Positions 1 to 46,882 of a stretch of 46,882 nucleotides of DNA are shown here, in pieces. Under the pieces are notes generated by a model that saw nothing but the letters and a program-made list of their open reading frames with translations, was not told the DNA's origin and did no database searches. The stretch comes from Litorilituus sp. GTDB taxonomy: Bacteria > Pseudomonadota > Gammaproteobacteria > Enterobacterales > Alteromonadaceae. The position numbers and the translations under genes were made by a program. The number at the start of each line of letters is the position of its first letter. The first letter of the stretch is position 1. The stretch lies in NCBI GenBank assembly GCA_030754235.1, contig JASMAS010000013.1, forward strand, positions 1 through 46,882. Reading direction: 5' to 3'.

Positions 1-1988
1 CCTGAGGTTTTCATTTTTCCATCATTAACTTTGCTCATGCGGTTTGCCCAGTTAACAATTAACTCACTCGACCAAGTGTCCTGTTCAAACGTTAAACCCA
101 CCGACCCCATTAATGGATTGATACTTTCAATATACTCATCAGAAATATCATCCTTTCCTTCTTGAATTGCTGCATTAGCAAACAAGGTCAAATTTTCACT
201 AACAAAATAATTAACACCTAACTCAATGCCTTTGATGGTAACGGCTTCAATATTTTGATATTGCCATGTTAATTTCTGCACCGGTCCATAAGGCCCAACA
301 ACATCTTCAACCTTCACAACATCAATAGAAATGAAATCATCAAATTCGTTATAATAGGCTGCCGCACTAAAGGCAAAGTCACCTAGATGGCCTCGAACAC
401 CCACTTCAAAAGTATCACTCTTTTCAGGTGCTAAATCTTCACTTGGAATAATCTCATAATAATAACCAAAACCAATTTGAGAATGTTGAATATAGGCCAA
501 GTCATAGGCAGGTACTTTAAACCCTTGTCCGAACTGAGCAAAAGCAATTAAGTCCGGTTTAATTTTATATAAGGCGCCTAAATTAAAAGAAATATTGTTT
601 TTTTCAATGACAGAAAACTCTGAACCATCCAGTTTTAACGCGCCACCTGGATCCATTTTATAAGTATCAAAACGTGTCCCAGGAGTGACGAGGAGTTTCC
701 CCGCTAATAAACTAATTTCATCATTGATAAATATCCCCATGCGCTCAACATTATTCACAGGAAACTTATCTGTGGTTAAGTCTCTTTGTGGCTCATCAAC
801 GCCTTCAACTGTTCGAAACTCATAAACAGTACGCAATGTCTCTGTGGTTTCAATATCTACACCAAAACCAAGGGTATGGGTATCACCCAACTCTTTGGTC
901 GCATTAGATAAAAATCCCAAAGTGTCTTGCTCATAACTAGAGGTCTGCCACATATGACGCTTTTCAAATACGTTAAACATTGGCGCATTGATATCTAAGA
1001 ACCCGTACTGTACATCTTCTTGGCTCGTTTTTTTATTATAAAGGCTTATATTTAAATAATCATACCAGGCTGTTTGTGTTGTAGATTGATAATCAAGCTT
1101 AACGGAGTGACTTGCTTTATCACCACGACTATTTTCATCGGCAATAATATAACCGTAACTCGCTAAAGAACGGAATGCGCTCAGTAAACCACCTGCGCTT
1201 TCTCCCTTAGTATCTTGCTGCCAGTAATCAGCAATTAAACTAATAAAGTTAGCCTCATCAATATTGTATTTCGCTTTATATAAAGCACTCTGGGAAGTAA
1301 TATCGAAAGGATTGTTGTCTTTAGCATAGTTTTGCTGCTCATCACCGTCACGGTAAGTAAGATTTAATAATTGTTCAAATCCTCCCGTTTTTAATGCTAA
1401 GGTGGTGCCAATATTTGTCTGCTCACCGTCACCTGTATAACCAAGTGTTACATTACCTGCAAAATCCTCACCATCACTTAATACATCACTCGCATCTTTG
1501 GTGGTAAACACAACAATGCCGCCAAGTGCATCTGAGCCATATAAAGAAGAAGCAGCACCTTTAGCAACTTCAACTTGTTTTAAAGTATCTGTTTCAACAA
1601 AGCCTCGGCCAACAAAGTTATTAGCACCATTAGCACCATAGCCTTCATTCATACGCATACCATCTTTAATCATCAAGATGCGATCACCACCCATGCCACG
1701 CACAATAATATTTTGTGCACCGCCTGTAGAACCAGTTACATAAACACTTGGATCATATTTGAATAATTGATTCATGTCGGCAACAGCATTTTTTTCAAGA
1801 TCTTTAGCAGTAACAACAGAGATACTACCTGCAACATCTTTTAAAGGTTTTGCTGTCCTTGAACCACTAACCACGATAATTTCTAAGTCTTCTACCTGAT
1901 CATCAGGTGCATAAGCATTAGCATTAGGTGTACTTATAACAGCAGCGGCAACAGCAATTGCTATGGCCGATTTAATTAAACTATTCAT
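1..1988 (-). CDS. hmuR: TonB-dependent outer-membrane receptor, HmuR-like (haem/metalloporphyrin uptake), C-terminus cut by window edge
   Basis: Reading leftward from the ATG at 1988, one open frame of 662 residues runs off the left edge. Residues 1-25 are a signal peptide ending in ANA. A TonB-box-like stretch (EIIVVSG) follows near residue 35, then a plug domain (IIVRGMGGDRILMIKDGMR, later SSLYGSDALGG) and a long beta-barrel. Haem receptors carry FRAP and NPNL boxes with a histidine between them. Here FKVP is at 490-493, His502 follows, and a PSEDLAPEKSDTFEVG stretch starts at 515, so a degenerate version of that signature is present. An AGGAA ribosome site lies 8 bases before the start. 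It is divergent from the hmuU-hmuV-hmuS-like operon with a Fur box between them, which points to iron control. The substrate is inferred from neighbours; another metal chelate is possible. Confidence 0.85.
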   Translation of the reverse strand, partial: MNSLIKSAIAIAVAAAVISTPNANAYAPDDQVEDLEIIVVSGSRTAKPLKDVAGSISVVTAKDLEKNAVADMNQLFKYDPSVYVTGSTGGAQNIIVRGMGGDRILMIKDGMRMNEGYGANGANNFVGRGFVETDTLKQVEVAKGAASSLYGSDALGGIVVFTTKDASDVLSDGEDFAGNVTLGYTGDGEQTNIGTTLALKTGGFEQLLNLTYRDGDEQQNYAKDNNPFDITSQSALYKAKYNIDEANFISLIADYWQQDTKGESAGGLLSAFRSLASYGYIIADENSRGDKASHSVKLDYQSTTQTAWYDYLNISLYNKKTSQEDVQYGFLDINAPMFNVFEKRHMWQTSSYEQDTLGFLSNATKELGDTHTLGFGVDIETTETLRTVYEFRTVEGVDEPQRDLTTDKFPVNNVERMGIFINDEISLLAGKLLVTPGTRFDTYKMDPGGALKLDGSEFSVIEKNNISFNLGALYKIKPDLIAFAQFGQGFKVPAYDLAYIQHSQIGFGYYYEIIPSEDLAPEKSDTFEVGVRGHLGDFAFSAAAYYNEFDDFISIDVVKVEDVVGPYGPVQKLTWQYQNIEAVTIKGIELGVNYFVSENLTLFANAAIQEGKDDISDEYIESINPLMGSVGLTFEQDTWSSELIVNWANRMSKVNDGKMKTS

Positions 1989-2095
1989 ATTCTATATTCC
2001 TGTTAGTTTTTAATGTTAACCCAATCAAACAGGACAATTAAGACTGAGATTATTTGATGGCGCACATAATACAGATTTAATTACTTTTGTAAACA

Positions 2096-2118
2096 CAAAC
2101 GATAACAATTATCGTTTG
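2096..2118. promoter_or_regulatory. Fur box in the divergent hmuR/hmuU control region
   Basis: Two perfect 10-bp inverted arms, CAAACGATAA and TTATCGTTTG, flank a 3-bp centre CAA. The core GATAACAATTATC differs from the 13-bp Fur core GATAATNATTATC at one position. It lies 108 bp upstream of the receptor start and about 60-110 bp upstream of the channel gene, so one site could repress both directions when iron is sufficient. The palindrome is seen directly; Fur binding is inferred from the consensus. Confidence 0.8.
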
Positions 2119-2176
2119 CAAAAAACAGTTGTTTCAGGTAAATTAACGCCAAATTTAGTCTATCTCGTAGGATGTA

Positions 2177-2773
2177 TTGGTTACCCATATCACTACGACA
2201 CTCATCATCAGCATAGGTTTTACTGTAATGACTATTCAATCTATCGAATCCATCATGGCCAATGTGTCAACGTTGTTAATGACACCTGTTATTATCGCAA
2301 TCGTTTTATTACTGATTTATGCAGTATTCACTATAGGTCGCTTTGTTTCTCAATATGCGCTAAGGAAAAAAAATGCCATTGCTTATGTTAAACAAGTCAA
2401 TAATCAACAAAATCAAGTAATAGCTGGCTACCCTATTCATAATTACTTTGTTACTAACCCCAAAGCCAGTGAAGATGAATTAGAAGTTTTCGCCTTAAAA
2501 AAATTAGAGACACTGCGCATTGTCACACGAATTGCACCAATGTTAGGGCTTATCGCGACGATGATCCCCATGGGACCTGCTCTACAAGCTATGGCTGACG
2601 GCAATATTCAGGGTATTAGTGAAAATTTAATTATTGCCTTTGCTGCGGTTATTTGGGGGTTAACTATATCAACCTTAACCTTCTGGCCAGCGTCAGTAAA
2701 AAAACGTTGGTGTGCACAAGAGCTGATCAATATTCGAAAACTAAAGGATGATATTACTGGAGCGGCAATTTAA
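2177..2773 (+). CDS. hmuU: MotA/TolQ/ExbB-type proton channel family protein, HmuU-like
   Basis: This inner-membrane protein has up to 198 residues and three membrane segments: one near residues 35-60 (VIIAIVLLLIYAVF), one in the conserved APMLGLIATMIPMGPAL block, and one in IIAFAAVIWGLTISTLTF. The last two make up the ExbB/TolQ/MotA signature that forms a proton path with a partner subunit. The partner is probably the DUF2149 gene that overlaps its stop codon by one base (TAATG). The start is uncertain. TTG at 2177 has AGGA only 4 bases away, while ATG at 2228 (MTIQSIES) has TAGG about 10 bases away and gives a more usual 181-residue protein. Family knowledge links such pairs to CobN-like proteins in haem uptake loci; energising the adjacent TonB-dependent receptor is inference. 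Confidence 0.82.
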   Translation: MVTHITTTLIISIGFTVMTIQSIESIMANVSTLLMTPVIIAIVLLLIYAVFTIGRFVSQYALRKKNAIAYVKQVNNQQNQVIAGYPIHNYFVTNPKASEDELEVFALKKLETLRIVTRIAPMLGLIATMIPMGPALQAMADGNIQGISENLIIAFAAVIWGLTISTLTFWPASVKKRWCAQELINIRKLKDDITGAAI

Positions 2774-3102
2774 TGCGATTTTTAGAGGAAGATGAGGAGC
2801 TTAATCCTATTGTGAGTGCCGTTAATTTAGTCGATGTGTTTTTAGTCATTATCGCTGCACTACTAATTGCCCTAGCACAAAGTCCACTTAATATTTATGC
2901 TAATGACGATGTCACGGTAATAAAAAATGCGGGTAAACCCAATATGGAAATGATTGTTAAAAAGGGCAAGGAAATTAAACAGTTTAAATCTAATGGCGCT
3001 ATTGGCAGTGGTGAAGGATCACGCGCAGGTGTTGCATATAAAATGACAGATGGCAGTTTTGTCTATGTCCCTGAAAGTGACCAGCAGCCATCACAAAAAT
3101 AA
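2773..3102 (+). CDS. hmuV: DUF2149 family protein, HmuV-like partner of the ExbB-like channel
   Basis: A 109-residue protein with one N-terminal membrane segment (residues 21-39, VDVFLVIIAALLIALAQSP) and a short periplasmic domain. It ends in GEGSRAGVAYKMTDGSFVYVPE, the typical DUF2149 C-terminal motif. The single N-terminal anchor plus periplasmic tail is the layout of ExbD/TolR/MotB-type partners, although the sequence is not ExbD. The start ATG overlaps the upstream stop (TAATG), so translation is coupled, and a 25-base gap separates it from the CobN-like gene. In Porphyromonas hmu loci this family also sits between the channel gene and other hmu genes. A role as the channel's second subunit is inferred. 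Confidence 0.8.
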   Translation: MRFLEEDEELNPIVSAVNLVDVFLVIIAALLIALAQSPLNIYANDDVTVIKNAGKPNMEMIVKKGKEIKQFKSNGAIGSGEGSRAGVAYKMTDGSFVYVPESDQQPSQK

Positions 3103-3127
3103 CGATGACCTAACTAGAGCAAAATTT

Positions 3128-6100
3128 ATGAATAAAATTTTCCCGCTACTTTTTCTGATATCGACTTGTTTTTTTAGCCTGCGTATTCAGGCAGAAATGA
3201 CCGATAACACCCAAACTAAACCAAAAATAATGATCATGATGTCTAGTCATGCATCAAAACCCAAAGGTGAACTATTAAAGAATTTAGCAAAAGATCTACC
3301 GTTTACTCTGGTAAATTTTAACACCCGAGGAAAATCAGAAGACGAAATAAAAACTCAATGGCAAAGTGCTAAATTAATTATGCTAGATGGCATTAATCCA
3401 ACGCTATCTAAATTTATGTTTTCCAAATATGAGTCATATTTAACGGCTTACCCTAATGTTCCAGTTATTTCTTTAGGTGATTTAACTAACGAAAAAACCA
3501 ATCAAGGGTTAACTGCTGATCAACAAACCACATTAGGGCAATATTATAACAATGCTGGTCAAAAAAATTTCGCAAATATGATGGAGTATATTAGCCAAAA
3601 AATCCTCTCAACGACTCCTTTGGCAACAATCCCAAAACCAATCATAGTGCCAAGTACAGGCCTTTATCATGATGAATTCACAACCAAACTAACGAGTGAT
3701 GAAGAGGCTTTTTTTACTTGGTTAGCCCCCCAAAAAAATATCCCCGTCATTGCAATAGCAATTCACAGAAACATTGTTGATTATGAACAAAAACAGGTTG
3801 TTAACGCGATAATTCAAGGGTTAGAAAAAAAAGGAGCAAAAGCGTTTGGTTTTTATTTTGATGACAATACCAAAGATGATTATACCTATACAGACTTATT
3901 ACTTGATGAACAAAATAATAGCAGAGTAAACCTACTAATCAATTATCGGTCTTTACATTATGTGGAAAAACGTCGAGGTGAATTTGAAGCATTAGGTGTA
4001 CCTGTTTTACATGCACTTAATTACAATGCTGGAGATGAGAAAGCTTTTGATCAAGACCATGCTGGCATATCCCCTTCGTTAACACCTTTTTTTCTTGTTA
4101 TACCTGAAGATACAGGTAGTACTGATCCCACAATGATTGCCGCTAAAAAAAATGGTGCTAAAGTTGTTATGAAAGCACAGCTTAATGCTTTAGTAGAGCG
4201 TGCTTACAACCATGCTTCTTTAGCTAAAACACCTAACAAAAATAAAAAAGTAGCGACTTTTATTTGGAATTATCCTCCCGGTGAAAAAAATATTGGTGCT
4301 GCCTTTTTAGATGTACCTTCTTCAATTGAACAAATAACTAAAGAGATGAAAAAAGAGGGGTATAACGTTGATATCAAAAGCGCTGAATATTTGATTGAGT
4401 CTGCAGGTAAACTATTACGCCCTTTTTATCGCGGTGAAGATATTCATGGTTTGATTGAACAAGACTTAGCTGATTACTTGCCTTTATCTACCTATAAAGC
4501 ATGGTTTTCACAATTACCTGACTCAGTTAAAAAACCGATTACTGAGCGTTGGGGAACCCCAGAAGAAAATAGCTTGTTAACTGAGTACAATGGGGAGCAA
4601 GCTTTTGTTATACCACGACTGAACTTAGGGAACTTAATTGTTTTGCCCCAAGGTATGCGTGGCAAAAACAGTAATGAACACAGTGCCTTATATCACAACA
4701 CAAAAACACCAATTAATCACGCTTATATGGCATTTTACCTCTATGCTCGTGATATTTTTGGAGCCAACGCTTTTATTCACTTAGGTACCCATGGCTCACA
4801 AGAATGGCTAACAGGTAAAGAGCGTGGTTTATCTGTTTATGATGCCCCAAATTTAGCCATTGGCAACTTACCAGTATTTTATCCTTATATTATTGATAAT
4901 GTAGGTGAGGCCATGCAAGCCAAGCGCCGTGGGCGAGCAACCATCATCAGTCATCTGACACCTGGATTTGCTAAAGCAGGTTTATATACCGAAGTGGCTA
5001 AATTAAATGAATTAATCAGCAATTATATGATGCTTGAGCAAGGTCAAACCAAACAAAACACCCAAGAAAAAATCATTAATTTAGCTACTAAGCTCAATAT
5101 TTTAGCTGATCTTCAGCTCAATGCAGAAACTGTCGCGAATAACTTTCCTAAACAAATAAGTACCCTGCAAGATCACCTTAATGAGCTAGCACAGCAAAGC
5201 CAGCCACTAGGTGTGCATACTTTTGGTTTACTGCCTAAAAGTGCACATTTATATACCACCATATTACAAATGTTAGGAGAAGAGTTTTCCCAGCGCGCCA
5301 AACAATATGAGCAAGATAATAATTTAGCCTTACCAGCAACAAAGCAGCGAGATGAACGCAAGGTGAAACAACTTGAAGCTTTAGCGGGCTATCAATTATT
5401 AAAGGTATATTTTGCTGGCACAAACACCAATAAAACACTGCCTGATTTATCAGCGCAATTAAAGGTAGATTTAGCACAAGCAAAAACCTATTGGGATAAC
5501 TTTCAACAAATGCCGGAAACCGAAAACCTATTACGTGCACTAAATGGTGAATATATTAATGTTAGCCATGGTGGTGATCCTATTAGAAACCCCGATGTTG
5601 TACCCACAGGTAGGAATTTAATTGGCTTTAACCCAGCTAAAGTCCCCAGTAAAGAAGCGTATCAAGCTGGTGTAACCTTAATGGATAAAACCATTGAAAA
5701 CTATTATGCAAAGCATGGCAAATACCCAGAAAAACTCGCTTTTTCTTTATGGTCACTTGAAACCATGCGTCATCAAGGTGCACTAGAGGCACAAATTCTA
5801 CATGCCTTAGGCTTAAAGCCTAAATGGAACCAGCAAGGTAATATAATAGGCACAGAAGTAATCGACTATAAAACGCTGGGGCGCCCAAGAATTGATGTCA
5901 CTATTACCGCTACAGGCTTATACCGAGATGCTTTTCCTAACGTTATGTTATGGTTAGCTAAAGCTATCGATAAAGTAGCGAAAATCAAAGAAGACAATAA
6001 TTTTGTGTATCGCCACACCAAAGCGTTAAAAGAACAATTATTAGCGGCAGGTAAGACTAAAGAAGATGCTAACTATTTATCCTCTATCCGTATTTTTTCC

Positions 6101-7129
6101 AATGAAACCGGAAACTATGGCACTGGATTAGCTGGTGCAAGCTTAGCTTCAAATACTTGGGAAGATGATAGTAAGCTGGCTGATTTGTATCTAAAGCGCA
6201 TGGGATATGCATTTGGAAGTGACGAAAAACGCTGGAGTGAAAATGTTGCCGATAGCGAGCTTTATTCAAAAGTACTCTCAGGTACGGATGCGGTCATTTT
6301 CTCTCGTTCAACCAACCTATATGCGCTAATGACGAATGATGATCCGTTTCAATATTTTGGTGGAATCGGTTTAGCCGTGCGCCATTTAGACGGTGAAACA
6401 CCCGAAATGTATGTCTCGAACTTACGCCGAAAAGATAATATTAAAGCACAAACCATGGAGCATTTTTTAAACCAAGAAATGCGCAGTCGCTACTTCCACC
6501 CTCGTTGGATCCAAGCGATGCAAGAGTCAGGTTATGCCGGTGCAACAGTAATACTTGATCGCATGAATAATATGTGGGGCTGGGAGGTGATGACACCAGA
6601 AGCGGTACGTGACGACCAATGGCAAGAGTTCTTTGAAGTATATATCGAAGATAAATATAACTTAGATATGCGTGAATTTTTTCAAAAAAATAATGCCCAC
6701 GCATTAGCCCAAATTATTGAACGTATGCTTGAAGCAGAGCGCAAAGGCTATTGGAAAACTGACGAAAAAACCATTAAAACCATGGTAAAAACTTACGCTG
6801 AATTAGCAAAGGAGTTTGATGTTATTACCGACAACAACAAATTCAATGACAACCTTAAAGCGCAAGCAGCGGGCTTTGGGTTATCAGCACAATTACCTGA
6901 TAGTATGCAACCACAAGCGACTACTGAGCGTGTCAAAACACAATCAGCGGCAATCGAGAAAATTGAAGGACAAAAACTTGAAGAGCAACACACTGAAGTT
7001 AAATCTATTGATGAAGATTACACTTGGCTGTCGCTATTGCTTTTAGTGTTTTTTGCTGGTTTTGTCAGTAATTTCATCACTACTAAGCCTAAAATAAGCA
7101 AAGTTGTTGCCCTGAAAAAAGCCGCTTAA
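3128..7129 (+). CDS. hmuS: Periplasmic, membrane-anchored CobN-like chelatase, HmuS-like (probable haem/metalloporphyrin dechelatase)
   Basis: A 1,333-residue member of the CobN/Mg-chelatase large-subunit family. The start at ATG 3128 is chosen because it gives a clean signal peptide (MNKIFPLLFLISTCFFSLRI, then QA) and has AGAG upstream; a longer frame begins at 3050 inside the previous gene. The family's HLGTHG...E motif is intact with His551, His555 and Glu559 (HLGTHGSQEWLTGK). Further conserved blocks include NLGNLIVLPQGMRG and NVSHGGDPIRNPDVVPTG. A membrane segment lies at about 1300-1318, followed by a lysine-rich tail. Cytoplasmic CobN, which inserts cobalt in B12 synthesis, has neither signal nor anchor and works with CobS/CobT, which are absent here. 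With a TonB receptor and the hmuU/hmuV pair next to it, it fits HmuS, described in Bacteroidota as removing metal from haem. Substrate and direction are inferred. Confidence 0.85.
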   Translation: MNKIFPLLFLISTCFFSLRIQAEMTDNTQTKPKIMIMMSSHASKPKGELLKNLAKDLPFTLVNFNTRGKSEDEIKTQWQSAKLIMLDGINPTLSKFMFSKYESYLTAYPNVPVISLGDLTNEKTNQGLTADQQTTLGQYYNNAGQKNFANMMEYISQKILSTTPLATIPKPIIVPSTGLYHDEFTTKLTSDEEAFFTWLAPQKNIPVIAIAIHRNIVDYEQKQVVNAIIQGLEKKGAKAFGFYFDDNTKDDYTYTDLLLDEQNNSRVNLLINYRSLHYVEKRRGEFEALGVPVLHALNYNAGDEKAFDQDHAGISPSLTPFFLVIPEDTGSTDPTMIAAKKNGAKVVMKAQLNALVERAYNHASLAKTPNKNKKVATFIWNYPPGEKNIGAAFLDVPSSIEQITKEMKKEGYNVDIKSAEYLIESAGKLLRPFYRGEDIHGLIEQDLADYLPLSTYKAWFSQLPDSVKKPITERWGTPEENSLLTEYNGEQAFVIPRLNLGNLIVLPQGMRGKNSNEHSALYHNTKTPINHAYMAFYLYARDIFGANAFIHLGTHGSQEWLTGKERGLSVYDAPNLAIGNLPVFYPYIIDNVGEAMQAKRRGRATIISHLTPGFAKAGLYTEVAKLNELISNYMMLEQGQTKQNTQEKIINLATKLNILADLQLNAETVANNFPKQISTLQDHLNELAQQSQPLGVHTFGLLPKSAHLYTTILQMLGEEFSQRAKQYEQDNNLALPATKQRDERKVKQLEALAGYQLLKVYFAGTNTNKTLPDLSAQLKVDLAQAKTYWDNFQQMPETENLLRALNGEYINVSHGGDPIRNPDVVPTGRNLIGFNPAKVPSKEAYQAGVTLMDKTIENYYAKHGKYPEKLAFSLWSLETMRHQGALEAQILHALGLKPKWNQQGNIIGTEVIDYKTLGRPRIDVTITATGLYRDAFPNVMLWLAKAIDKVAKIKEDNNFVYRHTKALKEQLLAAGKTKEDANYLSSIRIFSNETGNYGTGLAGASLASNTWEDDSKLADLYLKRMGYAFGSDEKRWSENVADSELYSKVLSGTDAVIFSRSTNLYALMTNDDPFQYFGGIGLAVRHLDGETPEMYVSNLRRKDNIKAQTMEHFLNQEMRSRYFHPRWIQAMQESGYAGATVILDRMNNMWGWEVMTPEAVRDDQWQEFFEVYIEDKYNLDMREFFQKNNAHALAQIIERMLEAERKGYWKTDEKTIKTMVKTYAELAKEFDVITDNNKFNDNLKAQAAGFGLSAQLPDSMQPQATTERVKTQSAAIEKIEGQKLEEQHTEVKSIDEDYTWLSLLLLVFFAGFVSNFITTKPKISKVVALKKAA

Positions 7130-7379
7130 TAAAAAAGAGCCTGCAAGTTATCACCAGTTAATTACAGGCTTTAGCTGTCAAAAGAAGATGATAGCTACTC
7201 GGTTGACACTGCTGTCAAGCATGTTGGCATAATAGTGCTGGACGATCATTTTGTTCAGCAACACTATAAGCTTAGTTCTGAGAAGCTATTTAATTTTCTA
7301 ATAAATTTCAATTTACTACCTAAAGCCTTTAGGCTTTATATCGAGCGCAGAGCTGCCGACAAGAGAGTGTACTAATAGG
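7130..7379. other. Intergenic stretch with several hairpins between convergent hmuS and the HD-GYP-like gene
   Basis: No gene is seen in these 250 bases. There are four inverted repeats: AGCCTG/CAGGCT at 7138-7143 and 7165-7170, followed by only three T; TTGACA/TGTCAA at 7203-7218; ATAGTG..CTG against CAG..CACTAT at 7232-7267; and TAAAGCC/GGCTTTA at 7321-7338 with a 4-base loop. The first and last probably end the two converging transcripts. The two in the middle are unexplained. Confidence 0.5.
7321..7338 (-). terminator. Hairpin likely ending the leftward HD-GYP-like transcript
   Basis: Perfect 7-bp arms TAAAGCC/GGCTTTA around TTTA lie about 40 bases downstream of the leftward gene's stop. 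There is no long T-run on either strand, so it is a weak or Rho-assisted terminator. Confidence 0.4.
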
Positions 7380-8783
7380 TTACTTAATAGAGCCCCTGTA
7401 AAAACCTGTAACTGATTCCTCTTCCCTATTCCATAATTTTTGGTTTTCTTTTATGGAAAAGAACTCATTTCCATGCCAACAACGAGGCAATAAATCTAAC
7501 TTTTTCCTTTCGTTATAATTTGATACAAGTAACTCAAGTATTTTATTTAATCGTTCCTTACTTAAACGAGCAATTTTTTGTGCTATTTCCGGAAAATACA
7601 AATTATTCTGCTTTTTCACTGCCATATTTCGGCCATAACCAATAAATGTTAGTTTTCTTGTCGCAACACGACAAAGCGGCTGTTCTGGTCGCAATGGGTA
7701 TAGCCTGTTTACAATAGCATACTCATAACTATTGACCCATCGCCCTATTTCATCTTCTGGTATGTAAATAACACCATAACCTTGAGGAAACATACCTGTT
7801 ATTTGATATAAGGCGTCAACCGCTCTTTGTGAACAGACACCTAATTCAGCGTTCTTGTTCAGTACCTGGTAAACCTTAGGGAGCAACTTATAGTTATAAT
7901 TTTCTTTAGTTGACATGATTATTGAGGTATAAATTTGTGGTACCTTGAGCAAATTGCCGATACTTTGTTTTGGCTTTGCATTTCCTTTAAGTAAGCGCTT
8001 GATAAAATGATGCTTCTCTCGCTCATCAATAACCCACTGTTCACGCTCTTTTCTTGAATTACCCACATAACTTCCCCCCCCTAAACCATCAGTAAAGTAA
8101 TTTAAAGTATGTTTGTAACTTAGCTGCAACAGCTTCTTTCGTTGTTCTGGTTCTAAGGTTCGGTGGATGTTTTGTTGCTTATCTTCACCAACTAAAATAG
8201 CCTGAGCTTGGCCATGATAATTACCTATATCTTGTAAGATGGCAGCCATAATCAACGGCACTTTGACTTGATCATTAAAACGTTTTCTGGCATCTAAAGA
8301 GAAGTTTTTATAAGTTGTTTCTGGGTACTCTGCCAATATTCTCGTCATATTAGCATCGCTTATCTTGTTATCTAATAATAGGCGATCTAGCAACCGTAAA
8401 CTTAAAACTGCTTTATATAAGGCTTTACATTGTTCATTATTAATGGCTACTTTATTTCCTTCTGTTGGACTAATAAGCTGAATAGTGCCAAGTAATTGTG
8501 CAGATTTACGGTTAGTCTCTTCAAAACTTTCCCCTTCTATTAAGTCAATAATTTCGTGACATATACCTAATAAATGTTCAGTTCTAGCCGTTTTATCTGA
8601 ATCTTGTAAAGCAGAGTTTTCTACCATTGATTTATTATTTTTATCAGAGCATTCTTGAGCATCAAAGAAATGAATCGCACGTTCAAGTACAGAATCATTA
8701 AGCTTAGTTCTGCCGTAAATTTTACTAATTAAGACATGCACTTGATGAGTAAAATAGGTTCTATATGGAAAGTCTTTGGCCAT
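7380..8783 (-). CDS. Degenerate HD-GYP-like protein, probably catalytically inactive
   Basis: A 467-residue, apparently cytoplasmic protein. Residues 175-230 follow the HD-GYP pattern: VPLIMAAILQDIGNYHGQAQ aligns with the LHDIGK...P region, and RTLEPEQRKKLLQLSYKH with the TPEE..xxxxHP region. Residues 320-380 (AVDALYQITGMFPQGYGVIY, then LRPEQPLCRV) match the C-terminal part of HD-GYP proteins (YPxGxxV...RPVVRV). The metal-binding His-Asp pair is Gln184-Asp185, and no GYP triplet is recognisable, so c-di-GMP hydrolysis is unlikely. A binding or scaffold role is possible. The HD-GYP assignment is by eye on short motifs and is moderate. It stands alone between convergent hmuS and an insertion-debris gap. 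The ATG start at 8783 has no clear ribosome site. Confidence 0.55.
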   Translation of the reverse strand: MAKDFPYRTYFTHQVHVLISKIYGRTKLNDSVLERAIHFFDAQECSDKNNKSMVENSALQDSDKTARTEHLLGICHEIIDLIEGESFEETNRKSAQLLGTIQLISPTEGNKVAINNEQCKALYKAVLSLRLLDRLLLDNKISDANMTRILAEYPETTYKNFSLDARKRFNDQVKVPLIMAAILQDIGNYHGQAQAILVGEDKQQNIHRTLEPEQRKKLLQLSYKHTLNYFTDGLGGGSYVGNSRKEREQWVIDEREKHHFIKRLLKGNAKPKQSIGNLLKVPQIYTSIIMSTKENYNYKLLPKVYQVLNKNAELGVCSQRAVDALYQITGMFPQGYGVIYIPEDEIGRWVNSYEYAIVNRLYPLRPEQPLCRVATRKLTFIGYGRNMAVKKQNNLYFPEIAQKIARLSKERLNKILELLVSNYNERKKLDLLPRCWHGNEFFSIKENQKLWNREEESVTGFYRGSIK

Positions 8784-8929
8784 TAATTTGAGTGTAAATA
8801 CTTAGCAATAATAGTTCATAATGCTAGTAAAATAACAGAAAAGCAACCACATAAGGCATTTTAACTTTCTAACGATAGAGTCACTATTATCTGCTAATGA
8901 GTTTGCCCATCGTGGAGTTGTTTATTTTC

Positions 8930-9067
8930 GGCTCTGTTGAACTTTCGAGATTGTTTTTGCATCAGTTTGTTGGGTATTTGCTTAGGGTGAATAAGCTACA
9001 CACTACTCGTGTCAATTAAAACACTTTTATCTCGCACAAAGTTGAACCGTGAAAGATCAACTGAGCC
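8930..9067. mobile_element. Possible MITE or solo insertion-sequence remnant with imperfect terminal inverted repeats
   Basis: The left end reads GGCTCTGTTGAACTTTC (8930-8946). The right end, read on the other strand, is GGCTCAGTTGATCTTTC (9051-9067), so 15 of 17 positions agree. The 138 bases between and including them encode nothing visible. No clear target-site duplication was found, and no IS family is assigned. It could be a miniature element or the fused ends of a decayed insertion sequence. Confidence 0.35.
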
Positions 9068-9078
9068 TAGAATTTGTC

Positions 9079-9168
9079 TCAATAGAAATAAAGTGCGGCT
9101 TGTGAGTTAATGTGTTGCTCAAGTTCGTTAATAAGATTGCGACGGCTATGAAAAGACCCGAAATACTC
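9079..9168 (-). pseudogene. Possible C-terminal fragment of a transposase or other lost gene
   Basis: Directly downstream of metL a minus-strand frame reads EYFGSFHSRRNLINELEQHI followed by ten residues (NSQAALYFY is visible) and a TGA stop at 9079-9081. It has no start of its own; upstream it merges into the alternate frame of metL. The FHSRR..LI..LE.HI pattern recalls the tail of IS3/IS150-type OrfB transposases, but this is an impression from about 15 residues. Insertion debris lies next to it. A chance open frame is equally possible. Confidence 0.18.
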
Positions 9169-9170
9169 CC

Positions 9171-11714
9171 CTAGTTTATTCCCTTTATTTTTACTTGCTG
9201 TTGTTTGCCAGCTAATTGTTGACAAATATTGACTAAATCAGAATGTAAGCCACCAGCAGTAACATCGCGACCTGCACCTGGGCCACGAATAATTAATGGG
9301 TTTTCTTGATACCAGTGACTCGATATTTGAAAAATATTGTCACATGGCGTTAAGTTAGCAAAAGCATGTGTTTTTGCTAACACTTCTAAACTGACCTTTG
9401 CAAAAACGCTACCGTCTTGATTAACATTAAAACGTGCTAAATATCTAATGCATGAATTATTTTCATCCGCTTTTTTTATCTGTTGTGCAAAATAATCATC
9501 AAGTTCATTTGCCCGCGCTAAAAACTCATCGGTGCTAATATTTTGTAATGTTTGAGGTACTAAATTGATACATTCAATGTCATCAAGCGACAATTCAAAG
9601 CCAGCCATACGGGCAAGAATAAGTAATTTACGTTGAACATCACGACCTGATAAATCTTCTCTAGGGTCTGGTTCGGTTATCCCTTGCTCAAGTGCATCAA
9701 GTAATAAGGTTGAAAAGGCTACTGAACCATCATAGGTTTCAAACAACCATGATAAGGTGCCTGAAAAAATACCGCCAATGGCTGTAATTTTATCGCCACT
9801 ACTATTGAGATCATTAATGGCATAGTTGATAGGTAAACCTGCACCAACAGTTGTGTTCCCAAGCCATAGGCTATTATTTTTGTCGGCGGTATTTATCAAA
9901 TTATTATAATGATCTGTATCCGATGATGCAGCCCACTTGTTTGCGCCAATAACATGAATACCTTGTTCAAAAAAATCTTGATAAAGCTGACTAAATTCTT
10001 CGCTTGCCGTGATATCAACAACAATTAATTCATCGTATGGATGGTTTGTTAGCCAGTCGATTAGTTGTTGGTTATCATAGGGTTTTGCTTCTTTGGTAAA
10101 TAAAGCTAGTGCTTGACTGGCATCAATACCATCGTTATTTATTAACGCTTTTGTCGACGAGGTTAAACCAACCAAATGAATATTTTCCAAAGCATAAACA
10201 CGATTGAGTTGAGCGGGTAACAACTCTAGAAAACGTTGACCGATATTTCCTAATCCTGCAACAACAACACCAATATGGCGAGCATCTTTAGTGATATCGT
10301 GATGAACATTGTTCAATAACTCAGTACTGCATGGTTGGGGCAAGATAGCGATAACACTATGGGTATTTTCACTGGGTAGTAAATATAAAGGTTTCGCACT
10401 TTTGAGTGAACGTTTAAAGCGCGCTTTAATATCACCTCGATGAGCCACTTTATGTCCCACCGTAGCAATGATGGCAACAGACTGAAATTTAACTTGCGTG
10501 TGCTGGCCTGCGAGATATTGGCTAAGCGCTTTTTGTTGCTCTTGATGAATAACTAATTGTTGCTGTTTTTCATCAACACAAATTGGTGCAAATTCTTTAA
10601 CTATATTGTCAAGTAATTCGCCAGTAAGACAGCTGGACTGGGCAAGCAATAAATCATTTAAATAGGTTACCGATAACTCTTGCTTCGCGATTTGACCAAA
10701 CTTGCCAATTTCAGTACCGGTTACTTGTGCATCAAAACTGCTAGCAACATGCAAATGACAATGGTGCGCAAGACTTTCATTAACTAAAGGCGTCAGTGTT
10801 TTAGCATGTAAAACAGGGTTTCCTAAACGGCCTAACTCTTTAGCAACCCCATTGGGCAATCGGTGTAACTTTCTGGCGTTTGGAACAACACGAGGATCTG
10901 CACTATATATACCATCAACATCTGTCCACAGGGTAACATTCAATGCGCCTACTAAAGCAGCCATTATGGTGGCTGAATAATCACTACCATTTCGGCCTAA
11001 AGTGCAGGTTCGTCCTTGTTCATTTTGACATATATAACCGGTAATAACCGCTAATTTACCAAACTGACGTCTTTTTTTTAACTGTACAGCACTATGTGTA
11101 TGATCAACATTGCCATTATGCTCATTATCAATGACTAAAAAATCTCGGGCATCAATACTGTTACTTGGACAAACTTTCTCATTTAGCAAAGCCGATAACA
11201 AACGTGCCGACCAAATTTCACCAAAAGCTAAAATATCATTATGGTGAGCTGGTAAGTCACCATTGAGCCAAGCTTTTAGCTGAATAAAGTCATGAGATAG
11301 TACTGTCGATAATTGTTGTGCGTAACTCGGTTTTAATAAGCGAGTGATCAATTGCTCTTGCAATTCATGCAATTTATCAATGGCTTTGTTTAGCGTTTGC
11401 TCGGCTTCAACCAAGACGCGTTCACTATCAATACCCGCCTGATAGTCAACACCAGCTAACAGGTCACTAGCCAAAGAGTATAGCGAAAATAATTGATCGG
11501 TTGTTTTACCGTTTGCTGACACAACAATAATGTCATTTAACTGACAATTTTGCTGAATAATGTCAACAACACGCGCAATACACTCTGGTGTAGCCAAGGA
11601 GCTTCCACCAAATTTGTGTACATGAATAGCATGTTTTGCTAACTGATTTTCAGTCTTAGCATCGGCATTTAATTCAAACTGCCAATCACTTGTTTGTGTT
11701 ACTGCTTGCGTCAT
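9171..11714 (-). CDS. metL: Bifunctional aspartokinase / homoserine dehydrogenase II
   Basis: An 847-residue fusion catalysing two steps from aspartate to homoserine, the trunk of methionine and threonine synthesis. The kinase half opens with HVHKFGGSSLATPE near residue 32 and includes TLGRNGSDYSATIMAALVGA. The dehydrogenase half opens with the NAD-binding GLGNIGQRFLELLP loop near 480 and contains IGANKWAASSD and GITEPDPREDLSGRDVQRKL. Length is close to E. coli MetL (810) and ThrA (820). The MetL assignment rests on position: metB lies 23 bases upstream (by its stop codon) and metJ is divergent beyond it, as in E. coli. Control by the MetJ boxes upstream of metB is therefore likely for the whole metB-metL unit. 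Confidence 0.95.
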   Translation of the reverse strand: MTQAVTQTSDWQFELNADAKTENQLAKHAIHVHKFGGSSLATPECIARVVDIIQQNCQLNDIIVVSANGKTTDQLFSLYSLASDLLAGVDYQAGIDSERVLVEAEQTLNKAIDKLHELQEQLITRLLKPSYAQQLSTVLSHDFIQLKAWLNGDLPAHHNDILAFGEIWSARLLSALLNEKVCPSNSIDARDFLVIDNEHNGNVDHTHSAVQLKKRRQFGKLAVITGYICQNEQGRTCTLGRNGSDYSATIMAALVGALNVTLWTDVDGIYSADPRVVPNARKLHRLPNGVAKELGRLGNPVLHAKTLTPLVNESLAHHCHLHVASSFDAQVTGTEIGKFGQIAKQELSVTYLNDLLLAQSSCLTGELLDNIVKEFAPICVDEKQQQLVIHQEQQKALSQYLAGQHTQVKFQSVAIIATVGHKVAHRGDIKARFKRSLKSAKPLYLLPSENTHSVIAILPQPCSTELLNNVHHDITKDARHIGVVVAGLGNIGQRFLELLPAQLNRVYALENIHLVGLTSSTKALINNDGIDASQALALFTKEAKPYDNQQLIDWLTNHPYDELIVVDITASEEFSQLYQDFFEQGIHVIGANKWAASSDTDHYNNLINTADKNNSLWLGNTTVGAGLPINYAINDLNSSGDKITAIGGIFSGTLSWLFETYDGSVAFSTLLLDALEQGITEPDPREDLSGRDVQRKLLILARMAGFELSLDDIECINLVPQTLQNISTDEFLARANELDDYFAQQIKKADENNSCIRYLARFNVNQDGSVFAKVSLEVLAKTHAFANLTPCDNIFQISSHWYQENPLIIRGPGAGRDVTAGGLHSDLVNICQQLAGKQQQVKIKGIN

Positions 11715-11737
11715 TTTCTACTCAATAATTTTCTTAT

Positions 11738-12910
11738 TTATAACTGGCTCTGCACTAAGCCTTGATTTAAATCAGCTAAAATATCATCTATCGCTTCGAT
11801 ACCCACAGATACCCTGATTAATGATTGACTGATACCCGCTTCAAGTTGTGCTTCTTTTTCCATGCCCGCGTGTGTCATGGTTGATGGGTGAGAAATCAAG
11901 CTTTCTACGCCACCTAGAGACTGTGCTAAGGTAAATAGCTTCAGGTGTGCAAATAACTTTTTAACGGCATTGACACCACCTTTAATTTCAAAACTCAACA
12001 TAGCACCAAACCCTGTTTGCTGTTTTTTAGCGATATCATGACCCGGATGCTCTTTAAGACCGGGGAAATAGACTGCTGTGATTGCTGCATGACTTTTTAA
12101 AAATTGTGCCACTTGTTGTGCATTTTCTTGGTGTTGCTTCATTCTTATTGGTAATGTTCTCAAACCTCGTTGCGCCAAATAGCTATCAAAAGCACTGCCC
12201 GTAATACCAATACAATTAGCCCACCATGCTAACTCTTCACCCAAGGCCTGCTCTTTAGTGACCAAAACACCGCCGACGACATCACTATGACCATTAATAT
12301 ATTTAGTGGTTGAATGAAAAACGATATCAGCGCCTAGCTGCAATGGCTGTTGCAACACGGGCGATAAAAAAGTGTTATCAACAGCAACCAATGCACCAAC
12401 ATCATGACTAATGTTAACTATTTTTTCAATGTCAACCACCCGAAGTAACGGGTTACTTGGCGTTTCAACCAATACAAGTTTCGGTTGCTGTGCTAACGCT
12501 TTAGTTAATTCGACGTCATTATTTTGATCGACAACAACTAATCGAAACAGACCTCGTTTAGCAAGGTGAGTAAATAACCGATAACTACCACCATAACAGT
12601 CATGGGGAATCACTACCGTGTCATCGCAAGACAACAGTTGACAAATTAAATGCACAGCTGACATACCCGTGCTAGTAACTATGCCAACACTACCTTGCTC
12701 TAAGTCAGCAATTGCTTGGGCGAAAGTTGCTCGGGTGGGATTACCAGTTCGTGAATAGTCAAACTGACGCTTTTCATTAAAAGCGTTTAACGAATAAGTG
12801 CTAGATAAATGGATCGGTGCCACAACCGCACCATAATGTTCGTCAATATTTATGCCTGATCTTACCGCGATGGTAGATACTTTATTTGTTAGCTTACTGT
12901 TGTTTGGCAT
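11738..12910 (-). CDS. metB: Cystathionine gamma-synthase
   Basis: A 390-residue PLP enzyme of the Cys/Met metabolism family that joins activated homoserine and cysteine into cystathionine. The PLP lysine is Lys203 in HSTTKYINGHSDVVGG. Other family marks are YSRTGNPTR (52-60), the cofactor-binding TSTGMSA (79-85), and VETPSNPLLRV (148-158). The start at ATG 12910 (MPNNSKLTNK) is preferred because GGAG lies 5 bases before it; the frame continues 12 codons further up without a better site. Close relatives MetC and MGL cannot be excluded by motif alone, but position between metL and metJ supports MetB. MetJ boxes sit 48-119 bases upstream. Confidence 0.93.
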   Translation of the reverse strand: MPNNSKLTNKVSTIAVRSGINIDEHYGAVVAPIHLSSTYSLNAFNEKRQFDYSRTGNPTRATFAQAIADLEQGSVGIVTSTGMSAVHLICQLLSCDDTVVIPHDCYGGSYRLFTHLAKRGLFRLVVVDQNNDVELTKALAQQPKLVLVETPSNPLLRVVDIEKIVNISHDVGALVAVDNTFLSPVLQQPLQLGADIVFHSTTKYINGHSDVVGGVLVTKEQALGEELAWWANCIGITGSAFDSYLAQRGLRTLPIRMKQHQENAQQVAQFLKSHAAITAVYFPGLKEHPGHDIAKKQQTGFGAMLSFEIKGGVNAVKKLFAHLKLFTLAQSLGGVESLISHPSTMTHAGMEKEAQLEAGISQSLIRVSVGIEAIDDILADLNQGLVQSQL

Positions 12911-12957
12911 AAATGCTCCATTTATCAGCAAAAGTGTAATAATCACCCAGTTTTTTT

Positions 12958-12981
12958 GGATGTTTGGACGTCTATAACTCT
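12958..12981. promoter_or_regulatory. MetJ operator cluster next to metB (tandem met boxes)
   Basis: Three contiguous 8-bp units, GGATGTTT, GGACGTCT and ATAACTCT, resemble the met-box consensus AGACGTCT; the middle one matches 7 of 8. MetJ with S-adenosylmethionine binds such boxes in tandem, one dimer per box. The cluster lies about 50 bases upstream of metB, in its promoter region. Confidence 0.7.
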
Positions 12982-13005
12982 AAACTTTTTATTTTCTTCG
13001 GTCAA

Positions 13006-13037
13006 GATATTTTAGACATCTAAACTTCTACTTGACT
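13006..13037. promoter_or_regulatory. Second MetJ operator cluster, centred between metB and metJ
   Basis: AGACATCT at 13014-13021 matches the met box at 7 of 8 positions. It is followed in register by AAACTTCT (6 of 8) and by a weaker ACTTGACT, and is preceded by GATATTTT. It is in phase with 8-bp tandem arrays and lies about 105-137 bases from metJ, so it may mediate autorepression of metJ. Confidence 0.6.
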
Positions 13038-13142
13038 GATTTTCAGCAATCAGTAAAATCTACCTTATAATAATATTAAAACCAATCTGACTAATTAACT
13101 GCTCCGTTTGGTATAGCCCTTAATAAAAGTAGAGGAACATCC

Positions 13143-13472
13143 ATGGCTGAGTGGAATGACGAATATATTAATCCCTATGCCGAACACGGTAAAAAGAGTG
13201 AGCAAGTAAAGAAGATTACCGTTTCGATTCCTTTACGTGTATTGAAAGTACTGACGGATGAGCGAACTAGGCGCCAAGTAAATAATTTACGACACGCAAC
13301 TAATAGTGAATTACTCTGTGAGGCATTTTTACATGCTTTTACTGGTCAGCCTTTACCCAACGATGAGGACTTAGCTAAAGATAATAATGAAAAACTTCCT
13401 GCGAGTGTACGCCGTATACTTGAAGAAAAAGGCATCACTGACTTTAGCGCCTACGAAATAGATGAAGAGTAA
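13143..13472 (+). CDS. metJ: Methionine repressor MetJ
   Basis: A 109-residue ribbon-helix-helix repressor that uses S-adenosylmethionine as corepressor. The first 85 residues are nearly the same as E. coli MetJ, including [20 protein letters not shown], the DNA-contacting beta strand, and [20 protein letters not shown] in the helices. The last 25 residues diverge and are four longer than the usual 105. AGAGGAA lies 7 bases before the ATG. It is divergent from metB-metL, the classical arrangement, and two met-box clusters fill the space between. Confidence 0.98.
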
Positions 13473-13491
13473 ACATTGCCTTATTAGCTCT

Positions 13492-13530
13492 AAAAAAGCC
13501 GTTAACATTATCTAATGTCAACGGCTTTTT
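13492..13530. terminator. Bidirectional Rho-independent terminator between metJ and hemE
   Basis: AAAAAAGCCGTTAACATT pairs with AATGTCAACGGCTTTTT across the loop ATCT, with one mismatch. A-runs and T-runs on both sides let it end metJ (rightward) and hemE (leftward). Confidence 0.85.
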
Positions 13531-13588
13531 AAAATTAGCTTTGAGTGTTTTTAACGCCTAAATTGGGCTAAAAAGGCACTGAGTTAAC

Positions 13589-14656
13589 CTATAAATGATA
13601 TGGCTTACTCAAACGGTGTACTGATTTAATAAAGTGTCCTGCATGCTCTGGGTTTACATCAGGGTGAATACCATGCCCCAAATTAAACACATGCCCAGTA
13701 CCACCTTTACCAAAGCCAGTTAATATTTTATCAACTTCTTGTTCAATACGTGGCAATGGTGCATACAGCATTGAGGGATCCATATTTCCTTGTAGTGCGA
13801 CTTGATCGCCAACACGGGCTTTTGCATTTTCAATATCAATAGTCCAATCTAGCCCAACAGCGTCACAACCTGTTGCTGCAATGTCTTCTAACCACATACC
13901 GCCGTTTTTCGTAAATAATGTTACAGGCACTTGTCGACCATCAGCATGACGAGTTAAACCATCAACAATTTTTGCCATATATTGTAAAGAAAACTCTTTG
14001 TAGTCACGTGGCGACAATACACCGCCCCAGGTATCGAAAACCATAACAGATTGTGCACCTGCCGCAATTTGAGCATTCAAATAACTAATCACTGAGTTTG
14101 CTAGTTTATCTAATAATAAATGTAATGTTTGTGGATCACTAAACATCATTTTCTTCACTTTAGTGAAGCCTTTAGAGCTACCGCCTTCAACCATATAAGT
14201 AGCTAATGTCCAAGGACTACCTGAAAAACCGATAAGAGGCACTTCTCCTTTCAGCTCTTTTCGAATAGTGCGTACGGCATTCATTACATAACCTAATTCA
14301 TCTTCAGGATCTGGAATACCAATTTTTTCAACCTCTGCTTTACACGTAAGCGGGTTGGTGAATTTAGGACCTTCACCGGTTTCAAAATACAAACCTAAGC
14401 CCATAGCATCAGGAATAGTCAAAATATCACTGAATAAAATTGCCGCATCAAGTGGAAAACGACGAAGTGGTTGAATGGTTACTTCACACGCTAAGTCAGC
14501 ATCACGACAAACCGACATAAAATCGCCAGCATCTTTGCGTACAGCCCTGTATTCAGGCAAATAACGTCCTGCTTGACGCATCATCCATACAGGAGTGTAA
14601 TCTACAGGCTGCTTTAATAGCGCACGTAAATAATTGTCATTTTTTAATTCAGTCAC
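13589..14656 (-). CDS. hemE: Uroporphyrinogen decarboxylase
   Basis: A 355-residue cytoplasmic enzyme that removes four carboxyl groups from uroporphyrinogen III to give coproporphyrinogen III in haem synthesis. The signatures [16 protein letters not shown], with the substrate-binding Arg residues, FSDIL with the catalytic Asp, and [17 protein letters not shown] are intact. The GTG at 14656 is preferred over the TTG one codon upstream: it restores the usual N-terminus MTELKND, and GAGGA is 7 bases away. The gene ends at a shared terminator with metJ. It follows nothing else on its strand, so it is probably monocistronic. Confidence 0.97.
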
Positions 14657-14974
14657 CAATAAATCCTCTAAATATATTTTTTGCCCTGTTCATATATCTA
14701 CTTTTTAGCATCACGAACAATTTATGGGGCGTATTCTAGCACTTGCGGTATTTTGAATCCATGCACCAAATCAATTCCTTTTTGTTAATAAAAAAGACTA
14801 GCCAACAATAAATTTTTGTCCTTATATTATTTTAGGAATAACACCCAATCAGCCAACAATCAGTTACTTAGCTGAAAAAAAGAGAGAATAACACTGAACT
14901 ACGATAAAAATCGTCGAGTTTATGCTCTATTAAAGTTGTTGCAGCAGGTAAAATGCTTTGATATAAAATAGCTG

Positions 14975-15117
14975 CGCTAGCAAAGAAGGACGGTTAACAA
15001 TAAAAAAAATAAGCCAATATTAACAATGCTAGAGGGAAAGAATAAATAATAAGAATCTTGATTAACAAGACCACAAAGCGAGCATTTCAAGCCTTTCTCT
15101 TTGAGAAAGGCTTTTTT
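14975..15117 (+). ncRNA. Candidate small RNA ending at an orphan terminator
   Basis: A rightward intrinsic terminator with no coding gene before it suggests a short untranslated transcript. A possible sigma-70 promoter is TTGCAG (14939-14944), a 17-base spacer, then TATAAA (14962-14967); this gives an RNA of about 140 bases. The -35 matches only 3 of 6 positions. No known RNA family is recognised. The terminator is solid, the transcript is inference. Confidence 0.25.
15089..15117 (+). terminator. Strong rightward Rho-independent terminator without an upstream gene
   Basis: Perfect 11-bp arms AAGCCTTTCTC/GAGAAAGGCTT around TTT, followed by further T residues on the plus strand. The minus strand has no T-run after the stem, so it is oriented rightward and does not fit the leftward cyclase gene just beyond it, although it could still help end that transcript. 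Confidence 0.8.
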
Positions 15118-15129
15118 ATTTTTCACTTA

Positions 15130-16386
15130 TTACACTTCTGCCTTATCTGTGAATAATTTCACAAATTCAGACTCTCCTGTGTATAATTTCACGCAGTTTC
15201 TACCACTTTCTTTCGCCTGATAAAGTGCTTGATCTGCGAAAGAAATCAACTGTTGCCAATCCTTATTATCTTCTTGACTCGTTACAACACCAAGACTTGA
15301 AGTAACGGATAAGACCGTGCTGTTTTCCAAAATAAATAATGGTTGCGCTATTTTTACCCTTAGTTTTTCAGCGATAATCATCGCTGTTTTTACATTGGTA
15401 TCAGGAAGTAATAAAGTAAATTCTTCCCCCCCATAACGTGCAAGGATATCATACTGACGTAAACTACTTTTTAGCCTTAAACTGAACTCTTGTAATACTC
15501 TATCACCTATTTGATGGCCATATTGATCATTCACCTGCTTAAAAAAATCTATATCCATAATGATAATAGAAATAGGCTGTCGTTCTCGTTGCGCCTTTAC
15601 AGTACTTTTTTCGGCAAGTTCATCAAAAGCTCTACGATTATATATGCCGGTCAATGAGTCTGTTGATGCTTGAACAGCTAATTTTTGAGCTAATTGTTGG
15701 CTAGCAGTGATAGTAAGCGAAAAGCAGCTAACTATGGTGACAAATTGAAGCATAATTAATGACAAAGCATGGATAATTTCAGTCACGATAAAATTATCCA
15801 TGTATAATTCTCTTATGGATAAATAAACACGAAACATATAAATAAAGCTACAAAAAATAAATGTCCCCCCCAAAAAACGCATAAAGGTTAGCGAAGTATT
15901 TTTATAATTACGAAGCACTGTTAAGCCGGCATAAAATGAGATGCTAGCAATAATAACGCTGATACTAACAACACGAGCACCTATATTGGGTAATGCATAA
16001 GTAAAAATAACAAATAAAATGAGTAAAATGGTTAATAAGAGTATCGATATTTTTTCAAATGCATTGCTGTTGACATGTAAAAACTTTAGAACACCCCAAA
16101 TCAATAAAGTAAAACCAATATAAATAAGCATATTAGCCACAATAATTGAAATAAAGTCAGGAATATAACCTCGACCGCTCAGTAAGAAAAAGCCTATTGA
16201 AAATAAAAAGTAACTAACACCAAGTTGTTTAAAGCTAATAAAAAGCGGGTGAATTCTAGCAAACACTAAAGACCCTACGCCAAGAAACATCCCTAGCCAA
16301 AGGTTTGTTAATGCCAAAGTTCTAATATCAAGTCCTTCCATATTCATACCTAAAATATTCGATATACCTATCAATAAATGTACCAT
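15130..16386 (-). CDS. Membrane diguanylate cyclase (GGDEF domain)
   Basis: A protein of up to 418 residues. The first 230 residues form about seven membrane helices, and residues 240-405 form a GGDEF domain that makes cyclic di-GMP from two GTP. The active site is GGEEF at 319-323. The inhibitory product-binding site RxxD is present as RQYD (310-313), five residues upstream. DSLTGIYNRRAFDE and DIDFFKQVNDQYGHQIGD are further family blocks, so the enzyme should be active and feedback-controlled. The ATG at 16386 has no ribosome site; ATG 16341 (MEGLDIRTLAL) has TAGG 7 bases before it and may be the true start. The ligand of the membrane sensor is unknown. It is divergent from the thioesterase gene. 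Confidence 0.9.
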   Translation of the reverse strand: MVHLLIGISNILGMNMEGLDIRTLALTNLWLGMFLGVGSLVFARIHPLFISFKQLGVSYFLFSIGFFLLSGRGYIPDFISIIVANMLIYIGFTLLIWGVLKFLHVNSNAFEKISILLLTILLILFVIFTYALPNIGARVVSISVIIASISFYAGLTVLRNYKNTSLTFMRFLGGTFIFCSFIYMFRVYLSIRELYMDNFIVTEIIHALSLIMLQFVTIVSCFSLTITASQQLAQKLAVQASTDSLTGIYNRRAFDELAEKSTVKAQRERQPISIIIMDIDFFKQVNDQYGHQIGDRVLQEFSLRLKSSLRQYDILARYGGEEFTLLLPDTNVKTAMIIAEKLRVKIAQPLFILENSTVLSVTSSLGVVTSQEDNKDWQQLISFADQALYQAKESGRNCVKLYTGESEFVKLFTDKAEV

Positions 16387-16515
16387 TTGAAAAGTGAAAA
16401 TACACTTTTAATCATTATCTATGCTAGATTGTTCATTAAATTAATTTTTAATTATTTGCTAAGCTTATCTTTAGCAGATACATTTTGTTTTTCTATCAAT
16501 CCATGAGAATAGTCT

Positions 16516-16992
16516 ATGAACAAGCCACAACGCGATATAACCTTACGATTTTTAGCGGAAACTCAAGATGTTAACTTTGGGGGTAAAGTACACGGTGGTG
16601 CCGTAATGAAATGGATTGATCTAGCGGCCTATGCTTGTGCTGCAGGTTGGAGTGGCAGGTACTGTGTTACAGCTTATGCTGGTGGTATACGCTTTGTTGC
16701 CCCTATCCATGTTGGTAGTTTAGTTGAGGTTGAAGCCAAAGTGATATATACAGGTAAATCTTCTATGCATATTGCTTTAGAAGTTAATGCCTGTGATCCA
16801 AAATCACTTAATCGTCGCTTAACAACCCATTGTATTGTTATTATGGTTGCCGTTGATCAAAATGGTCAATCTGAACAAGTTCCTCAATGGATTCCAGAAA
16901 CTGAAGCCGATCAAAAACAACATGATACTGCGGTTAAACTAATGGAAATGCGCAAACAAATTGGCGAAGAGATGCAAATTTTTGTTGAGTAA
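16516..16992 (+). CDS. Acyl-CoA thioesterase, hotdog fold (YciA-like)
   Basis: A 158-residue single hotdog domain that hydrolyses acyl-CoA to free acid and CoA. The family core is NFGGKVHGGAVMKWIDLAAY (residues 20-39), where the Gly-Gly helix start and the Asp in IDLAA form the active site. CVTAYAGGIRFVAPIHVGSL follows. The C-terminal 40 residues are charged and helical, as in the acyl-CoA thioesterase/BFIT group. Substrate chain length cannot be read from sequence. Its stop overlaps the start of the S1/P1 nuclease gene, so the two are probably co-translated. Confidence 0.88.
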   Translation: MNKPQRDITLRFLAETQDVNFGGKVHGGAVMKWIDLAAYACAAGWSGRYCVTAYAGGIRFVAPIHVGSLVEVEAKVIYTGKSSMHIALEVNACDPKSLNRRLTTHCIVIMVAVDQNGQSEQVPQWIPETEADQKQHDTAVKLMEMRKQIGEEMQIFVE

Positions 16993-17881
16993 AAAGCTAA
17001 CGGTGAATAGGTTTCTGCGCTGCTTTTTCTGGCTAAGTAGTTTATCAATTGTTAGCCAACCAAGTTTTGCCTTAGGTAAACTTGGTCATCAAATCGTTTG
17101 TCAATTAGCCTTTGATCACCTACCGGTTAATAAACAAGAAAAAATCAAACAATTACTTGCCACAACACCCAAAAAACATCAAGTGTTGATCAACCGTTAC
17201 AACTATATAAAGAAAGGTTCAGCAATCACCTTTGCTAATGCCTGTACCTGGGCAGACGCAATTAAACATACAAAAAAATTTAGTCGCTATAATAGCTGGC
17301 ATTATCTTAATGTGCCTAGAAATCAAACTTTCATCACCTCAAAGACTTGCCAAGAAAATTGTTTACCACAGGCTATTTTACTCCACCAAAAAGCGCTTGC
17401 CCAAAAAGATCAACCTGCAACATGGTCACAAACTAAGGCTTTAATGTTTTTAGGTCATTGGCTAGGTGACATTCACCAGCCTTTACATATTAGTTTTACT
17501 AGTGACTTAGGCGGAAATAAAATTAAACTTAGTCATGTAGATATTCAATGTACTAATTTGCATTGGTATTGGGATGACTGCCTACTGTACCGAGGTAAAA
17601 ACAGCAAAGCGCAATGGCTTGAGCTTTTAACGTTACAATGGCAACAAAATGGTAGGCTTTGGCAACCAATACAAGTATGGCAGTGGGCTGATGAATCTTT
17701 TCAACTTATTAAAAAGCCAAGCTTCAACTACTGCCACATGGACAATCAAGGTCACTGTCAAGCACCTAAAAAAGAGGTTGTTTTGCCCCAAGGTTACTTC
17801 AAAAAGCACCAAGGTATTATGGAGCAAAGGTTATTATTAGCCGCAAAACGCCTCACTCAAATTTTATCGGTAAGCTTATAG
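16982..17881 (+). CDS. Exported S1/P1-family nuclease
   Basis: A zinc-dependent single-strand nuclease/phosphodiesterase family protein of about 299 residues. A signal peptide (FLRCFFWLSSLSIVSQPSFA) precedes the mature part. Zinc-site motifs are in order: LGKLGHQI at the mature N-terminus, CTWADAI, NSWHYLNVP, and GHWLGDIHQPLHI followed by DLGGN and LHWYWDD. The usual first mature residue Trp is Leu here (ALGKLGH instead of AWGKLGH). In nuclease P1 that residue binds zinc through its backbone, so function may persist. The start is unclear: TTG at 16982 or 16985 or GTG at 17003, all overlapping or abutting the thioesterase stop. The stop overlaps the stop of the converging glycosyltransferase gene by a few bases. 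Confidence 0.88.
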   Translation: MLSKKLTVNRFLRCFFWLSSLSIVSQPSFALGKLGHQIVCQLAFDHLPVNKQEKIKQLLATTPKKHQVLINRYNYIKKGSAITFANACTWADAIKHTKKFSRYNSWHYLNVPRNQTFITSKTCQENCLPQAILLHQKALAQKDQPATWSQTKALMFLGHWLGDIHQPLHISFTSDLGGNKIKLSHVDIQCTNLHWYWDDCLLYRGKNSKAQWLELLTLQWQQNGRLWQPIQVWQWADESFQLIKKPSFNYCHMDNQGHCQAPKKEVVLPQGYFKKHQGIMEQRLLLAAKRLTQILSVSL

Positions 17882-19105
17882 CTTGTTTTTAGCTTCTATC
17901 CACTGCGCCATATATTTAGTACTTTTATGATGATGGTGGTTGAGCATGCTACCGATAAAATTTTGTTGCCTGTGCTGTACGAGTGTAGCTGATATAGTTG
18001 TAACACGTTCCGCTAATGCAGCAAAATGTTGATGCTGTTCAAACAATAACTTCGCATTGTGAGGGCCTAAATCACTAGTTTTCTGCCAAATATCTCTTTC
18101 TTTATATAACTTAACCGCCCCATCAGCAAATGCTTGAGGAGTGTTGGCTACGATACCCGGCCAACTTTGACTTACCATCATTCCCTCTGCGCCAATATCG
18201 GTGGTTACCGACGGAGTAGCACATAGCATAGCCTCTGCTAATTTACCTTTGATACCTGCTCCAAATCGCAAAGGAGCCACACACACTCGTGATGATTGCA
18301 TAGCAACAATGGCATCATCAACCCAGCCTTTTATAAAGAAACCAGTGTTTTCATCGTGTAAATTTGTAGCTTTAGGAGGTGGGTATGCTCCATAAATATT
18401 TAGTTTAGCTTGGGGTAATTGTTTACGGATCAGTGGCCATATTTGCTCTTTCAACCATAACACAGCATCCCAATTAGGCGAGTGGCGAAAGTTACCAATT
18501 GAAATAAAATCATCACGTTGTTCATAATTAGGGTTCATTTGTGCAAGTTGCTTATCAGCAATCATAAATGGACAATAATGTAATAACGCGGCATCGACTT
18601 TAAATAACCTTGTTAATAATTCAATTTCAACGAGGGAAATCATTAACGATAAATCACAGCGAAAAATTGCCGCAACCTCTCGTTGAGCAAGATCTGAACT
18701 TAATAGATCAACATCAGTTAGTTGTCGCTGTTGTTTAAAAGCACGATGACGTGCATGACGTAAAGTAAAGAAATCTTCGGTATCTAACACCTTTAATGCT
18801 TGTGGGCAAGATTCACTCACTCTCCAACCAAATTGCTCTTCCATCATGAAGCGATCAAATACCACTAGCTCAGGCTGCAACTGTGTTATAAAGTTATCAA
18901 ATGAATGACAATTAAGCTTTATATCAACACAGTCAACATAGTAGTCAATTAAATTAACCATATGCTCTGTCCGTTGCGCAGGGCTGGCGAAGGTGATTTG
19001 ATATTGTTGTTGCTGAAAAGATTTAATGAGCTGAATCATGCGACTGCCCGCCGCAGAGGAATTAGGCTCAGGCCATACATAGCCAATAATAAGAAGTTTT
19101 TTCAT
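17876..19105 (-). CDS. Glycosyltransferase, GT4-like
   Basis: A 409-residue GT-B-fold protein. The N-terminus MKKLLIIGYVWPEPNSSAAG has the glycine-rich start of a family 4 transferase. The C-terminal nucleotide-sugar part contains SIGNFRHSPNWDAV and then the E-rich GAGIKGKLAEAMLCATPSVT with TDIGAEGM, the conserved acceptor/donor block. No membrane segment is seen. It has no polysaccharide or lipopolysaccharide genes around it, so donor and acceptor are unknown. It follows fkpA on the same strand, but a terminator lies between, so it probably has its own promoter. Its stop overlaps that of the convergent nuclease gene. Confidence 0.8.
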   Translation of the reverse strand: MKKLLIIGYVWPEPNSSAAGSRMIQLIKSFQQQQYQITFASPAQRTEHMVNLIDYYVDCVDIKLNCHSFDNFITQLQPELVVFDRFMMEEQFGWRVSESCPQALKVLDTEDFFTLRHARHRAFKQQRQLTDVDLLSSDLAQREVAAIFRCDLSLMISLVEIELLTRLFKVDAALLHYCPFMIADKQLAQMNPNYEQRDDFISIGNFRHSPNWDAVLWLKEQIWPLIRKQLPQAKLNIYGAYPPPKATNLHDENTGFFIKGWVDDAIVAMQSSRVCVAPLRFGAGIKGKLAEAMLCATPSVTTDIGAEGMMVSQSWPGIVANTPQAFADGAVKLYKERDIWQKTSDLGPHNAKLLFEQHQHFAALAERVTTISATLVQHRQQNFIGSMLNHHHHKSTKYMAQWIEAKNKL

Positions 19106-19120
19106 AGCGCTATAATAACC

Positions 19121-19155
19121 AAAAAGCCACCAGTAAAAAATACTGATGGCTTCAA
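19121..19155 (-). terminator. Rho-independent terminator of the fkpA-like gene
   Basis: On the minus strand GAAGCCATCAGTA pairs with TACTGGTGGCTT, with one G-T pair, across a T-rich loop, and is followed by TTT. It lies about 35 bases past the stop of the FKBP gene. Confidence 0.7.
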
Positions 19156-19188
19156 ATAAAACAAATAATTAAACGATGTAGCTGCTAA

Positions 19189-19977
19189 TTATTCCTCAGT
19201 TGACGGTTGATCACCGACTTGCGGTACCGGGTCAGCTTTTTTAATTTCTAATAATTCAATTTCAAACTCTAACACAGAGTTACCCGGGATACTTGGCGGA
19301 TTACCATTAGGGCCATAGGCTAAATCTGAAGGAATGGTAAACTTGTACTTTGAACCAACTGACATTAATTGAACACCTTCAGTCCAACCTCTAATCACAC
19401 GGTTTAAAGGAAATACCGCAGGTTCTCCACGTTCATATGAACTGTCAAAAGTATCACCATTTAAGAAAGTCCCTTTATAGTGAACTTTTACAGTGTCAGT
19501 GGCTACCGGCTTTTCACCTTCACTATCAGTAAGCACCAGATATTGAATACCAGACTCAGTGACCTTAACGCCTTCTTTTTTGGCATTTTCAGCTAAGAAT
19601 TGTTGACCTTCAGCTAAACTCGCTTCAGCTTCTTTAACAGCCATTTCTTGCTGCTTGGTTTTCATGGTTTGTTCTAAATTCATTAAAAGTGCTTGAATTT
19701 CTTCTTTTTCAATGACCGCTTTTTCATTAATGCTATCAACAAAACCACGTACTATTAATTCTTTTTCTAAAGCAACACCTAGCTTTTCTTGCTGTACTAA
19801 ATTACGTTGCATATTCATGCCAATATAAGCACCTAACCCATACGCTTGTTTTTGCACTTCAGTTTCTAACACTGGCGCTTGATTTTCAGCCGTCATGGCT
19901 TCTTCTTTGGTACTTTCTTGACAAGCAGCAACGCTAAGTAATGCAACAGCTACTAATGTGGGTTTAAAAAATTTCAT
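19189..19977 (-). CDS. fkpA: FKBP-type peptidyl-prolyl isomerase, FkpA-like, lipoprotein
   Basis: A 262-residue envelope folding factor. The signal peptide ends in a lipobox VAAC with the lipidated Cys19, followed by Gln, so outer-membrane sorting is expected. Residues 40-130 form the helical dimerisation domain (YGLGAYIGMNMQRNL). Residues 140-250 form the FKBP domain, with VKVHYKGTFLNGDTFDSSY, VIRGWTEGVQLM and YGPNGNPPSIPGNSVLEFEI. E. coli FkpA is soluble and not lipidated, so the lipobox is a difference from it. The position near slyX and yheV matches the E. coli fkpA-slyX region. It is divergent from the WD40 lipoprotein gene. A terminator follows. Confidence 0.9.
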   Translation of the reverse strand: MKFFKPTLVAVALLSVAACQESTKEEAMTAENQAPVLETEVQKQAYGLGAYIGMNMQRNLVQQEKLGVALEKELIVRGFVDSINEKAVIEKEEIQALLMNLEQTMKTKQQEMAVKEAEASLAEGQQFLAENAKKEGVKVTESGIQYLVLTDSEGEKPVATDTVKVHYKGTFLNGDTFDSSYERGEPAVFPLNRVIRGWTEGVQLMSVGSKYKFTIPSDLAYGPNGNPPSIPGNSVLEFEIELLEIKKADPVPQVGDQPSTEE

Positions 19978-20144
19978 TTATATCTCCGTTAACAAATCAC
20001 AATTGGAGAGCCCCCCAATCCACAGCTTGAATTTTATTCAGTGTATTATTTGATATACTTGGTAGCAAATATCACTAAACAAAATAAAAAAACGCTTTAT
20101 ACTAACGATAACTCACTAAAAATGCCAAGATAAAAACTATTAAT

Positions 20145-21176
20145 ATGTTGCTTAATTTTTCAAACAGCACAAAAAATCGACTGACCTCTATAGCTATGCT
20201 TGCAAAACTAGTCATTGGGGCATTATTTATCACGGCTTGTTCACCCAATAAGAAAGAACCTTTACAACGATTTCAACATGCTGCCCAAGGAAGTTATGCC
20301 GGCAATATATCCAATGATGGCAAATGGAGTGTTGTCTCCTCCATTCACCATGGCATTAGCGTTTGGAACTTAGAAAAAAACGCCTTAGTTTATCAGTGGG
20401 GTCAACAACAAAATAGCAGCGATAATTTAGTATTAGCGATTGATATCAGCAACAACAACAGCCACGCTCTTACGGCCAGTCGTGAAAACTTTGCCCTTTG
20501 GAACCTTAACAGCGGCCAATCAGAAGGCTATTGGAAGGTTAGAGAGTCAACTATACGCGACATTACTGTAAGTAATAATGGTGATTACTTACTTATTGGT
20601 AAGGGCAATGGTACTGTAGTGCACGTTAGCGTTGACACTGGCCGACGTCTAGAGTTTTTAGGCCATAAAGAAAAAGTCAACACCGTTGATATGATGCCTA
20701 ATGGGAGAGTGGCCATTTCAGGAGGCAATGATTTTATTGCTTATGTTTGGGATACCGCTTCAGGGCAAGTAATCTATCAATTTAATCACACTAGCCGTGT
20801 GTCTAAAGTCGCATTAGATCCTTTAGGCCGGTATGTTTTTACCGCAGATAGTATGAAAACGGCTCATCTTTGGGATTTAAAAACAGGTAAGTTGATTTCT
20901 CAACTAAAAGGCACAAAACGCCATGAAGTATTTAGTTCGGCTAGTTTTTCTTCTGATGGCAAAACCTTAGTGACAGGTGCGGCAAGCTCCAAAGTCAGCA
21001 TTTGGGATATAGCTTCAGGAAAACGCATCGCCAACTGGCATGTAACACCAAAAGAAGCAAAAAGACCTACAGGTGCAGTTGTGTATAGCCTAGCATTTAG
21101 CGATAATAACACCCTAATCACCTCAAGCTCTTCAGGCTATACTGAGCTTTGGCAGCTTCCAAAAACACAGAAGTAG
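20145..21176 (+). CDS. WD40-repeat lipoprotein (beta-propeller)
   Basis: A 343-residue protein with a signal peptide and lipobox FITAC; the second residue after Cys is Pro. If translation begins at ATG 20196 (MLAKLVIGALF) the signal is shorter and more typical, so the first 17 residues may not be translated. At least six WD40-like blades follow, each ending in W-N/D-L or similar (ISVWNLEKN, FALWNLNSG, AYVWDTASG, AHLWDLKTG, VSIWDIASG, TELWQLPK), so a full propeller is likely. The function is unknown; such propellers usually hold protein complexes together. Its stop is 2 bases from the slyX start, and fkpA is divergent, which suggests a shared envelope or folding context. Confidence 0.82.
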   Translation: MLLNFSNSTKNRLTSIAMLAKLVIGALFITACSPNKKEPLQRFQHAAQGSYAGNISNDGKWSVVSSIHHGISVWNLEKNALVYQWGQQQNSSDNLVLAIDISNNNSHALTASRENFALWNLNSGQSEGYWKVRESTIRDITVSNNGDYLLIGKGNGTVVHVSVDTGRRLEFLGHKEKVNTVDMMPNGRVAISGGNDFIAYVWDTASGQVIYQFNHTSRVSKVALDPLGRYVFTADSMKTAHLWDLKTGKLISQLKGTKRHEVFSSASFSSDGKTLVTGAASSKVSIWDIASGKRIANWHVTPKEAKRPTGAVVYSLAFSDNNTLITSSSSGYTELWQLPKTQK

Positions 21177-21178
21177 AT

Positions 21179-21415
21179 ATGCAACAATCAAATACAGAAG
21201 AAATTCGCGCACTTGAAGAACGAATTATCGCATTAGAATCACGTAATCTTTTTCAAGATGACGCTATTGAACAGCTCAATAAAGAACTAACCATACATCA
21301 AGCTCAAATGGTCGAGCTGAAAATGCAAATTCAGTTGGTTGCTAATCGTTTAAAGGATGCAGGTAATTTATCTTCTGCAAAAGAAGAGGTTGAACCACCA
21401 CCTCCACATTATTAA
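21179..21415 (+). CDS. slyX: SlyX family protein
   Basis: A 78-residue coiled-coil protein of the SlyX family, function unknown. The heptad-rich part runs through EEIRALEERIIALESRNLFQ and DAIEQLNKELTIHQ. It ends in the family's PPPPHY tail, a nearly invariant feature of SlyX. The start at ATG 21179 (MQQSNTEE) is chosen with AGAAGTAG just upstream; a longer frame begins inside the WD40 gene. It lies 2 bases after that gene, so they are co-transcribed. In E. coli slyX lies beside fkpA, as it nearly does here. Confidence 0.92.
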   Translation: MQQSNTEEIRALEERIIALESRNLFQDDAIEQLNKELTIHQAQMVELKMQIQLVANRLKDAGNLSSAKEEVEPPPPHY

Positions 21416-21427
21416 GTCATTGACTAT

Positions 21428-21631
21428 TTAAGGTTTAAAGACACCAATAACTTGCTCTTGTTGTCGAACCGCTTTCTCTATTTGTGGTTCACTCTGGGTC
21501 ATTTGCTCACCACAATTAACACAAGTGACCGTTTCAACACCATTATCTTTTGTTAATGCCATGCAATCTTGAGCTTTACATTTAGGGCATGTGGCACCGG
21601 CGATAAATCTTTTCTTTGGTTTTTTTTCCAT
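21428..21631 (-). CDS. yheV: YheV family putative zinc ribbon protein
   Basis: A 67-residue protein with two CxxC knuckles, CPKC (residues 15-18) and CVNC (37-40), which should bind one zinc. KKRFIAGATCPKCKAQDCMA and the tail EQVIGVFKP match E. coli YheV closely. The function is not known. It converges on slyX with only 12 bases between the stops and is divergent from yheS, as expected for the E. coli-like fkpA/slyX/yheV/yheS neighbourhood; the kef genes found there in E. coli are absent. Confidence 0.92.
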   Translation of the reverse strand: MEKKPKKRFIAGATCPKCKAQDCMALTKDNGVETVTCVNCGEQMTQSEPQIEKAVRQQEQVIGVFKP

Positions 21632-21751
21632 TACTAGTTCTTTAGTTGATTAAATAAGCAAGGTTAATCGCTATTTTACCTTGAACTCCCCCCTAAGGAA
21701 AAGCGACAATAGCCAACAAATTTTTACCGACATCATCATTAGGATATTTTC

Positions 21752-23662
21752 TTGATCACTGCAACTGACTTAAGCTTAGATAGAGGGGCTAAAAATCTTA
21801 TACAATCCTCTAGCTTTACCATACATCCAAACCACAAGGTAGGCTTAGTAGGCAGCAATGGTTGTGGAAAATCTTCTCTTTTTTCCGCCTTATTAGGAGA
21901 TTTAGCACCTGATGCAGGTGATTTAATTATGCCCGGCAGCTGGGCAATTGCGACAGTAAAACAAGAAACCCCATCATTAACACAATCAGCGCTTGATTAT
22001 GTTATGGACGGAGATAAAGAGTTTCGTCAATTAGAACAACAACTCGAGCAAGCTCGCATCAAAGAGGATGGTAACTTAGAAGCAATATTACTTAATAAAA
22101 TTGACACCATAAATGGTTACAGCTTACCGGCTCGCGCAGGAGAACTACTGCACGGTTTAGGCTTTTTACAAGCGCAATTAACTCACCCGGTTAAAGACTT
22201 TTCAGGTGGTTGGCGTATGCGCTTAAACTTAGCGCAGGCTTTAATCAGCAGAGCGGATTTATTATTACTTGATGAACCGACAAACCATTTAGATTTAGAT
22301 GCGGTTATTTGGCTGCAGCGTTGGTTAAGCCGCTTCACTGGCACACTGGTGTTAATTTCTCATGACAGAGATTTTCTCGATACCATTGTAGGACAAATAC
22401 TTCATATTGAACATCAACGCGCTAAACTCTATAGCGGCAATTACACTGCTTTTGAACGACAACGTACAGCACATCTCGCCCAACAAGAAGTGCAATACCA
22501 AAAACAGCAAAAAGAAGCAGCACACTTAACCGCGTTTGTAGACCGATTTCGCGCTAAAGCAAGCAAAGCTAAACAGGCACAAAGCCGTTTAAAAAGGTTA
22601 GAGAAGTTACCTGATTTAGCCCCAGCCCATGTCGATACACAGTTTACTTTCAGCTTTGAACAGCCTGATAGTTTGCCCTATCCTCTGTTATCATTAAATG
22701 AAAGCCAATGTGGATACGATGAAAACACCATTATTCTCAATGATGTTGGTTTGACACTGGTACCTGGTAGCCGTATTGGTCTACTCGGTCGCAATGGTGC
22801 GGGTAAATCAACATTAATAAAATCCCTAGCGGGTGAAATAGCTCTACTTAATGGCGAAAGATATTGTGCACAAGAATTAAAAATTGGCTACTTTTCACAA
22901 CACCAGCTTGAACAATTACAGTTTGGCTCTAGCCCTGTTGCCCATATATTAAGAGCAAAACCCTCGCTAGGCGAACCACAAGCCCGTAGCTTTTTAGGGC
23001 GCTTTGGTTTTAGTGGCGATCAAGCATTGAGCAATGTCGACACCATGTCAGGTGGAGAAAAAGCACGGTTAGTCTTAGCACTGATTGTTCTAGAGAAACC
23101 ACAGCTATTATTACTAGATGAGCCAACAAACCATCTTGATTTAGAAATGCGTCAAGCATTAGTATTAGCCTTGCAAGACTTTAGTGGCGCTATTATTCTT
23201 ATTGCCCATGACAGATTTTTACTCGAATCATGCGTTGATGAGTTTTATTTAGTTGCCAACAACACAGTGACTGACTTTAACGGTGACATTGACGATTATC
23301 AACAATGGTTAAATGATGACAAAAAGCAGTCTGTAAACAACAATAAAACCCGTGATAACCATATCGACAAAGGGTTAGATAAAAAACAACTACGTCAGCA
23401 ACAAGCACAATTACGTAAAAGTTCAGCACCGTTACGCAAAAAAGCCGACCAACTCGACAAAACAATTCAACAATATCAATCGGAGTTAGCCAGTGTTGAG
23501 GCTTTGCTCAGTGATAGCACCATTTATCAAAGCGATCGTAAAAGTGAATTAACCAAGCAGCTCAAACGACAAGCAAGCTTAAAAGATAAAGTAGAAGAAA
23601 ATGAAATGCTTTGGTTAGAATTAGCAGAGCAAATAGAAGAAATAATGACATCATCTACTTAA
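21752..23662 (+). CDS. yheS: ABC-F family ATPase YheS
   Basis: A 636-residue soluble protein with two ABC ATPase domains and no membrane part, typical of ABC-F translation factors that act on ribosomes. Walker A motifs are GSNGCGKS (34-41) and GRNGAGKST. ABC signatures are FSGGWRMRLNLAQAL and MSGGEKARLVLALIV. Walker B blocks are LLLLDEPTNHLDLD (twice). Between them sits the arm/linker with FRAKASKAKQAQSR, and the C-terminal 110 residues are a lysine/glutamine-rich coiled coil. It aligns along its length with E. coli YheS (637). The start codon is TTG at 21752 with AGGA 7 bases upstream. In E. coli yheS precedes yheT and yheU; here a Sel1 gene is inserted. Confidence 0.96.
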   Translation: MITATDLSLDRGAKNLIQSSSFTIHPNHKVGLVGSNGCGKSSLFSALLGDLAPDAGDLIMPGSWAIATVKQETPSLTQSALDYVMDGDKEFRQLEQQLEQARIKEDGNLEAILLNKIDTINGYSLPARAGELLHGLGFLQAQLTHPVKDFSGGWRMRLNLAQALISRADLLLLDEPTNHLDLDAVIWLQRWLSRFTGTLVLISHDRDFLDTIVGQILHIEHQRAKLYSGNYTAFERQRTAHLAQQEVQYQKQQKEAAHLTAFVDRFRAKASKAKQAQSRLKRLEKLPDLAPAHVDTQFTFSFEQPDSLPYPLLSLNESQCGYDENTIILNDVGLTLVPGSRIGLLGRNGAGKSTLIKSLAGEIALLNGERYCAQELKIGYFSQHQLEQLQFGSSPVAHILRAKPSLGEPQARSFLGRFGFSGDQALSNVDTMSGGEKARLVLALIVLEKPQLLLLDEPTNHLDLEMRQALVLALQDFSGAIILIAHDRFLLESCVDEFYLVANNTVTDFNGDIDDYQQWLNDDKKQSVNNNKTRDNHIDKGLDKKQLRQQQAQLRKSSAPLRKKADQLDKTIQQYQSELASVEALLSDSTIYQSDRKSELTKQLKRQASLKDKVEENEMLWLELAEQIEEIMTSST

Positions 23663-23712
23663 TTTTTAGTCTACACTGTAACTGTAATCATTTTAAACAT
23701 TCGGGGATAATT

Positions 23713-24453
23713 ATGCTCAAAGGAACACTAATATTATTTTTTATATTGTTCGGCCTTGTTTCACCTTATAGCCAAGCGAACGACTTAGATCAAGGTATTT
23801 ATGAATTAAACCGTGGCGAGTTTCACGCCGCTATTGAACAATTCAGCCCATTAGTTGCCAAAGGCTACGCTCCTGCACAATACCACATGGGTATTGTGTA
23901 TAAAAATGGCTATGGCGTTCCAAAAAACGGTCTAAAAGCATTAGCATTATTTAAGCTCTCTGCTGAACAAAACTATTCAGATGCCCAATTTGAATTAGCG
24001 TTAATTTACAGTGAAGGAATACTCGTAACAAAAAACATTAAAAAAGCTTTTGCATTGACCCATAAAGCGGCAAAAAAAGGCTTAGCCAGTGCACAATATA
24101 ATTTAGCAGTCATGCATGCCAACGGGACAGGTACCAAACAAGACGACTATAAAGCCTCAAGATGGTACAAGGCAGCAGCTAATCAAAACTATGCTTTAGC
24201 ACAATACAATTTAGCCTTACTTTACAGTGAAGGTAAAGGTGTCGAGAAAAGTACAGAAATGTCTTATGTATGGAATACTATTGCAGCGTGGAATGGATAT
24301 CCAGACGCCGAAAAAAGCCTCATTATCGATGAACGCGAGTTATCAAATATAAAAAGGGAAAGCGGTTTTGAAAAAGCCAACAAAATTTTTTCAAAAATTA
24401 AAGAGCAAGAGAGACTAAAAGCTGAAATGGCCAAAAACAAAAGTTTCTATTAA
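23713..24453 (+). CDS. Exported Sel1-repeat (TPR-like) protein
   Basis: A 246-residue protein. The start at ATG 23713 (MLKGTLILFF) is preferred because GGGGATAA precedes it and it yields a clean signal peptide ending near SQA; a longer frame starts inside yheS. The mature part has about five Sel1-type repeats with the AQYNLA pattern (AQYHMGIVYKNGYGV, AQFELALIYSEG, AQYNLAVMHANGTG, AQYNLALLYSEGKGV). The C-terminal 50 residues are charged and helical. Sel1 proteins are periplasmic or surface scaffolds; no partner is evident. It sits between yheS and yheT, which are adjacent in E. coli, so it is an insertion into a conserved pair. Confidence 0.85.
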   Translation: MLKGTLILFFILFGLVSPYSQANDLDQGIYELNRGEFHAAIEQFSPLVAKGYAPAQYHMGIVYKNGYGVPKNGLKALALFKLSAEQNYSDAQFELALIYSEGILVTKNIKKAFALTHKAAKKGLASAQYNLAVMHANGTGTKQDDYKASRWYKAAANQNYALAQYNLALLYSEGKGVEKSTEMSYVWNTIAAWNGYPDAEKSLIIDERELSNIKRESGFEKANKIFSKIKEQERLKAEMAKNKSFY

Positions 24454-24472
24454 ACCACCACGCACGTTTAAA

Positions 24473-24534
24473 GGGCGCGACTTTTTATAAAATTTCATTG
24501 AAAATGATAAATTTAAATATACAGGAAGTCGCCC
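24473..24534 (+). promoter_or_regulatory. Nested hairpin over the ribosome site of a 17-codon ORF
   Basis: GGGCGCGACTT (24473-24483) can pair with AAGTCGCCC (24526-24534), leaving a 2-base bulge. The second arm ends at the base before an ATG and overlaps part of its AGGAA ribosome site (24523-24527). Inside the loop AAATTT..CATT faces AATG..AAATTT as a second stem. This is the geometry of a translation-control leader; function is inferred. Confidence 0.3.
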
Positions 24535-24588
24535 ATGAACCTTCTACCCATGCTAGCTAATGATTCTGTCGTAGTTTTGCTAAGCTAA
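24535..24588 (+). CDS. Putative 17-residue leader peptide or small protein upstream of yheT
   Basis: ATG at 24535 opens MNLLPMLANDSVVVLLS and ends at TAA 24586-24588. AGGAA lies 7 bases upstream, a better ribosome site than those of most genes nearby, and the site is embedded in a hairpin. The peptide is hydrophobic and has no run of a single amino acid, so classical amino-acid attenuation is not evident. It is too short to judge by composition and may be chance. Confidence 0.25.
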   Translation: MNLLPMLANDSVVVLLS

Positions 24589-24730
24589 TAAGCCACAACG
24601 TAGTAGAAATGACTAACAAACATTATACTTAAATTTATAATTGGTAAAAGGTTTTATGATTTTCTAGCCTGCGCAATGACTTTGTCATACAATCAGTCTT
24701 CTTAGCCTTTACGTTTTATTTATTTAACCT

Positions 24731-25717
24731 ATGTATTCTGTTAGTAAATTCAAGCCCGCATGGTGGTTAACCAATGCTCATTTTCAAACATTAGCGGCTA
24801 AATTTTTTCGTCGCAATCAAAAAATCATCACCAACAGTGAAGTATTAGAGTTACCCGACGGTGACTTTGTTGATTTAGCATGGACAGAGCAACCTGAGTC
24901 CAATACAACAAAGCCTATTGTTGTTATGTTACATGGATTAGAGGGCTCAAAAGACAGCCATTATGCCAAAGGTATGCTTAATGCCATTAAAGGCCGCGGT
25001 TGGATAGCTGTACTAATGCACTTTAGAGGTTGTGGCGGTAAACCTAATAGACAAGCAAGCTCTTATCATTCTGGCGATACTCGTGATATAAACTACTTAA
25101 CAGAGCACCTTATTGCTCGGTACCAACAAAGTGTTTTTTCAGTATTAGGCTTTTCATTAGGTGGCAATGTCTTAACACGATATTTAGCACAAGTCCCTAA
25201 TAACCCATATAAAGCCGCTGCGGTAATTTGCGCCCCCTTAGACTTAGCAAGTTGCAGCACTCGCATTAACCAAGGTTTCTCCAAAATATACCAAAAATAC
25301 TTGCTGCAAATGTTAAAAGATAGTGCTGTTAAGAAAATGGCCTATAAACTTATTAACCATATAAAACCTAAACAATTGGCTAACATAAAAACCCTTGCTG
25401 ACTTTGATGACAAAGTGACAGCCCCACTTAATGGTTTCAACAGCGCAAAGCATTATTATCAAGAATCAAGCGGTAAAAAAGTACTTGCTGATATCGAACA
25501 ACCCTGTTTGTTTGTTCACGCTGCTGATGATCCCTTTTTAAATCATCAATCTACATTACCGAATAAAACTCTTCCCGAGCATTTAACCTTTGAAGTCTCA
25601 GAGCGTGGTGGTCACGTGGGTTTTATTTATGGCAAAAATCCATTTAAGCCAAAATATTGGCTAGAAAAAAGAGTGCCTGACTTTTTAGCTAAGCACTTTT
25701 CTGTGGGAAACAAATAA
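24731..25717 (+). CDS. yheT: Alpha/beta hydrolase YheT
   Basis: A 328-residue alpha/beta hydrolase of the YheT/ABHD family. The N-terminal KPAWWLTNAHFQTLAAKFFR is the family hallmark. The oxyanion region is MLHGLEGS (66-73), the nucleophile Ser142 is in LGFSLGGN, the acid is probably an Asp in HAADDPFL, and the catalytic His is in RGGHVGF. Substrate is unknown; family members act as esterases or lipid hydrolases. The ATG at 24731 has no clear ribosome site. yheU follows after 4 bases, the same pair as in E. coli, so they form an operon. The preceding 277-base gap carries a structured leader. Confidence 0.92.
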   Translation: MYSVSKFKPAWWLTNAHFQTLAAKFFRRNQKIITNSEVLELPDGDFVDLAWTEQPESNTTKPIVVMLHGLEGSKDSHYAKGMLNAIKGRGWIAVLMHFRGCGGKPNRQASSYHSGDTRDINYLTEHLIARYQQSVFSVLGFSLGGNVLTRYLAQVPNNPYKAAAVICAPLDLASCSTRINQGFSKIYQKYLLQMLKDSAVKKMAYKLINHIKPKQLANIKTLADFDDKVTAPLNGFNSAKHYYQESSGKKVLADIEQPCLFVHAADDPFLNHQSTLPNKTLPEHLTFEVSERGGHVGFIYGKNPFKPKYWLEKRVPDFLAKHFSVGNK

Positions 25718-25721
25718 CACA

Positions 25722-25958
25722 ATGATAATCCCTTTAGAGCAACTAAGCGCTGATACTTTACATGCTATCATTGAAGATTATATTTTACGAGAGGGCACAG
25801 ATTACGGCGAAACAACCGTTAGTAAAAAATCTAAAATATCACAGGTAAAGCAACAACTTAAAGAGGGAACTGCGGTATTGGTTTATTCAGAACTGCATGA
25901 AAGTGTGAATATTTTACCCCGTGAATCATTTCTAAATGAAACAGACCATAACAATTAA
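25722..25958 (+). CDS. yheU: YheU family protein
   Basis: A 78-residue protein of the YheU (UPF0270) family. MIIPLEQLSADTLHAIIEDY, LREGTDYGE and VLVYSELHESVNILPRESF match E. coli YheU throughout. The function is unknown. It lies 4 bases downstream of yheT, and the nearly invariant pairing suggests a linked role. Its stop faces that of cysQ with three bases between. Confidence 0.93.
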   Translation: MIIPLEQLSADTLHAIIEDYILREGTDYGETTVSKKSKISQVKQQLKEGTAVLVYSELHESVNILPRESFLNETDHNN

Positions 25959-25961
25959 TCT

Positions 25962-26795
25962 TTATTCATATACTTTTCGATGGGCTTTAATTACCTGTTG
26001 CCACGGAATATTTTGATTACCTAAACTGACAAAGTCTGGATTTAATAAACTTTCTCTTTTGTTATAGCTTAGCGGGTTAAATTCACTATTCACGATAGCT
26101 CCACCTGCTTGCTCTACAATACATTGGCTTGCTCCCGTGTCCCACTCTCCTGTGACACCGATGCGTAAATAACAGTCGGCGCCACCCTCAGCAATTAAGC
26201 AGTTTTTTAACGAGCAACTACCTAGAGCAACATGGTCAAAATCAAAGCTATCATTTAAATATTGTCCCATTAACTCTATGCGTTGGCGTTTGCTAATGGC
26301 GACTCGAATAGGGCGAGGCTCTTGGTATTCCGCAACCTGTATTTGATGGCTAGTATTACTATGCTCAAGGTGACATTCTTTGAAGGCACCAAGGTGATTT
26401 TGGGCGTAATAAGTTAAATGGTGATCTGGCGCATGAATAACACCTAGACTTGGCCAGCCATTTTCAATTAAAGCAATATTAACAGCAAAATCACCACTAC
26501 CGATGATAAATTCACCTGTACCGTCGATAGGGTCAAGCAACCAATATTTAGACCACGCTTCTCGCCGGGCAAGTGGCAAAGCACCCACTTCTTCAGAAAT
26601 AATAGGAATGCCGGGTGTTAGCGTATGCAAGCAATCCATCAAAATATCGTTGGCGGCAATATCAGCACTAGTTACTGGGCTTTCATCTTCTTTTAAATGC
26701 GCGGTAAAATTTTTGTTACGATAATATTTCATCACCTCAACCCCTGCTTTTCTAGCACTTTCTAACGCTATATTCAGTAATTTTTCATCAGTCAT
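25962..26795 (-). CDS. cysQ: 3'(2'),5'-bisphosphate nucleotidase CysQ
   Basis: A 277-residue Mg-dependent phosphatase of the inositol monophosphatase superfamily that hydrolyses 3'-phosphoadenosine 5'-phosphate, a by-product of sulfate assimilation. Metal-binding motifs are in order: SEE in PIISEEVGAL, DPIDGT in WLLDPIDGTGEF, and GEWDTGA. The start at ATG 26795 (MTDEKLL) is preferred over one ten codons upstream because GGAG lies 6 bases before it. This ATG overlaps the end of nudE (ATGACTGA), so the pair is translationally coupled. Length is somewhat above E. coli CysQ (246). Coupling to NudE pairs two enzymes that clear nucleotide by-products. Confidence 0.93.
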   Translation of the reverse strand: MTDEKLLNIALESARKAGVEVMKYYRNKNFTAHLKEDESPVTSADIAANDILMDCLHTLTPGIPIISEEVGALPLARREAWSKYWLLDPIDGTGEFIIGSGDFAVNIALIENGWPSLGVIHAPDHHLTYYAQNHLGAFKECHLEHSNTSHQIQVAEYQEPRPIRVAISKRQRIELMGQYLNDSFDFDHVALGSCSLKNCLIAEGGADCYLRIGVTGEWDTGASQCIVEQAGGAIVNSEFNPLSYNKRESLLNPDFVSLGNQNIPWQQVIKAHRKVYE

Positions 26796-27357
26796 CAAGG
26801 TCTCCACGCTCTCTAAGGCAATCAACTGTCAACATCAAGGCAGCAATACTTCGTGCTTCTTTAAAGTCAGGCTGTTGAAGTAATGCTTTGTAATTCTTGA
26901 CGGTCCAATGCACAACTTCTAAGGGCTCTGGTTCATCTCCTGCAAGTTTGGCCGCAAACAAATTGTTGGCAATAAAAACATCCATTTTGGCATTAAAAAA
27001 AGCGGGAGCCATCATCATTTGTGAAAGATGCAGCAGCTGTTCGCTTCCGTAATGAATTTCTTCTTTTAACTCTCGGTTAGCTGCTTGTTCAGGCGTTTCA
27101 CCTTCATCAATTAACCCTTTAGGAAAACCTAATTCATAGCTGTGTGTACCTGCACAATATTCGCGTACTAATAAAAGCGTTTGTGAATCAAGCATTGGCA
27201 CTACCATTACTGCCCCTCGACCTGAGTTTGGTATACGCTCATAGGAACGCTGTTCACCATTACTAAAGGTTAGTTCAAGTTGTTCAACAGAAAATAATCG
27301 GCTCTTAGCAACCAGCTTTCGATCATTGATTTTAGGTAGTTGTTTTTTCTCTGACAT
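26788..27357 (-). CDS. nudE: ADP-sugar/NADH hydrolase NudE
   Basis: A 189-residue Nudix hydrolase acting on ADP-ribose, Ap3A and NADH. The Nudix box is complete: Gly81, Glu87, Arg95-Glu96 and Glu99-Glu100 in GLIDEGETPEQAANRELKEE. LPKINDRKLVAKSRLFSVE at the N-terminus is typical of NudE. It is first in the nudE-cysQ operon and divergent from yrfG, the same neighbour as in E. coli (nudE is yrfE). The 67-base divergent gap holds both promoters. Confidence 0.94.
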   Translation of the reverse strand: MSEKKQLPKINDRKLVAKSRLFSVEQLELTFSNGEQRSYERIPNSGRGAVMVVPMLDSQTLLLVREYCAGTHSYELGFPKGLIDEGETPEQAANRELKEEIHYGSEQLLHLSQMMMAPAFFNAKMDVFIANNLFAAKLAGDEPEPLEVVHWTVKNYKALLQQPDFKEARSIAALMLTVDCLRERGDLDD

Positions 27358-27361
27358 AAGC

Positions 27362-27392
27362 TTGCATAATTCATTGCAGATAACGTTATAAT
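27362..27392 (+). promoter_or_regulatory. Possible sigma-70 promoter of yrfG
   Basis: TATAAT at 27387-27392 is a perfect -10. TTGCAT (27362-27367) could be the -35 with a 19-base spacer, slightly long. The start codon follows 33 bases later. Confidence 0.4.
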
Positions 27393-27424
27393 GACACGAT
27401 AAATAGCGTATATGGAACCTCTAA

Positions 27425-28102
27425 ATGCTTAATTGGTCAGAAATATCTACAGTTTTACTTGATATGGATGGAACCATCCTAGATTTACACTTCGATAATC
27501 ATTTTTGGTTAGAGTACTTTCCTAAAAAGTACAGTGAAAAACACAACATAGACATCGACGCAGCAAAAGAAAAGCTTATAGAACGCTATCAAGAGCTCAG
27601 CGGCACGATTGAATGGTATTGTTTAGACTATTGGACAGAGTTTACTCAAATGCCCATTGCACGGATAAAACGAGAAATACAACACCTTATTCAGTTAAGG
27701 GAAGATGCGGATGAATTTTTAACCGCGCTAAAACAAAGTGGCCGAGAAGTTATTTTAGTGACTAATGCCCACCCTGACGCATTGTCACTTAAAATTGAAC
27801 GTACACAATTAGATAAATATTTTGATGAACTTTATTCAACTCATGAGTTTGGGGTAGTTAAAGAGTCTCAACAACTTTGGAAAAAACTACAAGCTAAGCA
27901 AGGGTTTAAGCTAGACAGCACTTTATTTGTTGATGACAGCTTACCGGTATTAAAGTCAGCAAAAAAATATGGAATAAAGCATATTTTAGCGGTGGAGAAT
28001 CCTGATAGCCAAAAACCGGCTAACAAAATAGACGAGTTTACTTCTATCTCAGACTATCGCCACTTTACCCAGGCAATATTAGCCAACCCAATTAAACGTT
28101 AA
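27425..28102 (+). CDS. yrfG: GMP/IMP nucleotidase YrfG (HAD superfamily)
   Basis: A 225-residue HAD phosphatase. The nucleophile Asp13 and acid/base Asp15 are in LLDMDGTILDLHFDN; motif II is VTNAH; motif III/IV is FGVVKESQQLW and FVDDSLPVL. The cap with FWLEYFPKKYSEKH is characteristic of YrfG, which in E. coli dephosphorylates GMP and IMP. It is divergent from nudE as in E. coli. Downstream it converges on gspN with 26 bases between and no visible terminator. In E. coli hslR follows directly; here the 12-kb gsp operon is in between. Confidence 0.93.
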   Translation: MLNWSEISTVLLDMDGTILDLHFDNHFWLEYFPKKYSEKHNIDIDAAKEKLIERYQELSGTIEWYCLDYWTEFTQMPIARIKREIQHLIQLREDADEFLTALKQSGREVILVTNAHPDALSLKIERTQLDKYFDELYSTHEFGVVKESQQLWKKLQAKQGFKLDSTLFVDDSLPVLKSAKKYGIKHILAVENPDSQKPANKIDEFTSISDYRHFTQAILANPIKR

Positions 28103-28128
28103 GCTTGTTTAGGGCCTTGTAATAAGTG

Positions 28129-28881
28129 TCAAAACGATAAGCGATAGCGCCCCTGATTATCTTTTTTACCTAGAAAAGGTAAAGTGCTTTGCAATGCTTG
28201 AGGAAAATTGCTGCCCGGCTTTAAAAAGCCACTGCCCGATATACGGTTGCCATTGCGAACATAAACATTAAAAGTTAACCCTAAGTTATTTTTGGGTGAA
28301 AGGCGTAATGCCAAAGCACCATTCTCACATTCCACATTAGCCTTAAATTGACCAAGTTTTATATTTTCTTCTAAAGCTACCACGCCGGCTCTCTGCCAAG
28401 TAATCACACCAGAGGCAGCTGAACATTGATCCTTTTTATGCAGTAAAATCTCAACATTATCAAGGGTAACATCAACGTTACCTTGTGCTGTGACTGGCAA
28501 AGGTAAGGTGAGTTGCCGTGCTATTTCATTAGCCTTTATAAAGAGTGTTAAATCACGAATAATTGCTTTTTCTTGAGAAAGCTCCAATACAAGCTGCCCC
28601 TCAGGGCCATCAATTAAAGAATCGCCGAAGGTGATATCTAATTGGGGTGTTAAGGTAAATAAAGACCAAACACTCAAACGAATATTCACATTGTTAATAC
28701 TCACCTCATTTACGACTAACTGCGCTACTTGACTATGCCAAATACTCCCTGAAAGATTATAAAGATTTATCTTTTTGGGTAAGGGAAATTGATTTACCAC
28801 GGCAGTGGCAGGTAAGGTAGCAATTAAAAAGCCAAGGTAAGCAAATAAAAAAATTGCCACGGCTGAAAATGTCTTCTTCAT
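28129..28881 (-). CDS. gspN: Type II secretion protein N
   Basis: A 250-residue inner-membrane protein with one N-terminal membrane helix (AIFLFAYLGFLIATLPAT) and a periplasmic beta-rich domain. LYNLSGSIWHSQVAQLVVN is the GspN hallmark. GspN is present only in some type II systems and its precise role is not settled. It is last in the operon, 49 bases after gspM. Confidence 0.88.
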   Translation of the reverse strand: MKKTFSAVAIFLFAYLGFLIATLPATAVVNQFPLPKKINLYNLSGSIWHSQVAQLVVNEVSINNVNIRLSVWSLFTLTPQLDITFGDSLIDGPEGQLVLELSQEKAIIRDLTLFIKANEIARQLTLPLPVTAQGNVDVTLDNVEILLHKKDQCSAASGVITWQRAGVVALEENIKLGQFKANVECENGALALRLSPKNNLGLTFNVYVRNGNRISGSGFLKPGSNFPQALQSTLPFLGKKDNQGRYRLSF

Positions 28882-28930
28882 TAAGTTCTCTGCTTTATTT
28901 ATTCTTTATCGATGAGTTGATTGTTAACTA

Positions 28931-29416
28931 TTACTGCTTAATTAATTGCAAACGGCGCACACGTACTTCACCGGGTTTGTCACCTTTGGCTAAATCAATG
29001 GCTTGCACTTGTAAACCTTCATCATTTGCTAAATGCTCTAACCAATATAATAACTGCGTAAAAGGTGTGCTATCTAGCCAAACTTGCAGATTATTCCCTT
29101 GAGGTTGCATACGGCTAATCGTTAGTTGATGCTGAGTCGCGCTTCGGTTAACAATGCTAGACAAACTTCCTGTTGTTTTTTTGCCCTGATTATTTGATCT
29201 AATATTTTGGTAACGAGCCGTATTTTCATCCACCCAAGTCAGTAGCGTTTGACGATTGGAAAGTGTTTTTTCTGCGGCAATTAATTTGGTGTTAAGAGGC
29301 TGCCACACCACACTATATAGTAAAAAAATAGCGATAGCTGTTCCCATAACTTGTACTAAGCGTTGCTCCCGTGAATTTAATTGTTCCCACCAAATTTTTG
29401 CCGATGATAGATTCAT
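28931..29416 (-). CDS. gspM: Type II secretion protein M
   Basis: A 161-residue bitopic inner-membrane protein with one membrane helix (VMGTAIAIFLLYSVVWQP) after a short cytoplasmic tail with WWEQLNSREQRLV, and a ferredoxin-like periplasmic domain. It forms the platform with GspC, GspF and GspL. Its ATG overlaps the gspL stop by one base (TAATG), so the partners are made together. Confidence 0.92.
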   Translation of the reverse strand: MNLSSAKIWWEQLNSREQRLVQVMGTAIAIFLLYSVVWQPLNTKLIAAEKTLSNRQTLLTWVDENTARYQNIRSNNQGKKTTGSLSSIVNRSATQHQLTISRMQPQGNNLQVWLDSTPFTQLLYWLEHLANDEGLQVQAIDLAKGDKPGEVRVRRLQLIKQ

Positions 29417-30717
29417 TATGAGCGCCCCTTCGTTGATCTTTTACTGTGGTTACTTGCACTACTGGTGACACTAAATGAACCCGTAATTTGTTCACCTTGG
29501 CTATTTTGAGCACCTTGTTTTACGGTTAACTTGGCATCATTTAAGGCATTTTTAAAACGTTCAAAGTGCTGATATTCTCTTGCTATTGCCTGTAATCTAA
29601 GCTCTTGACGCTTACTGTCAAATTTTAAAGATTCTGGTTTCAATTCGGGTACTTTAGCAAACGCTGGTTGAACTTTAGAAAGCATAGCTAAGAAGCCCTC
29701 GCCGCTACCTACAGCGCCAAAGCCGGCTATTTTTTTCTTTAATTGTGACTTAATTGTCCCAATACGCACTTTTTTAGTTTGTGGAAATGCCTTTTTATAA
29801 GTGGAAATAATTTGTGCTTCTACATGAGCTTGCTGAGCATTAAATTGCCAAAGCTGTGCACTTTTATAGCTGATATTTAACAATAGAGCACAGGCAGCAA
29901 AACCAGCAGCCCACAACCAGTGCTTAAAAGCTTTTGAGTGTACTTCATTAGTTTTAAACTTTCCTTGTAGTAAATTAAAGTCACTTTTTTGACTGTGCTG
30001 GGCCAATAATGCAAGCGGCAATTCTTCCTCTTGAGGGTGAATAACTAATTGCTCTGCGTGCGGTAAAGCTGAGTAGGCATTAATCACTAAATGCTGGTTT
30101 TCTATTGGGCTTTTAGCATCAGTGTGAGCTTGTGTTTTACCGTTAAAAAGGTGCTGGCTAGCAAATCGCCATGTTGCTGCATCTAAAGTACATCCTTGCC
30201 ATTGACCTTGACGGACTATTATTTGTGATTTATCGGTATTATTTAAAGCAATAGCACTCCATTGGTTAGCGATTAATGGCATAGCTAACACATCAAGCTG
30301 CATACTTTTGGTTTTGATGTCAGCATCTTTAAGCCAAGTTTGCCAAGCTTGCATTTGCGTATTCTCAACAACCGCAACAAAACAATTATGCCCAAATTCA
30401 TCTTCATTAAGATCTGCATAAGCAAAGAAAAGCTGCTCAACATCTTGAGCTAACTCATCTTCTAACATATAAGGTACGGCTGAGTGTAATGCCCGTTGTG
30501 ATTTTGTTGGCACAGTCAAGCTTTTTAAACTGACATCGCAGCCAGGTACAAAAACCTTAACAACTCGTTGCGCGGCCTTCTCTGTTAACTCAACTAATTG
30601 TTGAGCACGATGAAGCACGCCGCTGGCAATAATTTCTTGCTCAGTGGGGCTATAAATCAACCAAGATATCTCATCATTGGCATCAGAGCCAAGGCGTATA
30701 TATAAAATTTCGGCCAT
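29416..30717 (-). CDS. gspL: Type II secretion protein L
   Basis: A 433-residue protein with a cytoplasmic actin-like N-terminal domain (residues 1-250, with LTVPTKSQRALHSAVPYMLE) that binds the ATPase GspE. One membrane helix follows near 265-285 (WLWAAGFAACALLLNIS), then a periplasmic domain that binds GspM. A serine/lysine-rich tail closes it. The start overlaps the gspK stop (TAATG). Confidence 0.93.
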   Translation of the reverse strand: MAEILYIRLGSDANDEISWLIYSPTEQEIIASGVLHRAQQLVELTEKAAQRVVKVFVPGCDVSLKSLTVPTKSQRALHSAVPYMLEDELAQDVEQLFFAYADLNEDEFGHNCFVAVVENTQMQAWQTWLKDADIKTKSMQLDVLAMPLIANQWSAIALNNTDKSQIIVRQGQWQGCTLDAATWRFASQHLFNGKTQAHTDAKSPIENQHLVINAYSALPHAEQLVIHPQEEELPLALLAQHSQKSDFNLLQGKFKTNEVHSKAFKHWLWAAGFAACALLLNISYKSAQLWQFNAQQAHVEAQIISTYKKAFPQTKKVRIGTIKSQLKKKIAGFGAVGSGEGFLAMLSKVQPAFAKVPELKPESLKFDSKRQELRLQAIAREYQHFERFKNALNDAKLTVKQGAQNSQGEQITGSFSVTSSASNHSKRSTKGRS

Positions 30718-31736
30718 TAGTTGCGTCCTATGGTGCGACTGATCACATCAACATATTTATTATTGGTTATTTTCATGACTGAATTAAAAGCAAAAAAACT
30801 GTCATTAAAGTTAGCACTTGCCTTTAGTGTAAAGTATTCACTATCAACTACAAACTGATCTTTTCTATTGTCGAAATCTTTTATTCTGCCCACCTCTGGT
30901 AAGTTAAAAAACTCTTCTTTAGTTTCGAAACCCTCTTCGCCACGCGCATTGAGAATTTCTTGCGCTTCATCGAGGGTCGAACCTAATAATGCTTCTAATA
31001 ATGCCGGCTGCTCAGCATCAAGGGTATTAATATTTATTTTATGTTGTTCACTGTTTGGAATAACGCAAACATAGGGCATTAAAGCGTGAATCACCTCAGG
31101 GGTAAAATGTTCAACAATACGTAACTCGTTAACATTAGCTAAATAGTTATTGGCCGCTAAATAAGGAAATTCACGTGAGGCATAATCATCATCCTCTGCC
31201 CCCCCAGCACTACTAATTCGGCTATCTTCATCTAGCCAATCAGATAACGCGTCAGCCATAGATTCTGCTTCAAACTGGCTAACCCCTTCAAGTTCAAGAT
31301 TTATAATTAATGATTCTAAGGCTAAACGAGCAGGAACTTTAGTTTGACTCACCTTTTGAGTGTTATTGTTACTGTTATCTGGAAGCGCACGTAAGGCATT
31401 TAAGTTCAAACAACTTTGTAAATCGATAATCTCGCCGGTAATTTCACCAAAATCTACAGGGTATGTTGTTTCACCTTGCGCCCAAGTTTGACCTAAATGA
31501 GTCACATTTTCATCACCTTTAAACGCCGTAATTAACACCCGCTTAGTAAATGCTTCCGCGCCCATGGCATACCAATAGGCTTGCTGATTAGAATTAATAT
31601 TCGTCGTGCGCTGCATTTGTATCTGTAAGCGATTAGTCATTTGGCTGGCAATTACCACACACATGGCGACAATCAGCATCACAGTAATTAAAGCAACACC
31701 TCGTTGTTTTTGAAAGCTTAAGGTGAAGATGATCAT
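30717..31736 (-). CDS. gspK: Type II secretion minor pseudopilin K
   Basis: A 339-residue minor pseudopilin that caps the pseudopilus. The prepilin site is QRGVALITVMLIVAMCVVI. As in other GspK proteins the fifth mature residue is not Glu (Thr in place of it), while the other pseudopilins here keep Glu5. The large globular domain contains DWLDEDSRISSAGGAEDDDY, which holds the calcium-binding acidic residues, and TLDAEQPALLEALL. Its start overlaps the gspJ stop by four bases (ATGA). Confidence 0.94.
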   Translation of the reverse strand: MIIFTLSFQKQRGVALITVMLIVAMCVVIASQMTNRLQIQMQRTTNINSNQQAYWYAMGAEAFTKRVLITAFKGDENVTHLGQTWAQGETTYPVDFGEITGEIIDLQSCLNLNALRALPDNSNNNTQKVSQTKVPARLALESLIINLELEGVSQFEAESMADALSDWLDEDSRISSAGGAEDDDYASREFPYLAANNYLANVNELRIVEHFTPEVIHALMPYVCVIPNSEQHKININTLDAEQPALLEALLGSTLDEAQEILNARGEEGFETKEEFFNLPEVGRIKDFDNRKDQFVVDSEYFTLKASANFNDSFFAFNSVMKITNNKYVDVISRTIGRN

Positions 31737-32395
31737 GCACTACCACCTGAGTCTTTCTTTTTCACTGTATTATCAATACCTGGCACTAAAAAATGACGGC
31801 GAATAACGCCATAATCGGTCGTTTCAATTTCTATAGCAATGGCTAACGGTAAATCGTCGCCTGCCCAGACCTGTTGCCATTTCTTGCCATCAAAATACTC
31901 AAAGCCTACCCTCAGCACTTTACTAATAAGCGGACGCACTTTTGGCTCTTCTCCGCCAACAGAGTCAACAAAATTAAAGTGTAAACGCTGTAGCGTCTCA
32001 TCATTTAATTGATAAGCAACCGCTTGCATATCACTACGTGGCAACAATAATCGAGGATTTGTCCAGCCATGGCGCACAAAACCGATGGCTTGTTCACCTT
32101 CAACCGCATCAGAAGCTGACTGCAAAAATGTCTTCAGTGGCGCTTCACCATTAATGCGAATACTTCGCCGAGCAATTTGAGTAAGATCCCGCTCTATAAT
32201 TAAAAAGGCGCGTTGTAATTCATTATGGCGTTCACTGCGCAGCTGTGAGCTTTCATCACCTTTTATCACAGAGTCAAAAATGGTAACGCTTGACAGGCTG
32301 ATCACTGAAAAAATAGCAATAGCAATTAACACTTCCAATAAGGTGAAGCCTTTAATTTTAGACAAAGATATCAATTGGATATTACAATTTAGCAT
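31733..32395 (-). CDS. gspJ: Type II secretion minor pseudopilin J
   Basis: A 220-residue minor pseudopilin. KGFTLLEVLIAIAIFSVISL is the prepilin cleavage site and hydrophobic helix with Glu5. RAFLIIERDLTQIARR and the C-terminal FFDGKKW-like block (YFDGKKWQQVW) match GspJ. It forms the tip with GspI and GspK. The start overlaps the gspI stop by one base. Confidence 0.94.
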   Translation of the reverse strand: MLNCNIQLISLSKIKGFTLLEVLIAIAIFSVISLSSVTIFDSVIKGDESSQLRSERHNELQRAFLIIERDLTQIARRSIRINGEAPLKTFLQSASDAVEGEQAIGFVRHGWTNPRLLLPRSDMQAVAYQLNDETLQRLHFNFVDSVGGEEPKVRPLISKVLRVGFEYFDGKKWQQVWAGDDLPLAIAIEIETTDYGVIRRHFLVPGIDNTVKKKDSGGSA

Positions 32396-32781
32396 TATTG
32401 CTCAACCTTTGAGACGTATGTTGTCAGGCTAGATATTGCTAATTTATCTTCTTCATGTAAACGCACTTCCACCACAATAGCACGCATATTTTTATCTGTT
32501 GTTTTAAGTACTTTTTGTTGCCAGAACCACTGCCTGCTAGCAAGTTCAACTTCACCTTTTACGTTGTTTTTAGGCGGCCATTTTTTTTCTAAATTGGCTG
32601 CAACCAATTGATTAGAAGCTACCCAGTTAGCAAACATTTTATCTTCTAAATGCCCCATATTACGTGCATTGTTACTTGCTGCACTCAATAGTGATAAACC
32701 AGCTATAGCAAAAACTGCCATAGCTAGCATTACTTCAATCAAGGTAAAGCCTCGGCTGATCATCAGCTTATTATTTATCAT
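32395..32781 (-). CDS. gspI: Type II secretion minor pseudopilin I
   Basis: A 128-residue minor pseudopilin, the organiser of the I-J-K tip. SRGFTLIEVMLAMAVFAIAG carries the prepilin site and Glu5. NWVASNQLVAANLEKKWP and RQWFWQQKV are family blocks. Its start overlaps the end of gspH by 11 bases. Confidence 0.94.
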   Translation of the reverse strand: MINNKLMISRGFTLIEVMLAMAVFAIAGLSLLSAASNNARNMGHLEDKMFANWVASNQLVAANLEKKWPPKNNVKGEVELASRQWFWQQKVLKTTDKNMRAIVVEVRLHEEDKLAISSLTTYVSKVEQ

Positions 32782-33394
32782 TAAGTGTTGGCCCTTCTAT
32801 GGTAAGTGGAATAGTATAAATCCCTGTCACTCGGTAGGCTAAATCAGCTAAGTCACCATAAAGTGATGCTTGCTCAGAAAAATGAAAGGTCAAACTAAAA
32901 GGGGTAATTTCACCACCTGATAAAAGGTAAACTTGTGGAATAATTAACTCAGTTTTCTTTGCTTCAATTTCATCAAATGAAAGATATTCATTAGTTTGCT
33001 CGGTAAAAGTCGAAGAGTCAAACAACAGAGGCTCTTCTATGGGTAAATCATCAAGGGTTAAGGTGACTTCTACACCTTCGGGGAGTTCATGATTACTAAG
33101 CCATGCTTGCTGAGGTATTTCACTCCATTTTACGCCATCATATCCCCAAAATTGATAGCTGTTATTTTGAATGATTAAACCCAGCTCCATATTATTAAGC
33201 AAGCCATAATTAGCCGCACTTTCAAAGATAGCAGCAAAGCGGAAGCTTGCATCTTTTAGCGTATCTTCAGGACGTTTCCCTGAAAAATTATACTGCACCA
33301 TCGTGGCAATAATGCCAATCAAAGCAATCACCACCATAACTTCAATTAAGGTGAAGCCCTTCGTTTTTGTTGATGATTGATAAAAGTTTGTCAT
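32771..33394 (-). CDS. gspH: Type II secretion minor pseudopilin H
   Basis: A 207-residue minor pseudopilin that joins the tip to the GspG shaft. TKGFTLIEVMVVIALIGIIA is the prepilin motif with Glu5. The variable globular domain follows. A 156-base gap, the longest inside the operon, separates it from gspG and holds small hairpins. Confidence 0.93.
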   Translation of the reverse strand: MTNFYQSSTKTKGFTLIEVMVVIALIGIIATMVQYNFSGKRPEDTLKDASFRFAAIFESAANYGLLNNMELGLIIQNNSYQFWGYDGVKWSEIPQQAWLSNHELPEGVEVTLTLDDLPIEEPLLFDSSTFTEQTNEYLSFDEIEAKKTELIIPQVYLLSGGEITPFSLTFHFSEQASLYGDLADLAYRVTGIYTIPLTIEGPTLNDK

Positions 33395-33550
33395 GGAGTA
33401 TGCAACACAATTTGTACTTAATGAATGTAAGAGTCAGCTTTACCTTAACGCTGTGCAGTTCAACTTAAAGGAATAAGCACACCGTTGACGAGAGTCAATG
33501 AGTACTTGTGCCGTCTAAATTGCACTTTACAGCAACAAAGTGAATACTTA
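33395..33550 (-). promoter_or_regulatory. gspG-gspH intercistronic region with small hairpins
   Basis: On the minus strand directly after the gspG stop, CACTTT and AAAGTG (33523-33528, 33537-33542) form a 6-bp stem with an 8-base loop, and TTGAC/GTCAA forms another about 40 bases on. No T-run follows. Such a structure could protect or partly terminate the gspG message so that the major pseudopilin is made in excess. Internal promoter motifs for gspH are not clear. Confidence 0.3.
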
Positions 33551-33982
33551 CTACTGATAGTCGCCCAGATTCCAGTTTCCTATATCATCATCGGTACCGG
33601 CTTCACCGTCTGGCCCAGCAGTAAAGACATCCATTTTTCCATGCTCACCTGGATTTGTTAAGTAATACTCACCACCCCAAGGATCTTTTGGTAAACGATT
33701 AACATACCCGCCTTCTTGAAAACGACGTGGTAAAGGCTCAACATCGGTTTCATCAACTAAGGCTTCTAATCCTTGATCTGTTGTTGGGTAGTCATAATTA
33801 TCTAGCTTGTACATATTTAACGAATTTTCTAATGCATTAATATCTGATACCGCTTTTTGCATATTCGCACGCTCTTGGCTTCCCATTAAATTTGGTACTA
33901 CCATACTGGCTAAAATGCCTAAAATAACAATAACGACCATCACTTCTAGCAAAGTAAAACCTTGAGCTTTTTGTTTATTCAT
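33551..33982 (-). CDS. gspG: Type II secretion major pseudopilin G
   Basis: A 143-residue major pseudopilin, the shaft subunit of the pseudopilus. AQGFTLLEVMVVIVILGILA is the prepilin site with Glu5. The domain RANMQKAVSDINALENSLNM, YPTTDQGLEALV and the calcium-loop block GPDGEAGTDDDIGNW at the C-terminus are classic. The start at ATG 33982 is preferred: a longer frame from TTG 34003 would run through the AGGAA ribosome site itself. It is preceded by a 96-base gap after gspF. Confidence 0.97.
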   Translation of the reverse strand: MNKQKAQGFTLLEVMVVIVILGILASMVVPNLMGSQERANMQKAVSDINALENSLNMYKLDNYDYPTTDQGLEALVDETDVEPLPRRFQEGGYVNRLPKDPWGGEYYLTNPGEHGKMDVFTAGPDGEAGTDDDIGNWNLGDYQ

Positions 33983-34078
33983 TTTTCTATTCCTAATGTT
34001 CAATTAACTTAATATGGTTACACTATACTTTTTACGTGCCCTGAGTGAGAAGCTGCTAAGAAACTACCCGACAGTTTA

Positions 34079-35314
34079 CTAACCACCCACTAAGGTATTT
34101 AACTGCAATATAGGTTCTAAAATGGCGACGACGATAAATAATACGACACTTGCCATCATCACCATTAACGCAGGTTCAAAAGCTTTTAATGAAATATTCA
34201 TTAATGCTTCAAATTCTCTATCTTGATTATCTGCCGCTCGCGCTAACATGTGTTCAAGTTGACCACTTTTTTCACCGCTAGCAATCATATGGAGCATCAT
34301 AGGGGGAAACAATTTGCTTTGCTCTAGTGCCATACGCAAACTTGTGCCTTCTCTCACTTTATTCGCAGCAGTTTTGACCTGTTGTTTAATAAATAAATTA
34401 TCAAGTACTTCACCCGAGATTTTCATGCTTTCCAATAAAGGGACTGCACTCGCCGTTAAAATACTTAATGTTCGAGCAAAACGTGCGGTATTGATACCTT
34501 TAGAAACTTTACCAATGCCAGGTAATGTAATCACCCGACGATGATAAGCAAGCCTAAATTTTGGTTTTTTCATTAACTGTGAAAACAGCAACACACTGAT
34601 TGCTATTAACAAGACCATGGCTAAGCCATAGGCTTGCAAGAACTCACTACTGGCGATTAAGAACTGTGTTGTTTGGGGTAAATTTTCCCCCATATGTTCA
34701 AATTGGCCCACAATTTGAGGCACGACTTTCGTTAGTAAAATAGCAATAACCCCGACAGCAACCACGGTCATAATAATAGGATATACCATAGCTTGAATCA
34801 GTTGAGAGCGCATTTGCTCGCGTTGCTCAGTATAGTCAGCTAAGCGGTTGAGTACTTTATCTAAATGGCCTGATTTTTCACCTGCAGCCACCATAGCACG
34901 ATATAAACGATTAAAGACGCGAGGATATTCAGCCATGCTTTCGGCTAAACCATAGCCTTCGGTCACTTTAGTGCGAACGCCCATAATCATACTTTTAATG
35001 CGGTTTTTTTCTCCCTGCTCAGCCACCGCCATTAATGATTCTTCTAGAGGGAGCCCTGATTCAACCAATGTTGCTAGCTGACGAGTAACTAATGCCAACT
35101 CTGCGGCCGAAATTTTTCCTCGATGAACACTTGACGATTGACCACCCACCCCACTAACTTTGCTTTTATTACTGGTTAATGTGGCAACCACGTCAATAGG
35201 CATTAAGCCTTGATCGCGTAATAACCCCCGCACTTGTCTTGGTGTATCACCTTCAATAACACCCTTTTTGGTTTTACCGCGGCCATCTACCGCTTGATAA
35301 TCAAAAGCGGCCAT
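34079..35314 (-). CDS. gspF: Type II secretion inner-membrane platform protein F
   Basis: A 411-residue polytopic protein with two repeated GspF domains and three membrane helices (near 170-195, 222-240 and 380-400). AAFDYQAVDGRGKTKKGVIE at the N-terminus and TRQLATLVESGLPLEESL and MIASGEKSGQLE are family motifs. It couples GspE movement to pseudopilus growth. The start overlaps the gspE stop (TAATG). Confidence 0.96.
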   Translation of the reverse strand: MAAFDYQAVDGRGKTKKGVIEGDTPRQVRGLLRDQGLMPIDVVATLTSNKSKVSGVGGQSSSVHRGKISAAELALVTRQLATLVESGLPLEESLMAVAEQGEKNRIKSMIMGVRTKVTEGYGLAESMAEYPRVFNRLYRAMVAAGEKSGHLDKVLNRLADYTEQREQMRSQLIQAMVYPIIMTVVAVGVIAILLTKVVPQIVGQFEHMGENLPQTTQFLIASSEFLQAYGLAMVLLIAISVLLFSQLMKKPKFRLAYHRRVITLPGIGKVSKGINTARFARTLSILTASAVPLLESMKISGEVLDNLFIKQQVKTAANKVREGTSLRMALEQSKLFPPMMLHMIASGEKSGQLEHMLARAADNQDREFEALMNISLKAFEPALMVMMASVVLFIVVAILEPILQLNTLVGG

Positions 35315-36870
35315 TAATCTTCTCTTGTCACGCGCAACACTTCTTCAAGTGTTGTTTGCCCTGACATGACTTTGTCAAAACCATCACGACGAATAGAAGC
35401 AGTATGTTGGCGAATATACTTTTCTATCGCTTGCTCACCATGGCCGTTATGAATTAATTCACGTACTTTATCATCCACAATGAGTAATTCGTGAATACCC
35501 GTACGGCCTCGATAACCTTTAAAGTTACATTCAACACAGCCCACGGCACGATAAATAACGTGTTTGTTATCAGTCGCTAAAGCTAGCAGTGTACATTCTT
35601 CTTCATCAGGTAGGTGACTTTCTCGACAGTGCGGACAAAGGGTTCGAACTAGGCGTTGCGCTAACACACCTAATAAACTTGAAGAAAGTAAAAAGGGTTC
35701 AACACCCATATCTTCCATTCGTGTTATTGCACCTGCTGCCGTGTTAGTATGCAACGTTGATAACACTAGGTGTCCGGTAAGACTAGCTTGAACACCAATT
35801 TGAGCTGTTTCTAAATCGCGTATTTCACCCACCATCACCACATCAGGATCTTGTCGTAAAATAGCCCTTAAGCCTCGGGCAAATGTCATATCAACTTTGG
35901 TGTTGACCTGTGTTTGTCCTATGCCTTCAATGGCATATTCTATAGGATCTTCTACCGTTAAGAGGTTGCGCTCCTTGGCATCAATTTGCGTCAATCCGGC
36001 ATATAAGGTGGTACTTTTACCTGAGCCAGTAGGGCCAGTGACTAAAATAATTCCATGGGGCTTTTCTATTAATTGGCTAAAGGCGTGACGGTTATTGTCT
36101 GTCATGCCTAAATCTTCTAAATCTAAACGTGCTGAGTTTTTATCAAGTAAACGCAATACTACTCGCTCGCCATGCCCTGTTGGCATTGTAGAAACACGAA
36201 CATCAACAGCCCTGCCTCCAATACGTAGTGAGATTCTACCATCTTGAGGAATACGTTTTTCTGCAATATCAAGTTTTGCCATTACCTTGATACGAGAAAC
36301 TAATAAAGAGGCCAGTTTACGATTAGGCTTTAATACTTCACGTAAAACGCCATCAACTCGAAAGCGTATTTGTAAGGCATTTTCAAACGTTTCAATATGA
36401 ATATCACTTGCACTTTCTTTGATCGCCTCACTCAACATAGCATTGATGAGCTTGATAATAGGTGCATCGTCTTCATTTTCAAGCAAATCTTCACTTTCAA
36501 CCATTTCATCAGCAAGTGAATATAAATCCACTTCATTGCCGATATCCTCCATCATTTGCTGTGCTTCTGACGAGTCGCGCTGATAGGTTTTTGTTAACAG
36601 TAACTCAAATGAAGCAGCATCTTTAACGTCAATGTTAAAGGGCGCTTTAATAATACGTCTTACCTCAACAATGGTCTCTAAGCTAATATTTTCCAGACAA
36701 TGTAAAGTATAACCACCTTGGTGCTGTATGATCAGCACACTAAAACGCTTAGCAAAAGCAAAAGGTAAGCGCCAAATATCCGTGCTTATTTCTTGCCCAT
36801 CAGGTTCTTCTGCTAAGATTGAGGCGTTATCCTGTGATAACGTATCTTGGCCTACATGGATATCCGCCAT
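35314..36870 (-). CDS. gspE: Type II secretion ATPase E
   Basis: A 518-residue cytoplasmic secretion ATPase. Walker A is GPTGSGKST (279-287), the Asp box is TVEDPIEY, Walker B is DVMVGEIRD and the His box is [12 protein letters not shown] zinc-binding module with two CxxC pairs (CPHC and CVEC) lies near residues 410-460. The N-terminal domain binds GspL. It is coupled to gspD upstream and gspF downstream by one-base TAATG overlaps. Confidence 0.97.
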
Positions 36871-39005
36871 TAGTCATTATTCTCATCTAATTGCTCTGCC
36901 TTACTTTGCTTTTCTTTTTGCAAGGTATCTTGATACTCATCAAAGGAAGGCGGCAGTGATAAGTCATCATTCCATTCTGGCAAAATAGGCAAATGCTCAT
37001 CGCTCATTAACGATAAACCTTCTTCTTGCTTGCGTATTTCATCGGCGCGCATAAAGTTATACTTTTCTTTTGCCATACTATTCATCACTTGAGCATCAGT
37101 GATAATAGTGGGTCGTAAAAACACCATAAGATTACGTTTACGCACACTGTTACTGGTTGAGCTAAATAAATGACCAATAAACGGAATATCACCAAGTAAG
37201 GGAACTTTTTGTACACTTTCTTGCACGTCTTCATCAATCAAGCCACCTAAGATGACTGTAGCGCCATTTTCGACCATCACTGAGGTTTTAATTTCACGCT
37301 TGTTAATAGAAATGTCGACACCGGTAGCGCCACTGACGGAAGAAACTTCTTGTTCAATGGTAAGTTGTACCCCATTACCTTCATTGATTTGTGGTGTCAC
37401 CAGTAATTTAATACCCACTTCTTGTCTGTCTACTGTTTGAAAAGGATTTGAATTATTACTACCAGTTTGCGAACCGGTGATAATTGGCACTTCTTGACCC
37501 ACTAAAAAGTAAGCTTCTTCGTTATCTAGGGTGGTAATGCTCGGTGTTGCTAAAATATTAGAATTGGTGTCACTACTCACCGCCTGCACAATAGCACCCC
37601 AGTCATTTTTCATTACCCCAAACATACCACCACTGACGGAGCCTAACACTTGAGCTAATAACGTGTAGTCACCTTTTGTCTCATTTTTATAATATCCTTC
37701 TTGAATCACTTCGTTATTATCATTAAGCAAAGCGGGTACAAACTCACCTTTTGTTGATTCAGCCGCTTTACCAGCTCCTGCAACATTAGAAAGAGAAGCA
37801 GGACCATTAGTAAACTGGGTAAAACCACCGGCTTCACTGTACCATTGCACACCAAGTTGCGCACCATCACTTTCAAACACTTCAACGATAATTGCTTCAA
37901 TATGTACTTGCGCTCGAGGTACATCAAGCTGGCGAATAACAGACTCAAGTGAAAGCAGCATATCTGGTTGACCCGTAATAACTAAACTATTGGTTGACTC
38001 ATGTGCTTCTATGCTAGTTTCACTTTTTGAGCTATTACGAGACTTTGTTTTAGTGGATTTTTCTTCTGAGGCAATTGTTTTGCTTACGCCATTGAGCACT
38101 TTGACTAAATCTTCAGCTTTTGCATACTTTAAATAATAAATGCGGGTATTACCGCTAGTTTCTAATTCACTGTCTAGGCGCTTAACTAACCGACTAACCC
38201 GTGCACGAGCTTGAACTTCGCCACTGACAATAACGCTGTTTGAGCGTTCGTCGGCAACAATTTTAGGAATTAAAAAGGTTGGTTGGCCAGCTTTACCGCC
38301 ACTGGGTTTATTCATCGCCTCAACAATACGCACCATCTCACCGGCAGAGGCGTATTGAAGCTTAATAATTTCAACATCTTGATCCCCGGCTCTGTCTACT
38401 CGCTCGATGATTTTAACTAAACGATTTACCGTAGCGGCAGTGCCCGTTAGCATAATAACATTGGCGGGGTCATAGTTGGTCACATTACCGCCACCTGCTT
38501 GATCAGAAAGCTGACGCAATAAGGGCACTAATTCTCGTACCGTAACATTTTTTACTTCAACAATGCGTGTCACCATTTCATCACCAGCGACATTGCTGCT
38601 ATTGCCAACAACGGGTATAGAAGACGTTTTGGCATCTTTATTTCGGATAACCTTAATAATATTATTATCCATTTCTACCGCGGCAAAACCATAGACTTCT
38701 AGCACATTCAAGAAGAATTGATAATATTGCTGTTCAGATAACAAATCATAGCTACGAACATTGACTTTACCACGCACGTTAGGGTCAACAATCATGGTTT
38801 TTTTCAGATTTTTGCCAACAATATTGACAAATTCGGTAATCTCAGTGCCTTTAAAGTTAGGGGAATATTGTGCCGCACTTGCTTGACCGATAGCGAAAAT
38901 ACCACTAAAAATAACCGCAGTTACTATCACTAGCCCCATTTGCTTAAGTTGCTTAAACTTGTGGGCAATGTGCTTAACCACTGAAACGTTTAAGTTGCTA
39001 ACCAT
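36870..39005 (-). CDS. gspD: Type II secretion outer-membrane secretin D
   Basis: A 711-residue secretin. The signal peptide ends at ASA before [17 protein letters not shown], which opens the N0 domain. N1-N3 repeats follow ([23 protein letters not shown] and [16 protein letters not shown]), then the secretin barrel with [20 protein letters not shown] and [15 protein letters not shown] charged C-terminal tail of about 60 residues could bind a pilotin, which is not in the window. AAGGAA lies 6 bases before the start. The 58-base gap to gspC is the last before the operon promoter. Confidence 0.97.
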
Positions 39006-39063
39006 GAAAAATTCCTTAATGCTGTAATGTTATATTGCTAAATATTGGTAGAGTTAAAAATGA

Positions 39064-40026
39064 TTATTCAATGCTAAAAAGTATTTCAACAAATTCATTA
39101 TTGCGTTTAATTAATAGTACTATGTCACGTTCTGTTCTTAATGCCATCATGGCTTGTGCTGCCTGTGAAGATTGTAATAAATCATAACCATTCATTTGCA
39201 CAGCTATATCTCCCGATTGCAAACCTGACTGCTTAAAAAACTCAGGGTTTTTCCCCGGAGCTAAGCGATAGCCAATAATCCCCCCCTGTTTTCGTGCTGG
39301 TGAGACACGTAAATAGTCGGTTATTTTCCCGGGATCTTCACTTAAATCTTTTCTTAATTGAACAGCGCTTTTAGTGAGTGCTTTATTTGTCCGTTGGTCA
39401 ACAACACCAACCTTGCCTAAAACGTGTTTTTGTTTAATTTTTTTGCCTTTATCTGATACCTTCGCCTGTTTTTTTCCACCTTGATGCACAACAGCTTTAG
39501 CCGGTTGGTTATAATCAGCCCCATCTAGCATCAGAGTTTCTAACCGACCTGACTGCTTAATAATTACGCGATCAATCAATACTTGGTCAAGACTAGCGCG
39601 AGTGCCAACAATGACATCGCCAATCCCATATGTTTCTTGTGTTCCTTTATACTCTATAATTGCCGCAGCAGTCTCGGCACTATCACTAGCAACAGCAGCA
39701 GACAAGGTAAGCTGCAACCTTGTTTGTGGAACATTTTTCACTTGCTCAACTACTTGCTCTTTGTCCTGATTGTATTCACCAAAAAGATTAAGAGACTGTA
39801 AAGTGGATAAATTAAAATCTCTTTGGGCTTGTTTTTTTGTACTAGGTGCATAGCCTGCATCCCTAGCAATAAGCGGTTGTGTCTGTGGTACAACAAGCCA
39901 AGTAATTTTAGCCGCTACAAAAGCAATATAAACCAACAATAATATGCTAATTGCCTGTGCTATTTTGTGTTGCGGTAATTTTGCCAACACAGTAGAAAAA
40001 GATGTCAAATTATTCATTAAAGCCAT
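39064..40026 (-). CDS. gspC: Type II secretion protein C
   Basis: A 320-residue bitopic inner-membrane protein that links the platform to the secretin. The membrane helix is near 22-45 (AISILLLVYIAFVAAKITWL). The homology region that binds GspD is at about 80-160 (RLQLTLSAAVAS, YGIGDVIVGTRASLDQVLID). A lysine-rich linker precedes a C-terminal PDZ domain (GIIGYRLAPGKNPEFFKQSG, LQSGDIAVQMNGYDL). It is first in the leftward operon. The start may be ATG 40026 or ATG 40017; neither has a strong ribosome site. It is divergent from hslR. Confidence 0.95.
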   Translation of the reverse strand: MALMNNLTSFSTVLAKLPQHKIAQAISILLLVYIAFVAAKITWLVVPQTQPLIARDAGYAPSTKKQAQRDFNLSTLQSLNLFGEYNQDKEQVVEQVKNVPQTRLQLTLSAAVASDSAETAAAIIEYKGTQETYGIGDVIVGTRASLDQVLIDRVIIKQSGRLETLMLDGADYNQPAKAVVHQGGKKQAKVSDKGKKIKQKHVLGKVGVVDQRTNKALTKSAVQLRKDLSEDPGKITDYLRVSPARKQGGIIGYRLAPGKNPEFFKQSGLQSGDIAVQMNGYDLLQSSQAAQAMMALRTERDIVLLIKRNNEFVEILFSIE

Positions 40027-40283
40027 GTGATTATTTGCTGCTGATAGTCGTTTTTATCACTGATATCGATTAATAGCGAGCTTTTTTCAACCGTTAAAAA
40101 ATTGTTAACTGTAAAATGCAAGGCACTGATAATACTTGACCCTTGGCTTAGCAACAAGTGATGTGCTGATTTTTTCACTATAATTTACAATTAAACAGGC
40201 AGATGAGACGAAAATATGTTATTTTTCACAAAATTTTTTGCTGTTTTTTTCAATAAAAAGGCTTATAAAAAGTACCTTACTTT

Positions 40284-40682
40284 ATGGCAACAACCAATGA
40301 CAAAAGTTCAACACGATTAGACAAATGGTTATGGGCTGCGAGATTTTATAAAACCCGCGCCATTGCAAAGCAAATGATAGACGGTGGTAAAGTTTTTTAT
40401 AATGGCCAACGCACTAAATCAGGTAAAGCTGTGGTAATTGGCGATTTCATTAAAATTAGACAAGGTTATGATGAAAAGGAAGTTGAGGTTATTCTTTTAG
40501 CGGATAGACGCAAAGACGCCACCTTTGCTCAGACATTATATAAAGAAACACTAAATAGCATTGCCCGTCGTGAAAAAAACAGCCTTGCCCGCAAACAAGG
40601 CATTCTGTTAAGCCCTGCTTGTGAGACAAAGCCCGATAAAAAACAGCGCAGAAAAATTAGAGAATTCAAAGAGAGAATGTAA
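40284..40682 (+). CDS. hslR: Ribosome-associated heat shock protein Hsp15
   Basis: A 132-residue S4-domain RNA-binding protein. RLDKWLWAARFYKTRAIAKQ, IDGGKVFYNGQRTKSGK and VVIGDFIKI form the S4 fold. In E. coli Hsp15 binds free 50S subunits that carry stalled nascent chains and helps recycle them after heat shock. The C-terminus is strongly basic (KPDKKQRRKIREFKERM). The gene precedes hslO as in E. coli. A TATAAT lies at 40179-40184, but no matching -35 is seen at the right distance. Confidence 0.95.
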   Translation: MATTNDKSSTRLDKWLWAARFYKTRAIAKQMIDGGKVFYNGQRTKSGKAVVIGDFIKIRQGYDEKEVEVILLADRRKDATFAQTLYKETLNSIARREKNSLARKQGILLSPACETKPDKKQRRKIREFKERM

Positions 40683-40686
40683 CCTT

Positions 40687-41577
40687 ATGTCTGAAAACAC
40701 CCTTTTAAAAACAGATACATTAAACCGCTACTTATTTGATGATATGCACGCTCGTGGTGAGTTAGTTCAACTAAGTCATAGCTATCAATGTATTATTCAA
40801 CATCATAACTACCCACCGGCGGTACGCATATTACTAGGAGAGCTATTAGCCGCGACTTGCTTACTGACAGCAACGTTAAAATTTGAAGGCGAAATAACGG
40901 TACAGTTACAAGGAGACGGTCCGGTAGGCTACATGTCAGTTAATGGTGATAATAATCAGCAGATGCGTGGTATCGCTAAATTATCCCAAACAATCACCAA
41001 TGAAAATACACTACATCAACTCATTGGCAAGGGAAATATGGTCATAACCATTCGCCCAAACCAAGGGGAACCCTACCAAGGTATTGTTGCACTTGAGCAG
41101 GATAGCTTAGCTGACTGTTTAGCGCATTATTTTGAGGTGTCAGAGCAAATCCCCACTAAAATATGGTTGTTTAGTCATGAGCAAAATCAGCAAGTTGCTG
41201 GCGCATTCCTTCAGTTATTACCTGACGGCGATGGTAGCGATGAAAATAAAGCTAAGCAACAAAGTGACTTTGAACACCTAACACAATTAACAAACACCAT
41301 AAAAGCAGAAGAAATATTCACCCTTGAAGCACAAGCGCTACTTTACCGTTTGTATCATCAAGAAACCGTCAGCTTATATGAGCCACAAGCAGTAACCTAT
41401 CAATGTGGCTGTTCAAGCGATAAATGTTTAGCGGCAATTTCACAAGTTTCCGCCGAAGAAATTAGCGCTATATTGACTGAACAAGGAAAAATTTCAATGA
41501 CCTGTGAATATTGTTTAACCCATTATGACTTTTTTGCCGAAGATTTAAAAAGTTTCACTTCGAAACAAAACCACTAG
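40687..41577 (+). CDS. hslO: Redox-regulated chaperone Hsp33
   Basis: A 296-residue holdase chaperone switched on by oxidation. Four zinc-binding cysteines form the redox switch: CGC followed later by the second pair in CEYC (pattern CxC...CxxC, as in E. coli Cys232/234/265/268). LLGELLAATCLLTATLKFEG and LQGDGPVGYMSVNGD belong to the substrate-binding domain. The start is ATG 40687 (MSENTLLKTDTLN), four bases after the hslR stop; a longer frame begins inside hslR. The hslR-hslO operon is conserved with E. coli. Confidence 0.96.
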   Translation: MSENTLLKTDTLNRYLFDDMHARGELVQLSHSYQCIIQHHNYPPAVRILLGELLAATCLLTATLKFEGEITVQLQGDGPVGYMSVNGDNNQQMRGIAKLSQTITNENTLHQLIGKGNMVITIRPNQGEPYQGIVALEQDSLADCLAHYFEVSEQIPTKIWLFSHEQNQQVAGAFLQLLPDGDGSDENKAKQQSDFEHLTQLTNTIKAEEIFTLEAQALLYRLYHQETVSLYEPQAVTYQCGCSSDKCLAAISQVSAEEISAILTEQGKISMTCEYCLTHYDFFAEDLKSFTSKQNH

Positions 41578-41888
41578 TTAATAATATATATTTCACTAAA
41601 AAAACCTCCCGTTGACACTCTTTTGTATGATAATTACTTAAAAGAGTGTCAAACCATTACTTTCTCGCAGCCCTTATCTATATTAATGTTATAAAATTAC
41701 ACCTAAGAAGTTACCCACTATTTCGATTGTTTATGTTGCTTATAGTGAAAACTTTCATTTTAGATTATTTTTTACTTTCGTTTTGTACCTTATTACCCTA
41801 AAATGGCGCCATGAATACTTTTAAGCCTTATTTCATTAAAGCCCAAACCAACACTTAATATTTGTCATACCTTAGGAGTGAATTTGCT
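41578..41888. promoter_or_regulatory. Upstream control region of pckA
   Basis: These 311 bases between hslO and pckA hold no ORF of note. The main feature is a perfect 13-bp inverted repeat at 41612-41652. AT-rich sequence at 41700-41830 should contain the pckA promoter, and AGGAG at 41873-41877 is its ribosome site. No intrinsic terminator for hslO with a T-run was found. Confidence 0.5.
41612..41652. repeat. Perfect 13-bp inverted repeat upstream of pckA
   Basis: TTGACACTCTTTT (41612-41624) and AAAAGAGTGTCAA (41640-41652) are exact reverse complements around a 15-base AT-rich spacer. As RNA it would be a stable stem, but only A residues follow on the plus strand, so it is not a classical terminator for hslO. 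It may be an operator, with two half-sites about 28 bp apart, or an mRNA-end structure. Confidence 0.7.
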
Positions 41889-43499
41889 ATGACCGCCCAA
41901 GAAAACTCAATTGATTTGTCTCAATATGGCATCAGCGATGTATCAGAAGTAGTTTACAACCCATCATATGAGTTACTGTTTAACGAAGAAACTAAAGCTG
42001 CCCTTGAAGGCTTTGATAAAGGTGTAGTTACTGAGCTTGGCGCAGTTAATGTTAATACCGGTATTTTTACAGGGCGCTCGCCAAAAGATAAATATATCGT
42101 TCGTGATGACACAACACGCGATACGGTTTGGTGGTCTGATCAAGGTAAAAATGATAACAAGCCTATGTCTGAAGAGACCTGGGGGGAACTAAAAACATTA
42201 GTGACAACACAACTATCAGGAAAACGCTTATTTGTTGTTGATACTTTTTGCGGCGCCAATGATGATACACGCTTAAAAGTTCGCTTTATTACTGAAGTTG
42301 CATGGCAAGCTCACTTTGTTAAGAATATGTTTATCCGTCCATCTGATGAAGAGTTAAAAACATACGAACCTGACTTTGTCGTAATGAATGGCGCTAAAAC
42401 CACCAACCCTAATTGGCAAACACAGGGATTAAATTCTGAAAACTTTGTCGCATTTAATTTAACTGAAAAAATTCAGTTAATTGGTGGTACTTGGTATGGC
42501 GGTGAGATGAAAAAAGGCATGTTTTCTATGATGAACTACCTTTTACCACTTAAAGGTATCGCATCAATGCACTGTAGTGCCAATGTTGGTAAAGAAGGTG
42601 ATGTTGCAGTATTCTTTGGTTTATCCGGTACAGGTAAAACAACACTTTCTACCGATCCCAAGCGTGAGCTAATTGGTGATGATGAGCACGGCTGGGATGA
42701 TAATGGCGTATTCAACTTTGAAGGCGGTTGTTATGCTAAAACGATTAAGTTAAGCAAAGAAAATGAACCTGATATCTACAATGCTATTCGTCGTGATGCT
42801 TTATTAGAAAACGTAACAGTATCTGAGGATGGCACCATTGATTTTGATGACAATTCTCGCACAGAAAACACCCGTGTTTCATACCCTATTCATCACATTG
42901 ATAATATTGTTAAGCCTGTGTCTCGTGCTGGCCATGCGAAAAAAGTTATCTTTTTAACGGCGGACGCCTTTGGTGTTTTACCGCCAGTTGCCAAGTTAAC
43001 TCCAGAGCAAACTGAGTATTACTTCTTATCGGGTTTCACTGCAAAATTAGCCGGAACAGAACGTGGTATTACAGAGCCAACCCCAACTTTCTCAAGTTGT
43101 TTTGGCGCAGCATTCTTAAGCTTACACCCCACGCAATACGCAGAAGTATTACATAAACGCATGGAAGCTGCTGGCGCCGAAGCCTATCTAGTGAATACTG
43201 GCTGGAATGGTACAGGTAAACGTATTTCAATTAAGGCAACTCGCGCTATTATTGATGCAATTTTAGATGGGTCAATTGACAAAGCTGATACCACGGTAAT
43301 TCCAATGTTTAATTTGGAAGTGCCTAAAACCGTTGCCGGTGTTGAAGGTGATATTCTTGACCCAAGAAACACATATCAAGATGCTAGCGAATGGCAAAAT
43401 AAAGCCCTTGATTTAGCAAACCGTTTTATCAATAACTTTGATAAGTTCACCGATACTGATAACGGAAAAGCACTAGTTGCTGCGGGTCCTCAGCTTTAA
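41889..43499 (+). CDS. pckA: Phosphoenolpyruvate carboxykinase (ATP)
   Basis: A 536-residue enzyme converting oxaloacetate and ATP to phosphoenolpyruvate, CO2 and ADP, the first step of gluconeogenesis. The substrate loop is [12 protein letters not shown]. The kinase P-loop is GLSGTGKTT (from residue 244), and IGDDEHGW and the Asp/Glu-rich metal site follow. The start is ATG 41889 because AGGAG lies 11 bases upstream; a longer frame from a TTG at 41862 would include that ribosome site. Position before envZ-ompR is as in E. coli. A terminator follows, shared with envZ. Confidence 0.97.
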
Positions 43500-43528
43500 T
43501 TTGGGACTAACGACAAGTTAAGTACTAT

Positions 43529-43558
43529 AAAAAGCCTGCAATTGTGTAGGCTTTTTTT
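43529..43558. terminator. Bidirectional terminator between pckA and envZ
   Basis: AAAAAGCCT and AGGCTTTTT form a 9-bp stem around a 10-base loop, followed by more T on the plus strand and A-rich sequence on the other side, so both converging transcripts can end here. Confidence 0.85.
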
Positions 43559-43578
43559 GATTCAACGGATTATTTCCC

Positions 43579-44874
43579 CTAAAATTTTACAGGCAATAAC
43601 ACTTTTGCCTGCAAACCACCTTCGCCTTTGTTAGAAAGTTCCACGCTGCCACCATGGGTATCAACAATACGCTTAATGATGGCTAACCCTAAGCCACTAC
43701 CTTCGGTTCCTCGTGCCTTATCACCTTGAGTAAAAGGTTGAAATAAACGTTCAATATCTGCATCGGGAATGCCGCTGCCATGATCGCTAACAATAACGTA
43801 AACTCTCTCTTTATTCTTATCTAGGCCAGTATATACTTCAATATCTCCATCGGTGTAACGTAGGGCATTTTGAATTAAATTAGCTAATGCGCGTTTAACG
43901 GCAATATAGCGCAGAGGAATTTTAGGGCAATCACCAACAGTTAAAGTAATATTTCTATCACTAGGTGTTTCGACATTCAGCACCTCTTCAACGAGCTGGT
44001 TTAGATCATCTAGCTCAGCTTTATCTTTGGAGTCGTGGCGAATATAGTCAATAAATTGATCAATAATATTGTTCATATCATCAATATCATTCTCAATACC
44101 CTCTTTAAGAAAATCATCGAGTTCAGACATCATTTCACTGGCTAAACGAATACGCGTCAATGGTGTGCGTAAATCGTGGGAAATACCAGCCATGAGTAAG
44201 TTTCTGTCTTCTTCTAGCTGTTTTATGCCTTTAGACATATGATTGAACGCTTGGGTAACCGCCATAATTTCAGTCGTACCATGCTCTGTCAGTGGTTGGG
44301 GGAAATCACCTCGTCCAACATCTTTAGCAGCTTTTTGCAGTGACTTTAGTGGCCGATTAAGTTGTCTTACAAATAACCAGCCGCCCATAACACTCAACAA
44401 CCCAATAATACCCAAAAAGAAAATAAGCGGTGAAATACTGGCTTCTTCTAAACCAAGTAAGGGAATTTTAACCCATAAACTAGGGGCTTGCGGGGGGCGA
44501 ATCCAAAATAGATATTCATCACCTTCAGATATTCTTACCTCGGCGTGGCCACCTAACAAAGTGGACATTTGTTCACTACGATAGGGATAATAAGCTGCTG
44601 ATGCTAAGCCAAGCTTTAAAGCATCCCTTTCTCGATAAACACCAATACCAGTTTCTCTGTGAAAAGCTTCTGCCATTTTGGGGCTTAAACGAGCATCTTT
44701 TATGTCAATAAAAACAACACGAACCTGTTTTGCTAACAGTTGATTAATTTGTTGCTGACTTGGCTGAACAACATATAAAGCAAACGAAATATAGGAGACG
44801 ACTTGATTAATAAAAAGCAAAAAGCCTATTAATAAAACCGTTTGACCAAAGGCGCTTCGAGGTAAAATTTTCAT
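43579..44874 (-). CDS. envZ: Osmosensor histidine kinase EnvZ
   Basis: A 431-residue inner-membrane sensor kinase that phosphorylates OmpR. Two membrane helices (near 12-35 and 148-172) frame a periplasmic domain of about 115 residues. The HAMP domain contains [18 protein letters not shown]. The phosphorylated His233 is in [23 protein letters not shown]-site boxes are N ([11 protein letters not shown]), G1 (SDHGSGIPD) and G2 (GSGLGLAI). The start at ATG 44874 ([13 protein letters not shown]) is preferred with TTTAGG 7 bases upstream; the frame continues 8 codons to a TTG. It aligns along its length with E. coli EnvZ. It follows ompR after 48 bases. Confidence 0.95.
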
Positions 44875-44922
44875 AGAAAAACCTAAAGAGCGTGACAAGC
44901 ATCACACTACAGCTGTCAAAGT

Positions 44923-45645
44923 TTACGCTTCGGCACCATCGGGAACAAAGACATAACCTAAACCCCAAACGGTTTGCAAATATCTTGGTTTGGCGGGATC
45001 TTTTTCTAACATTCTGCGTAAACGTGATACTTGTACATCAATACTACGTTCTAGTGCGGAGTAATCACGACCACGTGCCAAATTCATTAATTTATCTCGG
45101 GATAAAGGCTCTCTAGGGTGAGTAACTAACGCCTTTAATACTGCAAACTCACCACTCGTTAGAGGCATACTGATATCGCCTTTGATCATTTCTCTGGTCG
45201 CTAAATTCAGCTCGTACTCACCAAATTTAATGTTATTTTCTTCTAAAGATGGTGCTCCTGGGGCTTCTTGCACTTTACGTCTTAAGACTGCTTTAATTCG
45301 AGCAAGTAACTCTCTTGGATTAAATGGCTTAGGCATATAGTCGTCCGCGCCTAACTCTAAACCAATAATACGATCTACCTCATCACCTTTAGCGGTTAGC
45401 ATCACAATTGGCATATTATTATTTTGTTGACGTAAACGACGACAAATAGATAAACCATCTTCACCTGGCAACATTAAATCAAGCACCAATAAATGAAAGT
45501 TTTCTCGCTCAAGTAACCTATCCATTTGCTCTGAGTTTGCCGCACTTCGTACTGCAAACCCTTGCTCAACTAGATAGCGTTCTAATAATGAGCGCAAACG
45601 CATATCATCATCTACCACTAAAATTTTCTGGGTTTCCTGGGTCAT
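44923..45645 (-). CDS. ompR: Response regulator OmpR
   Basis: A 240-residue regulator with a receiver domain and a winged-helix DNA-binding domain. The phospho-acceptor is Asp56 in LLVLDLMLPGEDGL; VDDDMRLRSLLERYL, MLTAKGDEVDRIIGLELGAD and YMPKPFNPRELLARI complete the receiver. The DNA-binding part has SGEFAVLKALVTHPREPLSR and LERSIDVQVSRLRRMLE. It is very close to E. coli OmpR. It is first in the ompR-envZ operon; the promoter should lie in the 136-base gap to its right. Confidence 0.97.
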   Translation of the reverse strand: MTQETQKILVVDDDMRLRSLLERYLVEQGFAVRSAANSEQMDRLLERENFHLLVLDLMLPGEDGLSICRRLRQQNNNMPIVMLTAKGDEVDRIIGLELGADDYMPKPFNPRELLARIKAVLRRKVQEAPGAPSLEENNIKFGEYELNLATREMIKGDISMPLTSGEFAVLKALVTHPREPLSRDKLMNLARGRDYSALERSIDVQVSRLRRMLEKDPAKPRYLQTVWGLGYVFVPDGAEA

Positions 45646-45781
45646 ATTTCTCTCAGCATATTTTATTATAAGAATGACTATAAGCGATATAATGGCAAAC
45701 TTAAAAGGGCAATTAGTAAAATTTTTCAGCTATTTGTTACAATTTATGACTGCATACTATTAATTCAAATTACTGTGTTTA

Positions 45782-46261
45782 TTATAGATAATCAATTGCT
45801 TGTTCCGTAACACACTGAGTAAAGCTTTTTTTACGTTCTTCAAGAGACAAAGACAAAATAACGTTATTCACCAGCATCATTTTTTGCTCTTGTTCTGCTT
45901 TAGGCAAGTGGGCAAGTTGCTCGTTAAAGCACCCTATTAGGCCAAAGTTAATTGCCACATCAGATTGCATACTGTCTTCACCAAGGCATAACATGACATC
46001 TTCAGCCAACTGCTCTTTATTCCTTTTATTAACTAAATCAGCAAAGGGGTGATGACTTGCTACTACCTTACGAGACAGGTTACAGGCATAAAATATATCT
46101 GCCACCGCAACAATTGGAATAAGTTTTTGATGTTTTTCGTTAAATTGTTGTTTTAGCCATGCATTGTACTCTGCTTTAGCATTTTTTGAGCTTAAATCGT
46201 CCTGATAAGCACGGCAACAAAATGAGACTGTCAGCAACAAGGATAAAAACGTTATTTTCAT
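45782..46261 (-). CDS. Secreted small protein of unknown function with four mature cysteines
   Basis: A 159-residue protein. Residues 1-18 look like a signal peptide (MKITFLSLLLTVSFCCRA), probably cleaved before Tyr19; Cys16 is not in a good lipobox. The mature part is mainly helical and has Cys60, Cys92, Cys111 and Cys150, which could form two disulfides. No family is recognised. It is transcribed on the same strand as ompR-envZ but lies 136 bases upstream, so it may be a separate unit. The gene has its own gap with possible -10 hexamers (TATACT, TATAGT on the minus strand) within 50 bases. Confidence 0.6.
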   Translation of the reverse strand: MKITFLSLLLTVSFCCRAYQDDLSSKNAKAEYNAWLKQQFNEKHQKLIPIVAVADIFYACNLSRKVVASHHPFADLVNKRNKEQLAEDVMLCLGEDSMQSDVAINFGLIGCFNEQLAHLPKAEQEQKMMLVNNVILSLSLEERKKSFTQCVTEQAIDYL

Positions 46262-46734
46262 TGACTATACTAGTTTATTTACAAATGTAAGTTAAGTATA
46301 CCGCTTCTTTGTGAAGTTGCTAGTCGAAAGAGCACTCGTTTTTGCTGTACGACGAACATAGAAAAAGCGTTATATACCACCAAGATGATTGACTCACGCC
46401 ACCGTGTTAACCACAACAATAACAAACTGGATATTGTAATGTGTAAAAAACAAAAAACCCAGCAAATATGCTGGGTTTGAAAGTATAAACATCTAAAAAT
46501 GTTTTATATTAACACTGTTAAAGTTAACCTGTTAGAACGGTAGTATCCGTAACTTTTTCACTTTCGACTGAATGAATGAACAACAATTCACACAAAAACC
46601 TTACAAAACAGACTTAACAAGGGATGGCACTATAAAAAAATCAACCTTATATTTACAGATTTATTATTTATGTAAATATAAATACGAAAATACTGTGAAT
46701 AGCAACTAAAACTTACACTTTTATATTTATCCGA
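46262..46734. other. Intergenic stretch without recognised genes
   Basis: These 473 bases contain a leftward terminator (46453-46478) and AT-rich sequence. No ORF longer than about 30 codons with a ribosome site was seen. The part from 46480 to 46734 is the 3' untranslated region of the gene at the right edge; the part from 46262 to 46450 should hold the promoter of the secreted-protein gene. Confidence 0.5.
46451..46478 (-). terminator. Leftward Rho-independent terminator
   Basis: AAACCCAGC and GCTGGGTTT form a perfect 9-bp stem around AAATAT. On the minus strand it is followed by TTTTTTG and more T; on the plus strand no T-run follows. It should end the transcript of the gene at the right edge about 260 bases downstream of its stop. 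Confidence 0.8.
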
Positions 46735-46882
46735 CTACCACACAAGTTTACCATCTTTATTATCAATTTTAATTGTTTTACCTAGGGTTTTATATTGAAA
46801 GAATTCATAACCAAAGCATTGTTCAACTGCGATATCACTAACCCACTGATGTTGAAGCTTATCATCAACTGCTTTTGGCTTT
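46735..46882 (-). CDS. C-terminal end of an unidentified protein, cut by window edge
   Basis: A minus-strand frame runs from the right edge to a TAG at 46735-46737 and encodes at least 48 residues ending in IDNKDGKLVW. It includes HQWVSDIAVEQCFGYEFFQY. It is open to the window edge and lies before a well-placed leftward terminator, which supports a real gene. The visible part is too short to assign to a family. Confidence 0.55.
   Translation of the reverse strand, partial: KPKAVDDKLQHQWVSDIAVEQCFGYEFFQYKTLGKTIKIDNKDGKLVW

Follow-up and report, generated by a model that had tools for sequence, protein, structure and literature searches.

A Fur-associated locus encoding an exported CobN-like enzyme in Litorilituus sp. 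as a candidate system for periplasmic removal of iron from haem

A locus in Litorilituus sp. (contig JASMAS010000013.1; the whole stretch analysed, 46,882 nt, is here referred to as the window) is best read as a system in which an exported CobN-like enzyme strips haem of its iron in the periplasm, and this reading is considered reasonably probable. This estimate applies to the removal of haem iron in the periplasm, and the coupling to energy is weighed separately. The established features are the gene set and its conservation, a Fur-type operator, a haem-type receptor, the predicted fold, membrane segments by sequence, the place in the tree and the genome content. In the proposed working, Fur would leave the shared promoter region upon iron scarcity, as the operator suggests, and a PhuR-like receptor would carry haem into the periplasm, presumably powered by the ordinary TonB-ExbB-ExbD of the genome. 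There, the exported CobN-like enzyme, anchored to the inner membrane by its C-terminal helix, would bind haem in the cleft with the HLGTHG histidine and strip the iron, and Fe(II) would enter via FeoAB, judging from HmuS and the gene content. Together, the MotA-like channel and the DUF2149 protein may form a proton-driven unit acting on the chelatase, replacing the ATP-driven CobST or ChlID.

If this holds true, iron removal from haem without ring breakage would not be confined to gut anaerobes and would be an iron-starvation tool in some marine Gammaproteobacteria, with haem as an iron source that needs neither a dedicated haem importer nor a cytoplasmic oxygenase. In addition, DUF2149, an uncharacterised family, would gain a role, and chelatases could be powered by the proton gradient.

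Gene content, recurrence and receptor

As observed in the earlier note, a TonB-dependent receptor gene is divergent from MotA/ExbB-like channel, DUF2149 and CobN-like genes in the window (Table 1); the genes are confirmed as real, and their identities are borne out by Pfam profiles. The locus starts at the contig end (position 1), and the view ends inside the receptor gene. The channel ORF is open from a TTG at 2177, but its relatives begin at a point that corresponds to the ATG at 2228.

Table 1. Features of the locus, in window coordinates
Feature	Position	Strand	Basis or remark
TonB-dependent outer-membrane receptor, haem/haemoglobin type	3..1988	-	PF00593, PF07715, TIGR01786; C-terminus cut by contig end
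Fur-type operator AACGATAACAATTATCGTT	2098..2116	.	15/18 consensus positions; inside perfect palindrome 2096-2118
MotA/TolQ/ExbB-like proton channel subunit	2228..2773	+	PF01618, 31.6 bits
DUF2149 protein, one membrane helix, ExbD/MotB-like in plan	2773..3102	+	PF09919, 98.3 bits
Exported, membrane-anchored CobN-family (de)chelatase, 1333 aa	3128..7129	+	PF02514, 1036.7 bits, nearly whole model; predicted activity
N-terminal hydrophobic signal-like stretch, residues 1-22	3128..3193	+	hydropathy only
HLGTHG motif, His555 equivalent to HmuS His538	4778..4795	+	sequence comparison
His882	5771..5773	+	40/40 class A, 36/38 class B; Thr in HmuS/CobN/ChlH, Asp in class D
NDDPFQYFGG replacing HmuS LSLDHxxEFMGG	6335..6364	+	Asp1072 in place of His1209
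His1124	6497..6499	+	40/40 class A, 37/38 class B; Asn in class D, CobN, HmuS, ChlH
C-terminal membrane helix, residues 1301-1319	7028..7084	+	hydropathy only

The loci named here are the top 80 of at least 303, ranked by likeness to the DUF2149 of the window. Classes A and B are this study's own sorting by score, class C comprises cytoplasmic CobN, and class D is a sister clade of exported CobN. The 40 class A rows represent 38 distinct ones, with identical enzymes in L034/L110 and L035/L129, and class B contains duplicates from the same places (L077/L166 and L039/L168) and one aberrant row (L164). Since the CobN-like enzyme is kept at 61-69% identity in five relatives (gene-order sample) and the receptor gene is divergent in 39 of the 40 class A loci, the arrangement goes beyond chance; in the sole exception, L116, the sequence starts 171 bases before the channel gene, beyond the view of any receptor. 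Class A hosts include Colwellia, Thalassotalea, Shewanella, Pseudoalteromonas, Microbulbifer, and others; the hosts of the window clade are marine, whereas those of the Bacteroidota hmu systems are anaerobes.

The hmuYRSTUV/HmuS system of Bacteroides thetaiotaomicron (PDB 9d26) shares with the window an exported, inner-membrane-anchored CobN relative, MotA/ExbB-like and DUF2149 partners and a haem-type receptor, and iron responsiveness is described for hmu (PMC10434189; this paper, PMC10100974, PMC12583661, PMC4542158 and PMC9431628 are cited from excerpts) and indicated in the window by the Fur-type operator. The window differs from hmu in this operator and in its divergent receptor, and neither HmuY nor HmuT was seen beside the locus genes within the window, where the contig ends inside the receptor.

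That the receptor is of haem type, as had been proposed, is borne out by a score of 336.9 bits against TIGR01786, the haem/haemoglobin/transferrin family (cut-off 323.75), although the protein is truncated, and by its likeness to PhuR (8the), its best solved relative (176.8 bits over residues 35-657). Against TIGR01785 it scores 311.3, just below the cut-off of 316.85. Its C-terminus is missing because the gene runs off the contig, most class A relatives having 718-742 aa. Two further class A receptors were tested, and both exceed the TIGR01786 cut-off.

With regard to the rest of the genome, feoAB is present. The window also contains hemE, and haem is therefore probably wanted as a source of iron. 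The single FecCD permease of the genome lies beside a corrinoid adenosyltransferase gene (CobA_CobO_BtuR) and is B12-linked, and a search for four families (HutX, HutZ, HemS, and haem oxygenase) gave no match in the genome, in agreement with the earlier claim that ABC-type haem importers are missing.

The channel pair and the supply of energy

It is tentatively proposed, at somewhat less than even confidence, that the MotA-DUF2149 pair serves exported CobN-type (de)chelatases as a dedicated engine driven by the proton motive force, i.e., the membrane counterpart of the CobST and ChlID AAA+ partners that power CobN and ChlH (PMC12583661, also general knowledge). Separate clades would use it for haem iron (under Fur) and for corrinoids (under a riboswitch), with the C-terminal helix of the enzyme as the coupling element, and in that case the enzymes of the window clade would demetallate haem with proton power, at an active site unlike that of HmuS.

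Another possibility, itself rather doubtful, is that, as published for Bacteroides, the roles of ExbB and ExbD for the receptor are filled by the MotA-like and DUF2149 proteins, the chelatase needing no power and all else being as described above. HmuU and HmuV are assigned to HmuR in excerpts of PMC10100974 and PMC12583661, and purified HmuS is active alone with NADH (PMC12583661). In L141, moreover, TonB-ExbB-ExbD-MotA-DUF2149 are consecutive, and this short contig shows no CobN. Against such coupling to the receptor, the genome already has its own TonB-ExbB-ExbD, apart from the locus; a whole-genome search with Pfam ExbD (PF02472) gives five places, none of them on the window contig, and the DUF2149 protein is accordingly not a Pfam ExbD match. 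In L154, the TonB, ExbB and ExbD genes directly precede MotA-DUF2149-CobN, and the presence of MotA-DUF2149 beside a separate TonB-ExbB-ExbD in both L141 and L154 is a reason for proposing an engine of the chelatase.

Among the 67 loci with enough flank, the MotA-like gene adjoins DUF2149 in all 67, and CobN lies within 6.5 kb of DUF2149 in 65 and a receptor in 53; two of the 14 loci without a receptor are also without CobN. The other 33 of the 100 loci were too short for this count, and three of those (L141, L146, and L172) show no CobN. DUF2149 accompanies exported CobN even where no receptor lies within 6.5 kb, and is found beside none of the five cytoplasmic CobN loci. Because the pair occurs with exported CobN (65/67) and under Fur or B12 control, it would power the chelatase rather than the receptor. 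DUF2149 and PF02514 are also both present in Methanosarcina acetivorans (presence in the genome only), an organism without an outer membrane, which likewise speaks against coupling to the receptor.

The orphan MotA-DUF2149 loci L109, L125, and L172 at first seemed to be counter-examples to the pairing of channel and CobN; a CobN-family match is found elsewhere in all three genomes. In DUF2149, Asp21 (codon 2833-2835) and N18 are invariant in 25 sequences. Searches against solved chains gave a designed protein as the sole DUF2149 match under 0.001, along with a weak MotB-related row (E 0.55), and only weak PomA/MotA rows for the MotA-like protein (E 0.047-0.07); these matches are not counted as evidence. 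A literature search, with most subscription papers outside its reach, gave none assigning the channel pair to a chelatase or describing the marine set.

An exported CobN relative forming a separate clade

The sole PF02514 match in the whole genome, the enzyme at 3128-7129, is, as the earlier note had claimed, a CobN relative that is exported and not cytoplasmic, judging from hydropathy, motifs and tree. By hydropathy, both membrane segments are found in the window protein and neither in any of the five class C rows; HmuS and class D also have a C-terminal helix, as opposed to none of the five. CobN and ChlH share with it the six-domain fold and the catalytic His, yet are cytoplasmic. The predicted structure of residues 21-1215 (mean pLDDT 87.9) has the CobN/ChlH/HmuS fold. 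In the tree, which is a quick search with long branches on sequences from fetched loci (PA1923 is not among these), classes A and B form one clade with a support of 100, apart from class C, Mycobacterium tuberculosis CobN and the B12 clade (class D). The grouping with true CobN that would have spoken against the earlier note is thus not seen, and true cytoplasmic CobN is rejected on tree position and the membrane segments.

According to excerpts of PMC12583661, HmuS is exported with N- and C-terminal membrane segments, is encoded in an operon with hmuY and hmuT, and converts haem to protoporphyrin IX; it has HFG(T/A)HG with catalytic His538, LSLDHxxEFMGG with His1209 and Glu1212, a haem site of Met79 and His254-Gly-Arg at the head/neck, and a methionine-rich insertion. 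The window enzyme has in common with it the HxGTHG histidine, with a single difference (F to L) in that motif, and Ser1014. The CobN-family comparison covered CobN ORFs longer than 1200 aa and shorter than 1500 aa, which excludes, e.g., L131, L124, L143, L147, L159 and L162, and it also omitted L085, a class D fragment. In it, Asp and Gln occupy the positions of His1209 and Glu1212 in 40/40 class A rows; Met79 and His254 are replaced in the window by Ile and Ser, and occur in 2/40 and 0/40 class A rows, with a His277 nearby in class A where gap placement is uncertain. The methionine-rich segment measures 114-122 aa with 0-4 Met in class A (40 rows), versus 170-281 aa with 9-26 Met in Bacteroides (four rows).

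Strict HmuS membership is rejected on four features of this sequence comparison, i.e., the insertion, Met79, His254, and LSLDHxxEFMGG. From its sequence, the window enzyme is not HmuS by the published definition but belongs to a clade apart, which carries two histidines that HmuS lacks (882 and 1124), and the gene set is a new branch within an already known type of system. Of the overall interpretation in the earlier note, the exported CobN relative, the haem-type receptor and the lack of a cobalamin context stand, while the HmuS identity does not.

Thr (GTHG) precedes the catalytic His in 40/40 class A and 38/38 class B rows and likewise in HmuS and ChlH, but this residue is Lys (GKHG) in cobaltochelatases and Arg in class D; Lys as a mark of CobN is this study's own reading from five class C rows and M. 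tuberculosis CobN. Because HmuS and ChlH, which share the Thr, have porphyrin substrates, it is counted in favour of haem. Another iron tetrapyrrole or a metallophore as the substrate, instead of haem b, would fit the loss of the HmuS haem-site residues and the two clade-specific histidines, but this is considered unlikely in view of the receptor family and its PhuR similarity.

Iron control versus zinc and cobalamin

Among the 39 class A loci whose upstream region is complete, 36 are preceded by a Fur-type site, and 38 after a rescan of two in which the gene start had been misplaced, compared with 8 of 212 control regions at equal threshold, at least two of which (L073 and L074) precede receptor-like ORFs. 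Fur and Zur sites were scored against consensus strings, and the shuffled sequences used in operator scoring preserved base composition alone. Iron control of the locus through a Fur-type operator is thereby supported. The operator was not noted by the earlier reader.

The earlier note had also overlooked PA1922-PA1925 of Pseudomonas aeruginosa, which shares the receptor (named CirA in PMC9431628), CobN-like, channel and DUF2149 genes and is likened to the window by gene set alone. Its presence in P. aeruginosa (PMC4542158, PMC9431628) means that the set also exists outside Bacteroidota and, as PA1922-PA1925 is under Zur control and is switched on when zinc is depleted (PMC4542158), unlike the window, that the gene set alone cannot give the metal. 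Acquisition of zinc (or cobalt) after this example, where a like set (receptor, CobN-like, ExbD/MotA-like, and DUF2149) is up under zinc depletion (PMC4542158, PMC9431628), is nevertheless highly improbable for the window and is rejected on operator type: a Zur-like core (at least 11/12) is absent from all 39 class A loci, as opposed to a Fur-type site in 38, and the receptor is of the haem type. Upstream in the window, the best match to the Zur core is just 8/12; one Zur site is shown in PMC8456098.

A cobalamin or corrinoid system, in which the enzyme inserts or removes cobalt, is suggested by CobN ancestry, the resemblance of NDDPFQYFGG to CobN, CobN as the best full-length fold match by Z, a score of 1282.6 against the NCBIfam CobN equivalog NF004644 (cut-off 1248; among the models listed, all others for CobN and BchH give scores below their cut-offs) and the riboswitches of the sister clade that shares the channel genes, but it is given very little credence, as cobalamin riboswitches are absent from the window and 28 further class A/B loci (0/29), the catalytic His is preceded by Thr rather than Lys or Arg, the receptor is of haem type, and the tree places the enzyme apart from cytoplasmic CobN and the B12 clade. 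None of the 15 window ORFs searched with Pfam is a cobalamin gene, which, together with the lack of a riboswitch in the window, agrees with the earlier remark that no cobalamin synthesis genes are near.

Class D shares the three-protein core (exported CobN, MotA, and DUF2149), the N-terminal signal-like stretch and the C-terminal helix with the window, but differs in its cobalamin riboswitch (12/15 loci), its GRHS motif and its length of about 1430-1570 aa. Two of its receptors were tested and are nearest to the TIGR01779 B12 receptors, yet below the cut-off. A riboswitch-led Hmu-like operon in Bacteroides fragilis, described in an excerpt of PMC10100974, is comparable to class D.

Locus layout, operator and distribution

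The set of TonB-dependent receptor, MotA-like channel gene, DUF2149 gene and CobN-like enzyme gene on contig C13, which belongs to a genome of 3.3 Mb, is real and conserved and lies under a Fur-type operator. The inverted repeat between the divergent genes matches 15 of the 18 positions of the Fur consensus. Among the best 80 of at least 303 loci, 40 were of class A (the window's enzyme type, window included), and a Fur-type site, i.e., at least 14 of the 18 positions, was found in 36 of the 39 with full upstream sequence. Two of the three misses trace to a mis-set gene start and score 17 and 15, leaving L093 as the sole class A locus without such a site after gene-start correction. Among the same listed loci, 17 of 38 in class B (which groups with class A in the tree below) reached the threshold, as did 8 of 212 control upstream regions from class A and B loci. 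A Zur-type core (at least 11 of 12 positions) was found in none of the 39 class A and 38 class B loci listed; the only Zur-like core of 11/12 seen is that of L125, a MotA-DUF2149 pair without adjoining CobN. In the sample of the order, any match to the window's CobN-like enzyme occurred in 33 of 295 genomes, six of which carry class A (window included, one a fragment), and the distribution of the system in the order is thus patchy. The hosts of the Fur-type set are marine and some other Proteobacteria.

Features of the window and of four compared loci
Source	Feature	Position	Strand	Remark
Window	TonB-dependent receptor	contig start	-	cut by contig end
Window	Perfect 10-bp inverted repeat, 3-bp spacer	2096-2118		between divergent genes
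Window	MotA/TolQ/ExbB-like gene, DUF2149 gene, then 1333-aa CobN-family gene			divergent from receptor
Window	467-aa ORF	7380-8783	-	adjoins the system; no match in Pfam or NCBIfam
Window	Uroporphyrinogen decarboxylase (hemE)	13589-14659	-	
Window	Type II secretion genes (GspL, GspE, GspD families)	29416-30717, 35314-39005	-	
L109	MotA-DUF2149 pair	8450-9351		no adjoining CobN or receptor; CobN-family match elsewhere in genome
L125	MotA-DUF2149 pair	8426-9330		as L109
L154	TonB, ExbB and ExbD genes immediately before MotA-DUF2149	6409-9294		then exported CobN
L141	Same five channel genes in a row	675-3112		next ORF pseudopilin-like

Proposed partner of the MotA-DUF2149 pair

The DUF2149 protein has an invariant Asp within its membrane helix, and we think that the MotA-DUF2149 pair is a putative channel serving the CobN-type enzyme. 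In 67 loci found via DUF2149 itself and inspected over 6.5 kb on each side, MotA adjoined DUF2149 in all 67, CobN lay within 6.5 kb in 65, and a receptor was near in 53. Both CobN-less loci, as well as L172, are in genomes with a CobN-family match elsewhere. In the class sample, the stretches fetched around all 19 non-window DUF2149 matches over the family cut-off each contain a CobN homologue, which is a fragment in some cases and lies 3-4 kb off in two (L078 and L079); the stretch around the single match below the cut-off contains none. Two proton channel sets stand side by side in L154 and L141, the latter without CobN on its 3.7-kb contig. In published work, the HmuU/HmuV-type pair is assigned to the receptor; this view, which is favored by the requirement of purified HmuS for NADH alone (PMC12583661), speaks against ours, and we regard it as possible but somewhat less likely. 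A plasmid cluster of Geobacter lovleyi, cobN-exbB-exbD-tonB without CobST, is described in PMC3403914, where its role was left open.

MotA and DUF2149 also accompany class D, a sister system with riboswitch-linked exported CobN. A cobalamin riboswitch was present in 12 of 15 class D loci (the exceptions being L048, L081, and L082) and in none of the 29 class A/B loci searched, and both class D receptors tested were nearest to a B12 family, below its cut-off. This combination of MotA/DUF2149 with riboswitches and B12-like receptors in class D does not fit the suggestion in PMC10100974 that haem transport can be diagnosed from HmuV-type proteins. Colwellia echini, placed in the same genus as the window's genome in the sample of the order, has two sets (loci L047 and L039), one of class B with a Fur-type site and one of class D linked to a riboswitch; the window's genome has a single PF02514 match.

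Receptor, enzyme tree and predicted function

The set is predicted, with fair probability, to demetallate haem in the periplasm. The window's receptor scores above the TIGR01786 haem/haemoglobin/transferrin cut-off, as do both further class A receptors tested and three of six from class B. Among solved structures, PhuR of P. aeruginosa comes closest to it, matching over residues 35-657 of the receptor's 662. In a comparison of 36 such receptors, the FKVP box is conserved, and so is Tyr 499 after it, a residue aligned with a Tyr of PhuR. The PhuR plug His is not obviously retained.

A quick maximum-likelihood tree with 69 rows, for which the program warns of long branches, put class A, class A + B, and class D each into one clade with support of 100. 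Class C (cytoplasmic CobN) with Mtb CobN, and ChlH, stood apart, the PDB rows for CobN and ChlH being fragments; the earlier note's reading of the enzyme as other than true cytoplasmic CobN was not refuted by this tree. HmuS was separate, and its join to A + B (support 92, on a long branch) is not safe. The window's enzyme represents a new clade, related to HmuS but outside HmuS proper, and the former label "HmuS-type" is not supported. A His at the position of HmuS His1209 (DHxxEY) is kept in six class B enzymes (L078, L079, L136, L150, L151, and L152) and is missing from the rest of the clade.

Genome context

The window's genome gave no match to the HutX, HutZ, HemS, and haem oxygenase families. 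With hemE present in the window, haem is probably made by the organism itself. There is one feoAB, and the genome search returned a single FecCD permease, whose neighbours are genes for an ABC ATPase and for a corrinoid adenosyltransferase. Five ExbD matches lie at four places, one of which is a run of ExbB-ExbD-ExbD-TonB-receptor.
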